Shown in pieces: positions 1 through 64,000 of a stretch of DNA of 64,000 nt. Numbering within the stretch: the stretch's first letter is position 1; each line of letters opens with the position of its first letter. Under the pieces are notes generated by a model that had not been told where the DNA came from, did not search any database, and worked only from the letters and a program-made list of their open reading frames with translations. A program made the position numbers and the translations under genes. Source of the DNA: Branchiostoma floridae (lineage: Eukaryota; Chordata; Leptocardii; Amphioxiformes; Branchiostomatidae); assembly GCF_000003815.2 (NCBI RefSeq), contig NC_049996.1, forward strand, positions 9,911,844 to 9,975,843, in the 5' to 3' direction.

Positions 1-825
1 AATTTGGGTGTAACTTTTATTCCTATGTTTCAGTTTGCTTGTGTATCACTTGGTTATAGATTGATTTAGTTTTTTCATCGTGACATATTTTTGTCTAAGC
101 TTCAATATAAAGGAACTAGTTGTTGTGGTGGCCCAAAGTGACGATATTGAAAGAATGGGGCATGCTGGGAAGAAGGGGTAATAAAGCAATGATGATTGTT
201 CCAAGCAACCAATCATGTCCTCTGTTATTTCTCTACCTTGACTCCATCTAGTGTGTCCTCAGTTCTGATTGGTACAAGAAAAAAACATTTAAATGAGGCC
301 CTTATCATTTTCCCTCATTAACATACATGACCTTGATTGTGATTGCTTTGTTTTATTGTCGCTATGATAATGCATATAACAGCCTGCAATGACTTTGAAG
401 TGCTGTTTCGTTGTGTAATGTATGGCATGAGTGATAACTATTGGCCTTGTCATCATACAGGCAAGCCAGTATTTCTTTCTTTTATTACTTTCTGATAATA
501 TTTGCATCCATAGTCCAATTCGATTACAGTAATTCACAAGTTCATTTGGGTCTTATTTTAACAATTATATTTCATCCTTAAGGAATCTACAGGAATATGT
601 TGTCAACACGTATTGCTCAGTCATTGTTTCAAGACAAGGAGCTGCTTTCAAAATGACAACCCTGACATAATCACATACTAGTGTTATTCAATTTTGTCTC
701 TTGTACTGCCGTGTGCAGATGACGTCACCTACAGTCAAAACCTGGGATGGAAACAGAGACTTGAGTTAGAAACTGCCCTGATTTGATTAGAATTGGCTTA
801 AATGTGTCACTGTATATTGTATGGT
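1..825. other. AT-rich DNA with no recognised gene
   Basis: I see no splice-bounded coding segment or recognisable repeat here. Exons 3 and 4 of the fatty-acid-binding-protein gene would be expected downstream of 1592 on the minus strand, but nothing resembling them is readable in this stretch. Confidence 0.5.
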
Positions 826-1177
826 AGGGCTGGGTACCGGTACAGAACATTCAGGTCCAGGTCCGGTTCAGGTCCAAAGGATCAGGTCCAGGTCCGGACC
901 TGAACCTGGACCTGATGCAGTATGACTCATACCAATGGTCCATTTCACTTCAAAGAAATCTGTTTGGTGGAGTATTAGACTTACACTGGCGTTTTAAAAC
1001 CCTACAACGCTAACTGCACCAGTATGATTGGCTGTAAACCTTGGTAGAAATTACTATAAACTCTACTCTACTTCACTCTTGTTATTTTCTTCCACCTGCA
1101 AGCATCAAAACGTGTGAATGCCTTATAAGATAATCTGTTAATTTTCTAATCGGTCCAACATCCGGTCCACCTAATTT
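826..1177 (+). repeat. Interspersed repeat beginning GGGCTGGGTACCGG
   Basis: The stretch starts with GGGCTGGGTACCGGTAC and then repeats AGGTCCAGGTCCGG-like units in both orientations around 858-920, forming a hairpin. GGTCC/CCGGTCC words return at 1152-1170, just before the assembly gap. A similar GGTAC..GGTCCAGGTCC string appears inverted near 53.07 and 53.50 kb, so this is a dispersed family. Its boundaries and class are not resolved. Confidence 0.45.
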
Positions 1178-1277
1178 NNNNNNNNNNNNNNNNNNNNNNN
1201 NNNNNNNNNNNNNNNNNNNNNNNNNNNNNNNNNNNNNNNNNNNNNNNNNNNNNNNNNNNNNNNNNNNNNNNNNNNNN
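1178..1277. other. Assembly gap, 100 Ns
   Basis: Run of exactly 100 N, the usual size for a gap of unknown length. It lies where the missing 3' exons of the fatty-acid-binding-protein gene could be. Confidence 0.99.
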
Positions 1278-1591
1278 AAAAACATAATGAGGTCATAGAA
1301 AGAACTTGAAACAAATGCCTCCGCCCTTGAGGCGTCGCCAAAATCCATTTTCAGCCCACAAAATACAGAATTCTATAATAACGAAAGACTATACAGACTA
1401 TACTAATCTCGCTTCAAAGCAGGATCCGTGTTATTATCATCGCTTTGTACTCATTGAAAATATACAGAAATCCGCATAAAATATAAAATAGTCTAAATAC
1501 ATTCCATTGTGATATATAGTAAATGAAGAGTTCCAGATAAAGCGCACAACAATACGTCAAAGTATTGACAAATATACAAATGAGGACATAC

Positions 1592-3346
1592 CATTTTCTT
1601 GGTACCGTCCATGACTATCTCCTCCACCTGTTTGTCGATAGTGAAGGAGTTGGTGTGCTCCCCCACCTCCGTGACTGTGGTCCAGGTGAACCTGTCGCTG
1701 TCCTGCAGTATCTCAAACGTCGGCTTGGCGGCGTTGCCGATCTTTCTCATCTCTTCGCCAACACCTGAAAGATATGTTTATGGTGCTTCTTTGACTCGTC
1801 TGCCTTCTTTAGTTTCTCATTATCAAACGAGGGGAATCATGAATAGATGAAGGTTCAAACTCTTCTTCTGGATAATATCTATAGTTTGCATCTATCTTGA
1901 AGGCTATCATCAGATTGTAGGAACTCTCTCACCACATCCACAGCCCCTTTAGGAGGTATAGAGAACATACATCAAAAGAGATGATCGTCTCATCCTCTTG
2001 GACCACGATGTCTTTGATCTTGTCAACAAAATCATTGCTGTTTTTGACATGATGAACCGATTTTCCAACAAGAGTTGATCTTGGCCAAGAAACGAGCAAG
2101 TTCGTAAGTCACTGATTGTATACTTGAAACGATAGGTCGCTGGGGGATGTCTACTTTGTGGATCTTGGGAAGTCCATAAAACGCTGGCGGTTGTTGTCCT
2201 TTGGGATACAACTTTAGATACGTCAATCTATCAATGACCTTAGCGTTCTCAAGTTCCTTCAAAGCTACATTAATCCTAGTTCTGTAGCTGGGAGTCGGGT
2301 CCTTTTTCAAGAGTAAATACGTGTCCTGATCTTGCAACAAGTCTTGAACTTTTGTATTGTACTGCTGTTTGTCTAAAACAACGGTGCATCTCCCTTTATC
2401 TGCCGGGAGAATCACAATATCGGTATTCTTGGAAAGATCTTGTGCACATAAAGATTTTTCTTCGATGTCGTTTGTCCAACGATGACTTCAACGAGGTACT
2501 CGGAATCATGGTGGTTTTTTTTCGAATAGTTATGTACGTAGGTGCTTTGCCACTCCTCACTATATTTAGTCAAACACACCTACTAGTATACTCTTTTCGG
2601 TAAGTGTACAGCCTACAAATGCGAACTATGTACATGCCCATGCATGCAGCGACCGTGCGTATACGTATTTATTGCCGCTTAGATATAGAAACAAAACATC
2701 CCTCTCTCCTGTTGCATGCGGAAGTTTTAATGATCGCAATATGATAAGCATGATACAGTACACTTCACCATACCCTCATCACAGGGGCCGCGCAAACCCG
2801 TACATGGTGACCGTCCGAACTACGCCCCCTATCTGCCAAGTTAGGAAATGGAATTTTGGCGTGGCGCTGCAGAATTCGACGCCCAGCCAAGCCCAGATCA
2901 TTCCAAGGCAAACCAATTCACGAATTCGAAAATAACGTACGTTTTATCTAATAGAAAGATTTTCTCTTAAAGTCACAGAATACGTGTGCCATTTCCATTA
3001 AATCGAGCATGTCACCAAATCGTACTATCAAGTAGAGTGATGTACACATGTAGAACAGATGAACGAATCATACATGTATTCGAAAGTAACATACGTTTTA
3101 CCTGATAGAAGGATTTTATTGAATATTTACCGTCCTTCCCTTTCACTTGTCAAGAAATCGCATATACTGAGCACAAAAGTGGTGATGTAGAATTTGATTT
3201 AAGCAAAAGTGTACACAATCGAAAACTTATGAATTATCATATGAACTATCATATGTAACAGATACCCTACCTATGGCCCTCATGAATTCGTCGAAGTTGT
3301 CCGACGAATCCAGCGTCCAAGTCCCGGTGTAGCTGTTTGCTGCCAT
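1592..3346 (-). CDS. Fatty-acid-binding protein family (FABP/CRABP), partial: exons 1 and 2
   Basis: This is an intracellular lipid-binding protein of the 10-stranded beta-barrel family, expected to bind fatty acids or retinoids in the cytosol. Exon 1 (3346-3271) starts at the ATG and encodes MAANSYTGTW..NFDEFMRAI plus the first base of a Gly codon, with donor GTAGGG. Exon 2 (1764-1592) is preceded by TTTCAG, encodes GVGEEMRKIGNAAKPTFEI..EEIVMDGTKKM and ends at donor GTATGT. Known FABP genes share this layout: a phase-1 intron after the N-terminal signature, a 173-bp second exon and a phase-0 second intron. The values here are 76 bp, 173 bp and phase 0, an exact fit. Residues 1-83 are covered of an expected 130-135. 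The last two exons are not visible and may lie in the N gap or beyond the left edge. A Penelope-like fragment sits in intron 1. Ligand and subtype cannot be assigned. Confidence 0.93.
1856..2480 (-). mobile_element. Decayed Penelope-like retroelement reverse transcriptase
   Basis: On the minus strand, 2415-2032 reads as Penelope-like RT, with the family phrases ILPADKGRCTVVLD, LPKIHK and RPIVSS..SVTYELARFLA. The same domain continues upstream in another frame (QDLSKNTDIVILPADKG). It also continues downstream after a frameshift near 2085 (LVGKSVHHVKNSND.., then ISFD as the first catalytic Asp block), and is disrupted again near 1960. No catalytic YxDD block and no GIY-YIG endonuclease are present. 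It is a dead 5'-part fragment inside FABP intron 1, on the same strand as the gene. Confidence 0.85.
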
Positions 3347-3767
3347 CGTGTCTCTTTCGTCCCGAGCTGTGTTGTTCAACTTGTTGTGGTCTGTCTATCT
3401 AGACTTCGTGTGATTCAGAAGTAGGTCAATCAAGACCCCATACCCGTAGAACACTCATACATGCTTTAGCTTCAAGGCACCCTATAGGTGTCATTCACAT
3501 ATGGACCCAACCATCTTCATAAGTGGGTCAGTTAAGATCCCATACGTGTAAAGCACGGTGCATGGTGCACACTGCACCCCCGCGTGGTCTTCACATATGG
3601 ACCAAACCATCTGCAGGTCTTGGTCATAAGATCATTGATTCAGTGTGACGTTTGAACCCATGTGGCTGGGTAAAGGCGTGTTCAGTCCATAAACAACTTG
3701 CTAGACATTACAACACGTACAGCAGACATGGTCAGCATAGATAAACGTCGTCTGAATCTGATAAAGA

Positions 3768-3896
3768 TACTCTCCAAGCAGAGGTTGAATCGCGGAGATG
3801 TAGTAGTAGTCGCGAAATTTACAGGCGCGCACCTCAGGCTTACAAATTTCGCGACTACTACTATATCTCCGCGACGCAACCTCTGCTTGGAGAGTA
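3768..3896. mobile_element. Fold-back element 1 (TACTCTCC family), TSD GATAAAGA
   Basis: Nearly perfect hairpin. The left arm is TACTCTCCAAGCAGAGGTT followed by GAATCGCGGAGATGTAGTAG..AAATTT. The right arm is its reverse complement, with a loop of about 25 bp at 3821-3843. GATAAAGA occurs directly on both sides (3760-3767 and 3897-3904), extendable to 9 bp with one mismatch, as expected for a target-site duplication. No coding capacity. Confidence 0.85.
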
Positions 3897-4544
3897 GATA
3901 AAGAGACATCGCATTAGCCTTGTATACATGTACATTAAGCGTGACGAGGCATTTATTTAAGCGCAGTTCTTGTGCTCCTATATATCAGACTGTACATGCA
4001 GTGGATGCACAGTCCGTATGATTCTCTGCGGTATGTACTGGTCTATCGACGTCGCTGACCACGAGTCACGCACAGAATCAAAGCACAGAAACAACGTTTA
4101 TTTTGACATGATATAACATTCATGTTCCTCCTGAAAATGCTTTCATATGTTCAGCCATATTAGATACATCCAGGCATATGCAAGCTCGCTTTCATCACGC
4201 AATAGCGGCTTTCACAAAAGCATACGTTAGGGAAATATCATAGGGTTTATATATTTCCTTTGAGACACAATTATCACACTTATTTGTATTATATAGAACT
4301 ATATGAATTTAACATAAATACATAATATACAATATGAAAAAAATCCTTGATTTTTAATACCAGTTGTAATGGAAATCATGCCTTTAGATCTCTATTCTTT
4401 GGTAGAAAATCCTTTGTCGAAGTAACTGGTGTGTTGCTGAATGCAATATCGCACATACATCGATAAATAGCTTTGTCAGCAACGTCGTTTGGTCCACGTA
4501 GTGGTAGAAATCTGATGGTGGTAATGTATATATATTCATATATC

Positions 4545-7500
4545 CTAAGTGAAGACTAGTGTCCTTGTGCTCGCGTTACTTCGTCCTCTCCTCGCGTGAT
4601 TTCGTGTGACCTTGAACCTCCTGTCTGGAGTACCGTCCACGTTCAGGAGCGCCCCCTGTGGAGACTTCTGCAAAAGTGCATCCCTGTTGAACTTCCATCT
4701 CATGTCCGGAGACCTGTTCACGTTTAGCGGCACTCCTTGCGGGGATTTCACGCAGAGCGATTCCCTGTTCTCCGCCCAGCGCATGTCGGGCGTTCCGTTC
4801 GTATTTCTGGGGCTTCCGTCAGGGGAGCCGAGCATGCTGCTCCTGTTCACACGAATGCGCATGTCCGGAGACCCGTCGTACTTGTTGAGTGGGCTGTTGG
4901 AATACTTCACACGGCTTAGCTCTCCCGAAGACAGCCTCGTTGGCGTCGCAAAGAGAACTGAATCTGAAGATGACGATGTTGAACTTGACCTCGAGAAGTC
5001 TCGCGATAACTTACGGGAACTGGGAGTCACTCCAATATCAAGTGGAGTATCTTTCTCCTCCTTTCCTACCCCATCTTCGCAATACAGGCTATCCACTGCT
5101 TCTGAATCGACTGTTTCAATTTTTGGCATAGCAAATTCCTCTTCTCCGTCACATTTCTCCATTTTGGTATTATCCGATGAGGAGCTGGGACTTGACGATG
5201 TCGATGAAGAGAATGAGAAGAAAGACAAGAAAGAATAGAAGGAAGAGGACGAAGACTTTCTAGAAGACGCCAGACACGCCTGCTCCTCCTCACAACCACT
5301 ATCTAAAGACTCTGCCTTTGGTGTCGGGTTTCCAACAAAATGTTCTTCACCACCAAGCGATTCGTCTGTGAACGACATGACATTGTCCTCGTTGTCGCTT
5401 TCGTCGGACAGGATTGATGATTGCTCTTTGATGTATGTTCCAACATCGTGTTCAAGATCATGACTTTCAACGATGGCTGCTTCACTCTTGGCGCTACCCT
5501 CTGCCTTTAGAGGTTCAAACAAACCATGGAATACAGGTTTCTGCATCGTGTCATTATTGACGTCATCACTGTCGTCATCGACAAAGGAATTAGCACATCT
5601 ACCATCATCCCTTGATTCCTCGCGTGTGTCTTCTTTCTTTACGTCTGAATCTTCCACATTTTCCAGTCTGTATGTTGTAGCAGTAAGCTCAACTCCATGG
5701 TCAAGGCTGGGGGTTTCCGTTGACGCAGCCTTTACAGACGTTTCGAGGGCCTGTGGTTCTAAGTGTTCTGATTTCACAGGACTTAGAGATTCAACATTGC
5801 GACTTAGAGATTCAACATTGCGACTTAGAGATTCAACATCGCTGGTGTGACTTGTGGAAGAGTTGTAGGTCTGTTCATCGCCACTTGGCTCCGATTTAAC
5901 GGGGGTGACTTCAGACACAGACGACTGTGAGTCATGGGAATGAAGTGGGCCCTCTTCTCTATCTGCGGGGACATTTTGGTCACCTTCGCTGAAGCCGTTT
6001 CTCTGTTCATCTTCAGTTGCCTCCGGGTCATTTTGGCTTTCAAGAACATGAGCACCATGTCGCTGAGGTCGTCCAACTTGACACACATGTACATCTGCAG
6101 CGCCTTGCGTTTTGATTGGCTGTCGTTTCTGCCTCCCCATTGGTTGAAAGTTTTGCAGAGATGGGATTGGTCGCCACCCTTGCACCAATAACCTGCCACC
6201 ACCATGGCTGCTCTGAGGCGCGAGGCTACGCGTGTTGAATTTTGCCCTCCTCGGTTTCTTTGCGTGTCTCTGCGGTGTCCTTCGAATCAGTGTCGACGTC
6301 ACACGTACAAGATGTACACTATAAGCCAGGGTGTTCACAAGCTGTTGTGGGAACACTTCTACCAATGGAAACAACGTATCAAGGATTGTTTTCAGCTGTA
6401 GCAGAGCTACTGACATGGTCTTTACCAGAGCAACCTCACCAACTTTGCCCACGACAGTTACGATTGGCTCCAGTACCTGATGTTTTACAACCTTTGGATA
6501 GCGCAATACAATGCTGACGTCATTGGTCCCGTAGTTCTGTGGCTGACTTTGAAGAATACCTGTAGGTCTTGCGGTTTCCTGAGAAACTGGAGTTTGCGAA
6601 GTTTCGTCGAACAACTTTGTCAGGTTTCCTCGCATCGTTTCCATCATAGTCAGAGACGCTGTCTTTGGAGTGAGTGCACCACTGTAAGAGGTATTCGGGT
6701 CTTCAGTCATAGCTTTAGGATGTTCCGCTTTTGGTGGTGAAGACTTTGTGGTTGCTGTGAAAGTGCGCCCCGAAAGACTGTAATGGGCGCTATCTTCTAC
6801 TTTGGTGTGCCTCTGTGCGGGGAATGTATCCGCCGGTACAAAACCTCCAGTCGGTCCATGCGACGGCTGTACCACTACGGTAGGTGTGATTGGCCCCTCA
6901 GAAACATGATTGACACTCCTTGGCAACCTTGTGTTGAACAACCATATCGGACTCTGTCTGTGTTCCCAAATATCTCTGTACCGTTGTTTTGGAACGGCCC
7001 TTGGTGCGGAATGGAAAGTGAGCTGAGGTTGGTCACTCAGATCTTCACAGAAATTCTGAGGCAACTGTTGGGGGTCTGGTACATGATGAATTTGCCAAAC
7101 GTCAGAGGGTTGAACTTGAATCGTACCCGTTTTCCAGAGAGTCGACGTTCCCTTTCGCAGCCACCATGAACTTGAGACTAAGTCCCTGGGTGTTACATTA
7201 GAATATGGCACCCCCTCCGAATTGTGATGGTATCTCTCATTGCCATTTCTGCAATAACGTTTCCTTGGAACACCTGTCTTTGCTTTCGATTTTGCAAAGT
7301 TTTCCTCAATCTGCGCATGTTTCCAGGCCGTCGATTTCAAGTTCAATGACGTATTATCATACCTTGTGTCGTCATGTTGCTTTTTCTGCTGAAGTACCAC
7401 CGCGTTGTTGAAGACCTGTCCGATATTGTGTCTGAACGTGGTAGGTTGAAAGCGCACCACAGCGACTCCCATACGTACTGCATGTTCTTGGACTTGGTCA

Positions 7501-8220
7501 GCGAGGCTAGAATCCACCGACGCTACGAGTACGGCATGCGTGCAGTCCTCGTCAAGGGCATAATTCGCGAGAAAGTCGATTTCCTGGATTCGCAGTTCTT
7601 TCCTCTTGAGTTGATGGCAGTCGATCAGCAAACGTTTTCCTGTGGAAACAGTACACATGAAACATCATCCTTCTACAAACATGCCGTGAATAGAATGCAG
7701 AAGTGCGCACTGACAATTATTCAGAGAAGCATTCACCCAGAAAAAAAATAGAGAATTTCATGCCTTCGTAAAATATTAAGAGTTTTTAAAAACGTCTCGC
7801 TTTCTTTTTCATTGGGAATTTCTCACTAATTCTAGATTTGTGTGTACATTTTCCTACCTTCCTACAGGACCTTGGGCCTTGGGCCAAAACACCCTTCCAA
7901 TCCTGAAAGTCTCCAGATAAACCATTTCCCGCCTCACATTTTCCCTCCTTGGACTGGGCCAGCGAGAACAAACTTTCACAAACACCAAGGGACAAGCAAA
8001 CAACCGAAAACCGGAGGTAAAAAAACAAATAATGGAAACGTCCAAATCTAAACCTACCCGATATTTTGTCGGTCACCTTGATGTCTATAAGTGTGCTCGG
8101 TCCGTTGTGAATGTGTTCCTTCAGCACATCCAGCCTATACCTCTTGTTAGGGAAAACCTCATTCACTTCCCGTTCTATGTTGTCCAATAGCTCCGCCCAC
8201 CTCATCGTGAAGGGCGTGGT
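4545..8220 (-). CDS. Mrr-like restriction-endonuclease-fold protein with long disordered tail
   Basis: Two exons are visible. Exon a is 8220-8058 (ATG at 8205, donor GTAGGT) and exon b is 7639-4545 (acceptor TTTCCACAG, stop TAG). From that ATG the product is 1080 aa. Residues 1-115 have the layout of the Mrr/RecB-like nuclease fold: an N-terminal helix (ELLDNIEREVNEVF), an acidic strand LIDIKV (D41), the next strand LLIDCHQLKRK giving Q59-x-K61, then helix-strand repeats (HAVLVAS..LADQ, GVAVVRF). D..QxK is the metal-binding triad of that fold; the assignment is inference from pattern. The rest is low-complexity and Ser/Thr/Glu/Pro-rich, with poly-Ser, a 7-residue repeat (ESLSRNV, three copies) and four C-terminal 27-residue repeats. 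TTTACAG precedes exon a and its frame stays open, so upstream exons may exist. A minus-strand AATAAA lies at 4102-4097. Confidence 0.72.
4548..4895 (-). repeat. Four ~27-residue coding repeats with core (S/T)PDMRW..NR
   Basis: The last 116 residues of the Mrr-like protein contain four tandem units of 27, 27, 27 and 23 aa. Cores are GSPDMRIRVNR, GTPDMRWAENR, RSPDMRWKFNR and GTPDRRFKVTR, separated by KSPQG-type linkers. The units have diverged from each other while the core is held, which argues for selection on the protein. Function unknown. Confidence 0.85.
5780..5842 (-). repeat. 21-bp coding minisatellite, three copies
   Basis: Three head-to-tail 21-bp units (5780-5800, 5801-5821, 5822-5842), the first two identical, encode ESLSRNV repeats in the acidic tail of the Mrr-like protein. 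In-frame length change is expected to be polymorphic. Confidence 0.9.
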
Positions 8221-8565
8221 CTGTAAATGGTATAAAAGATAAGGTTATGTATTTTAAGAGAGATCAGATTGGAAATTCAAGAACAAAATCTATCATTTTT
8301 ATGCTAATGTGCGAGAAACAAATTAAAAGGCATTTTATTGAAATATAATCCTGTACATACCCAGTCGAAATACTTCAGTACACTTCATAATTTCACCGGC
8401 CCTCATTGACCATGAAATATTTCCTCGTCCAGCCTTTCATTTACAAATTTCACACAAGTATTTGCAAGATCTGATATATTCCCATATGTTAAATGCTGCT
8501 GTACTGAAAACAATTACAACGCTGTGACAGCAACCTAAAATACATTGTACATTACACTCACCTGA

Positions 8566-8710
8566 TATCTCGATAAACAACCAAAGCTTAGACCCACTTA
8601 CACTGTTGAAACGTAAGGTATAATTCCAGAAAAGATACCACTATGAGACATAGAACGTATTTCTTAGACCTTTCAGCCTAAGATCTGGTCAGCCGCTGCA
8701 GTTCTGAACA
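8566..8710 (-). other. Possible 5' untranslated exon of the Mrr-like gene
   Basis: A strong donor, CAG|GTGAGT, lies on the minus strand at about 8566, 340 bp upstream of exon a with its TTTACAG acceptor. The segment before it has no clear ORF. A leader exon spliced to 8220 would explain why exon a begins at an acceptor. The start of this exon is not defined. Confidence 0.25.
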
Positions 8711-9601
8711 CGTACCTTCTTAGTACGTGTCTTGATTGCTAAATTGTGTTTACTAACGACAGAGCCACCGTACTTACACCATGTGTACTGCATTATCTAG
8801 ATCTGGGTTTTGGGTATTACATTGCAGCTTGGCAGGGGGAGAAACTTTAAACTGGCGGGGTGACAGGCACAAAGCTTGGTTTACATTTAGGATGGATCTT
8901 GTAGCATGACTCATATACGCCAGGGACCTGAATTCTCACTTGGAAAAAGTAAAAAGCACAAATGTAGTGCAACCGTTTTCTCGGGTGATTTAAGGCCACT
9001 TTGATGTAAAGCAAGTTGACAAGATCAAAAGATCAATTTCCTTTTGGCATGACTTTCTTTTTCCTGGGTTCAGCGGGGCATGTTCTTATCTTGGCCTCAT
9101 GACTTCCATTTCCGCCCCCCCCCCATGAGCCGACCCGTAACCACCTATCAACATGATGTCATCCTTACTCCAGATGGTAAAACGTTAGACTAAAATCCAT
9201 CGGATATACAACTTTTAAATCTGACAGACTTATGATGTGTTAAGTGTAATATTTACATTAGAAACTACATTAGCTATGATACAATCGTCCCACGGGACAG
9301 GTTTATGCCGATAATCATTTATGCTCTTGGAATCGGTGAATCAACTTCACGTGCATCTGGCAATGAAAACTGTGAGGGGAAGTAAGCTTGATGGGCTGGT
9401 CCACGTTTGGAATATCTACTTAACTTTGTCAGTCAAAGGGGTTACATTGAGTTGTACTATAGTCAACATTTAAAAAGGCAGTTAATCCCCTCTTGATCTT
9501 AAATAAGATATAGAATTGACATTGTCATGTCGTACAAGTCCTCCAAGACTGTACTGTGTTTGGTTTTTATGACAATCCGCCAGAAAGCAAACGTACACTT
9601 T

Positions 9602-9639
9602 TATTACCTCCATGAAAAAATGGAGGTATAGTTTTGAGT

Positions 9640-9671
<32 letters not shown>

Positions 9672-10693
9672 CTGTCTGTGTGTCCGCATATTTGTGGTCA
9701 TCATAACTTGAGAACCTCTTGATGGATTACGATGATATTTGGTATGTGGGTAGGGGTTGGGAAGACGAAGGTCAAGGTCAATTTTGGGCCCCTGATGTGT
9801 GACCTTGGTACTGCAGCGCAACTTCCGGTTTTGCTATCTCAATGTTCTGACCGTGCTATGGTCATGATTTTTAAGAATTAGATAGCTCTTGTGCTCAGGA
9901 AAAAATGACGTAAGTTTGGGCCCCCTGGCGTCTAGTTTTGGGATAGCAGGGGCATTTTTGTCAAAAACTTCTGACAAGGATAACTCAAGAAGGGAACAAC
10001 GGATTTTCATGATTTTTGGTATGTAGGTACCTTACACAATGTTGTACAAGATATTATACTAATTATGCAAAATAGGAGTATATTTGCATAATTAATGAGG
10101 ATATTCTGTCATAGCAATTTTTTCAATGTATCTCTTGTCCTGGATGTGATATGGTCTTGACATTTGGCTGGTAGATAGCTTGCAGTGTCATGACAAAGTG
10201 GGGCAGGTTTCAGCCCCCTAACATTTAATTTCGGAACTGCGGGGGCATTTTTGTCAAGACATTCTAAAGAGGATAACTGCAGAATGGATTGATGGATTGG
10301 CAAAATATTAGGCATGCGGGTATCTTAGGCAAAGATGTTTATAATGATATACATGTTATGCAAATGAGGACTTAATTTGCATAATTAATTAGGAAATTGT
10401 ATAATTCCATTGTTTTCAATAACTGGACTTCAATAAATGTAACACATATTAATTATGATAGGTAGAATATATGCAGATACCAAATATGGTAATGAGGAAC
10501 TTATTTGCATACTTTATGTAAAAATTGCAAAACTGCTTTATGATTAATAATGGGAATTTTATAATTGTGACATGTGTACGTTAGTCAATGGTGAACAATA
10601 CCATGCATAAATTATGTTAATGTGTTAGTCAATTGCATGAAATTTACGAAAGCTCTAAATTTTCATGGAGGTATGAGGTCGCCGAACTCTAGT
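9602..10693 (+). repeat. ~1.1-kb interspersed repeat with TACCTCCAT hairpin ends
   Basis: It begins TATTACCTCCATG followed at once by its complement ATGGAGGTA, and ends with TTTCATGGAGGTATGAGGTC. Between these are a TG microsatellite and at least two diverged copies of a ~300-bp module, recognised by GGGGCATTTTTGTCAA followed by GGATAACT at about 9949 and 10245. There is no coding capacity, so it looks like a non-autonomous dispersed repeat. Confidence 0.65.
9640..9684 (+). repeat. TG dinucleotide microsatellite
   Basis: An almost uninterrupted TG run with TCTG variants, inside the 1.1-kb interspersed repeat. Confidence 0.95.
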
Positions 10694-13600
10694 TCTTCTC
10701 TGTTCTAGATCATGATACGTATTCCCTATTTTGGGGCCCCTTTTCCTTTTCCACAGTGCCTCACACTCACAGAGAAGTGAATGGCGTTTTTGTACAACTT
10801 CACAATCTCTGTTGACAAGATCTTTTTAGACCGTTTGCGATTATGCCTATTATACACTACACAGCAACAGTTGAAGTCAAAGAGAAAACGTTGGAAGACT
10901 TTGGACACTAAAGCCTTTAGTACAATACAACCCTAAACCGTCTAACGGAAAATGCTTGGTGGCGGCTAAGAGGCCATTGTTTATCTTCCTCTCTTAAATT
11001 AATGAAGATATATTTATAGAAGTCAAAAGCAAACTGTTCAAACAAACCTATGCAAATAGCGCAATTTTAGTGTTCTTTCAAACGACCAAATGTCCGCCAA
11101 AATAACGTTATAACGTTGTATCTTATGCTAAGCTACTATGATTACCCGCATAACTGTAGGGATGTGGTAATCATGTAATTTTGCTCTTTATGGCTGTAAA
11201 AATTATAGATTTCCCTCCTCTTTTTCTCGCGTTGTGGACTGCTTTGGGTGGAATTACAATTGGAAGCTTTTTTTTTTTTGGCATTCAGTAGCTCAATTTT
11301 GGAAGTGCATTACACGATACCAACTTAGCAATGCCCCAATTCTCTTCAGTGCTAACTCGTGACCTGAAAAACGCGGTTTGGGGTGTTCACTCAAGGGGCA
11401 TGACCCGAATAAACACTAGATACAATACCGTGTCGTATCTGGTTTACACAAAAATGTCGGCAAAAGCTCAACATCAAGTGTGCCCTGTGCTACAACTGCG
11501 GTGAACTCTACCCAACTACAGACCAGTGCAGGCGATCTATGTATAAAACTGTCACTGAACGTGCTTTGGCCAGGCAAAAAGCATTCAATACAGCAAACAT
11601 ATTCATGTGCTCTCCAATACGACAATCTAGTAGAAAATTACAGATGCAAACAGTTTGCATACCTTTCGAGTATTTTGCAGAACAAGACGCACTGAAGTCA
11701 CACAAGTCTCCAGGTCCAGGATATTATCCACATGGTTGTAACCTTGACTTTGTAGATCGAAGTATCACACCCATCTTCTGCAAACTGTATGGCGCAATAG
11801 CATAACGGAGCCCAACGTCTTCTTACTTGACCTGTTTGTTTTCTAAGTGACTTCCGTATGTTCGCTCAGACCCTTGGCATGTGGGCCATACCAAACATCT
11901 CCTTCCCTAAAATATGTCTAATTTCTTCACCACTTTGCGAACCAGAACTTATTCAGAATAAAACACCTTTGTTGTGTATATTGGATGCAACTGAATGCAC
12001 AAATTGATGCATATTTTGATGACATTTGCTTTATTCTATAATGAATTCCCCATGAATAAAGTGGAATATTCCAACATGAGCCAATGCCCAAGAGGAACCG
12101 CCTTTCCACGTTGGAAGCGGTGATGTCATCCTTGTGCTATATTTCAGCCGTTCGTTAGACTAGAGTAACGTTAGCTGCGGTTGGTCTTGGGTATTGGAAA
12201 GGATCAACTTCGCGGGAAAATCCGTTATTGGCTAAGTCTGGAAGGTTTTGATGGATTTTTATATGACAAGTGTACAAAAATATTGTAATCAGGGTGTCTC
12301 AATGAGGATGGGAATATCTGACATTTGTGTGAGTTCATGTACATAAAACGACAGCCTGGCTATATTCAATTCCTGATGACTTTCTAGGATGGATTATCAT
12401 GGCAAAATACTTTTTTTATGGTTGATTAAGTTTGGCGATTTCTCGTAGAACGGTTCTGTATTTCATTTTTATAGTGATGACAAAGTTAATCATAAAGAGT
12501 GTGCATAATTGATCGATTATTCATATTATTTGCAGGCTAATAGTTGAATAGCTCTGTATTTGTCTGTCTAGCTCTTTATTTTCCCGACACCTCAATCCTT
12601 TCCTATAAATGGTAACAGGAGGTTTCGAAATGTCAGCAGCGCTCCCTATTGGCGATTCTCATACCTGCAGCAGCATTTTTCACACGCCGAGTTAGTTTCC
12701 TTTTCCATAGCGTTTCCCCAACAATGCATATAATCATGAGATATATGATTGACCCATAATCCAATTGTAACCAAGAGAGGACGCCTTTTCTTTTCGTCCC
12801 TTTAAAGTCAGCGGCGTGGGAATGTTTTGTGGGTCAGGGTAAAGAATGGACAAAACGTTGTGTTATGTCTTGTGTGGAAGGGCCAAGAACGATGTTAACT
12901 GTCTATTAACACATTTGCTGCAATAATAATTACACCTGGACCCGACAAAATTCTATCTATGAAACTCAACGGTTGGAGGCAGTTCTTATATATACAAATG
13001 ATCATCTGTTGGGTGACATGGCTAGTATATAAAGTAATGATAATGTTATGTAGATATCTATGCATTCATCATTTTGCGTGGATAAAACATTTTGGACTCT
13101 TTTTTTACGATTTTCCATATGTAAATTTTGGACAAGAAGTAAGCCAAACCTGCCTTAAGTTATATTAGTTGAATATATATACATATATACGAAAAGGGAA
13201 TGGTGCATATTCCACATTCTTCACTTAAGTGAACTACCTTTTTTGTCGGCTTCTTGTCAAAGGGGTTATTGTTGTTTACTGAGCGAGTCATGACTGCGGG
13301 CTATACCATTTGGAGGGGGGAAGCACTACTGATATATCGTTGAAATGTAATATAAACAGTAAAGGCAAATTCATTGTTCAGTAACAGAAATATTGATGGT
13401 ATAACGCTTTATACATCATTATGACATAGGTATTGGTCTCTCGTTATGTTCAATCAGTTTTATCCCCCTTCCCCCTCAGGTATGGTACAGTCCTCGAGAG
13501 AAATACGAGTAAAGGTGGGCTAAATCAAGGTGTATTCAAATTACCAAAGGGACGCTATGTGAACAAGTGACGGCTTTAGAACCAACGTCTCTCTCCCCGT

Positions 13601-15215
13601 TTAGACGACATCTTTGCTCCATTTCTCCCATATTTACCAACCTCCATCCCCAACATGATAAGGTAAGTGTTGTGATAACCTGTTTATCGCATTGTTATCT
13701 TTTGTACTGGTCATTACAGGTTTAAGACCGAAAAGCTATGTGCATAACGGGACCTCACGTGGTCTTGCAGGTGTTAAAAGTAGGATAAGGTTTACCAAAC
13801 ATACGGTGCAGAATGGGTTGCAAATATGGCTTTTCGGAGACATGCTTTTAGAGATAGACCAATGAGAAAGATTGTGTTGTTTTCGAAGACATTCAAACGT
13901 TAAGAGATGATTTTGCCGGTATCTGTTCAGTAACGCACGGTTTTAAGACGGCCATATTGTTAGCCTGGCGTAAAAGACAGGCGTAGTGCTTCCAGCGGTG
14001 TCTGTCATGGATGGCGCACATCTAAGACTGAAAAGCTGTCATGCTCACACTTACGCAACATCTTCTTTATGTGGCTCCTATCATTTGGTTAATTACGTAC
14101 CTCGTAATGAGGTAAAATTCAGACGACATATTTCCTGAGGTAAAAATCAGACGACATTTTTACATCACGAGCCACATGCGTCATGGCTAGGCTTCAGTTC
14201 TAAGCCTCCACGGTTTTGTTGACTAAGTAACAGGTGTCAGTGAACACAGATATGCCATGTTGGCACCGTAAAAGCCGTAGAACAAACTAAAAGTAGCTAC
14301 AGTGTTTCATATGTACCTTGCAACGGATAGTAAAGGAGAATACTATAACTATGAATAATATTGTGAAGACTACAGGGATCCAGTCTTTTGTACGTAAAAA
14401 GGGTCACCTACTATACTCTGTCACAGCATTACAATGTGTATCCATGTTACGTGACCCCGTCCTATTTTAGTATTTTTAATAGTGATAATTGTTTCGGACA
14501 TCCCCGTATTATTAATTTAGTTTGATACATACATGAGGATGTTGTTGATGATGTATATTTTTCTTCGTTAGCGTTTGGCTATTTATGCATGGTATGGTGT
14601 GAAAATTCTATAAATAGTAACTATGGCTAAGGGGTCATCGCTATTCATGATCCTCTGGCATAACGCTGACCACAAAAGCAGTGTTCATTCTCAGCCGTCA
14701 TCCTTCTGACGCCTTCTCGATCATGCAGACCACAAAAGCACTTATGTTTAAAACAAAATATTAACGCATTTACGAGAATTGCTTTCATGGCGTTTTAACA
14801 GTAGTTGTGCTTGCTGAATTGTATTTGAATATGTCTATTCTAAAGTATTTAGTATTTCCAAAATGCCCTTACTCTGTGATGAACAGGCAAAATTTCAATT
14901 TGTTTTATTCTGATAAATCCGATACCTTTAGGTTGTATGTGTGCGAAATTAAATGTCAAATACCTTATGACGTTACACGTTGTGTAAATGTCTTTGCGAA
15001 AGCGTTTGACGCAAAATCTAAACCTTAAAACTACAGGAACAGGTGGTTGTGTCAGGTTTGTTATCCGTTAAAAGCGTGTGTTGCTAGCTGCAGGGGTGCT
15101 GTTGTGTTTGCGGTAGGTTCTGTTTGATGACAGGTTCTTCTTACTGCTCCAGTTCGCGTCTGATCAGGCAAGACCAGGTGTCCACACAGAGGTCAAAGGG
15201 CACTGTCTGTGTGAG
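10694..15215. other. Gene-poor stretch
   Basis: Only short ORFs without recognisable domains occur. A small tandem pair (GAGGTAAAA.TCAGACGACAT) lies at 14109-14157. No RNA gene or large repeat was recognised. Confidence 0.5.
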
Positions 15216-15382
15216 TACTCTCCAAGCATAGGTTGATGGGGAAAATCGTGACCTTTTTCTTATATACCATATTTTTCTGTAAGTTATCCCCACCAACGTT
15301 TGTTGGTGGGTCAGGCTAGCTGACATAAAGATGGTTGTAAGAAAAAGGTCACGATTTCCCTATCAACATTTACTTGGAGAGC
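15216..15382. mobile_element. Fold-back element 2 (TACTCTCC family)
   Basis: The tips TACTCTCCAAGCATAGGTTG and (reverse strand) TGCTCTCCAAGTAAATGTTG match fold-back element 1. The inner arms, GGGGAAAATCGTGACC followed by TTTTTCTTA, complement each other but are unrelated to the arms of element 1. An inner hairpin, CCACCAACGTTTGTTGGTGG, is at 15290-15309. I see no clear target-site duplication. Confidence 0.75.
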
Positions 15383-15392
15383 ATACATGCGC

Positions 15393-16790
15393 ACAATGTA
15401 GGTCTGGTGCCCTGGTTATGTACACGTCCTGTCAGAAGTCTATTAAGGGATAGTACAGTAATTTTCATTGAGGGCATGTATAGGGTAAAGCCAGTGCTAG
15501 ATACTAGTACCAATCACAGCAGACACACACATAAAAAGATGGAGTGCATGCATTTCCGGACAGGATACACGTGAACATGTATACAACGTTTAACGTTACA
15601 TGCTGGGGGCAAAAATATCTGCAGGTGTTTATTATGACTCAGGTTAGGGTGACGCATATAGGCACCAGGTACGAGGTGACAGCTACATTTCCTCTGCCTA
15701 CAAGAGTTTTCCCAAGAATTATAATTACCAAAGTGACGTCAGGTTAGCAAAGTGACGTCTGCTTTTTTCATCTTCGTATCCCGTCTTTTTTTGTTTTTTA
15801 TAGCCGAAAGTTGTTGAGAACATTTCTGACTACCGCTCCAATGAACTGTCCCCTGCGTCCATTGCCCCATGACGTGTGTAAATACAGTAGTCAACACCAT
15901 CCAGTCACTCAAACAAACAGTGTAAACTCACATGTGTCCAATAAGTACTAGCACTTGACAAGTATGTTTTACTCTACATACTAGCCCAGTTCGCTGTTCA
16001 TGTAGGTCAGACATTTTTGCACTGTTTTCATGTTGAGTTTTAACTTCGTTACCGTTACCGGCGCAATCTTTAATCTAATAGCTCAGTACCGTGAGAGTTG
16101 TGGTTTTCTTTTGGTCATGTTTTGAGTTTCTGCCCAAATTTGAAGAGTGCGGAAGTTTTGGCGCGCGGGAAGTGTGTACATTCCTTCGCTCTGACGAAGG
16201 TGGCTGTTTTCAAGGTCAATATCCGGGGACAGTTCATTGACCCACGAACTGGGTGTAACTGTCATTTAACTTGTAAAAAGTGTAATTTTCTTGTCTATTT
16301 ATACATTTTACAAGCATTCATTTTGAGTGCGATGTCAAAAAGTACTTAAAAGTAGTATATTCAAAGCGTTTTTTTTACTTAAGTATACTTATTACGGTGT
16401 TTACTAACTTAAATTTGCCTAGGCGCCTTTACATTTACCTTGCATATCGCATTTCTATGGATCTGTTTTCCTTTCGCATTTAAAGGTGTGATTGAAGGAA
16501 ATGACCTTTAACCTACGATTTGTTTTACTTGTAGAACAATGGAAAGCCTAGGGGGCCTTGAACCATTATGTCAACACACCTATAGTTTGACATGCCGGCG
16601 CTGCGACAAAGGATTAGATTAGGTAATGGATCGTGGGAACGGGAGGTCAGGAGGGCACAAGTTCTGTGCGATTGTTTTCCCTTGTTTGGTTTGGTCCTGT
16701 GGTTACTGTTCACTGCGGTAGACCTGTATCAAACAATTCAACAAAACAAAAGTATGAAAACCATCCAGCAATTACAGAATAAGAATGTAT
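15393..16790. other. Intergenic, nothing recognised
   Basis: Short random-looking ORFs only. A few TGACGT half-sites occur near 15734-15756 but without promoter context. Confidence 0.45.
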
Positions 16791-16799
16791 GAATATAGT

Positions 16800-17080
16800 A
16801 TCAAACGAAAAAGTGTGAGATAATAATCATATGCACTGAAATGTTTGAAATAATATTAACAAACTTTGGAATATACATATGAAAGTGAACAAAAATGAAC
16901 TGAACAGAAACGTATGAAATGATTATAACAGAAACGTATGAAATTAGATTATATCAGCAGAAATTATGAAATAATCTATGAACAGAAAACTTTTGAAATA
17001 ATCATATGCAAATAAAATGGTCATAACAGAAATATATGAAATAATCATATCAACAGAAATGTAGGGAATAATCAATTACA
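16800..17080 (+). repeat. Degenerate A-rich minisatellite, unit ~AACAGAAACGTATGAAATAA
   Basis: About ten decayed copies of AACAGAAA(c/t)(g/a)TATGAAAT(aatcatat) lie in one orientation, with unit spacing of roughly 20-35 bp. Cleanest copies are at 16905-17060. Confidence 0.7.
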
Positions 17081-17296
17081 TAATGTGCCCCACCTGTATC
17101 AAGCTTTGAGTCTACACATGCGTAAAACACCGGGCCTACCTTACATCTGCTTGGAGATTAGACCTGTCTAGGTCGTTGACCTCAGCTACTGTCTCTTTTT
17201 GTAAAAGTTGTTCATAAAATTGCTCAAGAAGACCACTCAGGTAAAGAATAAAATCTGGTCTATGTGTACAGGTGGTCACTGTTCAGAGTATGTGTC

Positions 17297-17320
17297 AAAC
17301 AAACAAACAAACAAACAATC
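17297..17320 (+). repeat. (CAAA)n microsatellite
   Basis: Five to six CAAA units. Confidence 0.9.
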
Positions 17321-17781
17321 AAAAATATCTAACTTATTTTTCTAAGAGAAAAAAGCGGCTATTTTGGACAGGTGGTCCTTATGTAAAGATGGTACTGTGC
17401 AGGTCTCACTGTAGTTTATAACGTCCTTGGTGGTATTTATATACTCCCTCTACTCTACGCAATATTAGTTAAATGAATCGAATCAACATTTCACTATAAA
17501 TCTTCCAACACCGCATCCCTCTGTGAAAACTTCTACAAGTTGATACACATGTATAATATTACATTGATTTATATCAGTTTCGATGTATTTTGATATTTCA
17601 TAACCGATTTCATTGCCTATAGGAAGCTTGTTAAACGGAGAAATGTTCTGAACCCTGAAAAAAACCGGGTCAGCCAGCTCACGAAACCAACGCACTAACC
17701 CTTAGTCTAAAGTGTCCGGAGCAGTTAGTCTGGCACTTGAACCACTGTTACAAACCTTATCGCAGCCATGGACTAAATTTG

Positions 17782-17875
17782 ACATAGTCTAAGATGACGC
17801 ACTAACTCAAATTTAGACCTTTAGACTAAGGTTTAAACCTTAGTCTAAATGTTAGTGCGTCATCTTGAACTATGT
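17782..17875. repeat. Large palindrome centred on GGTTTAAACC
   Basis: The 30-bp centre (17820-17849) is a perfect palindrome: TTTAGACTAAGGTTT and its complement. Outer arms ACATAGTCTAAGATGACGC and GCGTCATCTTGAACTATGT pair imperfectly, with a ~10-bp insertion on the left. Likely a hairpin MITE; no target duplication was identified. Confidence 0.75.
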
Positions 17876-18799
17876 AACAGAAGACCATATATGGCAAGGA
17901 ATGGCGTCCTTGGGTAAACATGACGTCATAATATCGTGCGCAACTTAGACTGTATTGTACTGTATTCATAAGCCGCAAAGACGGAAATGTGGTAATGTAC
18001 GGAAATATCGCATGAATAAGCCATTCTACTGTAGCTTCCGTAAGGGTTAGTTCAGAACTATCGTGAGTGGGGATTGGTGGTACCCCCCCTCCTTTATATC
18101 GTTTGTAAAAACCCTCATTCGTCGCCTTGTCCTTGGATTTGAAAGTCTTCATACACTGTACAACAAAAACACAACAACAGCAAACGCGACCCATGCGACC
18201 CATGCGTTATTGTTGTGCTGCACAATAAAGGAAAATTGGTGATTATTAGGGATAAGAAAGAGAAAAGAGGAGAGCCGTCGGAGCAATGATGCCGAAAATT
18301 GGGCACTTTTGTAGGTCTCCCTTCTGTCTGAGGGCGCCAGTTTGGAATTTGCAGCTGGAAGTAGAAGAGTCCCATTCATGTGCACCAAGGAATATATTAA
18401 CAACGGCGCCTCTTTAGACAGCTTGAATTATGATATGGGAAGGGACATGTTGTTCGTCAAAGACAGTTGCGAAAGAAATGATGGTATAGATATCCAAGGA
18501 GGTTAAAAGTTCTTACCAATCAGCCTCAATGCACTTCGCAAAAAAGTTGAAAATGTGTGTTTTTTTCTAATGTGAAAATGTCCCAAAATTTCATGCCTTT
18601 TACATTTTTTAAAGATTCCATACACACTCGGAATGAACAGCAATTGGTTTCCTTGAAATTTGACTATAGTATCTAATATCTTTTGCCATACATGTCTAAG
18701 TTCAGCATGTGGACTTTTCATATACGACTCTTGTGTCTTGAGGACAATCATCTTTATTTTGTTGTCAATATTGATATAAGGGATCTGTCAAACACGTCC

Positions 18800-18967
18800 T
18801 CTGCTCCGGAGTGACACATAGCTGAAATGAACGGTCCCCTTTGTTGGTCATTCAACAACCCGTCACAGCCAATCACAACCCAGATCTCTTCCCACACTTC
18901 GCTGGGTCAAGTAGGGGGAGCAGACCTCTAAACTAGGTGTGCAGTTGTCGACATATAGCTTTCTAAG
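18800..18967 (+). promoter_or_regulatory. Putative promoter and 5'UTR of CUB gene A
   Basis: A CCAAT box (CAGCCAATCACA, CCAAT at 18869-18873) lies about 100 bp before the ATG at 18968. There is no clear TATA box. Inferred from position only. Confidence 0.35.
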
Positions 18968-21900
18968 ATGTTTCCTTCCCTTTCCTCTCTCCTCAGGACG
19001 ATGTTGTGGTGTCTTGTCCTTCTGGGAGTCCTGAGAACGACACAAGGAGGTAAGTCTGTGCTTCTTAAAGATCAGATATGTTTCTTGGCTGTCCTGTTCT
19101 TGAAATTGAAAGGAGATCGACTGCCAGGTCGCGTAGTGTATCACACATTGCCGCGAGGCACACATACCATTGGCGACCCCAGCTACACGCCTAGCGGTAC
19201 TGATACACTAAATCCCTCCCCATTTCAAGCTGTACAAATCTAACTACTATCTACAGTCACAGTAACATAGTGCAGCCCTTTTTCTGTATACTTTTCAAAG
19301 CTGATCTGAAACCAGAAGTAGACACGCTGTCGACATGTCGACAAAGCTGGTCTATATATCATGATACACTCACGATGTTTGTTTCTGTGTGGGGTGGGGT
19401 GTGAGGCTCTAAATTTTGTTCCTAAATGAGCCGTTGTTGTTTGGGTTCAATGTTTGTACATTCTTAAATTGCTTGCCAACATGGCTGTAGTGCTTGTTGA
19501 CAAGACGGTGTAAGCATGATACCTTGGGGGTCTTGGCTGAGGAGTTAACGAGGTCATGCATAATTGGCTATAATCCCTTTAATGATTACAAACCCTGCAT
19601 GAAGGCGTGAACTTCAAACGCTTCACGTAGTGTACATACATCGAGTTATAAACAGAACGGGATTTTGTCACAGTTTCTTCATGTTTACATAGAAGTGAAA
19701 ACGTATGCACGAGAAAAATGTTGGCTGCTCGCCCAGAAAATCACCATTGTACATTTGAAATGAATGATTGTGACTAATGATACAGTCTACTGGGTCTCAA
19801 TTGATAGAAAAAGTTACATGGACGTTCACGACAGTCGCAAAACCATTGTAAATGTTTCACATAAATATGGATAATATTATGGAGCTTCAAATACAGCACA
19901 TTGTACATGTGCATTTGAAACAGTCGCCTTTGTAAATCACTGTACGTACGCTGGTAATTGCAATTTTTCAATCGATATCCTCCAAAGCTTTTGTTAAGTT
20001 TCCGAATGACATCTGTTTAAACCGTTAGGGGTATTTTCTACGTTTGCTCTTTGTCTGGGAAGGTATGAAATATTGCTGGATTAATTTATGTCTGGTAATA
20101 ACTATGGAGAAGAGTTGACCTGTGATGACCTTTTCCGTAATCACACACGCATTTTCAATCTGTTGTGTTGTTTTCTCATAGACAATAACAGACAATACAG
20201 TGCAACGAAATATGTCTGGTTGTGCCATAAGGCTGTGAATATGCACATGTGTAATATAATGCATGCAGGGTTATGTATAAATATAGTGAGGAAACCCTTT
20301 GTTGTTACGGTTACCCTGTTTATAGTTGCCTTATAGTCTCATTTTTTTAAATTATATATATACCCTTGGCTTTATGAAAGCTTACCATTTTAATCAAAGT
20401 TGATGCTGTTCAATGGTTTGTTCTTGAAAGTCTGTGAAACTTCCAGTGCGCCAAATTCATCTTTTTGGAGCCATGTCTACCCCCACGACCCACATGGTGA
20501 AAAAAATGCGTGAAATGTGATTATCCACGCTTCTCTTGACGTCACTGTACTTCCGACCTAGAATATACCCCAACCAACGACAAATATGTGACGAGGGCCA
20601 GTTTGCAAGTGTTGTGTGCATAGTCTTGTTGAATTTATACAGTATTTACCTGAACCATTTTTGAGAAGTTTTACCAGTGCGTATGCTTGTGAAAGCTGCT
20701 CGTTTGCCTCCTGAGAAATATATCCATGTTCCTCTACGTGATAAGAGACCGGTAGATCGTATTACCATACAAACAAGACCACTGCCCGCCAATCTTGACC
20801 ATTGATTCGAACAACAGGGTCAGAGGTTACCGTGGGTCGCCATCTTTGTGACGCCTGCAAAAGCCACAGTGGGCGGTCGCCCATAACAATGTACGGCGCG
20901 CAAATTCTTCAGAAAATCCCGAGTAACGCAATTATGCATGCTCCTAATCCGACTTCCCCACGTGCTAATGAGAGCTTTTCTTAAATAAATGTAGAATAGA
21001 ATAAAGCGTTAAATCTGATTGAAAAACTAGGATGAATTCATGAAAACCAAAATCAAAACCGATGTCATTGGGGATTTTAGGTTTGGACCTACTCGATGAG
21101 GGGGGCTCAACAACATCCTGGAAAGTTATTTGTGGAACTATCGATCAAAACTGATTTGAAAGCGCTATATACAGCCACGTGACTCGCAAAGGTCAGCACT
21201 GATTTCTAAAAACGTGCCAACTTTCAACAAGCAAGAGTTTGTGCTATTGAACTTTTTTGTGGGGGGAGAATCGTACAAAGTACAAAAAAGAAAGTACTTT
21301 AAAATTACGTAATTAAAAAAGTTGATGAAAAACAACCAAAACACGAAAAAAAAACATATTACATCAACAACCTCCTGAAATAAGAGATCGCTCTATTTGT
21401 TTGTATCAAATAAGACTGCTTGCTTGTCATGTTGAACTTACCGTTAGGCTACTCTCAAAGCAGAGGTTAGACTCCTGCTGTTTTTAACGTTTTTTTGGTT
21501 GTTTTTATCGGGCTTTCTATTTTGTATTGTATCTTGCTGTATCAAAACCTAACTTTGGCTGGCGTACTTCAAGAAAAATGACAAAATAGAAAGCCCGATA
21601 AAAACGACTAAAAAAAACGTTAAAAAATCAGCCGGAGCGTAACGTCTGCTTGGAGAGTACCGTTAGGCATCAAGTTGATGTCTTCGAAGCGTTGTAAGTT
21701 TGAGATCGTAAATTGATGCAGGGTCGGGGACATCCAAAGATTCCTGAACGCCCTTCCTATGATACTAGGTGACTGTCACACAACGGCGCATGCAAATCAA
21801 CCATCAAAGAGAGCGAAACAAGTGCGAGGGTTGTTTTCACAGAACAAGTGGTTCTCTGTGAGTCGCTGGTCTTCGCTCCTTAGACCTTTTCAACCAAGTC

Positions 21901-24900
21901 CTTTCTTCTCCAAACTTCTAACGAGATGTCTTGATAAGATCTAGATAAAGCAACTCAGAGCAGTCAACACAGCCGTGAAATGGTAAATTAAAACCACACA
22001 CCTGTTTCAAACGCCTTTCTGTGCGTATCGTTTTATGTAAATTTGTTTACCTACTTAAAAAGGACGTTGTTTACATGTACGATCGGTGACGGGTATATAG
22101 ACATTTTCAGACCACAAAAGAATTTCAGCTACCCGTTTTTAAACACAGATCACCCACACCCAGTGCTGTCTCCAAGACCCGTCCCTCCGTTCCTGGACGG
22201 AAATTACTTGTTGGGACGNNNNNNNNNNNNNNNNNNNNNNNNNNNNNNNNNNNNNNNNNNNNNNNNNNNNNNNNNNNNNNNNNNNNNNNNNNNNNNNNNN
22301 NNNNNNNNNNNNNNNNNNATTTCATCATTTCATGACATGAAAATGCAGTTTCGTAAGCTTAAAATGGCAGATTCAATAACTAAAATAGCCTTCCGAATTC
22401 AATTTAATCGACTTTTGCCTTTTTCTTCACCACGTCTCCACCTTCCAAGCCACGAGATAAGCGTGGCGCAAAAGAAGGCGGGGCTGCGGCGTTATCTTAC
22501 CTTACCACTGTGCCTTACCACAGTTGTGGCTCTTTAGGCTAAAGTCACGGTCGACTAGCACCACGGTCCAAACATAAACTACGGGTGAGACCGGGACTCT
22601 CCAACTGATGATGTGGCGAACACGCGGTGTACGCCTGTTCTTTTCATAAACATGTTCCAGACACGCCCTATTGGCGAAAGTTCGGGGGTTGGCAGAAATC
22701 AGCTTCTTTTCGTATGCAGGCCGCCCGAGCTGTGGGCGGAGAACGAATCCCGCCCAATTTGTTTCCATATAGTAAAAGATGTGTGTACATGTGTACTGGT
22801 GTATGAACAAGCATGGCAAGAAAACATCTGTAATAATCGATATCACTTTTATTCTATGTTTTATTTTGCAATGCCGATCGGAATCACTAGGCTCTTGTAC
22901 GTTTTAAAATCAACATTAACGGGAAACTGCAATTCATTATGAACCTGACACGGCAGTTCAGAAATTATCTTTCTTTACTCGGCCGTCATGTGTGTATCGG
23001 GACCTCAGTAAACCGTCACACTGGTGATCTCCATAGTTCTACAACCATCAACAAAGGAGGTTTTTCCCCTGGTGCAAACTGTAAACAGATGGCAAACACC
23101 ATATTCTCACCGTCTACGTCTACGATGTGACGAAGCCACGGCCGATTCTTGCGCCATTTATCTTCAAAATAACGCTTTTGCTTGGAGTTGGGACCGAGTT
23201 CGCAGCGCCGTGTTCGTAAAGTTCCGCGTTTCATCGTGACTGACATGGTGTTACCGCTTTGTCCGCGCCGCTGCTGCCTGTGATTGGTGGGAAGTTGATT
23301 GAATTTGAAGAATTATGACGCTCGCCCTGTCGCAGGCGCTACTTCAAAAGGCTACCGCCGATGCTGCTACCATGGTAACAACACGTCTTGCCGCGTTTTC
23401 CAACTCGCTGCTGTTACAGCTTACATACATAATTTTCGGGGGAATGTAAACCTGCTTTCACGGGAAAATATCAGGAATCGATCTTGTGTATTTTTTGCCG
23501 ATCTTCCCCTAAAATTATACGGGAGTAGCCTGCGACGGTATTCTTACCCAGCACTGTGAACATGATCGCTGTTGGTAATTTTCCACCGATCTGCAAATCT
23601 GTACCCTTTGGACGGTGCTGGACGACGAGCAAAAAGGTGTTCAATTTTATTGAGAAATGCACATTCCTTTCAATACGATCTTACGATATCTTACAAGCTG
23701 AAATGCGTCAATGGACCTCGGTCAATAATGCCAACACCCGCGGCGTTATCCAGCCCCCGAGCTATCCACAAATTATCGATCAACAAATACGTGAAAATGA
23801 CGACGAAAAAGTATCATGCAAAGTTCAGAGTGTAAACGCAACACTGCTTAACGAACAATATATTTCGTCAGCGAAATGCCGACCAAGGAACAAAGCCTTT
23901 TGTTTGGAGATCGTTGGGTGTCGGTAGTCCTACTTTACGAAATGAAATTTTGCCTCTGAAAATACGTGAAATAGCGTTTTAGAGGTTTGAATTTTCAAAT
24001 TTTCCCGGGGGTGCATGCCCCCGGACCCCCCTAGTTTGGCGAGCGCCTGCGGCGCTCGCGTCGGGCCTTCGGCCCGATCCCCCCCACCGCAATGTTAGGG
24101 ACGGAAATAAATTTAAAGCTGGAGACAGCACTGCCCACACCACTGATCTGTTCAGTGCCTTTGTGTATCACTTTGTTTACCGTTGGCCCTTTGCCCGTCC
24201 GTTTTTCCGCAAGGGTAGCGAGTCAATTAAACCTTTTGCGCGCAAGAAAAGGACACATTTTATCAGACAGAACATACCAGACCCTGGCATATATACAGCC
24301 TTTCTGTGTGGGGTCGGCATTAACGTCTTTGCATTACCTTTGACCGACTGTTGTTCGCTGCTGATAGCGAGTCAACAAGTGGGACAAAGGCCGATTCAGA
24401 CTTTTTGTAGACTTGCCTTCTCCCCACAAAGATTAAACTAACGTTTGTGCTTCGCTGCCGCTTTGACCTGTCAACAGTTCCTTTCATGACGATTCGGCAG
24501 GCTAATGATATACTCTACTGTTGCTGTATCCTCTTCTTTGTCTGGGACTGTCTTGTGGAGCTGTCTATAACAGTATAAGTTAAACAAATCACTGTCGGTT
24601 GTGCTCATTCCTGTATTCCAGAACATTATAAGCCATCGTGTGCGACTGCATGTTTTGGTATGGTGTACATTTCGAGAAAGCACATTTTAAAATGCAGCTT
24701 AGCTGTTTGGGTACTAGTATATTCTTGAATGTGCCATTTCAACGTTTTCCACATCATGGCTAAGAATATTGTGCACATCTTAAAATGCAGCCGTATTCCT
24801 GAATGAGCTATTTCATCTTATGCAGTGGTCTGTTTTGGAATGGTGCTCATTTTGGAATGGTGCATTTTTTAGTGCATTTCTGAATGGGGCACCTTTTGGA

Positions 24901-27900
24901 ATAATGCACATGATGGAACCGAATGTGGCACAATTTAGAATGGGGCACATTTAGGAATGATGCATATTTTGCAATGCATCACTCGCCGTGCTCTACCGTT
25001 GGCGGAGGTCCTTGCTATCAAGTAACGATCTCTGTGTCTGACCGAAAGGCTAGCAAGTCTTTCAACACATGTTGGTCGTCTCCTTCTGCGGCTCTGCTGT
25101 TTGTCAAACACAAATAAAACTTAATCTTAACGGAAAGACTGCGTAGATAGGGATTATCCGTTGTCGATGAAGGGGGGAGGTGTTAATGGAGACAAAAATT
25201 TTGAATATCTATGCTCAGAAGCTTATAACAAAAGACATTGATTAATTTGTATAGAACATTTAAGTCCTAATTTGCATAATTTACATTTCATCGTGTACAT
25301 CACTGCCTAAGATAACTGCACACTAAATGTCATGGAAATCCGTCGTTCCGTTTTTATCCTTGAAAGATTGTGACAAAACGCACTTGTAGTTCCAGAGCAA
25401 GCAGCAAGGGGGTGCAAACTACACCACGTCTAATCCTTACATCTCAGGCTATCTGCCACCAAAAAGCCAACACCATAGCACGTCCAGGTCAAAAGATACA
25501 TAAAGCGGAAGTTCTGTTGCAGTACCAAGGTCACATTTTTCATGTAGATAAAGAAGCCTGTATTAAAGTTTGATAGAGCTCAAGGACAGCTCACCTTGGC
25601 TGGTGCAAGAAAATGCTATCTTTTATCCAGCGTACGTTTTTGGAAATCTTCCAGGACAGTTCAGGTTCGATAGCTATCTCCTGTTAGACAGTTGACACAT
25701 TGCTACGTGCTGGCACTGTCAGTGACTGTCAACACTTGTCCTATATAAAACCTCGGCGGCACGTTTCTACGGTATACGGAGTTGTAACAAGTGATCCTAT
25801 GGCCTACGGTCTTGTCTGTTTAGCACGTGGCACTATAAGCACCGATGTGATGTATGTATCGGAAAGTACCAGTGTCAAAATTATTTATTATTTTTGGGGG
25901 AGTGAGGAGGTTTTGATTACCCCTCACTGTGAGAAGACCTAGTTCTTCTAAGAGGGAAAGTTCTCAAGTTTCAAAGAAGTATCAGGAAGGGTCATCATTT
26001 TCTTCTTGTATCACCGAAACATTTGCGTAAGATATCATCATCATCGGTCGACGTGATATGAGAGTCCAAAATGTTGCTCAAATAAAAAAGAAGCAAGATG
26101 ATGGTGAAGTCGTTCTTTTTTCCGGGGTCGAAACAACACAAAAGACGTCAGGGTTAATAGAAAACAGCTTGTGGCATTGGAGAACTATGGATAACACAGA
26201 ACTAAAGATAAACACTGAGATAATGTCAGTCACTATCAGTTACAATTTAAACTGAAACAGATATGTTTAAGATTCCTGAGATAAACGGCGTTCTTGTGTC
26301 AGGTTTTAACGTTCCATACACATTACGATCAATGAAGATAAAGGGGCGCCTCTTTTTTGGAATGACTGGCACTCCTGTAACTCACCATGCTTCGGGCAAA
26401 GATCGCTAGTCTTCATACCACGAGTGTCCTGGGAATGTCACCTTACAAAAGTCGTTACCTGGGGCAGAAATAAGGACGGGTTGTTGCTGAGTTAACCTCG
26501 TTGAATTTACCTGTATAGCATAGTTGATTTTCATTGTTCAAGAGTACGTTTGAAGAACCAAAGTGCATGGTCCAAGGGTCTCCGAGCAATGCAAATCACT
26601 CAACGTGAGAATACTAGTTGGTCAACGGCACACACACGCACGCACGCACACACACACGCACGCACGCACACACGCACGCACACACACAAACGCACACACA
26701 CACACAAACAAACACACACTTATAAACCGGCCCATATGAACGTACGATTATACACCTGCTTTGCGAATTATGTGCAGACCCCTTCTGAACTATTTGAAAC
26801 GAACTCTTTTTTCCTTTTATAAGATGAAGTTGGAAAAGGAATAATGAAGCATTTACCTCTAGCTCTCATGACGATGTCCCACATGTGTAACTGTGTTAAA
26901 GTGTACATGAACGAGTTCCTGTGTTAGTTATTGCTCAATGTCTAACCCAGACATACTCTCACGTCCACAGCATGTGGGGGACAGATCTCCACACGCACCA
27001 GCACGTCCTTCAACAGCCTGGACTACCCCCAGCCCTACGGTACTAACGAGGACTGCATGTGGACGCTGTCTGTGTTCGGCTCGTCCGTCGCCATTCAGCT
27101 GAGCTTTGAGGAGATCGACATCGACCCGTACCCCTCTCACAGCACCACCCCGGGCTCCTGCACCAGGCACTACCTGGAGATATACGAGGGCAACCCTACA
27201 TCCGGGACAAAGTTGGGTAAGGGTCAAAAGAAATGCTACCTTTACCTTCTGTCTGTACTTTATATGTGGCACTGTTAGAATAATCTGTTAAACTTGAGTA
27301 CAGTACCACATTGTCCTCGTTTGTCCGAAATTACCACCTGTGTGTACGCGTGTTTGCGGTCATGTGACGTCGACGTCATTTTGCATCCGTTATGTCAGTG
27401 AAACACACGAGAAATCATAGTGTTCTTAAGATGTAATTTTCTCTCTTACTAAAACTCCAGTCCTTATAGGTGCAACGAAACTATGGGTAACGCATTCTTT
27501 GGACTATTGTCTTTTTGTTCCGATATCAATGGTCGCCATCTTGGGTCCATGTCGTCCACCAACATGGCTTGTATGTTCCATCATCACGTTTGAACTAGCG
27601 CATAGCTCACCGTATCTAAAAAATTAAACTTAAATTGAAAAATATGGTCATTTCCACCAGGTTGCAGGCGTTCAGAAACTAAAATGATATTATTGTATTA
27701 ACACTGTTTCTACGTTTTCTCCTGTTATAGGAACGTACTGCGGTAACATCCTGCCCCCCATCATCATCGGCAACAGCAACACAATGACGGTAAAGTTCAT
27801 CACGACCGGAGCTTCTAACAGCAGATACAGGGGCTTTCTGGCGACGTTTTCATCGATTTCGCTAAGCTCTGGTGGGTTTGAAGTAGTTCTGATACTTTGC

Positions 27901-29554
27901 CATTCTTGATCTTGGGCGCTTTCAAAACCTTCAAATGCGTCTGTTTCATAAGGTCGTTGACCATTCTTCATAGTTAATACTGAATATAATCCGTAGGCCG
28001 TGATTCCAACCTTCCTTAGCATTCTTTGACGCTTTCAAAATCTTATCAAATATGTCTGTTTCGTCATGTTGTTCGTAGTTAATGCAGAACGTAACCTGTC
28101 CGTAGGCCCAGATCGGGATGCAACAGCTTTCTTGGACGTTTAAAAAAAAAACTTATCAAACATATTTGTTTTATCATGTTGTTGAAAGTTATAATGTTGA
28201 ACATAATCTGCCCGTAGGCCCTAACTCGGGATGCAACAACCTTCGGCAACTCTCGACTCCGAGCGGCTCGATCGCCTCCATCAACTACCCAGACGACTAC
28301 AGCAGCGGTACACAGTGTGAATGGGAGATCACGGTGGCAGCAAACAAACACGTGGAACTGAACGTACTGAACTTTCTAGTGGGGGGACAAACAGCCACTT
28401 GTGTGAACGAGACCAAAGACTATCTGTCCGTGTACGAAGGCATTGGCGTCAACAGGAAACGTTTGGGTAAGGGTTGTGTTGTAAAAGTTTGATTTTTGAG
28501 CTGGATTTGATTAGTCTCTACGTATACCAGACTCCCGCTTGCCCGAATAGGGCACTTTGGCCAAGTTAGGAGTAAAAGCCTAGTAGGGGTTTATTTGCCT
28601 AGGAGTGTTGGCGCATACTGTACACCTCGGTCATCCAAGGAGCTTTTATTGGGCCATCTAACTCCTCTGGCGTGCTTTCTGTCTTGTTTGGCCAATTACT
28701 ACTAGATTTCCAGCGACCTGTTACATCGTAGAGATTGGATTTCAGTGTAATGAAATTTCAGGAGAAAGAAACGACCGCCTAACATGTTTCTATGCATGTG
28801 GTTTTGCACAGGAGTTTACTGCGGATGGGAGCCACCCACAGTGAGAGCCTACTCCAACCGAATGTTTGTAAAATTCGTGTCAGACGACTTTGTCAACGCA
28901 AAGGGCTTCTGTGCGACGTACCGTTCAGTAGGTAAGGATATGGCGTTCACATCGTTTTTACCTGTAGAATTGAACATAGTTTTATTAGGCACGTAACCTT
29001 ATTTTTCTTCTCTACAGACGATTCGACAGCCTGTCTGCTGTTTTAACCAATATGAAGTAAACATTTGATTTGACCAACGTTAAATTATTAGTGAAAAGTA
29101 GACTTTTTCTAAGTTTACTTAAAGATTATGTAAGCTTACTTAAAGCACTGCCTGTGAAGAGAGTAAACAGACCGTCCAAACGTCTGTAGATAATACATGA
29201 ATAAGGTATCTAAGTTAACTATGTTCAATTGATTTACCAATCTATTTAAACTATTTACTGAGACCAATAACAAGAGAAGTTTTGTTGAAACGAAAGTTTT
29301 ATTCTGTTCGATTAGTCTGTAACTTTGGGAGGTTTCATACTTCACCTGTATTCTATGACGTAACCACTTGTATCATTCCTTTCTCCACAGATTTGCCGAC
29401 GACTATCCCTCCAGCGGTGCGTACAACAGACCCTTTGGGGGCCACCGGTACCGTGTTACCAGTAGGGTCATCAAACCGCATACATGTCACGGCCAGCGTT
29501 GTTGTTTCATCCTTCCTCCTCGTCATCGCAAATACTTTCCTCATCACGCGATAA
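18968..29554 (+). CDS. CUB gene A: secreted or GPI-anchored protein with two CUB domains
   Basis: Six exons join in frame to 333 aa: 18968-19049, 26971-27216, 27731-27871, 28218-28466, 28812-28931 and 29391-29554 (TAA). All have GT/AG borders and all introns are phase 1. Exon 1 is a signal peptide (MLWCLVLLGVLRTTQG). Exons 2-3 encode CUB1 (ACGGQIST.., CMWTL, SCTRHYLEIYEG, TYCGN) and exons 4-5 CUB2 (SGCNN.., CEWEI, TCVNETKDYLSVYEG, VYCGW). CUB domains are extracellular protein-binding beta-sandwiches. CUB2 keeps the calcium-site Asp residues (KDYL, VSDDF), while CUB1 has HYL in that place. VNET is an N-glycosylation site. Exon 6 is a Thr/Pro-rich linker plus a hydrophobic tail (VTASVVVSSFLLVIANTF) with almost no cytoplasmic residues, which suggests a GPI anchor. 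A paralogue lies 7 kb downstream. Ligand and exact orthology are unknown. Confidence 0.9.
21450..21659. mobile_element. Fold-back element 3 (TACTCTCC family), 9-bp TSD CCGTTAGGC
   Basis: Left tip TACTCTCAAAGCAGAGGTTA, right tip (reverse) TACTCTCCAAGCAGACGTTA. Long inner arms (AACGTTTTTTTGGTTG, then TTTTTATCGGGCTTTCTA and complement) are unrelated to elements 1 and 2. CCGTTAGGC is duplicated at 21441-21449 and 21660-21668. It lies in intron 1 of CUB gene A. Confidence 0.88.
22161..24133 (-). mobile_element. hAT-type DNA transposon remnant with 8-bp TSD CCCACACC
   Basis: Both ends read CAGTGCTGTCTCCA inward, and CCCACACC is duplicated at 22153-22160 and 24134-24141. An 8-bp duplication with CAGTG-like termini is the hAT signature. 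Inside, on the minus strand at about 23246-23050, is a peptide KRYFEDKWRKNRPWL..DVDGENMVFAICLQF. It resembles the N-terminal TTF/BED-type zinc finger of hAT transposases, but the first Cys of the usual FCxxC is Ala. The rest of a transposase is not found and a 100-N gap interrupts the element. The right end is GC-rich with hairpins (CGAGCGCCTGCGGCGCTCG, GGGCCTTCGGCCC). It is in intron 1 of CUB gene A. Confidence 0.85.
22219..22318. other. Assembly gap, 100 Ns, inside the hAT element
   Basis: Run of exactly 100 N; the true length of the hAT element is therefore uncertain. Confidence 0.99.
24690..24985 (+). repeat. Degenerate tandem array of GGAATGGTGCACATTTT
   Basis: About a dozen decayed units of (T)GGAATG(g/a)(t/g)GCA(c/t)(a/t)TTT lie head to tail, clearest at 24835-24975. 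Unit length is near 17-22 bp. It is in intron 1 of CUB gene A. Confidence 0.65.
26630..26717 (+). repeat. CA/CG-rich microsatellite (CACACACG)n
   Basis: Mixed CACA and CACG units followed by CAAACA variants, in intron 1 of CUB gene A shortly before exon 2. Confidence 0.95.
27918..28245 (+). repeat. Triplicated intron/acceptor segment before CUB2 exon of gene A
   Basis: Three ~110-bp tandem units share (TTTGACGC)TTTCAAAA.CTTATCAAA.AT, a (T/C)TGTTT(C/T) motif, a GTTAAT.. motif, and a 3' splice site CCGTAG|GCC followed by coding-like ATCGGGATGCAACA. Acceptor-like CCGTAG ends at 27996, 28104 and 28217. Only the last opens the CUB2 reading frame; the second runs into TAA after 11 codons. Confidence 0.7.
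29018..29046 (+). CDS. Possible alternative terminal exon of CUB gene A (soluble form)
   Basis: A pyrimidine-rich tract and CTACAG end at 29017, 86 bp after the exon 5 donor. Joined to exon 5 in the same phase (G|AC) it adds DDSTACLLF and then TAA, replacing the hydrophobic anchor exon. The acceptor is at least as good as that of exon 6. Predicted from splice signals only. Confidence 0.35.
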
Positions 29555-32500
29555 CAGTAAACCAGACAAACCTGTAGTTTTAGCGTCAAACTCTCCGTAA
29601 TTTTTGTTGTTTTGCTTGTAAAAAATAATGGGATATTTTAACAACAAAAGCTGAGATAAAATATTATAGCTTAGACCACCATAATGTTGTACTCTTATTA
29701 ACACAGAGTTAATGTACAGAGTTAGGAAACCTACCCTTTGTGCTTGTTTCGAATGAGAGATTATGAGAGCTGTATATTATTTTGCTGTGCCAATGCTTAA
29801 ACTGTCATGTATTATCATGTCTAATTTCGCCAATATAACCCTGTAACAACAATGAAAAAAGTCATGAAATAGTCGTCATCGTTTTCTGCATTTCCTGTAA
29901 AATCCGCTTGGAGTGCTCTTTCGTAGTGCGGTCAGTAACGCCTCTAGCGGTTTGAGACAGGACTGTAACCAATGTCTCGAGTTGCTTCATATACTAGTAT
30001 ATACATATACAGACCGTCATTTTGTCTTGTTATTGAGCTGACTGTGTGGAATACTTGCGTGGAACCATTGCTTATGTAAATTCTGAACGTTGCATACTTC
30101 TACAATGTTAAATGATATTGTTGTGATTTTCTTTGAAACAATGTATTTGTAGACGAAATTGTTAAAACATTATTATCTCAGGTGTCTGACTGTTTCTTCG
30201 TTCGCCTTACTCACAAAATGATACTATCTGCACTTCCGATTGGCCTACGATTCAACATAGTCCAATGCTATCGATGTAATTTTTCAAACACAATTTCTTT
30301 GTACATTACTTACTATATTACTTAGTTCCTTAATGCAGGCATTTGCTTGTAATATGGATCCATAACAACACATAGGATGGGGGATAAAATACCACACAGC
30401 GATAGCGAAGGATTGAAAAGGGGAGGTCACCTTTCCTTTGCAACATTGACCTCTAGTAACATCCAGTCACGCTGTGCATTGTTGTCATTGCGAACAATGC
30501 CATTTTCAGGAACTCAGGAAAGAACTCCGGAAAGTTTGTACAGCTGATTTGCGAGTAACAACTATTGTTTTGACACACGCTTCGTCAAGTGTAAAGCGGA
30601 CGCACTTATGGCACCGCGCGTTCTGGGAGAATGGGACAATGTCAAATGCATGTCTAATGACGTATGTACAGTTGACGCCAGACTACACAAATATGGACAG
30701 GGCGTCGCGCGAAGAGACAAGGGTACATAGTGACTGTGCACGTTTCTGACCCGTGTCATCTCGCTGACGTCACAGTCACTGAAGTGTACAGTGGTTATGG
30801 CCTGTTCTATTTTGATGATTGTAGGAGGGGATGGGCAGGAATTCTGTGATAATGTCTGAATTTTCGTCGTGTGCAAACGTCTTATTGTCATATTCATCAT
30901 TTTCAGAAACTGTCGGTAGGGTGGCAGAGAAGAAAATGAGTGTGTGGAATCAATTCCATCTTTGGCTATCTTAGATAACAGTTCTATATTGGAGAAAGGG
31001 TTGTCTAGGACAGATAATGCTAGCCAATATTTGAAAATCTGGTCATGATAGTGATCTTTCAACATAAACATCTTCCAATGTTGTAGACCTCAGTGACGTA
31101 AGCAATGGTTACCACCCCCCTCCCCCCATTTTTGTTGTGGTTATGACATTGAAATACTTGTAGAACAGGATGTTATACATTCCTGTGGTTCCCCCATACT
31201 GTATTCGGCATTCCCCCGAAAGTCACGGCTTGAAGACAGAGGATGTTGACAAGACAATGTCCCAATGCTATAGTCTCCAAGCGAATATTGAGGTGGAAGG
31301 ACTGCTATACTCAATGGCAGAGAGAGAACTGCTTTATCTATTTGGTACATAACACACTAAAAAGTACATCATCGTAGACCTTGGGGCTAAATTGCAGTGT
31401 ACTAAAATGCATACTAAGATCACCTCGCTAGAGATGCGTAAAACACTATTTACATTTCTAAAAGCCTAGAGGACATACTAAACTACATAAATGAACATAG
31501 AGATACAGATGCGAACACTCATCACATCGGGCAACAACAATACTCTGTTGTCGGATGTTACCCTCCGTCACAGAGTAACTCGTCGTATCTAACGATCTGT
31601 CCCAGTCAGTATCCAGACACCCTGTCCACTGCACCAGTATCGATTATTCTAAAGGACTCTTCTCTTTTGAACATTGAGGGGTGTTGACTGTTGAAGTTCT
31701 TTTGTACACAATCATGTGACTTCTTCGGCCGGTTGTCTTTCTCATGATTTTATTCTCTGGAGTCACAATATACCTTCTCACCGCTAGGTTTGCGCTAAGG
31801 CAAGCTAGTTAGTATCTCATTACACTTGGGGCACCGGTGTGGCACTGCGGTGTTCGAAAGGTTACTCAATAAATTTCAGAGATACTAAAGAAAGGACTTT
31901 CTTACGTTTTGTGTATTTTGTTGTCTTCTAAGTCATACTTTTACGTATTATGCAATATGTAGATTATATAAAAATATCGGCGAAAATAACACAACAGTGC
32001 CACAGTGAACGAACCCTGCAGTGCCGGACCGGTCCCCCAAGCCAGTGAGACACCACCTTGCTTAAGGATGTGGCCCCAAATGTATCACCCCTTCATCCTG
32101 GTTCATGACTAGAGAAGATTTTACCCTGTTATATCTGTAAAAAGTACAAGCATTCTATACCACTCAGTAAATCAATACAGCAACCATTCTTATTGGGTAT
32201 ATTTCACGTTGTATTCTAAATTGGCAATCTGATTGTTTTTGAAAGCAATAACTGATTCTGCGATGGTAGCCATTTTTTTTGTAGAGACATATGTTGGGAC
32301 AGTTGAGTACAGCTGACTCTATTGCCCTTAGGCTTTTGTCGCGGTAAATTGACCATGTCTGACCTAAGCCAGGCTATAGTGGACGCCTGAGTTCATCGAC
32401 ATAGCATCTCGGTCAATGCCCCCGGCAATGACTGATCCGGCAACAACAAAGTGATGTGTTCACAAAGCAGCATCAGGCCATATCACACACCACATCACAC

Positions 32501-33690
32501 CATGCCACGCCATAGGGTACTGCCCTATACGACTTGACACTATACCAACACGTGTCTAGCCTCTGTACGCCCGTAGACCGACTACCCTAGCGAATTTGAA
32601 TAGTTACACCTGTTGTAAGGTGAACTGTAGACACTTAATAAGCCTTGACTTTTCTCCTTTGTGTTGCAGAAATCAGGTTTAACCACACACTAATGCCTCA
32701 CAAGTGAGCTGAACTAGCACAGAAGCCCGCACAAAAGCGTGACTTGAATGCGCAGGAAAGAATACACCTGACATCGAGTCTCTCTACATGGGACGTGAGT
32801 TTAACCTCTGACCTCTCGCGGGTTCTCGCCTGAGACAGAATGTACACACAGGTGTATCGGGTTCTTTAGCGCACGGCTCTAGAATGTTGTCTAGAATGCT
32901 CTTAAGCCCACTCCAAGCCTCGAGACTTTCTTACAAACCAGATTTACGCTTTCGAGAAGTCTTCAAGTTCAAGAATGCTTCTCTTGCGGTCGTTGTCACT
33001 ATAGCTGCATACACATGTGAAGAGCACCATGTAGTTAGCTAGATCGATCGTGGTCCGTCCTTTTCAGACTCGTTTTTAGGTTCAAGGCAAGGTCCCCGAC
33101 CGGTAGCACAAAGGGTCTTTTGACGCTTAAGTGGGCGGTTTGTCTGACCAGCCTGGTAGGCGACATCCTGCGACTGGCATCAATAAATATGGTAGACGAG
33201 TGACAGAAAGTGATTTGTCAATTTTGAAGAGCTACGTAGTCTGTACCCCCAATCGGTTTCCTTAAGTCTAAAACTTTTGCTTTTACAAGAATAAGGATGT
33301 TTGATTTTTAACACATTGTCACGAAGAACGTGACATTACGTCTGGCTCTCTCTTATATCATCGAACGTTCACTAGTGAACTTGGCATTGAAAAATTGCAA
33401 AGCTCTGCGCCAGTGTGTACAAGTACTCTGCATTTTCTACGTACAATATGGCGCCGGATAATGGATTTGTTGACCGGATCCCGATTAGTTGTCCATGGTT
33501 GGGCAATATTTCAGTGGCCCAAAACGGTATTTGGCCCGTACTCAAGAAGTCGCAATCGTATACGAATTTGTCGTCCGATTTTGCCTCCAGAAGACAGGCG
33601 TTGACATCATTCGCTGAGCCCCAGTGCAAGATTAGACAAGCACACAGTATATAAATGTAGAGATGGTGCGTTTGTCTAAGGATACGTCGA
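29555..33690. other. 3'UTR of gene A and intergenic DNA
   Basis: No clear AATAAA lies within 2 kb of the stop; the first is at 31867. A 169-codon minus-strand ORF at 31071-30562 has no recognisable domain. Nothing else was supported. Confidence 0.45.
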
Positions 33691-33717
33691 TGAAGGTTAG
33701 ACATCCAGGTAGTAAGA

Positions 33718-33885
33718 TACGCCAAAAAAAAAAGTTACTCAATTAGATATCATCTTGGGAACGGTCAGACGTACAGACACCACCTGATGTCTTTCGTCAG
33801 TGTCTTTCTTGAGTGTCACTGACGAAACACCTCAGGTGGTGTCTGAAACGTCTGACCCTCCCCAAGATCTTTTTTTATGGCGTAC
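33718..33885. mobile_element. Fold-back element, TACGCCA ends (copy 1)
   Basis: Arms TCATCTTGGGAACGGTCAGA..CACCACCTG.TGTCTTTCGTCAGTG and their complement surround a short loop. TACGCC..AAAAAAA ends face each other at 33718 and 33885. A second copy is at 41882-42119. Confidence 0.75.
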
Positions 33886-34561
33886 ATTTAAGGATACTTG
33901 CTGGCAAACTTTAGCACCAGGGTTTGCGCTTTTGGCTGTCATCCAGGAAAATACATCACAAACATCCTTTCGGGAGGTCAAGTCTTTAACCCACTCGACT
34001 GCATAACACCATAACCAATACAACTAACTTAACAAGGCTAGACGATGAACAGCAATGTCGTATTCTTTGAAATGTGCCATGGAAGTAATGCAATGATTAT
34101 TTTGAATTTCCAAGTCCAAAGCACTTATGGCCTATGCAAATCCAATGGGTACACGTATGTATGTATCGAACGTTTGGCGGTGACACCTTGTGCAATAAAT
34201 TGGCTGTTATGTTTAGAGTTAGGCTTACTTCTATAAAAAAAACCTGTCCTGTGACTTTGATAGCCTCTATTGTAAATATTACCCCAATTGGGTCGCAAAA
34301 AAGAAGATACAAATGCAGATACAGTACCAGTCTGTTAATTGTTCACTGCACACGTTACAGGGTTGTCCTTCGTGTCATCTCTTCGGTGATACTACTAATT
34401 ACTACCGCCACAGTGGGTCTTTTGTTACCCGTTCATTCGGAACTGGATAAACAACTTTTCGCTGTGCAGTGAAAGGGGAAAATTTCACCTCGTCTGTCAA
34501 TGGACAACTCTTAAAATGCAGTAGTTATCATTACATGTTTTGAAAACACGGCATAAAAATG

Positions 34562-34708
34562 TAGCCCGGATAGCTAGTTCGCTTTTATGTTCGCTTCTGC
34601 AGAGAAGCGACTATATATAGTGTATAATTAATGTCAGAGCGAGAGTCTACTGTATATAGTGTATAATAAAAGGCGGAGCGAACTACTTTCCGGATGGTAC
34701 CCAGGCTA
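34562..34708. mobile_element. MITE with TAGCC..GGCTA ends and 9-bp TSD ATAAAAATG
   Basis: Inverted ends read TAGCCCGGATAGCTAGTTCG on the left and TAGCCTGGGTACCATCCGG..AGTTCGCTCC on the right (reverse). ATAAAAATG is duplicated exactly at 34553-34561 and 34709-34717. The interior has TATATAGTGTATAAT direct repeats. Non-coding. Confidence 0.85.
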
Positions 34709-34841
34709 ATAAAAATGTACTCCCAAAATTCATCAAGCCGGGTTGTATCTTGGCGTCATGCTACGGTGCCATCAAATTTGACTTGGTCCCTTAATTGAAA
34801 ATGTTAACCCCAATGTGAACGTGGCCCGTAGAAAACACACA

Positions 34842-34900
34842 TGATCAGTACAATGACGTTATAAGTACAATGACGTTGTATAACGTCATTGATCAGTGCA
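34842..34900. repeat. Palindromic cluster of TGACGT sites
   Basis: Three AATGACGTT/AACGTCATT words lie within 45 bp. The outermost pair sits in a hairpin bounded by TGATCA on each side. It could be CREB/ATF-type sites or just a small palindrome. Confidence 0.4.
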
Positions 34901-35639
34901 AGTGGCTACCCATAAATTCTTGTGGAGTGTAGGACTAACAAATATGATATTACACGTATCCATCAATATGCGGCATTTATAGCCACCCTTTGAAATACGT
35001 GTGTAACCAAGGGCCGGCGGCGGGCTGGTTAAACTGTTCAGACAATTCATTGCTGCAGAAAAGATAAAAGACATTTCTTCATTTGTGATTGGTGGATTTT
35101 CATTTCATTCCACGATTAAGGCATACAGACGACTTTAGAATTCACTCCCAGTGTCGACGTCATCTGTATATCCTCAATACGATCAATGACAGTAGCTATC
35201 ACGGATCGCTGATCACGAATCACTGATATTGTCACGTTAGCCTTGATATTTTTACAAAGTGGAACGAGTCTTCTTCCGCTATTCCTCTAAATGGAATACT
35301 TCAACACATAGACCCGAAAACACGGATGAATAACACGTTAAAGTGGTAACACACGAATCATGGTACACGTCAAGACAAATAGAACCATTTACATCAACTC
35401 ACCCCGAAGCGACAATTTTGTGCGGTATATTAGAACCATTTTGTCACGGCTGATTGGACGCCTTGTGTTACACGCCCGTTCCAAAGTCAAAAGCACGAAA
35501 CGCGCCATCTGGTTTATGTACATTCAAATCAGACACTATTTATAATTATGACGTTAAATCACCTGACTGACGTCACCAACGGTTATCCTATTTCAAAATA
35601 AGATAAAATATGATATGGTATGAATGACATTCGTGAAAT

Positions 35640-35980
35640 CTTCTTTCGGTCGGGTGACTTGTTTTCAATTCAAACATGGCGAACGGTAGTTACAACGCTA
35701 GAGGTGAAATTTTTCCACTATTTAGGTGACAACAACACATGTCTGTCGCCCGGAGCTGCCACGCCGCTTTTGTGATGATTCTCCGGTTACACCCACATAT
35801 CAGCCCACGGGCTCGGCCAATCAGCGAGCGCCAATTTGCTCAAGCCCAGTTCCTTCCCCCTAGATACAACAATGGCGACTCCATGCTAGAACGTTGCATT
35901 TTCAGCTCCGACCGGCGTTTGTGTTTTCCAACGTTTACAAGCGACATTTATCTCATATTCACCCACGTCAACATCAATTG
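35640..35980 (+). promoter_or_regulatory. Promoter and 5' untranslated exon of CUB gene B
   Basis: The segment is relatively GC-rich, with a CCAAT box in GCTCGGCCAATCAGCG (CCAAT 35817-35821). It ends at a strong donor TTG|GTAAGTAC at 35981. An acceptor TTGACAG at 36416 lies 17 bp before the gene B ATG, so a leader exon spliced across 35981-36416 is likely. Small upstream ORFs start at 35689 (MANGSYNARG..) and 35872 (MATPC, then stop). Confidence 0.55.
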
Positions 35981-36433
35981 GTAAGTACTCTTCACTTGTC
36001 ATAACAAATTAGCGTGTTGTGCGTCGAAGAAAGTCCGTTTTCTAAACGCCTTTCCTCTCGGCGTGCACACAAAGATACTGGTGAAATCGGCGCCGGTAAT
36101 TCGTCAGCGTAAACACGCATGTCAGGGTAGGACGTGGCCTTACCAGGTTCACTCTGTTGGACAATAAACGAAGCGTACTTCGAAGCTTCATTCGGTTATC
36201 ACATCAATACTTTCCCGCCATTTCTGTACAGTCGGGCCGCATAGAAGATGGTCATGAATTCAAGGTTGTCCTCAAATCGTACACCCTGGGTTGAAGATGC
36301 CAGGGGGGCTTTTGTCTAAAAATGTTGTATACAGTTCCATGCGTGTCAATTACACAACATAACCTTACGGAGGTACTGCAAGTGTTCTGACTTGATTTTT
36401 ATTGTTTGATTGACAGGTCGAACAAACGACAGG

Positions 36434-38042
36434 ATGAATTCTAAAACGGTGCTGTCTGTCTTATTTCTCCTGAACTGGACATCCTGGATCGTCGGGCAGG
36501 AGATCGGTAAGTGACTCCGACTGTTATTGACTGTTTTCTGCCTTAAATGATCAAGGGATGGTTTTCAGTGTTAGTTTGTGTAGCGCCAATGCTAATCCGT
36601 CTTATGATCTTTCATAAATCTAGTAAAGTAGGTATATTTCTCGGTATATTAGTGTGGAGAGTAAAAATATTCAAGTACGATCTGTTCCGCTTGACCCTAG
36701 ATGACCTAGGTGAAGTCAGTATTTCCGCAACGCCCTCCGCACCTTGTCCATGGGGAACTGTGCATTTTTATCACATGATGTTCTCTATTCTACTCTTGTA
36801 CACGTCACTTCCCTTTCCTTATAGGAAATCCCTAGTCATTTAGCCGCTGGCACAAGTACAAACCTTATCATCTTCTCATCATATATTGAATATTCTCTCG
36901 GTCGATCCCGCCAAAATGCGTCATTGGACCGGATCACATCCAACATAGGGGTGTGATTTTAATGTCCAAGGAAACCCTACATGCTGCGTTTCTTTTTCAT
37001 CGATATTGTTGATCATTTCTGGATAGAATTTGAAACATCGCTAACTTGAATACTTGGTTGTTAACTTTACTACCTGTTCGTACCAATGACAATGTTGTGT
37101 TTGGAACCGTGCCAGAAACTAGCAGATCATTCAGCGCCAGTTGATACTCACGCGGGTCGCCTCTTTGTTAGTGGTGAATAGCTCGTGACGCTGTTCGAAT
37201 TTTTAACCAATGACCGAACCGTTTGGACACCGTCCAGAGTTGTATCAGTTATCGTCTAAGATGTGGGTTTGTATTTCCAAAACATTGTCTGGATAACTGT
37301 AGTTTTCAAACAGGCGTATGGTTTTAAATGATGCAGGTCACTGAACGATCCAACAACTTGGCAGGATAGCAAAAGCTAAGCTTCTTACCCAAACACGTCC
37401 AGAAATACTGTTAAATACTCATTGGTCTAACCGACGAACGCAAAAGACCTGTCAACATCTTGGCCTTGACATTGGGTACATTTTAATGCACACATTGCTA
37501 TATTCTAAGTCGCATAACAAACGTTCTACTCAAGGTATTCTCTTTCTTAGTATGCCTTAAGCTCTTTCTTATCATAAAACACAAGTCTTCATAAAAGATA
37601 TGTGCCAACGACTTGAATATGTCACCTGATTATGCCTATACCTGTGAAAAGAACCAAAACATTTCTAATCCAATTCATTAAGCCCTACTAAATCTAGAAG
37701 AGCCTTTTAAATCCGAACCACATTTGACTCAAACGAAGTTATCTGTCAACAAAATACCGTTCACATATCCGGTAGATTATTTCACCACGAGGTTTTCTTC
37801 TTTTGTGTTCCGCTTGTTTTGGTAGTGACATTCGGTGCCAGTCAGCATCCCTTTTATTATGTTTTGACATCAAACAGCCAATTCGTAAAAATTAGGCCAA
37901 AAAATTACAGATGTGTGGTGTATAAAAAACAGCCAATTCGTAAAAATTAGGCCAAAAAATTACAGATGTGTGGTGTATACTAGTATGTATACGTATATAT
38001 AGAGAATTTTGGCAATTGATATCCATTTTAATTTCCTATTTG

Positions 38043-38104
<62 letters not shown>

Positions 38105-41100
38105 CTAGATCTTATACATTCATAACCTTTACACTACCACGGGAATTTGTGGTGTTTTACGGAACACAGTTTGCTTAGTATAGTTTTCTGACAGCCTATC
38201 TTTCCAGTCGGCCTTCTGAATTAGCGTAGTGAGGGAAATAATTAAAACCAACTTCGTAAAAATTCCCCGGCATGCGCAAATTAAATGGGCGAGTTGACAA
38301 CACTCTCTACCCCCATAGAGATAGCTGCGAGCGCACGACGGTATGGTTACCAGGCTGAATTTGAGGCCTGCTAGAAGCACCATAGGAAGATGGTTTTGTT
38401 GATTGTGAAAACGATCTCCCTCCCCATCTAACAACACAGATATGTGTCTATTTATACCAAGGACCTAAAATCACAGTAACGGTCGCTAGTAACCCAACAA
38501 AAGTTGGCACAATTCAGTGTTTTGAAATGATGAGAAGGAACATGAAGACGGTTTGGTAAATAACTAGGTGATAGGTCACCGCAAGTATGTCCATCCTTTC
38601 AAACGGTTGGTTACGCTGGTCATCCGATCTAGAATGGTCAGACCGTGTTTCTGTGATTGACAGGTTTCTCGTTGACAAGAAAGCCGTTTTATTTTCACGT
38701 AATCCCTGTCGTCAAGGTAGGCCGGCCGGGTTTGTTGACATGTTTCCGGGTCAGTGGTTATGTAGGGGGCGTTTTCAGTGTGCGCACGTAGGCAGACAGG
38801 TGAGCTGGCGTTATGAAGTAAGCACTTAGCTAGCCTACTTCGCAGAGTTCTAGCAGCGCTAGGTTGTATTTTATGGGGGAGTGCTGGTTCACGATTTTTG
38901 ATGTTGACTAAGATTCTCTATTGCCGGGCTGCCAGAATCTCATAGCCTTGGCCAGTATTGACATCGTGAGTCAGCGCTCCCCATAAAATAAAAACCAGTG
39001 CTGATAGCGCTAGACTAATAAGACGTCGGCGATGGAGGCTAGCCCTTTGCTGAGTCTTTGAAGTAATTTCAACAAACGTTGTTTTCTTTTTCAAAAGCTA
39101 CATGCTTAACAGGATTACATATCTTAATAACCATTACACTAGGGAAGATCGCTTCACTTCTAGTCTAAAAAATTAAAAGATGCAAAAGATGCGTTTGTTA
39201 TACATATCTATTGATTGGAAAGGAACAAGGAGGCGACATCTGTGTCTCAGAAGCCATGTATATAATTCTCAAGCAAATGTGTGATGTTTGAGTAAGTCTG
39301 TGTAGTATGGTTTAGATGTTACGGCTCTAATTGCTCCCACACAACGTGTGAAAAGTTAAACGATCTACCTTTTGTGTGTGTATAACGTTGTTAAATCGAA
39401 AAGAGAGGGGCGTTCACACAATGACTTGTAACCGCATTTGTCATGCTCCTTGATTTCACTAACTAGCAAACTGTCGTCTACTTTTTTTTATCTCATAGAA
39501 CAAATATTAGACAAGTGCTTGATTGTAAAGGCTCGTTCAACCTTTTACAAAGCTTCTCAAGCCACAAACTGTGGCTAACTGTTTGCCGGACATACAATTC
39601 ACCTTTTGTATCGGAACATTTCTCTCAGCCACTAAGCAAACAGACACCACCCATAATTCAAACCTGAGGTACGTTAGTTTTCAGTTGAACACACTTGAAT
39701 AACTCAGGCGTACTTTGTCTAGGCTTTCCACATCGTAAAACCGTCTCACAAATGTGTCAAGGTATAATTTCAATGGTAAACCGTGAAACCTCAGATTACA
39801 CAGGAATAAGTCATTTTCAAACGAATGAATAATGAAATTGTTGAGGTAATTAAGGTAGACTTGGTTCTATTCTTCTTCATGTTGACATTCAGGGCAATGA
39901 CCTCCCAACGTCTAGACAAAGCAAGCGACCAAGACCAGGTATTGACAAACCGTGTTTAAGTCTATAGTGTCAGTGTGATTGTAAAACGTAGGGACAAGCA
40001 AACGCGCCTGCTTCTGTTTGCGATACGTTTGGAGCCGTTTTAAAGGCAAGGTGCATGATGGGAGGATTTTGCCCTTGGCCTAGGGTGTCCTAGAAATAGT
40101 GTCAAGGTCATCCGCCATGTTTTTGGAGCTCTGTAAAAATCAATTTTCCTCTTTCTCCCTTTCTATCCTTGCCACTACTGGGCATGAACGGCACTCACGA
40201 ATTAAATAAGTAGCGTTATATAAGCGTTAGAAGTGGACTAGAAGTACAGATGTATGCGTTAACTGACTTAACTGACAAATAAACCCTTCATCAAAATTTT
40301 AGATATTGTTGTCCGTTTGCAATGTAGATTACATGCCTCCACCACCGCTGTCTCCCGTTCCCAGCACCTTCCTCCTCGAACAAATTAAAACAAACGTAAC
40401 CTTGTCCTGAGTTGAACTTCACGCTTCTCCACGCGGGAAGATAACGTAATTTTATTAGAGTCACATGGGCCGTCATCTGTTGCTGCGAGCTGTTATTCTC
40501 TTCCGATATGACACCGCAGGAAGGGATCGTGTCAAAATGTTGAGTAAAGCGGACAAACACCATCGTGACGAAAGCCCATCCAGCCCAATATTCCTATTAA
40601 GAAAAAAATACTTATTTTATTCTGCTGGTCTAATCCGATCTCTCAGCCCCCAATAAAAGGTTCAGTGACTTTCTTATGGTCCCCTACAAACTAGAGAATG
40701 GAAATACAAAATATCATGTATGTATCCCGCTCTTAACTCCTCTTTTATCATTGATACCAATCCTACGCTCAGTTTCATAGTAGAATAGGTTTATGATGGA
40801 GTTTGATATAGATTTGGGATGAACGTTATGATTAAGAATTAGATGAACAGACGTGATCATAATCAATATCTTGGCATGGTCCAAAATGTGGGCAAACACG
40901 CATTTATGGCTTAGCAAAACATCAGTAGCAATAGCCCCGATTTTGTAAATAATTGATTCCCTTTCATGCATTGTTACTGTCATGGCGTGCACGAGACCTT
41001 TATGGCTTTTATGTAATTAAATTACAACGAATAAAAGGTATTAGTGCCACGTCAACGGGTGCCTATCCAAAATCTTCTTCATGTTCCTTCAATAGACACT

Positions 41101-44100
41101 GAACACGATATACATGTACATTGTACACATCTATACGATCGATAAAGATATAATTTTTTTAGAAAAAACACGTAAAACATACAATTAAAAACTCGAGTCG
41201 AATTAAGAAATGTTTAACCGTTTTAATGAAAGATTATGTTTGTTCAATACTTAGCATCCAGTTGGACATGTGCTCGTTTAAATGCATACTTGTAGTTTTT
41301 ACGGATAACAGATTGTTATCATGTGTATCCATTGCGCACTTAAGACGTAACATATAATGCTCTCGTAGTACCACTACTACTTGTTGCACTCAAACCTGTA
41401 ATTTCATCATAAAAGTCCCATTTATGTGCCCACTTGTCCAGTGACCCCTGTTCACAGTAACATTGAAAAAGGACACTCGGTCAAGCTAAGGACGTTATGT
41501 TGTTTTGGTGAATTCAAATATGGCCATAGATATGTTAGGCACGCGCTGGTTATTTGGATACACCCACGAACATGGTGATTCTAAATCCTTCGTGACGAGT
41601 GGATCACTCGCCAAGCGCCACAGGCTCGTTAATTATGGCTAGGCGAACCCAGAGCTCTGAGCCAACCGTACCCTGTGCATCGAACGATATAAAATGCGTT
41701 GACGTCATCTGGTTACAAAACCGGTACCGTCTTCTCGGAAGGGGCGTCTCTCACATGGAACGACCCCCTCTGGCATCAGCAAATACCCCCTGACAACCCA
41801 TTTCCCAAAATCATTCACTCTAAAATAAAGAGCGACGATATTCAAACTCGTTGATGGAGGTTAGACTTTTTGGTAATAAGATACGCCAAATAGCAGTTAC
41901 TCAAGCCACTGGATATGATTTTGGAAACAGCCAGACGTTTCAGATAGCATCCGTTATCTTTATTTGTTTATTTATTTATTTGGAGAGCACGTTTTATATC
42001 TTAGTTTCTTAGTTAGGATATAAAACATGCTCTCCAACAAAGTCTCTGTAGTGTCACTGACGAAAGATAACGAATGTTATTTGAAACGTCTGGCCGTTAC
42101 CAAAATCATTTCACTGTAACTTTATTACAGTAGGTCCTTTGCTCTTCTGGATAACATCAAATACAGATGATTTCCAGATGCGTTACTTCTAGCTCACAAA
42201 ATAAAGATAAAACCTCGCTGTCTGCTTATCAATTGATGACTTTCTCTTTAGACCTCGCGACCCTATGACCAGGTCACAGTAGCATGGCGCGCGATCTTAT
42301 CTCAACTCCCATTAAACCCAAACAAAAGGTCCACTGACGGTTAGACTCTTCGACACTTGTTTGCTATAGTTTGATGCTGAACAGATATTATCTAGTCGTA
42401 TATTTCAGTGCAAAGCATATGTTAGACGTTTCAGTTTTAGTTGTCAGTATTTCAAAGGGTACAAGTCTTTAGAGGAAATACAGAAATGTATTCGAGCTGT
42501 GTAAGTTAGGCCTCTCCCCGGGGGCCAACAGACCATAGCAACGGGGATTATATAGCCAATGGATCTATATAACAACGCTTATTAAAGGCAATCTCACTCA
42601 TAAGACAATCAGCCTTTAGGGTCATTGTACGCTGTCTTTGTGGCTTCTCTTTCGATGCATCCATTGGTAAGCAAACGAAACAAAACAAAACAAAACAGCA
42701 CTTCAAGCAAGGAGGTTGATCATGAATTCAATATGAAAGCAAAGAGTGCTAGGCACTTAAAGAGGAAAGTGGTATCTTAATTATGTCAGTATTTCCAGTG
42801 ATAGAAATCTTTAGACGAGACATAGCAATGTATTCGAGTTGGTTGTTTAAGCCAGGCTTCGCCCTCAGGGTAGGGCCAGTAGACCATAGCAGTGGGGATT
42901 ATGCCGTCAATAGATAAATCTAAACAACGCTTATTAAGGGAGATCTCACTGATAAGGCGATCGGCTTTTGGGGTCATTGTACTCTAGCTCTGTCCTGTGA
43001 TTTCTGCTGTGGTACATCCATTCTATTGAGAAACAAACTAGCAAAACAGCATTTCAAACAAGGAAGTACAATTCAGTATGAACGGAAAGGGTCGCTAATT
43101 CAAAAGGAAAGTGGTATCTTGATTATGTATTATAATCATGCCGTTTTGGGCGCCGCCTCAGGGGCGAAGACATTGCAGTGCTGCTAATTAAAGTTTTTTT
43201 TTTCCACACAGATGATCAGCAGTGTGGTGGGGAATTTTACACCGACAACTATGACACGATCTCGTCCCCGGGATTCCCTGATCCATACACCCCTGGGGAC
43301 GACTGTATCTGGCACCTCAAGGTCCCAGAAGGTACGTACTGTTTTTGACTGTACTTGACATATGTATTCAAAATTTTGATTTGTTTATTTCAAAGACTTC
43401 AATCATCTATGCCTTGCCCACATACTGATACAAGCCGTGCGGTTTTATAGAATAATTATGTGTGGCTTATTTATTAGTAATACATCAAATTGTCATCATA
43501 AATTTCAACAAGAAAACTAGGAAAATTTCAATAAAGGATTCACGCCCAATAAGTGTATATCGCTATACAGATATATGGAAAGTAACAAAACGACTGAAGC
43601 GCCTCTGTGCGATCTTCGTAGTTACTTCACATTTACAGAGGATCGTACTAGATTCATAGAATAGACTTAAAAACTTGCAATTTTGTAATATTAACTTCGA
43701 TCTCTTGTTATTATTCCAGGTCACGTGGTCAAACTGACGTTTGCATACCTGGGAACCGATCCCTGGCCCCTTGCTCCGCAGAACTGTGCCCGGCACTACG
43801 TGGAGGTGTTCGACACACCTGACCGTGGGGGAGATCTTCTCGGTAAATACGATCTGATGAAAATTATTATTTTTTCATGTTGAATATATTTTATGTCATT
43901 TATTCATTCATAAATCCATACGTGACTAATATATGAGCATTTGGAAAACATACAACTTCGAAATAACAGACCAAGAACGATATCTTTACGTGTAGTAGTA
44001 GCCTTTTCCTCCGAGTCCATAAACAGGGATGTCTGTGTGTGTGTGTGTGTGTGTGTGTGATGTATGTTTGTGTAAAGCATGTGTAAACACAGCGTGCAAC

Positions 44101-46223
44101 GTAGCCAATGTGACAAAGGTGATCTGAAGTGTTTGTATTGTAATGAGATAAAGTGTAATGAGTAAAATGATTCAACATTACCATTGTCCATCTATTCTAG
44201 GCCGTTACTGCGGAAACATCATCCCTCCCGTGGTCCTGTCCACCGGAAACGCCATGTCGGTCAGGTTCATCACCAGCAGGTGGTCCACCAACATCCAGGG
44301 CTTCCACGGCTTCAAGGCCAAGTTCGCGAGCGTGCCGGAAGGAAGCAGTAAGTTTTCTTTCCTTGATAACATTACGCTCACTTGATGTTTTATGGGGCTT
44401 CTATCTTCCGAAGATTAACAGTTTCAAGGCAAACGATTCTGCGTATAGGTGCAATAGTTACAATTGGCGTAATTACTATAACCAACAAACTTTAACTGGT
44501 ATACACGTGGCCTTCAAAAAGACGACCCGCCAGTAGCCTGTCCTCGGTGCTGAAAACACCATCAACACAGACAGGCAGTTCGCTGCTGCACAATGCACAA
44601 TTTTCGACGCCAAGAGAGCAATAGTCTCAAGGCCAAGAGAGCAATGGTCTCTTGGCCTTGCTTCAAATTGTTGAAGGAATACAGTAGTTAGTAGTTCAGT
44701 AGCCATTTGTGTAAAATAGAACGATAGAAGTGAAAAGAATCTGACATACTCTTTCTCGACCCCTCCCGACCCGTGCAGTTGTTGAGAGCGGTTGCCGCAG
44801 TCCGCGGAAGATCACGGACCCCACCGGAACTCTGACGTCAATCCACTTCCCGTCGGACTATGAAGACATCGTGTGTAAGTGGGAGGTTATGGTGGAGCCC
44901 GGGCAGAACATCACTCTCAAGCTGCGCAGCTTCCAGTAAGTTTGTCATATTTCTGCGCTTCTATAGCTTTTCTTAAACTTTCAATGGCACACCGAAAAGA
45001 GGAGGGGTCCGTCCCGGTGTGATTGGATAAAACTATTTCGGCCATATGGAGTAGGGATTTTCTCCCGAGCAGCCTATTGATTCAGCTAGTCGAGCCTGCC
45101 AAAGGTTGATGTTTCTGACTTAGGGAGAAGGGACCGCCAGTGAGCGTTAGGTCAGTGCCCAGAAGTGGCCTATGTGCCATTGAACTGAGCAATCTCGCTA
45201 AAAATATTAATGACGTCCTCTTTCTTTTCCTCAGTTTCCTGTTTTGTAAAAGCTGTTATTGTTTCAACTACCATTCATAGAGGCGACTAACATTAATTAT
45301 ATGCAACATATATGGTCGTGAAGTCGTGAATATAAATATATGATCGTGTTCCTGTTATTTTTCAGTGTTGGAGGAATTTTCCCACTGAAGCCACTGTGTG
45401 ACGCTGAAACTGGCAGACTCACTGTCCACGATGGAGTTGGCAGTGACAAGAATCATCTGGGTAATTTGTTTTATTTATTTTCACATCAAACTAATCCAAA
45501 AAATGAACGTAATCCAGGCTCAATCTTAGTCATGATTGAAACAAGTTGACCTGTGAAAAATAAACTTATTGCACTACGTCATAGATCCCTGTGCACATGA
45601 GTTGATGATGAAGTATCGAGGCAATGCTCGAAGCATTTTGAGGTAGTTTTTCCCAAAGTTACAGAGGTACAAGTTACCGTAATTTGAATTGAACCAATCA
45701 CGTGCAGATACAGTTGTTTGATGTAAAACGGACCAATCATATGTCTCACTTTTCGTGATTTCCAGTGTCAATCTGCGGCAGAATGTCCGATGAGGAGACG
45801 TACTCTGTGACCACAGCGACCAATCAGATGACAGTTGAATTCAGGGCGGGAAACACCGGACCGTTCAAGGGCTTCTTCGCGACGTACCAATCCTCAGGTA
45901 GATAATCTTACAAATATTTAAGATATATTTTTTCTTTGTTCTTTTCTTCCTTTCTTTACAGAATTAGTAGCCTCTTTCTGCCATGACCAGTTATGGCAAC
46001 TCTTTGTATCTTTTCCAGTGTAAATCTGTTTTTCAAACATTCTAATGTTATACCGTTTGTAAATTTTTTTATATCATTTTTCGTCATTACAGGTTATCAA
46101 GTACTGCCCGGCGTTACTGAAGCTCAGGTCACAGGAAGCGCACATGCCCTACGGGCGCACTTCCCATGGTGCCTTTCGTGTCTCTTCGCCGCGGCCATCT
46201 TGTTGCTGCGCATCAACTTATAA
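36434..46223 (+). CDS. CUB gene B: secreted or GPI-anchored protein with two CUB domains
   Basis: Eight coding exons join in frame to 325 aa: 36434-36506, 43212-43331, 43720-43842, 44201-44347, 44779-44935, 45366-45460, 45766-45897 and 46093-46223 (TAA). All introns are phase 1 except the one after 44935 (phase 2). Exon 1 is a signal peptide (VLSVLFLLNWTSWIVGQ). CUB1 spans exons 2-4 (QCGGEFYT.., DDCIWHL, NCARHYVEVFD, RYCGN) and CUB2 exons 5-7 (SGCRSPRK.., VCKWEV, LCDAETGRLTVHDG, SICGR). QNIT in CUB2 is an N-glycosylation site. The last exon ends with a hydrophobic tail (WCLSCLFAAAILLL) and four further residues, suggesting GPI anchoring. Compared with gene A, the intron before the YCG motif is shared in both domains, while one further intron splits each domain here. 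CUB1 of both genes has C.RHY in place of the calcium-site Asp, supporting paralogy. Confidence 0.9.
37873..37979 (+). repeat. Tandem duplication, 54-bp unit
   Basis: AACAGCCAATTCGTAAAAAT..GTGTGGTGTATA occurs twice head to tail and apparently identical, beginning at about 37873 and 37927. It is in intron 1 of gene B, next to the TA microsatellite. Confidence 0.9.
38043..38102. repeat. (TA)n microsatellite
   Basis: About 30 uninterrupted TA units in intron 1 of gene B. Confidence 0.97.
38831..39041. mobile_element. MITE with TAGCCT..GGCTA ends, diverged 9-bp TSD
   Basis: The left end TAGCCTACTTCGCAGA pairs with the reverse of the right end TAGCCTCCATCGCCGA. Inner arms ATTTTATGGGGGAGTGCTG and CAGCGCTCCCCATAAAAT also pair. 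Flanks GCACTTAGC (38822-38830) and GCCCTTTGC (39042-39050) match at 7 of 9 positions. Confidence 0.75.
41882..42119. mobile_element. Fold-back element, TACGCCA family (copy 2) with nested hairpin
   Basis: It shares GGTTAGAC..AAGATACGCC, AGTTACTCAA and CAGACGT with copy 1 at 33718. Arms GATTTTGGAAACAGCCAGAC and complement close over a second hairpin in the loop, at about 41979-42038 (TTGGAGAGCACGTTTTATATC and its complement). Confidence 0.75.
42441..43128 (+). repeat. Tandem duplication, ~345-bp unit
   Basis: Two diverged copies (42441-42785 and 42786-43128) share GTCAGTATTTC.., TGTATTCGAG, AGACCATAGCA..GGGGATTAT, CAACGCTTATTAA and AGGAAAGTGGTATCTT. They lie just upstream of the first CUB exon of gene B. 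Confidence 0.85.
44038..44062 (+). repeat. TG dinucleotide microsatellite
   Basis: TG run in an intron of gene B. Confidence 0.9.
44538..44554 (-). promoter_or_regulatory. RE1/NRSE-like site 1
   Basis: The minus strand reads TTCAGCACCGAGGACAG. It fits the vertebrate REST-site consensus TYAGMRCCNNRGMSAG at every defined position. It is in the intron of gene B between 44347 and 44779. Confidence 0.5.
44608..44659. repeat. Short tandem and inverted repeat CCAAGAGAGCAATGGTCTC
   Basis: (G)GCCAAGAGAGCAAT(A/G)GTCTC occurs twice in tandem, and the second copy closes a hairpin with CTCTTGGCC. It is in an intron of gene B. Confidence 0.7.
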
Positions 46224-47430
46224 ATGACGTCATCTGTACATAAACGTATTCACTTATGGCTAGCCGTGGTTGATATTTGTACATCTCAGCAAACATAAAA
46301 GAGTAGAGACAGATTACATGGGCATCTTTAAACTATTGTCATACAGAGAAACTCTGATGTGATTGTAATTTTCATTGTGCTGGCTCTACAATAGAAGTGA
46401 CAGTGGTGGCCATTAAGTATCACATTGAGCGTTTCTCAACACAAACGAAATAATGTACATATGTATATACAAGAAAAGCTTGTAACGTCATCTCTATAAT
46501 TGGGATCGGCCCTGATTTGAACGGCTCAATTTGGAGAAAAGGCGGTTGACATTTTTGGTAGAACATTCAGCAACCAACAGCAAGAAATAAATGAAAGAAG
46601 AATACGCCATCTCTTGTATATAATTATAAAAGAGGAGTTGCTATGTAACCCAGCAATTTGCAGTGAGTGTCAAAACTGCTCAGTTTTTTAACTTTGCTGT
46701 TATTTCGTTACGTTGTTTGTACAAATGTGTGAACAGAATATATCATGTAAATAGCTACAATGATTTATGATACTTGTAGATGCGGATTTAAAAAAAAATA
46801 GTGTTCAAGCGTGTGAGGTACTTCACCAATATCGCATTTCCCAGAGAAACTCCCAGGCTTTACCAAATGTGTCATTTAATTTGTACTATTGCTTGTTGAA
46901 TATGACAAGTTGAAATTCTTAGCACAAGCACACGGTGGCGGTGTGGCACAACATTGTGAGCAGGCCAAAGAACTCTTTTTCAATGACTTTCTTATTAATC
47001 AAATATTAACTCTTTGCAGGTTTTTGAGCGACAATTTTCAAAGACTTTTCTCCTGACCATGTCCTCTTAACTGGCTATAATGTAATTTTGTACATATATC
47101 TATTGTTTGTTACACTGCCTAAGATCAATCATGTCTATTGTAAAAAGCGGATTGTTGCCTTGAATCAAGCAGGTTAACCTAATTGCTTTGGTTTGGCGAT
47201 TTTCAACTTATCCATTGTTTTGGACAGTGATTGTGTGTGAATTTTTCAAGGGGAGGGAAGTTCATGTATCATATGAATAAGGAAAATGGTTCGAAATGGC
47301 GGATGGATATCAATGTTATGAACTGCGATGATTGTAAATCATTTGTACATTTAAAAGAAAAAGACGATTGTTGATGGTGCTGTTGTCGTATGTTTTATTT
47401 CGGGCAAATAAAATTGCGTTGTTTTCTACA
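46224..47430 (+). other. Probable 3'UTR of CUB gene B
   Basis: AT-rich, with no coding gene. AATAAA occurs at 46586-46591 and 47407-47412; the latter is followed by GT/T-rich sequence (TTGCGTTGTTTTCTAC), so either could be the polyadenylation signal. Confidence 0.45.
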
Positions 47431-47779
47431 TCGTGAGTTTTGTCATGTGTGAGTACGCCTGGATTAGATTATTCCCGCATATACTGGAAAAATGGATATC
47501 TGAACAAATGCATCACCGTAACGTTAAACAGACACAAGCTTTGTTTTTAAGATCCATCTGTCTTGTCAACGAAAGTTGTTGGCATTTGCAAACGCTGCTA
47601 CACGCAAAAAATTCTCAGCATACATGTAACGTTACCTACTTACATATTGAGAATGGCTAATGTTCTGTTTCTCCATATAAAGTAAGAATATTACATTTTT
47701 TGAGAATAAATTGAAAACCTATAAAAATGCTCCTAGAACACACTCTCTGGGTTATCAGGCCACAAGACCGCATCACCTA

Positions 47780-47870
47780 GCGCGGAGTAATACCAGGAAG
47801 TCCGCACCGGCTTACCAACTTCCTGTCACACACAAACAAATCGATTAAAGGTGCTTTTCTTGGGGAAAAG
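47780..47870 (+). promoter_or_regulatory. Possible promoter with inverted ETS-type sites
   Basis: ACCAGGAAGT and ACTTCCTG face each other at 47793-47801 and 47818-47825 in a locally GC-rich patch. A pyrimidine tract GCTTTTCTT (47853-47861) 30 bp further on resembles an initiator of the TOP type. No gene start was found behind it. Confidence 0.25.
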
Positions 47871-47981
47871 AAAACAGTACACACTCAGCTGTAACGATCG
47901 TCAAAATAGAGACTAAAACTAAGGGGGAAACAATGATGATTTTCTTCTTACTTTCTGGATCTACTTTTTGTAACCCGGCAC

Positions 47982-47998
47982 CTGTCCTTGGTGCTGAA
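47982..47998 (-). promoter_or_regulatory. RE1/NRSE-like site 2
   Basis: The minus strand reads TTCAGCACCAAGGACAG, followed by GTGCC, which extends the match toward the canonical GGACAGCGCC end. Full match to the 16-bp consensus. Confidence 0.55.
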
Positions 47999-49410
47999 AC
48001 CACTTTCATGTAAATCAACCAAGCTCACATTCTCAGTTCACAGCCGTCCTGTAGTGTTATTCATCTTACTAAGTCTCCAGATTTGCGACTTGAAGTTTTT
48101 TCCAGTTTGCTAGTGATGTGATCGTCAACAATTTAATTGATTTATTCCCAGAAAACCTCTTGTTCTTGCGTGTGAAAGACCAAACTGTGCCAGTGTTTTG
48201 CTGCCCTCTTCAAGACTGTTCGAAATAAAGTCCCGACTTGCTCTGGCAAACCCATGTTACAAGTAGGTACAACATGTCTTCTGACCAATATAATAATATG
48301 ATACCGCAAGGAAATTTGTAACGTTACAGACTGAAGTGAGAGCTAGATAAAGTTATGATGTGAAACGTTGCTGAGTTATTTGTTGACGCTCCCATATGGG
48401 GGAGGTTGCCTTGGAGTCGTTCGGTACACGTAGAATGTTAGAACACGTTTTGTGGAGAACGTCAAGATTCTTTGTCGTGACGTTTGTGTTCATGTGATGT
48501 TCGAATATTCTAAGATCGAGCCGTTATTCATTCTATGTTCATTTTTTAATATTTGAACGTGATTTTGACGCTGGGACGAATTTGGTTTGGTATTCTCCTG
48601 AAGGATACCTGCGTTTGAGTATTTCTCATAGGAGCAAATTTTGCTCTCATTCCCTTTTCGTCAACTTGAGACAGCACTTCTAATAGTGCAGAAAGGATCT
48701 TTTCCTTCCAGTCACTTCTCATTTATTTTTTAAGTTTCCAAAGGATTCTAGAAAGGTGAGTGTGGCTAGTAGAGGTTTTAAACATACTAGAAAGCAAAAA
48801 GATGATTGATTCTAACTTTTTGACATCTTTTAGTTTTTGGAGTTATTCACTTGTACATGATCAGCTAAACTGATTTACTTGTGGTCTTTTGTTTCTGTGT
48901 TGATTTACCTGTAGGTACCTTGATGAAAGTTCCAGGTGTCTTGGCCGGACAGCAATAAAATGGGCCTTGAGTGCCCTTATGTATCATACAATGGAGGCTT
49001 CAGACTCTTACAGGTGTGTTTGTCTTGAAAATGTTGTCTTTGTTGTATATTTACATATTCTCACTGGTTCTCACAAAGTACAAACTTAGATAGTCAGTTA
49101 AATTTGCATGTGTATTGGAAGAGGTAGTGCTATGAGTATCAGCTGATATTCTTTTAAAAGATACCTAACATGTATCAAATCTATATATGTTTATTAAATT
49201 AAATCAAATTTGAATCCCTTATCCCTTGATCTTACACTGTATCACTTGTCCAGAATCTTTATGGTGCCCGAGTGAAGGTGTTCTATCCACAATATGACAA
49301 CATGAAATCTCAGCAGACCTGAAGTGACTGCATGAAGAAGATTAATGCTGAGATATGCACAGAAGTATTCTCTACACTTTGATTCTTCTGCCATTGAGAA
49401 CAGGTATGTA

Positions 49411-49973
49411 CGAGGGGCGGTCAATAAGTAATGCCCCTGACCCACTTCCAGTCGTCTGATCTAGATTTTGTCTGTGTAATGATTCATATCTTTATAGGTT
49501 ATGTTGCAAAAAACAGCTCTGAACTAATTGTGGTTTTTGATTTACTGGTGTTTGAACTGAGTCAGGTGCAAAATGGACCAGGTGTGAAATGGAACCAGTT
49601 GAGTGTCGCGCAGTGATCCAGTTTTTGTGTTTGAAAGGACGCACACCAAAGATGAAATGAAAGAAACTTATGGTGATGATGCCCCATCATATGACCTTGT
49701 AAAACGCTGGCATCCTGAATTCAAACATGGCCGGAAGTGTGCGGAAACAGCTCCCAGACCTGGTCGTCCCTCTTCTGCCATTGATGAGGCATCTGTTGGA
49801 GGACCAACCTGGGGTGTCCTACAAAAACTGTGTCCAGAGCTGCATCAAACAATGGGAGAAATGCATAACTCTGGGTGGTTCCTATGAAGAGAAAGGCTAA
49901 TAACTGTGCCAAGTTTCATTAATCTCCTGCTATGGAAAATGGGTCAGGGGCATTACTTATTGACCGCCCCTCG
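49411..49973 (+). mobile_element. Mariner transposon, internally deleted, TA target site
   Basis: Inverted ends CGAGGGGCGGTCAATAAGTA..GACCCA are flanked by TA at 49409-49410 and 49974-49975. Inside are the start of a mariner transposase (helix-turn-helix YGDDAPSYDLVKRW..EFKHGR, RPGRPSSA) and then, in another frame, its C-terminus (KQWEKCITLGGSYEE). The catalytic middle is missing, so the element is 563 bp rather than about 1.3 kb. It is non-autonomous. Confidence 0.92.
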
Positions 49974-50158
49974 TACAAGCACTAAAAGACTGCTCATGGT
50001 CTGTTCCATCATTGTTAAAGAATGAGACAATATCCTTTTTGAGCTAATATAATAAATACTGTTATTATCATGTAAATGTCTGCCAAAATACAGATCCTGG
50101 AGGTTTTGATTGTGATAACTCATTGCTTGTGATAACTCATTGCTTGTACTAACTCATG

Positions 50159-50179
50159 TTTTGATTTGATTTGATTTGT
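50159..50179 (+). repeat. (TTTGA)n microsatellite
   Basis: Four TTTGA units. Confidence 0.85.
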
Positions 50180-50884
50180 TAATATCTTCATCGTATACAG
50201 CTACATCAAGGTGTGGATTAGTGACAACAGTATGCACATCAAGTGTCCCCCAACAAAGGACATTTGGACTGTCCACCAGCCACTGAAGATGCCGTTCTGC
50301 AAGTATATTTAACAACCATGCAAGATGGTTCTGTGGCAGTTTGGGCAGCGTCGGCCAATAAGCTGTCTGCGTTAGCACTGTCACCGGATCGTCATCAAAA
50401 TTATCACTGGTATGCCCTTCTGTACTGGTCCTTGTGTAGATTGTTGCAAATAATCGACACTTCTGGATTCTGAAATGTGGAGACTCGTAATTTCTTTTTA
50501 AAAAAACTTCAGAGGGACGGTTTTTGATAGGAAAAACAAAACATTGACTATTAGATCTACTTTGAATAATGTAAAATATAAGTTAGTCTTTAGTTATGGT
50601 AGCTTAGAAGGCTGTAAAATGTGCTTGTCTTTCTGTTTGAGCTAGCAACTTATGCAACATAACAAAGTATAAAGTCCATGATGTTTTCCTACGGCATTGT
50701 TATAACAACGCATCTGTCAAATTCTTTTTAACTTTCTTTCTTAAATGTCTTATCTTAAATAGAACTGGAGATTTTATGAATCAATTAGGCTAAATATGTT
50801 ATCAGACATAGCTATGAATGACGTAATACTTTTCTACAATGCTGCTACATCATCATTTCTTGATATATTGTTATAGTATCAATC

Positions 50885-51200
50885 ATTTCAGAGTGCACAG
50901 ATAGACTGTGCTAGCGTCTTGCGATCACACAGAGAACACACAATGCTAGAGAGTCCAAAGTTGAGCTCCTTACAGTGAAGTCTAAATTTAGTGACATTTA
51001 AGCAATAATATTGTTATCTTAGTATGTCTCTCTCTTTCTCTCTCTCTTCATTGTATGACCATTTTAGAGTGCACAGATAGCACTGTCACATGATTTCACT
51101 GTCACATGAGTCCAAAGCTGAGCTTCATTACAGTGAAACTTTAGTTATTAGTATAACACTTAATTATTATGATATTACTGTTTTAGTGTGTCTATTACAC
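50885..51200 (+). repeat. Diverged tandem duplication, ~176-bp period
   Basis: ATTT(C/T)AGAGTGCACAGATAG, GAGTCCAAAG.TGAGCT and TTACAGTGAA occur in both copies, starting near 50887 and 51063. Confidence 0.75.
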
Positions 51201-52455
51201 AGCTTGATATGTCATCCAATTTCTCAAACCTTCTTCCAATAGATGAACCCCTAGATTAGAATCCTACTTTTATTTTTAACTGTAAACTCATGATTCACTC
51301 TGAGGTCAAATCAAAAGCCTTTACCACGGAGGTTGGAATTTAACCTCCTTGCCTTTATCTTTGGCACTATCAAAGTTATTTAGAATACTCCTTGTCAATA
51401 GAGTAACCTCGCAGAGAGGAGGAAAGGGCCACTAGAAAGTCCAATGAGTGAGTGAGTGGTGTCAGCATGTATAGACAAGGTTCTGCAGTTGACATGCTGA
51501 CACAAAAAGAAAGACAGTCACTTTTCTTCTTTTGAATGTCCCATATGTTTTTGAAAAGTTAGTACGCTTAAGCTTATTAGTACCTTACAGGAAGATAATT
51601 GATGCACCCTTCTGAGAAAAAATCAGAATAGGGAGAACAGACAAAATTGCATGAGACTGGTCCATGCGCCAAAGTCACTTTCCCATATTTCTTTTAACTC
51701 TTACCTTTTAAAGTTTATTTCTCTGACTGCACAAAGATATGCTGTGCTCCGCTGCTCTTGAAATTTCTCTCAAACCATTTGATCAACTGACTAGTACTCT
51801 TCCAGCACTGCAGCCCAACTCTTTGATCTTGATATTCATTTTTTCACCTTAAAGACTATAACAGCCTTACATGTATAATGTTAACAATAATCATACTTTT
51901 TGACCACTTTCTCCAGACACTGTTCTTTGCCTTTTCCTAAAGAAGTGCACTCTTATTTCATAGAACTTGCGTCTGCAAATTTCTTTAAATGGTGTAGCAT
52001 CAATTTCTACAGGTAATCGCTTGTCTGCTTTTGGTTCTCTTCTTAACGTTGGCTTTTCCTTCCAATTTTCTCATAATAAAAGATACGATTTAGCATTACA
52101 TGACAAAACAAAACAGAGCTTTTCAGAAGTAAATAGAACTGTTTCTGTCATAGATTTTCTTTTTGAAATATTAGTCATAACTTTAAGGTGCTTATTTCCA
52201 TGAGCTTCAGGATTTGGCTTCGCTTGACGTATCAAAACAGATCTATATCAAGTACTTTTTTCCAGGATCAGTCAACTGTGTTGGGTTTTAGACAACACTG
52301 CCACAGGCTTCTGCCTCGTGGTGTTTGAAACTAAGCATCTCTTCAGTTTCTTGGTACTGGTACATTCCGCTCTTTTTAAGCCACCATGCTCTGTGGCCTC
52401 AGCACCTTCTCTTTTTGTGTTCCATTTGCCCGATGATCATAACGGGCTCCGCATA

Positions 52456-52600
52456 GTCCCTCTTCTTCTCTTCTCGCAATCCGTCTCCTGAATACGTCAC
52501 TCTCCTTTTCTTCTCGCGATCCGTCTCCTGAATAGAGACTCTCTTTCTTCTTGCATTCGCCAGGACGAGTACCACATAGTCTCCTTTTCTGCTTGCGGTC
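52456..52600 (+). repeat. Pyrimidine-rich minisatellite
   Basis: Units of about 45-50 bp contain CTTCTCGC(A/G)ATCCGTCTCC and TGAATA, with two good copies and one or two decayed ones (TGCTTGCGGTCTGTCTACCG). Confidence 0.75.
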
Positions 52601-53059
52601 TGTCTACCGTATCACCGCTCTTGTTAGTTGAATCGCTATGAGTACCTACACAGCCAGAGGGTTAAGATGTTGGATCCCCCAAAGTTAAATGGAGAGTCTG
52701 TTTCAAACATCCTGTTCATTTCCTCTTAATATTTTAGCTAAGAACTTCCTTAAGTTGCATCTCCTCTGTGTACACTTTCATTTTCTTATGTCAGATAGTC
52801 AATTTTTAAGACATCATACTGTAACTGTATGTATCATTTTTTCATGAAATCGATCCACAAAAAGAAACATGAGACATTAATGTTTATTGAACACAATGCC
52901 ATGCAATTGACTGGATGAGTCTGACTATTGTCTCTAGTCCTTTCAATCCATAAAACTGTTTGTGATGTAAGTTTTAACTTTTGGTTCCTTATTTTCATGG
53001 GCTTGGATAACAACAGTGCAACAGTAAAAACGAACAAACACGTATTATAGTAACTATGA

Positions 53060-53735
53060 CTTGGATCTGATCCCCTGGACGTGTACCAGAATTTTGGTAC
53101 CAGTACCTAACCCGAGTTAGGACACTAATTTTTTACAGTCATTTATCCTCCCTGCAGTCTAGATACTGCTGGCATACCATCATCTCTATGACATGTTTGA
53201 TATTGTTACCATCGGTATCCTGTAGTATTCAGAAAAGTTCTTCTAGAGACTTACCTATTAGTAGTAAGTTCCCCCACTTTTAATGAAGTAAGAAATGTGC
53301 TCCTATATAAGTTTTACTCAACTCTAAATCTTAGGATCATAGTGCAATATAGTCCTGCTATGAACAAAAAAAACTAATAATAATGTGTAGCACTCACAGA
53401 AACCTGTACTAATCTTTTGCTCCATATGATATAGTACAACTTACAGTAAAATATAACTGTCATATAGTTTTGAATCTGATATTCTGGATCTGGACTAGAC
53501 CTGGACCAGAATTTTTGGTCCAGTACCCACCCCAAGTTAGAACACTAAATTTCTATGTCCATTTATCCACCCAGTCTGGAGACTGTGGGACCACCATTAC
53601 CACTATCATGTCATGTTTGATATTGTTACTATCTGTATCCTGTAGTATTCAGAAAACATTCTTCTAGAGACTAACCTATTAGTAAGTTCCCCCATTTTTA
53701 ATGAAGTAATAAATGTGCTTCTAATTTTTACTCCA
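53060..53735 (+). repeat. Diverged duplication, ~410-bp spacing
   Basis: Segments at 53060-53325 and 53475-53735 share ACCAGAATTTT.GGT, CAGTACC.A(C)CC, ATGTTTGATATTGTTAC, TATCCTGTAGTATTCAGAAA and AAGTTCCCCCA. Their left ends resemble the inverse of the repeat at 826. Confidence 0.85.
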
Positions 53736-54374
53736 AGATTGGCATCTATTTCTTCTTGATCCCTTATTGCTCTATTCATGTACCTTTAAGTTACCTTTAA
53801 ATCATTCTGTAGAGATTTGATGATTGCCTGAGCTCTACTTTTTTCAAGACTTGCACAGTTACAGTAACAGATGAAGTGTCACATTTCTAAGCTGGTTTGC
53901 TCACAATATCCTGTACTGTTTTGTATATTCAGGCACCTCATAGCTTATCGAGGGTTTGCGTTTTCCTACCAGAATCAGAAACTTTGATATTTCCAAATTG
54001 TTGTCCTGTCTTATCAAAGTGAAGATCTGTATTGTGTAAAATGTGAGATCTGATAGACTCTGTTGGGAGTTAAGACTATTTATAATCTCTGATGTTTGAG
54101 TTGAGATTCTTTAATCCTTGTTGCCAAATCTCAGCAACTCCATTGCTGTTCCACTACTTAAGTTTGTCTAATATAGACTCGAAAGCACTTCATTTTGAAT
54201 AGCGCCATCACATGTATTTGGTGAATGTGAATTTTTTATTGAAGGAAATATTATGATTATTGCTATGAAGGTTCTTGTTTATTTGGTATATCAAACCTTG
54301 TCATCTAGTTCTATCTAAACTGGACTACATTGTTATGCAAAAAGTGTGAAAATATTGAATCTTTCCTCTAAATC

Positions 54375-54391
54375 CTGTCCTTGGTACTGAA
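54375..54391 (-). promoter_or_regulatory. RE1/NRSE-like site 3 (one mismatch)
   Basis: The minus strand reads TTCAGTACCAAGGACAG. T replaces the consensus A/C at the fifth position of the 16-bp consensus. Confidence 0.4.
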
Positions 54392-54926
54392 ACTACAGTT
54401 TCATGAGAGTTGACGTACACGTCTTGGCGAATATTTTTGTTTTTGAAAGGTTTAAATCTTATTTAATCTTTTTCCACTTTTTGAAACCTAGACTAAGTAT
54501 CTTGCTTCAATTTGTCCTCTACAAAGATTTGTTATGGTAGATGATACATGTATGTATAGTTTATTGTATACATATATTTGGCAACTTTGTCAGGCATTAC
54601 ATACTGGTAGCTGTCTTGCACAATGACTTTTCCCAAATATGGCTTTTCCCAAATAACCAAATGAAGCAAACTGTTTCTGTAACTTTGTCTTCTTATTTCA
54701 CTCCCTAAAAGCCCCGCCATCTTGTTTGGTGACTGTTTCCTCTTCCACATAAGTTTCTGCTTTCTATTCTCACTGAAACATCATGATGTAGTTTGCATCA
54801 CAATAGAAAATAATCTTGACTTTTTTGTCCAGACCGTGACAATTTGTTGTTCCTATTCATGAGTATATTAGATCTTGTAACAGATGTCTGATAATCCACT
54901 GATCCTTACAACAAATGTATATGGAC

Positions 54927-55031
54927 TAGCCTGACTAAAATTGCGCCCCTAGCGGCCGGCCCTACGATTGCCGCCGCTTGGGGAGGGGGTCATTAAGCCC
55001 AGCCAGCAAGAGCTTGTGTCAACACAGGCTA
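54927..55031. mobile_element. Short MITE, TAGCCTG..CAGGCTA, TSD ATATGGAC
   Basis: A GC-rich 105-bp island in T-rich DNA with TAGCCTG inverted ends. ATATGGAC is present on both sides (54919-54926 and 55033-55040), one extra mismatched base making 9 bp. Confidence 0.8.
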
Positions 55032-56274
55032 GATATGGACATTCAACGGTATTCTTTTTTGGGGGGAACAGGTCAGACATAGGGTACTTAAACTTATTTC
55101 TGTCCATCCACTAAGTCTTAAACTTTCTGCATGCTTCTCATAAGGAAGCTCTCACAGGCATTTCACTTTCTCCAGACTGATATTCCAGGGAATAGAAAAA
55201 AATGTAGCATTCCCTTTCTTCCAGCTTCAATGAAATATAACTTGACTTCATGATTTTGTTTGTACATGTGATGATAGCCTAAATGCTACATTTGTCATTT
55301 CTTCACTTTCATTTCTAACATCTACTAAACTTTCCTGATCTCCTGAACCAGTAATTTCTAAGTGTTAGGGATTAACACTGGGACTTTTGAATAAGGAAAC
55401 ATCAATGACAGTGACAGTTATTCTGAACCTCAGCACCTCTGTTCATGTGAGATTGCATATATCTCTAGTATACTTAGCATTCAAAATATTTCGTTGACAG
55501 TCTGATTTGTTCTTTTTTGTCTCTTTGAATCTGTAGACGTTCTGTCCATACATTCTGTGAGCCACTATTAAACTTCTCTTTGGATTCAACTCAGCAACTG
55601 AACTTGCATATTAACAGATGAAGTTAAATTTACTGTAAGTGTTCTTGCTATGCTCACATTATTTGTTACTGCTAAAGTTAGTAGGATCTGTGTTAGAATC
55701 TGTGAACCTTTACCATTACAATGCTCCTGTTTTATCTAACAGCTATAGTATACATGGCTGGCAGTTGCAGCAAATTGTTGCTGACATTGCTTGCATTCAT
55801 TTTACCATGGTTTGCAAAATTCCTTCATATTGAACTCATTTTTGCCAGTTGAATCTACAATTTTTTCAGCATTCTAGATTTGTGTTTTCTAAATGGAAGT
55901 AATTCTTATTGAGTTTTTCCACAGACTTCACTGTTCCTATGTATTAGATAATATCAGCCAACTCCCAATTTCTATATCTTAAATAACGCCATGCAGTGCA
56001 AGTCCATTGCTATTAGTATTACGCTGTTGTTTCTACAGAGTCTTCTCCTTTAACAACATATTGAGATTCATTCTTGGTCTCTAGTCTCTGAGGAAGGAAA
56101 GGGAGGTTGACTTCCCAGTAGAAGTTACATAATACAATCAAAAACATTTCCTTTTTTTGCTATGAAGCTTCAATTGTTCTCTGTAGTTATTGGTGTCATC
56201 TTCTAGTCCTGTTTAAGAGTTCCCTCTATATACGGTATGTTAGAATTGTTGACATACTATATTGACTTTGAGTC

Positions 56275-56291
56275 CTGACCTTGGTGCTGAA
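56275..56291 (-). promoter_or_regulatory. RE1/NRSE-like site 4 (one mismatch)
   Basis: The minus strand reads TTCAGCACCAAGGTCAG. T replaces the A of GGACAG. Confidence 0.4.
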
Positions 56292-56830
56292 TTGAAGTTT
56301 GCCCCCAATACTATTTCAAATCTAAAGAAAGTGTCCAGCTTTCTTTATGTCTTGGGTCAATTCTTAGCTATCTGCTTCATTGCCTTGATACATGTAGTTG
56401 CCCAACAGTATTCACTGCATGATACCAAACTTTGTTTACACTGTGGAGGTATGATTGCCTTCTGACTGTAGTGACTTTCATTGGCAATTATCCTATCAAG
56501 CTACTACAAAAGTCATCATTTTCTGTACATAAAATGTACATTGGTGCTCAATTACTTGCCTTTGTTTGGGAAATGTATCATCGTGTCTTATTGAGACATG
56601 CATGTTCTTGAACAATGGACTATTTTCTGTAAACATGAAGTTGTCTGAGTGATTGAATGCTTCACTGATGACTGTGTGCACAGTAAGCCACAAAGTGTCA
56701 TCCAGAGTTTTTCATTTTGTGGGCTTGTCCAGACAAGTCTGTTAAGAGATTTCTTTTTACTGCTATAATAGTGCTAATGTCTAATTCGTTGTCAATGCTT
56801 TTTGATTTTTGAAGTTATGAATACTGAGTC

Positions 56831-56847
56831 CTGTCCTTGGTGCTGAA
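56831..56847 (-). promoter_or_regulatory. RE1/NRSE-like site 5
   Basis: The minus strand reads TTCAGCACCAAGGACAG, a full consensus match. Confidence 0.5.
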
Positions 56848-58332
56848 CTCACAATACTTCATCAGTTGTCCCTTTTGTATGTTCTGTAGTTTGATCATGA
56901 ACCAGAACCCAGATATGTGTCTACTGCATGGCACTGTATAGAGAATGTAATGTAGGACTATTGAGTAAACTATGTGACACTCAACAGTTCTAGTTGAACA
57001 TTCTGACAGTAGATGAATCCCAATTTTACATTGAAAATTACCATCCACTGGTTGATAGTTCTTCAATCTTTATATCTGCTAACATCGCCTGTACCATTGT
57101 TAGAGTCATCCACTTATTGAAACCCTTGTACTGTACAGAGTACTTTAAGAGTCTCCACTTTATTCTCACACTTTCTATCCCTTACAGCTGTATTTGTTAC
57201 ATGTCATATGATTTCTACTCTATGAAGATAATAACTTCATGTAGTAGGAAAATGCCTTAGGTTTCTCATGAGTGTGAATCTTAAGTATAAGGCCTTTTAT
57301 AAATATGCATCTACGACACATGATCAACTGTGGTCTAATACATGTACCAATACAGGTTTTCCTCCGCTTTTTCTTTTTCTCTGTTTTGCATTGAATTAAA
57401 TGATTGCTTTCTGTCTTTGATCAATTCTGCATCAACAAGAAAATGTTTTCAATCCTTCCTTTTCTTGCTGATTTTGCCTAAAATGTAAGTTTTTTTCAAC
57501 TGACAACTAACTGAGTTACTATTTCAACAAAATGTGCAAGTTTCCTCACTCTATTTCATTTAAGGGAATGGCATATACTGGTAAAAGTATTTCAGGACAA
57601 TATTTTTTATTTCTATGATACTCTCAAGAGAGGCTGTATACTATTTATCTGTATCACTGTCTGATGAAAGTAAGATTTGTCTTGCTCTTGCCTTCTTCAT
57701 TTCTTGACAGTTTGAGCTTCACTTTCTCCTTGGTTTGGATGTTTTTCTTGGAAACAAAGTTTGAAGCTCTTTAGATTAATGCATGCAAAACTTCATGCTG
57801 TTCGACTGCAGTGTAGAAATTTCTGGCATGTACCTACAGTAACTGTGTATTTTGTTGATGAAAGGCTTTGTCAATCTTCAAACATTCCCATATGAGCGTC
57901 TTAAACATCGTCATGCATATCTTTGAATTATAATGATCATGAGGTTTTTGAAGAGACAATATATCTCTTTGAATAAACTTGATTTTTGTTAAATCCAAGA
58001 ATATCAACCTTTTGATGAAATCTAAGTGTGGATCAGAATAACACATTGTAAAACTCTATCATGATACGGACCAAGTTTACATCCTTTAAACTCATCTGAC
58101 CATATTTTTTATTGTGATAAGTAGTAGGTACTCTGGACCAATTTTCCTAACCAAAAATGCTGAACGTTACAAAATGTTATGAGTCTTGTGGCCCACAGTA
58201 TTCCAGACATGAGGTGCATAACCTCACCTCTACCTTGTTTGAGTTCCTGAAACAGAAACAGATACTAGCTTTAAATAATTTTAATGTCCCAGACTGCAGG
58301 TGGGCACATTCAGCCTTTTGTTAACAAATTTG

Positions 58333-58790
58333 CTAAATTATGACTTCAGCTCCAATCATTTGCCATAAAGTCTACTTCCTTGTACATATCAGAACATTTC
58401 TGTTTCAAATATTCCTTTTGATTGCAACTATATGCTACACAATACAATGGTTTACACAATATTTCAATAGTTAATTCAGTTTCTGATAGATGCAATACTT
58501 TGTCATTTTGTGACATTGGTCAAGTCCAAGACCTTTTTATTCTTAAATTTCCCTTCCTAATCAGAATACTTAACATCCTAGTAAATGATTTTGGATGTCG
58601 TCAAATGGGCTAAATTATGACTTTAGATTCATCATACGCCATAGTCTATTCAAGTATTTCCTTTTACATATCAGAACCTTTCTGTTTCAAATATTTCTTT
58701 TTGATCACAATTGTATGCTGCATAATACTTGGTCTTTCAATAGTTTGATGGTTAATCCCCTTAGTATATCATAGACGAATGCATATCGCA
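58333..58790 (+). repeat. Diverged tandem duplication, ~277-bp period
   Basis: CTAAATTATGACTT, TTTCTGTTTCAAATATT and GGTTAAT-type words recur from 58333 and again from 58610. A further decayed copy starts near 59930. Confidence 0.75.
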
Positions 58791-60509
58791 ATTTTATATG
58801 CTGATCAGAAAGTATATCACGAGGCTTATCCTTCTGGCTATTCTTACCCTTTTCTGCAACTACCTGACCCGTGATGATAATAATGTCCTGGTAAATGGCA
58901 ATTGTGGAATGCGTTATTTGAAGAATACTATCTAATCTGAACTTCTTTTTCCAGCGACATGATTTTAGACCTTACCCTATGAACTCCTTATACATCTAAC
59001 CAACTTTATTGCTAAGTATTCTGTTTCTAGATATCACAAGTTGATGTTCATAATCATTTTTTCCAGGATTTGTGCATTATGTGTTTATATATATATTAAC
59101 AATTCCCCTTTGGTAGTACTGAAAGATTCTGCTGCCACATTTCTGGGATATTACATGTTTCAAAGCCTTTGACATTTTTTGCTTAAGCTCTGATGCAAAG
59201 AAAATCACTCAACATACAAAATAATGGCCGTCAGATTGGTCTGATCTGTTATTCGCCATATTAGGGAGAAAATTGTACTCTTGATTGGTCATTCAAAGAG
59301 CAGATTTCACAATTCTTTTTAAGGCTAAACTTTTACCTTGCAATTTTAAGAAGATTGCTCTGCTCTACTTCAGATTTCCTCTTTGCACTTTGGTCAAGTT
59401 TTCTTTCTTAGATGTTCTTCCACAAAAAAGATCTCTTCAGCACCTGGTGGATGAAATTCTTATCTGATTAAACTTCTCTGATTGTAAAAATACAATGATA
59501 TAGATGTAAAGATACAATGCTAACTGGTTGTCTTTGAAACAACAGCTGAAACATTCTGATGTAGCCTATGTACATAAAAACTTTACCAACCTTTTTTTTC
59601 ATATTAAGATATCAAGTTGAGGGCTATGGTTCTTCTTTGTTAATTATGCCATACTTTATTCAATTATGTAAATATATCCTATTACTTATACGTTAATAGT
59701 TGGTTATAGCTAGTTGCTGAATGATTAAGCTAGGAAAGGAAAGAGATCACGCCAGCTATGTTGGTTTATGTTGTATTTCGTTAGACTGCCACCCCTATAT
59801 TAAGTTGGTTCAGTCCGTCCCCCGACTTCTACAAGTCAGTCATTTGGAAATGTTGCATTTATGACGTCTCCAAGATGTTCCCTTTAGTGGTCTTACTACT
59901 GAACTGACGCAAGACGATAAGATACTTTCTGTTTCAAAATTTTCTGTTTGATCATAACTGTTTGCTGCACATTTCTTAATCTATGAAAAGTAATTTTTAT
60001 GGTTGAAGTAATTTGAACAAATGCATATTACAAATGTATATGCTTCAACAAAAAGAATCCAGAGCATTGTCTTCAGGCTATTTGTGACTATTTCTTCAAC
60101 TACCTGAAGAGCAGTCTTGTCCTGAAAAGTAAGCATCCAATAAGATTGATACAAGGTTATCTGATAGGTTGAGCATGTTTAGGTGAGGTTTTCCTGATAA
60201 GAATAATTCAAAACCTGAACTTTTTTCTATTGATATGTATTCTACTTCTTCTTCTGACTAATACTAGCTGCTTTTTGATTTAGTGGATTCTGAATATCTT
60301 TCATAGATATTAGGCCAGTGTCAGGCAAGAGACAACTATTTTGGACTTTATTCGTCTTTCTCTAGAATCTAAGTGCCCTACTTTCAAAGCTCTAACTAAC
60401 TAAATGATGGAATATTCAAGTCCTATATTTAAATTAATATTACTAGTTATTATTATCGATGAACAACTTAATCATTGTAACTCTATGTTGAAATTTGATC
60501 ATTTTGTTC

Positions 60510-60526
60510 CTGTCCTTGGTGCTGAA
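60510..60526 (-). promoter_or_regulatory. RE1/NRSE-like site 6
   Basis: The minus strand reads TTCAGCACCAAGGACAG, a full consensus match, in unit 1 of the 1-kb duplication. Confidence 0.5.
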
Positions 60527-60623
60527 ATCCGATATTTCAATATACTCGTCTTGTAAATATAACGTAAGATGGGTCAGGGCATATCAAGATTCTATAATAG
60601 TGTGATCAACACTGTTGATGTAT

Positions 60624-60793
60624 CAGGGCTCGAAATTCATTTTTGGCATTAGGTGCACTGGTGCACCCAGCTTAAAATATTGGGTGCACCAAAAATTTTT
60701 TGGGTGTAACACTTAAATTTAAGAAATAATTGGGTACACAGCTCTAGTTTTGGGTGCACCTGGGTGCACATGCACCCAGTATTTCGAGCCCTG
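60624..60793. mobile_element. MITE with CAGGGCTCGAAAT ends, 5-bp TSD TGTAT
   Basis: Inverted ends CAGGGCTCGAAAT and ATTTCGAGCCCTG enclose a GGTGCACC-rich interior. TGTAT flanks both sides. The paralogous unit 2 shows the empty site (GTTAGTGCATTATTGAG). Confidence 0.88.
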
Positions 60794-61333
60794 TGTATTA
60801 TTGAATCCAATGACAGTATTTCAACAGGCTGATGTCAAGAGGGATAAACCCATTGACTGCTGTCTTCTCTCTATTCTATAGTTTATCACATGTTAGTCTG
60901 TAGGATTATTTTGAGGAAAGTATCAATTCTCATTTGCTATGGTATTATCTCAATACAATGTGGAGCCTGGTCCAAGATGTCTAGAAGTTCATTCACATTT
61001 GCTTATTATTATTTTGAAAGAAGTATTCATCAATGCAAACAAATTTATTTTCAATCCTTCCCATTGTCGTACCATGAACTCCTCCTTGTCACCTTTGCCT
61101 AGATATTTTGTCAATGTGTTTTATTTATTTTGTCACTTTTAAGACTTTTCCTAATCAGTATTATGTAACATCATATTTTTTTTTTTTTTTTTCGTTTTTA
61201 GCCAGACAAACTTCAGTTTTGGGGATACCATTTTTGAATGCTATATGGTTTTACTGTGTGCCTCAAAGCACTCTTGCTTCAAACCATACATAATGCAAGT
61301 TTTTGACTTTATATGTCTTTCTCTGGAATCTTA

Positions 61334-61575
61334 GTGGCTTACTTTTAAAGTCTCTAACTAGTAATATTCAAGTCCTCTCTTTGATTTTGGTACTAAAAAT
61401 TCAGTTTATGTCGATATCAATTAATAATATATTGTAACTGTATGTTGAATTTGAGTGGCTTACTTTTAAAGTCTCTAACTAGTAATATTCAAGTCCTCTC
61501 TTTGATTTTGGTACTAAAAATTCAGTTTATGTCGATATCAATTAATAATATATTGTAACTGTATGTTGAATTTGA
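61334..61575 (+). repeat. 121-bp perfect tandem duplication
   Basis: GTGGCTTACTTTTAAAGTCT..TGTATGTTGAATTTGA is repeated at 61334-61454 and 61455-61575 with no difference seen by eye. Confidence 0.95.
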
Positions 61576-61586
61576 TCATTTTGTTC

Positions 61587-61603
61587 CTGTCCTTGGTGCT
61601 GAA
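61587..61603 (-). promoter_or_regulatory. RE1/NRSE-like site 7
   Basis: The minus strand reads TTCAGCACCAAGGACAG, identical to site 6, in unit 2 of the 1-kb duplication. Confidence 0.5.
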
Positions 61604-63389
61604 ATCCAATATGAAGTTTTTCAATATACTCGTCTTGTAAATATAACGTAAGATGGGTCAGGGCATATTAAGATTCTATAATAGTGTGATCAATACTGTT
61701 AGTGCATTATTGAGTCCAATGATAGTATTTCAACAAGCAGATGTCAAGAGGGATAAACCCATTGTCTGCTGTCTTCTCTCTATTCTATGGCTAACCGCAT
61801 TTTTGTCTGTAGGATTATTTTGAGGAAAGTACCAATTCTGGTTTGCAATGATATTATCTCAAGACAAAGTGGAGCCACATCCAAGATCTCTAGCAGTTAA
61901 TCTGCATATGCTCCTTATTATTTTGAAAGCAGTATCCAATAATGCAAGCAAATGTCCTTTCCATGGCATCTTCCCTTTGTTGTACCTTAAACTCTTCCTG
62001 TCAGCATTTCAGTTTCTGATAGACAGAACTCCTATCAATACTTTGTCATTTCTATGACACTGGTCAAGTCCAAGACCTTTTATTCTTAGATTTCCCTTCC
62101 TAATCAGAACACTGAACTTAGTGTCAAAATCCTAGACAAAGGAACTTGAAAATCTAGTTGTAATGTTGAAATCTTGATTGAGGACTTTTAGCCCTCTAGC
62201 TGTTGGATACTTAATAGTATATAAACATTGCTTCATTTTTTTTATGTCAGTGCAACAAAACTGCAGTTTTGGGGATACCATTTTCTGCTATATGGCCTGA
62301 CTGTTCCCCAAAGTACTCTTGCTTAAAAAGTTTTCATGATGCAACATTTTTTTTTGCAAACTTTCACTCTGGTGAGGTGTACCTTAATTCTATTCATTCT
62401 AACTTGTTTTTGTACTATACTATTCCGCTTAGCTGGTCCAATGACCCGAGATGTTGCTTTGGCTGAGACAGCCTGGGTGTTTTTCTGTGTATATTCTCAT
62501 TATGTAGGTCAGCCACAATCTTAACCAATGTGACTGTATTATCAAATGTACTAAGATTACTTCAATTTTTCCTAAACTTGGTATGTTTTATAAAGACAAA
62601 ATGCCCATGTCTTGCCTGACTACTTAAGGTGAAAAAATTTCCAGATCATTCCTTTGTGTAACAAAGTGGGCTCCCTGGCTACATTACGGTTGTGTAGAAA
62701 AATTGGCAGATGATGACATCTTTCATTGAAGTATTCTACTTGAGCTACATTAAAAGGCTACAGTTTGTGTTTGCAAGTCTTACTTACTCTGTGCATTCAG
62801 TATGCTATATAACTTAACATCTACTCTACTCAATGACTCTAATATATTAACTTAAAGTTGCCATCAAGTTTCTTTGAAATGTCCTGAAAAGTCCTCCCTA
62901 AAAGTTCTCTAAACTGCTATACCCCCCCCCCCTTTATGATTGCAATTCTAAGAAAATGTGTCCAAACCTACTACTTTTAATTTTGTTGATTCTGACATCA
63001 TCAAGCCAAACCCATGAGAAAAGTCATTGAGAATTCCTTCACTTTGGAAAGTGAACCCTTTCTTCATATGCCCAGGTTTCTACTTCCCATTGAACATTGT
63101 CTGAAAATTGGCATGGGTTTAAACTTAAGCTTTTTAATACTATTTCCTGTCTAACAAATTTGTAATGCTCTAATACATATTACTTTGTTTAAGACTTGAA
63201 TTTCCCAAAATGAGAAAATTAAAGCCTTATTCAGGAATAGACATGTTGTCATTAGTTTAATACATTCTATATGAATGTTCCTACCTTAGATTCACAGGTG
63301 CCCATTTCTAGATCTAAAGAGTAAGCTTCCTTTATATTTCTACAGTTCTCAGGTTATTTTTACTCACCTGTACCACCTGTCTTATCAAT

Positions 63390-63670
63390 AACATCTTCTT
63401 CTCTTAGGGTGATTTACGTTTGTGTATACTGTGTATACTGGTTCTGAGACAATGAGTCTCTTTGTTCTTTTCAAGCCTCAAGAACTTATTCAGCACCACT
63501 TCTTCTTGTCAATAACTTCTTTTTTTAGGGTGATCTGAATATTCCTAACTTTGGTACAACGAGTCTCTTTGTTCTTAATGCTGAAGAATCACTTCAGTTA
63601 CATCTTCTTATAAATAACATCTTCTTTTGATCTGCATATTACCAGATTTGAGACAGTGAGGATCTTCTTT
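63390..63670 (+). repeat. Degenerate ~110-bp tandem repeat
   Basis: Three units contain AATAAC(A/T)TCTTCTT, GGGTGAT.T and GAGTCTCTTTGTTCTT (or decayed forms). One unit contains a perfect left half of an RE1 site, TTCAGCACCAC, on the plus strand at 63489. Confidence 0.7.
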
Positions 63671-64000
63671 CTTTAGCTTTGTTATTTCACTGAACAAAAA
63701 ACATAGAGATGTTTGCTATTAAACATGCCTGAGACAATGCAGGTGTGTAAAGACTATTCTCTAAAGTAAGCCTTATAATATTGTGCTTAACTGTTGAGGT
63801 TGATCCAAGGATATGTCTTGTAACCCACTGTTCAGTTTTCAACATTATACTCAGTGTGTCTCTGTTTTTCATGATGACTTTAAAAAAAATTTCATCTTTT
63901 TTTGTCACTCCCTTGAGATTAAATCCAAAGAGTTCAAATGATTGTTATGATATATACTATATACATATTGCATTACTACGCTATAATCTCATGCTGAAAG

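What the first reader, a model, noticed from the sequence alone, without database searches (positions are those of the whole stretch)
44538..61603. Seven co-oriented RE1/NRSE-like (REST) sites across 17 kb
A 17-bp word recurs at 44538, 47982, 54375, 56275, 56831, 60510 and 61587, always reading TTCAGCACCAAGGACAG (or a near variant) on the minus strand. This matches the vertebrate REST-binding consensus TYAGMRCCNNRGMSAG. Five copies match every defined base and two miss one. With equal base frequencies that consensus is expected once per about 4.2 million positions, so roughly 0.03 times on both strands here. Flanks have mostly diverged while the core is kept. Sites 6 and 7 share a recent duplication; the rest are not explained by an obvious repeat. 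A REST-type array in a lancelet-like genome, next to and inside a CUB gene, would be a silencer cluster not known to me.
Basis: partly seen in the sequence, partly recalled or inferred. Interest (0 to 1): 0.85.

Follow-up and report, generated by a model that had tools for sequence, protein, structure and literature searches.

The report
Genome-wide RE1-like sites, local cluster
Seven copies of the DNA word that the vertebrate nerve-gene repressor REST recognises are real, but they are a local cluster among about 7,400 exact copies scattered and tandemly repeated through what looks like a lancelet genome, which points to a large set of REST-type binding sites outside vertebrates.

Summary
Confirmed: the RE1-like 17-mer lies at all seven coordinates, all on the minus strand, far above chance. 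The "17-kb silencer array" reading does not hold up as stated. The genome (513 Mb, unnamed, lancelet-like by recall) holds 7,427 exact TTCAGCACCNNGGACAG, against 1 for the reversed control. The first 100 listed make 42 clusters, 31 of them single sites; extrapolated, about 2,500 loci. Flanks of 42 loci share little: a bare 17-18 bp motif, not a transposon. The window shows no tail of decayed copies. About nine of 41 fetched loci are tandem arrays, often of 43-bp period. Strands agree within 1 kb (56 of 56 pairs) but not beyond (23 of 43), so the window's co-orientation is weak evidence. Best reading: sites of a REST-type zinc-finger protein. Against a plain REST silencer system: no REST gene with matching recognition residues found in limited searches; 0 of 106 exact sites carry the vertebrate CGCC end; half-sites at 7-9 bp spacing are rare; some sites sit beside ordinary metabolic exons.

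The parts
44538..44554 (-). S1, RE1-like site TTCAGCACCGAGGACAG, between CUB-coding exons
   Evidence: CUB exons
47982..47998 (-). S2, exact RE1-like site, about 1.8 kb after the last likely CUB-gene exon (that exon judged by eye)
   Evidence: ORFs
54375..54391 (-). S3, TTCAGTACCAAGGACAG, one change
56275..56291 (-). S4, TTCAGCACCAAGGTCAG, one change; 556 bp from S5, shares only GACTCA after the core
56831..56847 (-). S5, exact
60510..60526 (-). S6, exact, in a local duplication with S7
61587..61603 (-). S7, exact, duplicate of S6
60365..61091 (.). Left copy of the local duplication carrying S6 (two pieces, 81 and 83% identity)
   Evidence: alignment
61447..62003 (.). Right copy of the local duplication carrying S7
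   Evidence: alignment
43136..45902 (+). CUB-domain exons (3 above Pfam cut-off, 1 below) of the gene whose intron holds S1

Best explanation
The seven sites belong to a genome-wide set of RE1-type binding sites (7,427 exact cores, roughly 2,500 loci by extrapolation) that a REST-type multi-finger zinc protein recognises through two contacts, TTCAGCACC and GGACAG, held two bases apart. Local duplication gives clusters and tandem arrays, often of about 43 bp period. The bound protein most likely acts as a repressor or chromatin organiser at each site. Shown: the motif, its abundance, its largely unrelated flanks, the lack of decayed copies in the window, local co-orientation. Inferred: the protein, its binding and its effect.
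For: Fixed positions are the RE1 core and the two free positions are those that RE1 leaves free (AA 53, AG 33, others 20 of 106 exact sites, many of them copies within arrays). 7,427 places against 1 for the reversed pattern. Flanks of 42 loci carry little information apart from +1 G, 23 of 42. Window mismatch spectrum 5, 2, 0, 1 for 0 to 3 mismatches with expectation 0, 0, 0.05, 1.2. In 6 of 7 tandem arrays the core is better kept than the spacer. Orientation random beyond 1 kb and Poisson-like spacing. RE1 binding outside vertebrates has precedent: the fly protein Charlatan bound a probe and was competed off by RE1 in PMC4777549 (passages read).
Against: No 1:1 REST gene found: family search, ZF3-8 search and ZF2-4 search give continua of lineage-specific fingers, and ten of the twelve best ZF3-8 hits, read finger by finger, show none of REST's contact-residue sets. 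0 of 106 exact sites, 0 of 42 taken one per locus, have CGCC after the core. Half-sites 7-9 bp apart: 127 places, of which 13 of the 100 listed are not simply canonical or near-canonical cores, about 0.2% of the canonical number though above the 3 expected by chance; in mammals about 12% are rearranged (PMC4777549). Near 31 single-type sites there is an excess of copies with 2 to 4 mismatches (3, 10, 33 against 0.3, 3.0, 21.8), as decay or local repeats would give. Arrays with over 40 copies (L013) are odd for a silencer. Neighbours include carboxylesterase and molybdopterin-domain exons. No CpG-context preference.
Confidence: 0.6

Rival explanations
1. A short dispersed and tandem repeat without regulatory role: a minisatellite-like unit of about 43 bp whose 17-bp core spreads and is homogenised by repair or slippage; likeness to RE1 is then coincidental or a relic.
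For: Arrays L013, L027, L028 and L032 share a 43-bp period; 3 of 41 single-type sites (34 from fetched loci, 7 of the window) keep a similar flank, 0.28 expected; sites within 1 kb always agree in strand, 56 of 56; excess of copies with 2 to 4 mismatches near single-type sites.
Against: 38 of 41 single-type sites have no such flank; flanks carry little information; no decayed intermediates in the window; the exact agreement with RE1, including the free two-base gap, would be accidental.
Confidence: 0.2
2. The sites are bound not by a REST orthologue but by one of the many lineage-specific REST-like C2H2 proteins, with another role such as insulation, chromosome architecture or marking of recombination.
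For: 422 matches to REST fingers 3-8 in the genome with a continuum of scores and changed contact residues in the ten proteins read; presence beside ordinary metabolic exons; lack of the CGCC end and rarity of other spacings.
Against: Identity of 15 fixed positions with vertebrate RE1 argues for shared descent of the recognition; the searches scored only 150 of 4,010, 4,870 and 5,762 first-look candidates, exon by exon, so a true orthologue could be missed.
Confidence: 0.17
3. An RNA-level element (splicing, small-RNA pairing) that needs one strand within a transcription unit.
For: All seven copies here are on one strand.
Against: They extend past the + strand CUB gene, and strand agreement beyond 1 kb elsewhere is 23 of 43; no Rfam match in the window at gathering thresholds.
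Confidence: 0.03

Closest known systems
Vertebrate RE1/NRSE (REST/NRSF site)
   Same: TTCAGCACC, two free bases, GGACAG; single dispersed sites with unrelated flanks; number of loci of the same order (about 2,000 characterised in mammals, PMC4777549 passages; about 2,500 here by extrapolation)
   Different: No CGCC end in 106 of 106 exact sites; G preferred at +1 and A at the first free base; 7-9 bp half-site spacings rare; tandem arrays at about 9 of 41 fetched loci
Drosophila Charlatan binding element
   Same: REST-like zinc finger outside vertebrates that binds RE1-type DNA (PMC4777549 passages)
   Different: Its consensus was not compared with these sites here; no Charlatan relative was sought
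Amphioxus 'mirage' minisatellites
   Same: Short tandem repeats reported in several lancelet genes (PMC3087553 and PMC3902484 passages)
   Different: Mirages are duplications of exon-intron boundaries; the arrays here share one 17-bp core

Membership tests
RE1/NRSE | 17-bp two-part core TTCAGCACC-N2-GGACAG | tested here: met
RE1/NRSE | 21-bp form ending in GCGCC | tested here: not met
   0 of 106 exact sites in 42 loci have CGCC at +1 to +4, best 3 of 4 letters at 4 sites; the genome-wide count was asked and never answered
RE1/NRSE | Non-canonical half-site spacings also used (gap range recalled) | tested here: not met
   127 places for a 7-9 bp gap, reversed control 0; 13 of the 100 listed are not simply canonical or near-canonical cores, about 3 expected by chance genome-wide
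RE1/NRSE | Bound by REST and represses in non-neural cells | not testable with these tools
   needs ChIP or reporter assays
RE1/NRSE | Enriched near neuronal genes | not tested
   planned, genome search mostly unavailable; ten ORFs chosen by eye near sites gave 3 with Pfam hits, none neuronal
REST/NRSF protein present | Orthologue with the same finger contact residues | tested here: inconclusive
   query and contact-position rule recalled; only 150 candidates scored per search
Transposable element family | Homologous flanks around the core | tested here: not met
   in the window only S6/S7 share flanks
Minisatellite | Tandem head-to-tail units | tested here: inconclusive
   met at about 9 of 41 fetched loci, not met at most others nor between the window's sites

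The most novel reading that the evidence does not exclude
A cephalochordate carries an RE1-site system at least as large as the mammalian one, built partly as RE1 minisatellites, bound by a REST-type or derived zinc-finger protein and used for general chromatin organisation rather than only for silencing nerve genes, so that the RE1 code predates vertebrates.
Probability: 0.4. Interest if true: 0.8.

Novelty: new variant of a known kind. Interest (0 to 1): 0.6.

Why it matters
REST is described as conserved in vertebrates (PMC5573535, passage read). Thousands of exact RE1 cores in a non-vertebrate chordate-like genome would date the site and its reader to before vertebrates, give a clean system for asking how a long binding site multiplies, and make the link between RE1 number, tandem arrays and chromatin directly testable. 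My ten paper searches showed no paper on RE1 sites in lancelets among the titles and abstracts listed; some listings were cut (20 of 227, 12 of 106), and most subscription papers are not held, so this is not proof that none exists.

Tried and rejected
Protein-coding motif: on the + strand the word reads PVLGAE, but flanks differ, the three single changes are one silent and two not, and array periods of 43 bp are not multiples of three; rejected. Transposon core: rejected by nearly empty flanks. CpG or methylated-domain preference: no difference, p 0.71. Flank partner motif: best upstream 5-mer ACAGC, 9 of 39 against 8 of 156, p 1.6e-3 uncorrected, not taken up. Mirage minisatellites: different sort of repeat. 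REST orthologue: C16:18106451 (L069) and nine others read and not accepted. Rfam and tRNA scans of the window: nothing. Amphioxus functional-genomics paper PMC6292497: no hit for REST, NRSF or zinc finger in the main text. Johnson 2009 and Mortazavi 2006 are not held.

Not done: neuronal-gene enrichment, genome-wide one-mismatch count, genome-wide 21-mer count (asked, not answered), ZF6-8 search.

Full report
Observation. Pattern searches put the word at all seven stated coordinates on the minus strand. In the window the counts of TTCAGCACCNNGGACAG at 0, 1, 2, 3 and 4 mismatches are 5, 2, 0, 1 and 12, where 40 first-order Markov simulations give means of 0, 0, 0.05, 1.2 and 9.3. So there are seven near-perfect copies and then background, with no decaying tail. 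The word is the only source of non-low-complexity 12-mers found five or more times in the 64 kb. The base after the core is G in 7 of 7.

Flanks. With the core masked, 600-bp flanks give no match at E below 0.01 except S6 with S7; S4 and S5 match only because their windows overlap. The S6/S7 units are a local duplication of 81 to 83% identity, with 94 to 98% next to the core. S2 and S3 share a weak 32-bp match (87.5%) that includes the core.

Genome. The window is C18:9911844-9975843 of a 513,431,437-base genome in 431 contigs. The exact word with two free bases has 3,462 forward and 3,965 reverse places; the reversed pattern has 1. Only the first 100 places are listed, all on C1 up to 8.73 Mb. 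They make 42 clusters at 3 kb, 31 of them single sites, 4.8 per Mb, with variance to mean 0.85 in 250-kb bins; this extrapolates to about 2,470 loci.

Anatomy of the loci. I hold 41 loci that cover all 42 clusters. With the window, one exact site per locus gives a profile of 42. The 15 fixed core positions are fixed by the search pattern itself, so only the two free bases and the flanks are informative there. The base after the core is G in 23 of 42 (0.43 bit). The flanks are low: most columns are under 0.1 bit, several between -16 and -2 reach 0.14 to 0.19, and the highest are -33 (A in 26 of 42, 0.31 bit) and column 40 from the first core base (0.24 bit). Eleven of 41 loci have two or more exact sites; about nine are tandem arrays with spacings of 24 to 68 bp, often 43. 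L013 holds 43 copies at up to 2 mismatches. Of eight arrays given, one had too few units; in 6 of the other 7 the core is more uniform than the spacer, in L045 only just, and L037 is equal. Units were chosen by core likeness, which favours this result somewhat. In 31 single-type loci (105 kb, chosen because they hold an exact site) counts at 0 to 4 mismatches were 35, 10, 3, 10, 33 against 0, 0, 0.3, 3.0, 21.8 expected; so degraded copies do exist near sites elsewhere, against a purely all-or-none picture.

Orientation. Neighbouring sites within 1 kb agree in strand in 56 of 56 pairs, at 1-5 kb in 1 of 2, 5-20 kb in 2 of 4, 20-100 kb in 7 of 13, and beyond in 13 of 24. With S4/S5 and S6/S7 taken as local pairs, five independent units on one strand has probability 0.06. 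Four exact clusters in 17 kb would be expected about 0.2 times in the genome. The window is a dense patch, not a proven array.

Context. S1 lies between CUB exons of a + strand gene. S3 to S7 lie in a CpG-depleted, AT-rich stretch that starts near 48 kb. The fetched sites do not prefer that context: 24 of 41 site loci against 10 of 20 pieces of 1.5 kb at positions I picked have CpG ratio under 0.5, p 0.71. Of ten ORFs near sites that I chose by eye from the 45 longest listed, three had Pfam hits: carboxylesterase, molybdopterin-binding domain, C2. By eye one more looked like PDCD2 and one like V-ATPase subunit A (recalled, no Pfam hit). None is a classic neuronal REST target.

The reader protein. 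Pfam's REST-like finger model gives 21 matches over cut-off, best 32.7 bits, and none in 14 control genomes; the recalled human segment itself scores 37.2. A recalled human REST ZF3-8 query gives 422 matches, best 153.8 bits, 44% over 1-165. Ten of the twelve best loci were read: they belong to a large expansion, and no finger in them shows any of the REST contact-residue sets (positions by the usual C2H2 rule, recalled). ZF2-4 gives 153 matches, best 65.4 bits at 41%, again a continuum. Each search scored only 150 first-look candidates and ignores introns, so a split orthologue may be missed.

Site grammar. Half-sites 7 to 9 bp apart occur 127 times, reversed control 0. Of the 100 listed, 87 are canonical or near-canonical cores (up to 2 changes in GGACAG) followed by a second GGACAG, and 13 are not, against about 3 expected by chance. 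That is a small excess over chance but about 0.2% of the canonical number. Mammals are reported to have about 12% rearranged sites (PMC4777549, passages). None of 106 exact sites carries CGCC. The site here is therefore the RE1 core in a narrower form.

Judgement. The agreement of an abundant, nearly flank-free, two-part word with RE1, free positions included, is best explained by a shared type of reader. The protein, the binding and the silencing are inference. The claim of a special silencer array in this window is not supported; the genome-wide set is the real finding.

Noticed in passing
window 48000-64000: Sharp change of composition: CpG observed/expected falls from about 0.8 to 0.1-0.5 and GC to about 0.35, as in a methylated domain or a long intron of a gene beyond the window.
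   Followed up: partly
window 49407-49977: 41-bp inverted repeat (97.6%, 49407-49447 and 49937-49977) around an ORF with a weak HTH_48 hit below cut-off: a short mariner-like remnant.
   Followed up: partly
G000 contigs C158, C10, C16, C323, C200 and others: Very large expansion of REST-like C2H2 zinc-finger proteins, 422 matches to REST fingers 3-8.
   Followed up: partly
L021 308-1861: Seven co-oriented copies (up to 2 mismatches) in 1.5 kb with different flanks; three of the seven read TTCAGCACCAAGGAAAG.
   Followed up: no
L037 973-1707: Array of 13 sites at up to 2 mismatches, often TTCAG(G/A/C)ACCATGGACA(T/G), with a half-unit of 24 bp.
   Followed up: no
42 loci, 33 bp before the core: A in 26 of 42 loci, the highest flank column (0.31 bit).
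   Followed up: no
window 61326-61575: 121-bp tandem repeat of about two copies directly beside S7.
   Followed up: no
window 2032-2487 (-): ORF that looks like part of a Penelope-type reverse transcriptase (by eye; not tested).
   Followed up: no
window 26946-28492: Further ORFs that look CUB-like on the + strand upstream of the tested CUB exons (by eye; not tested).
   Followed up: no
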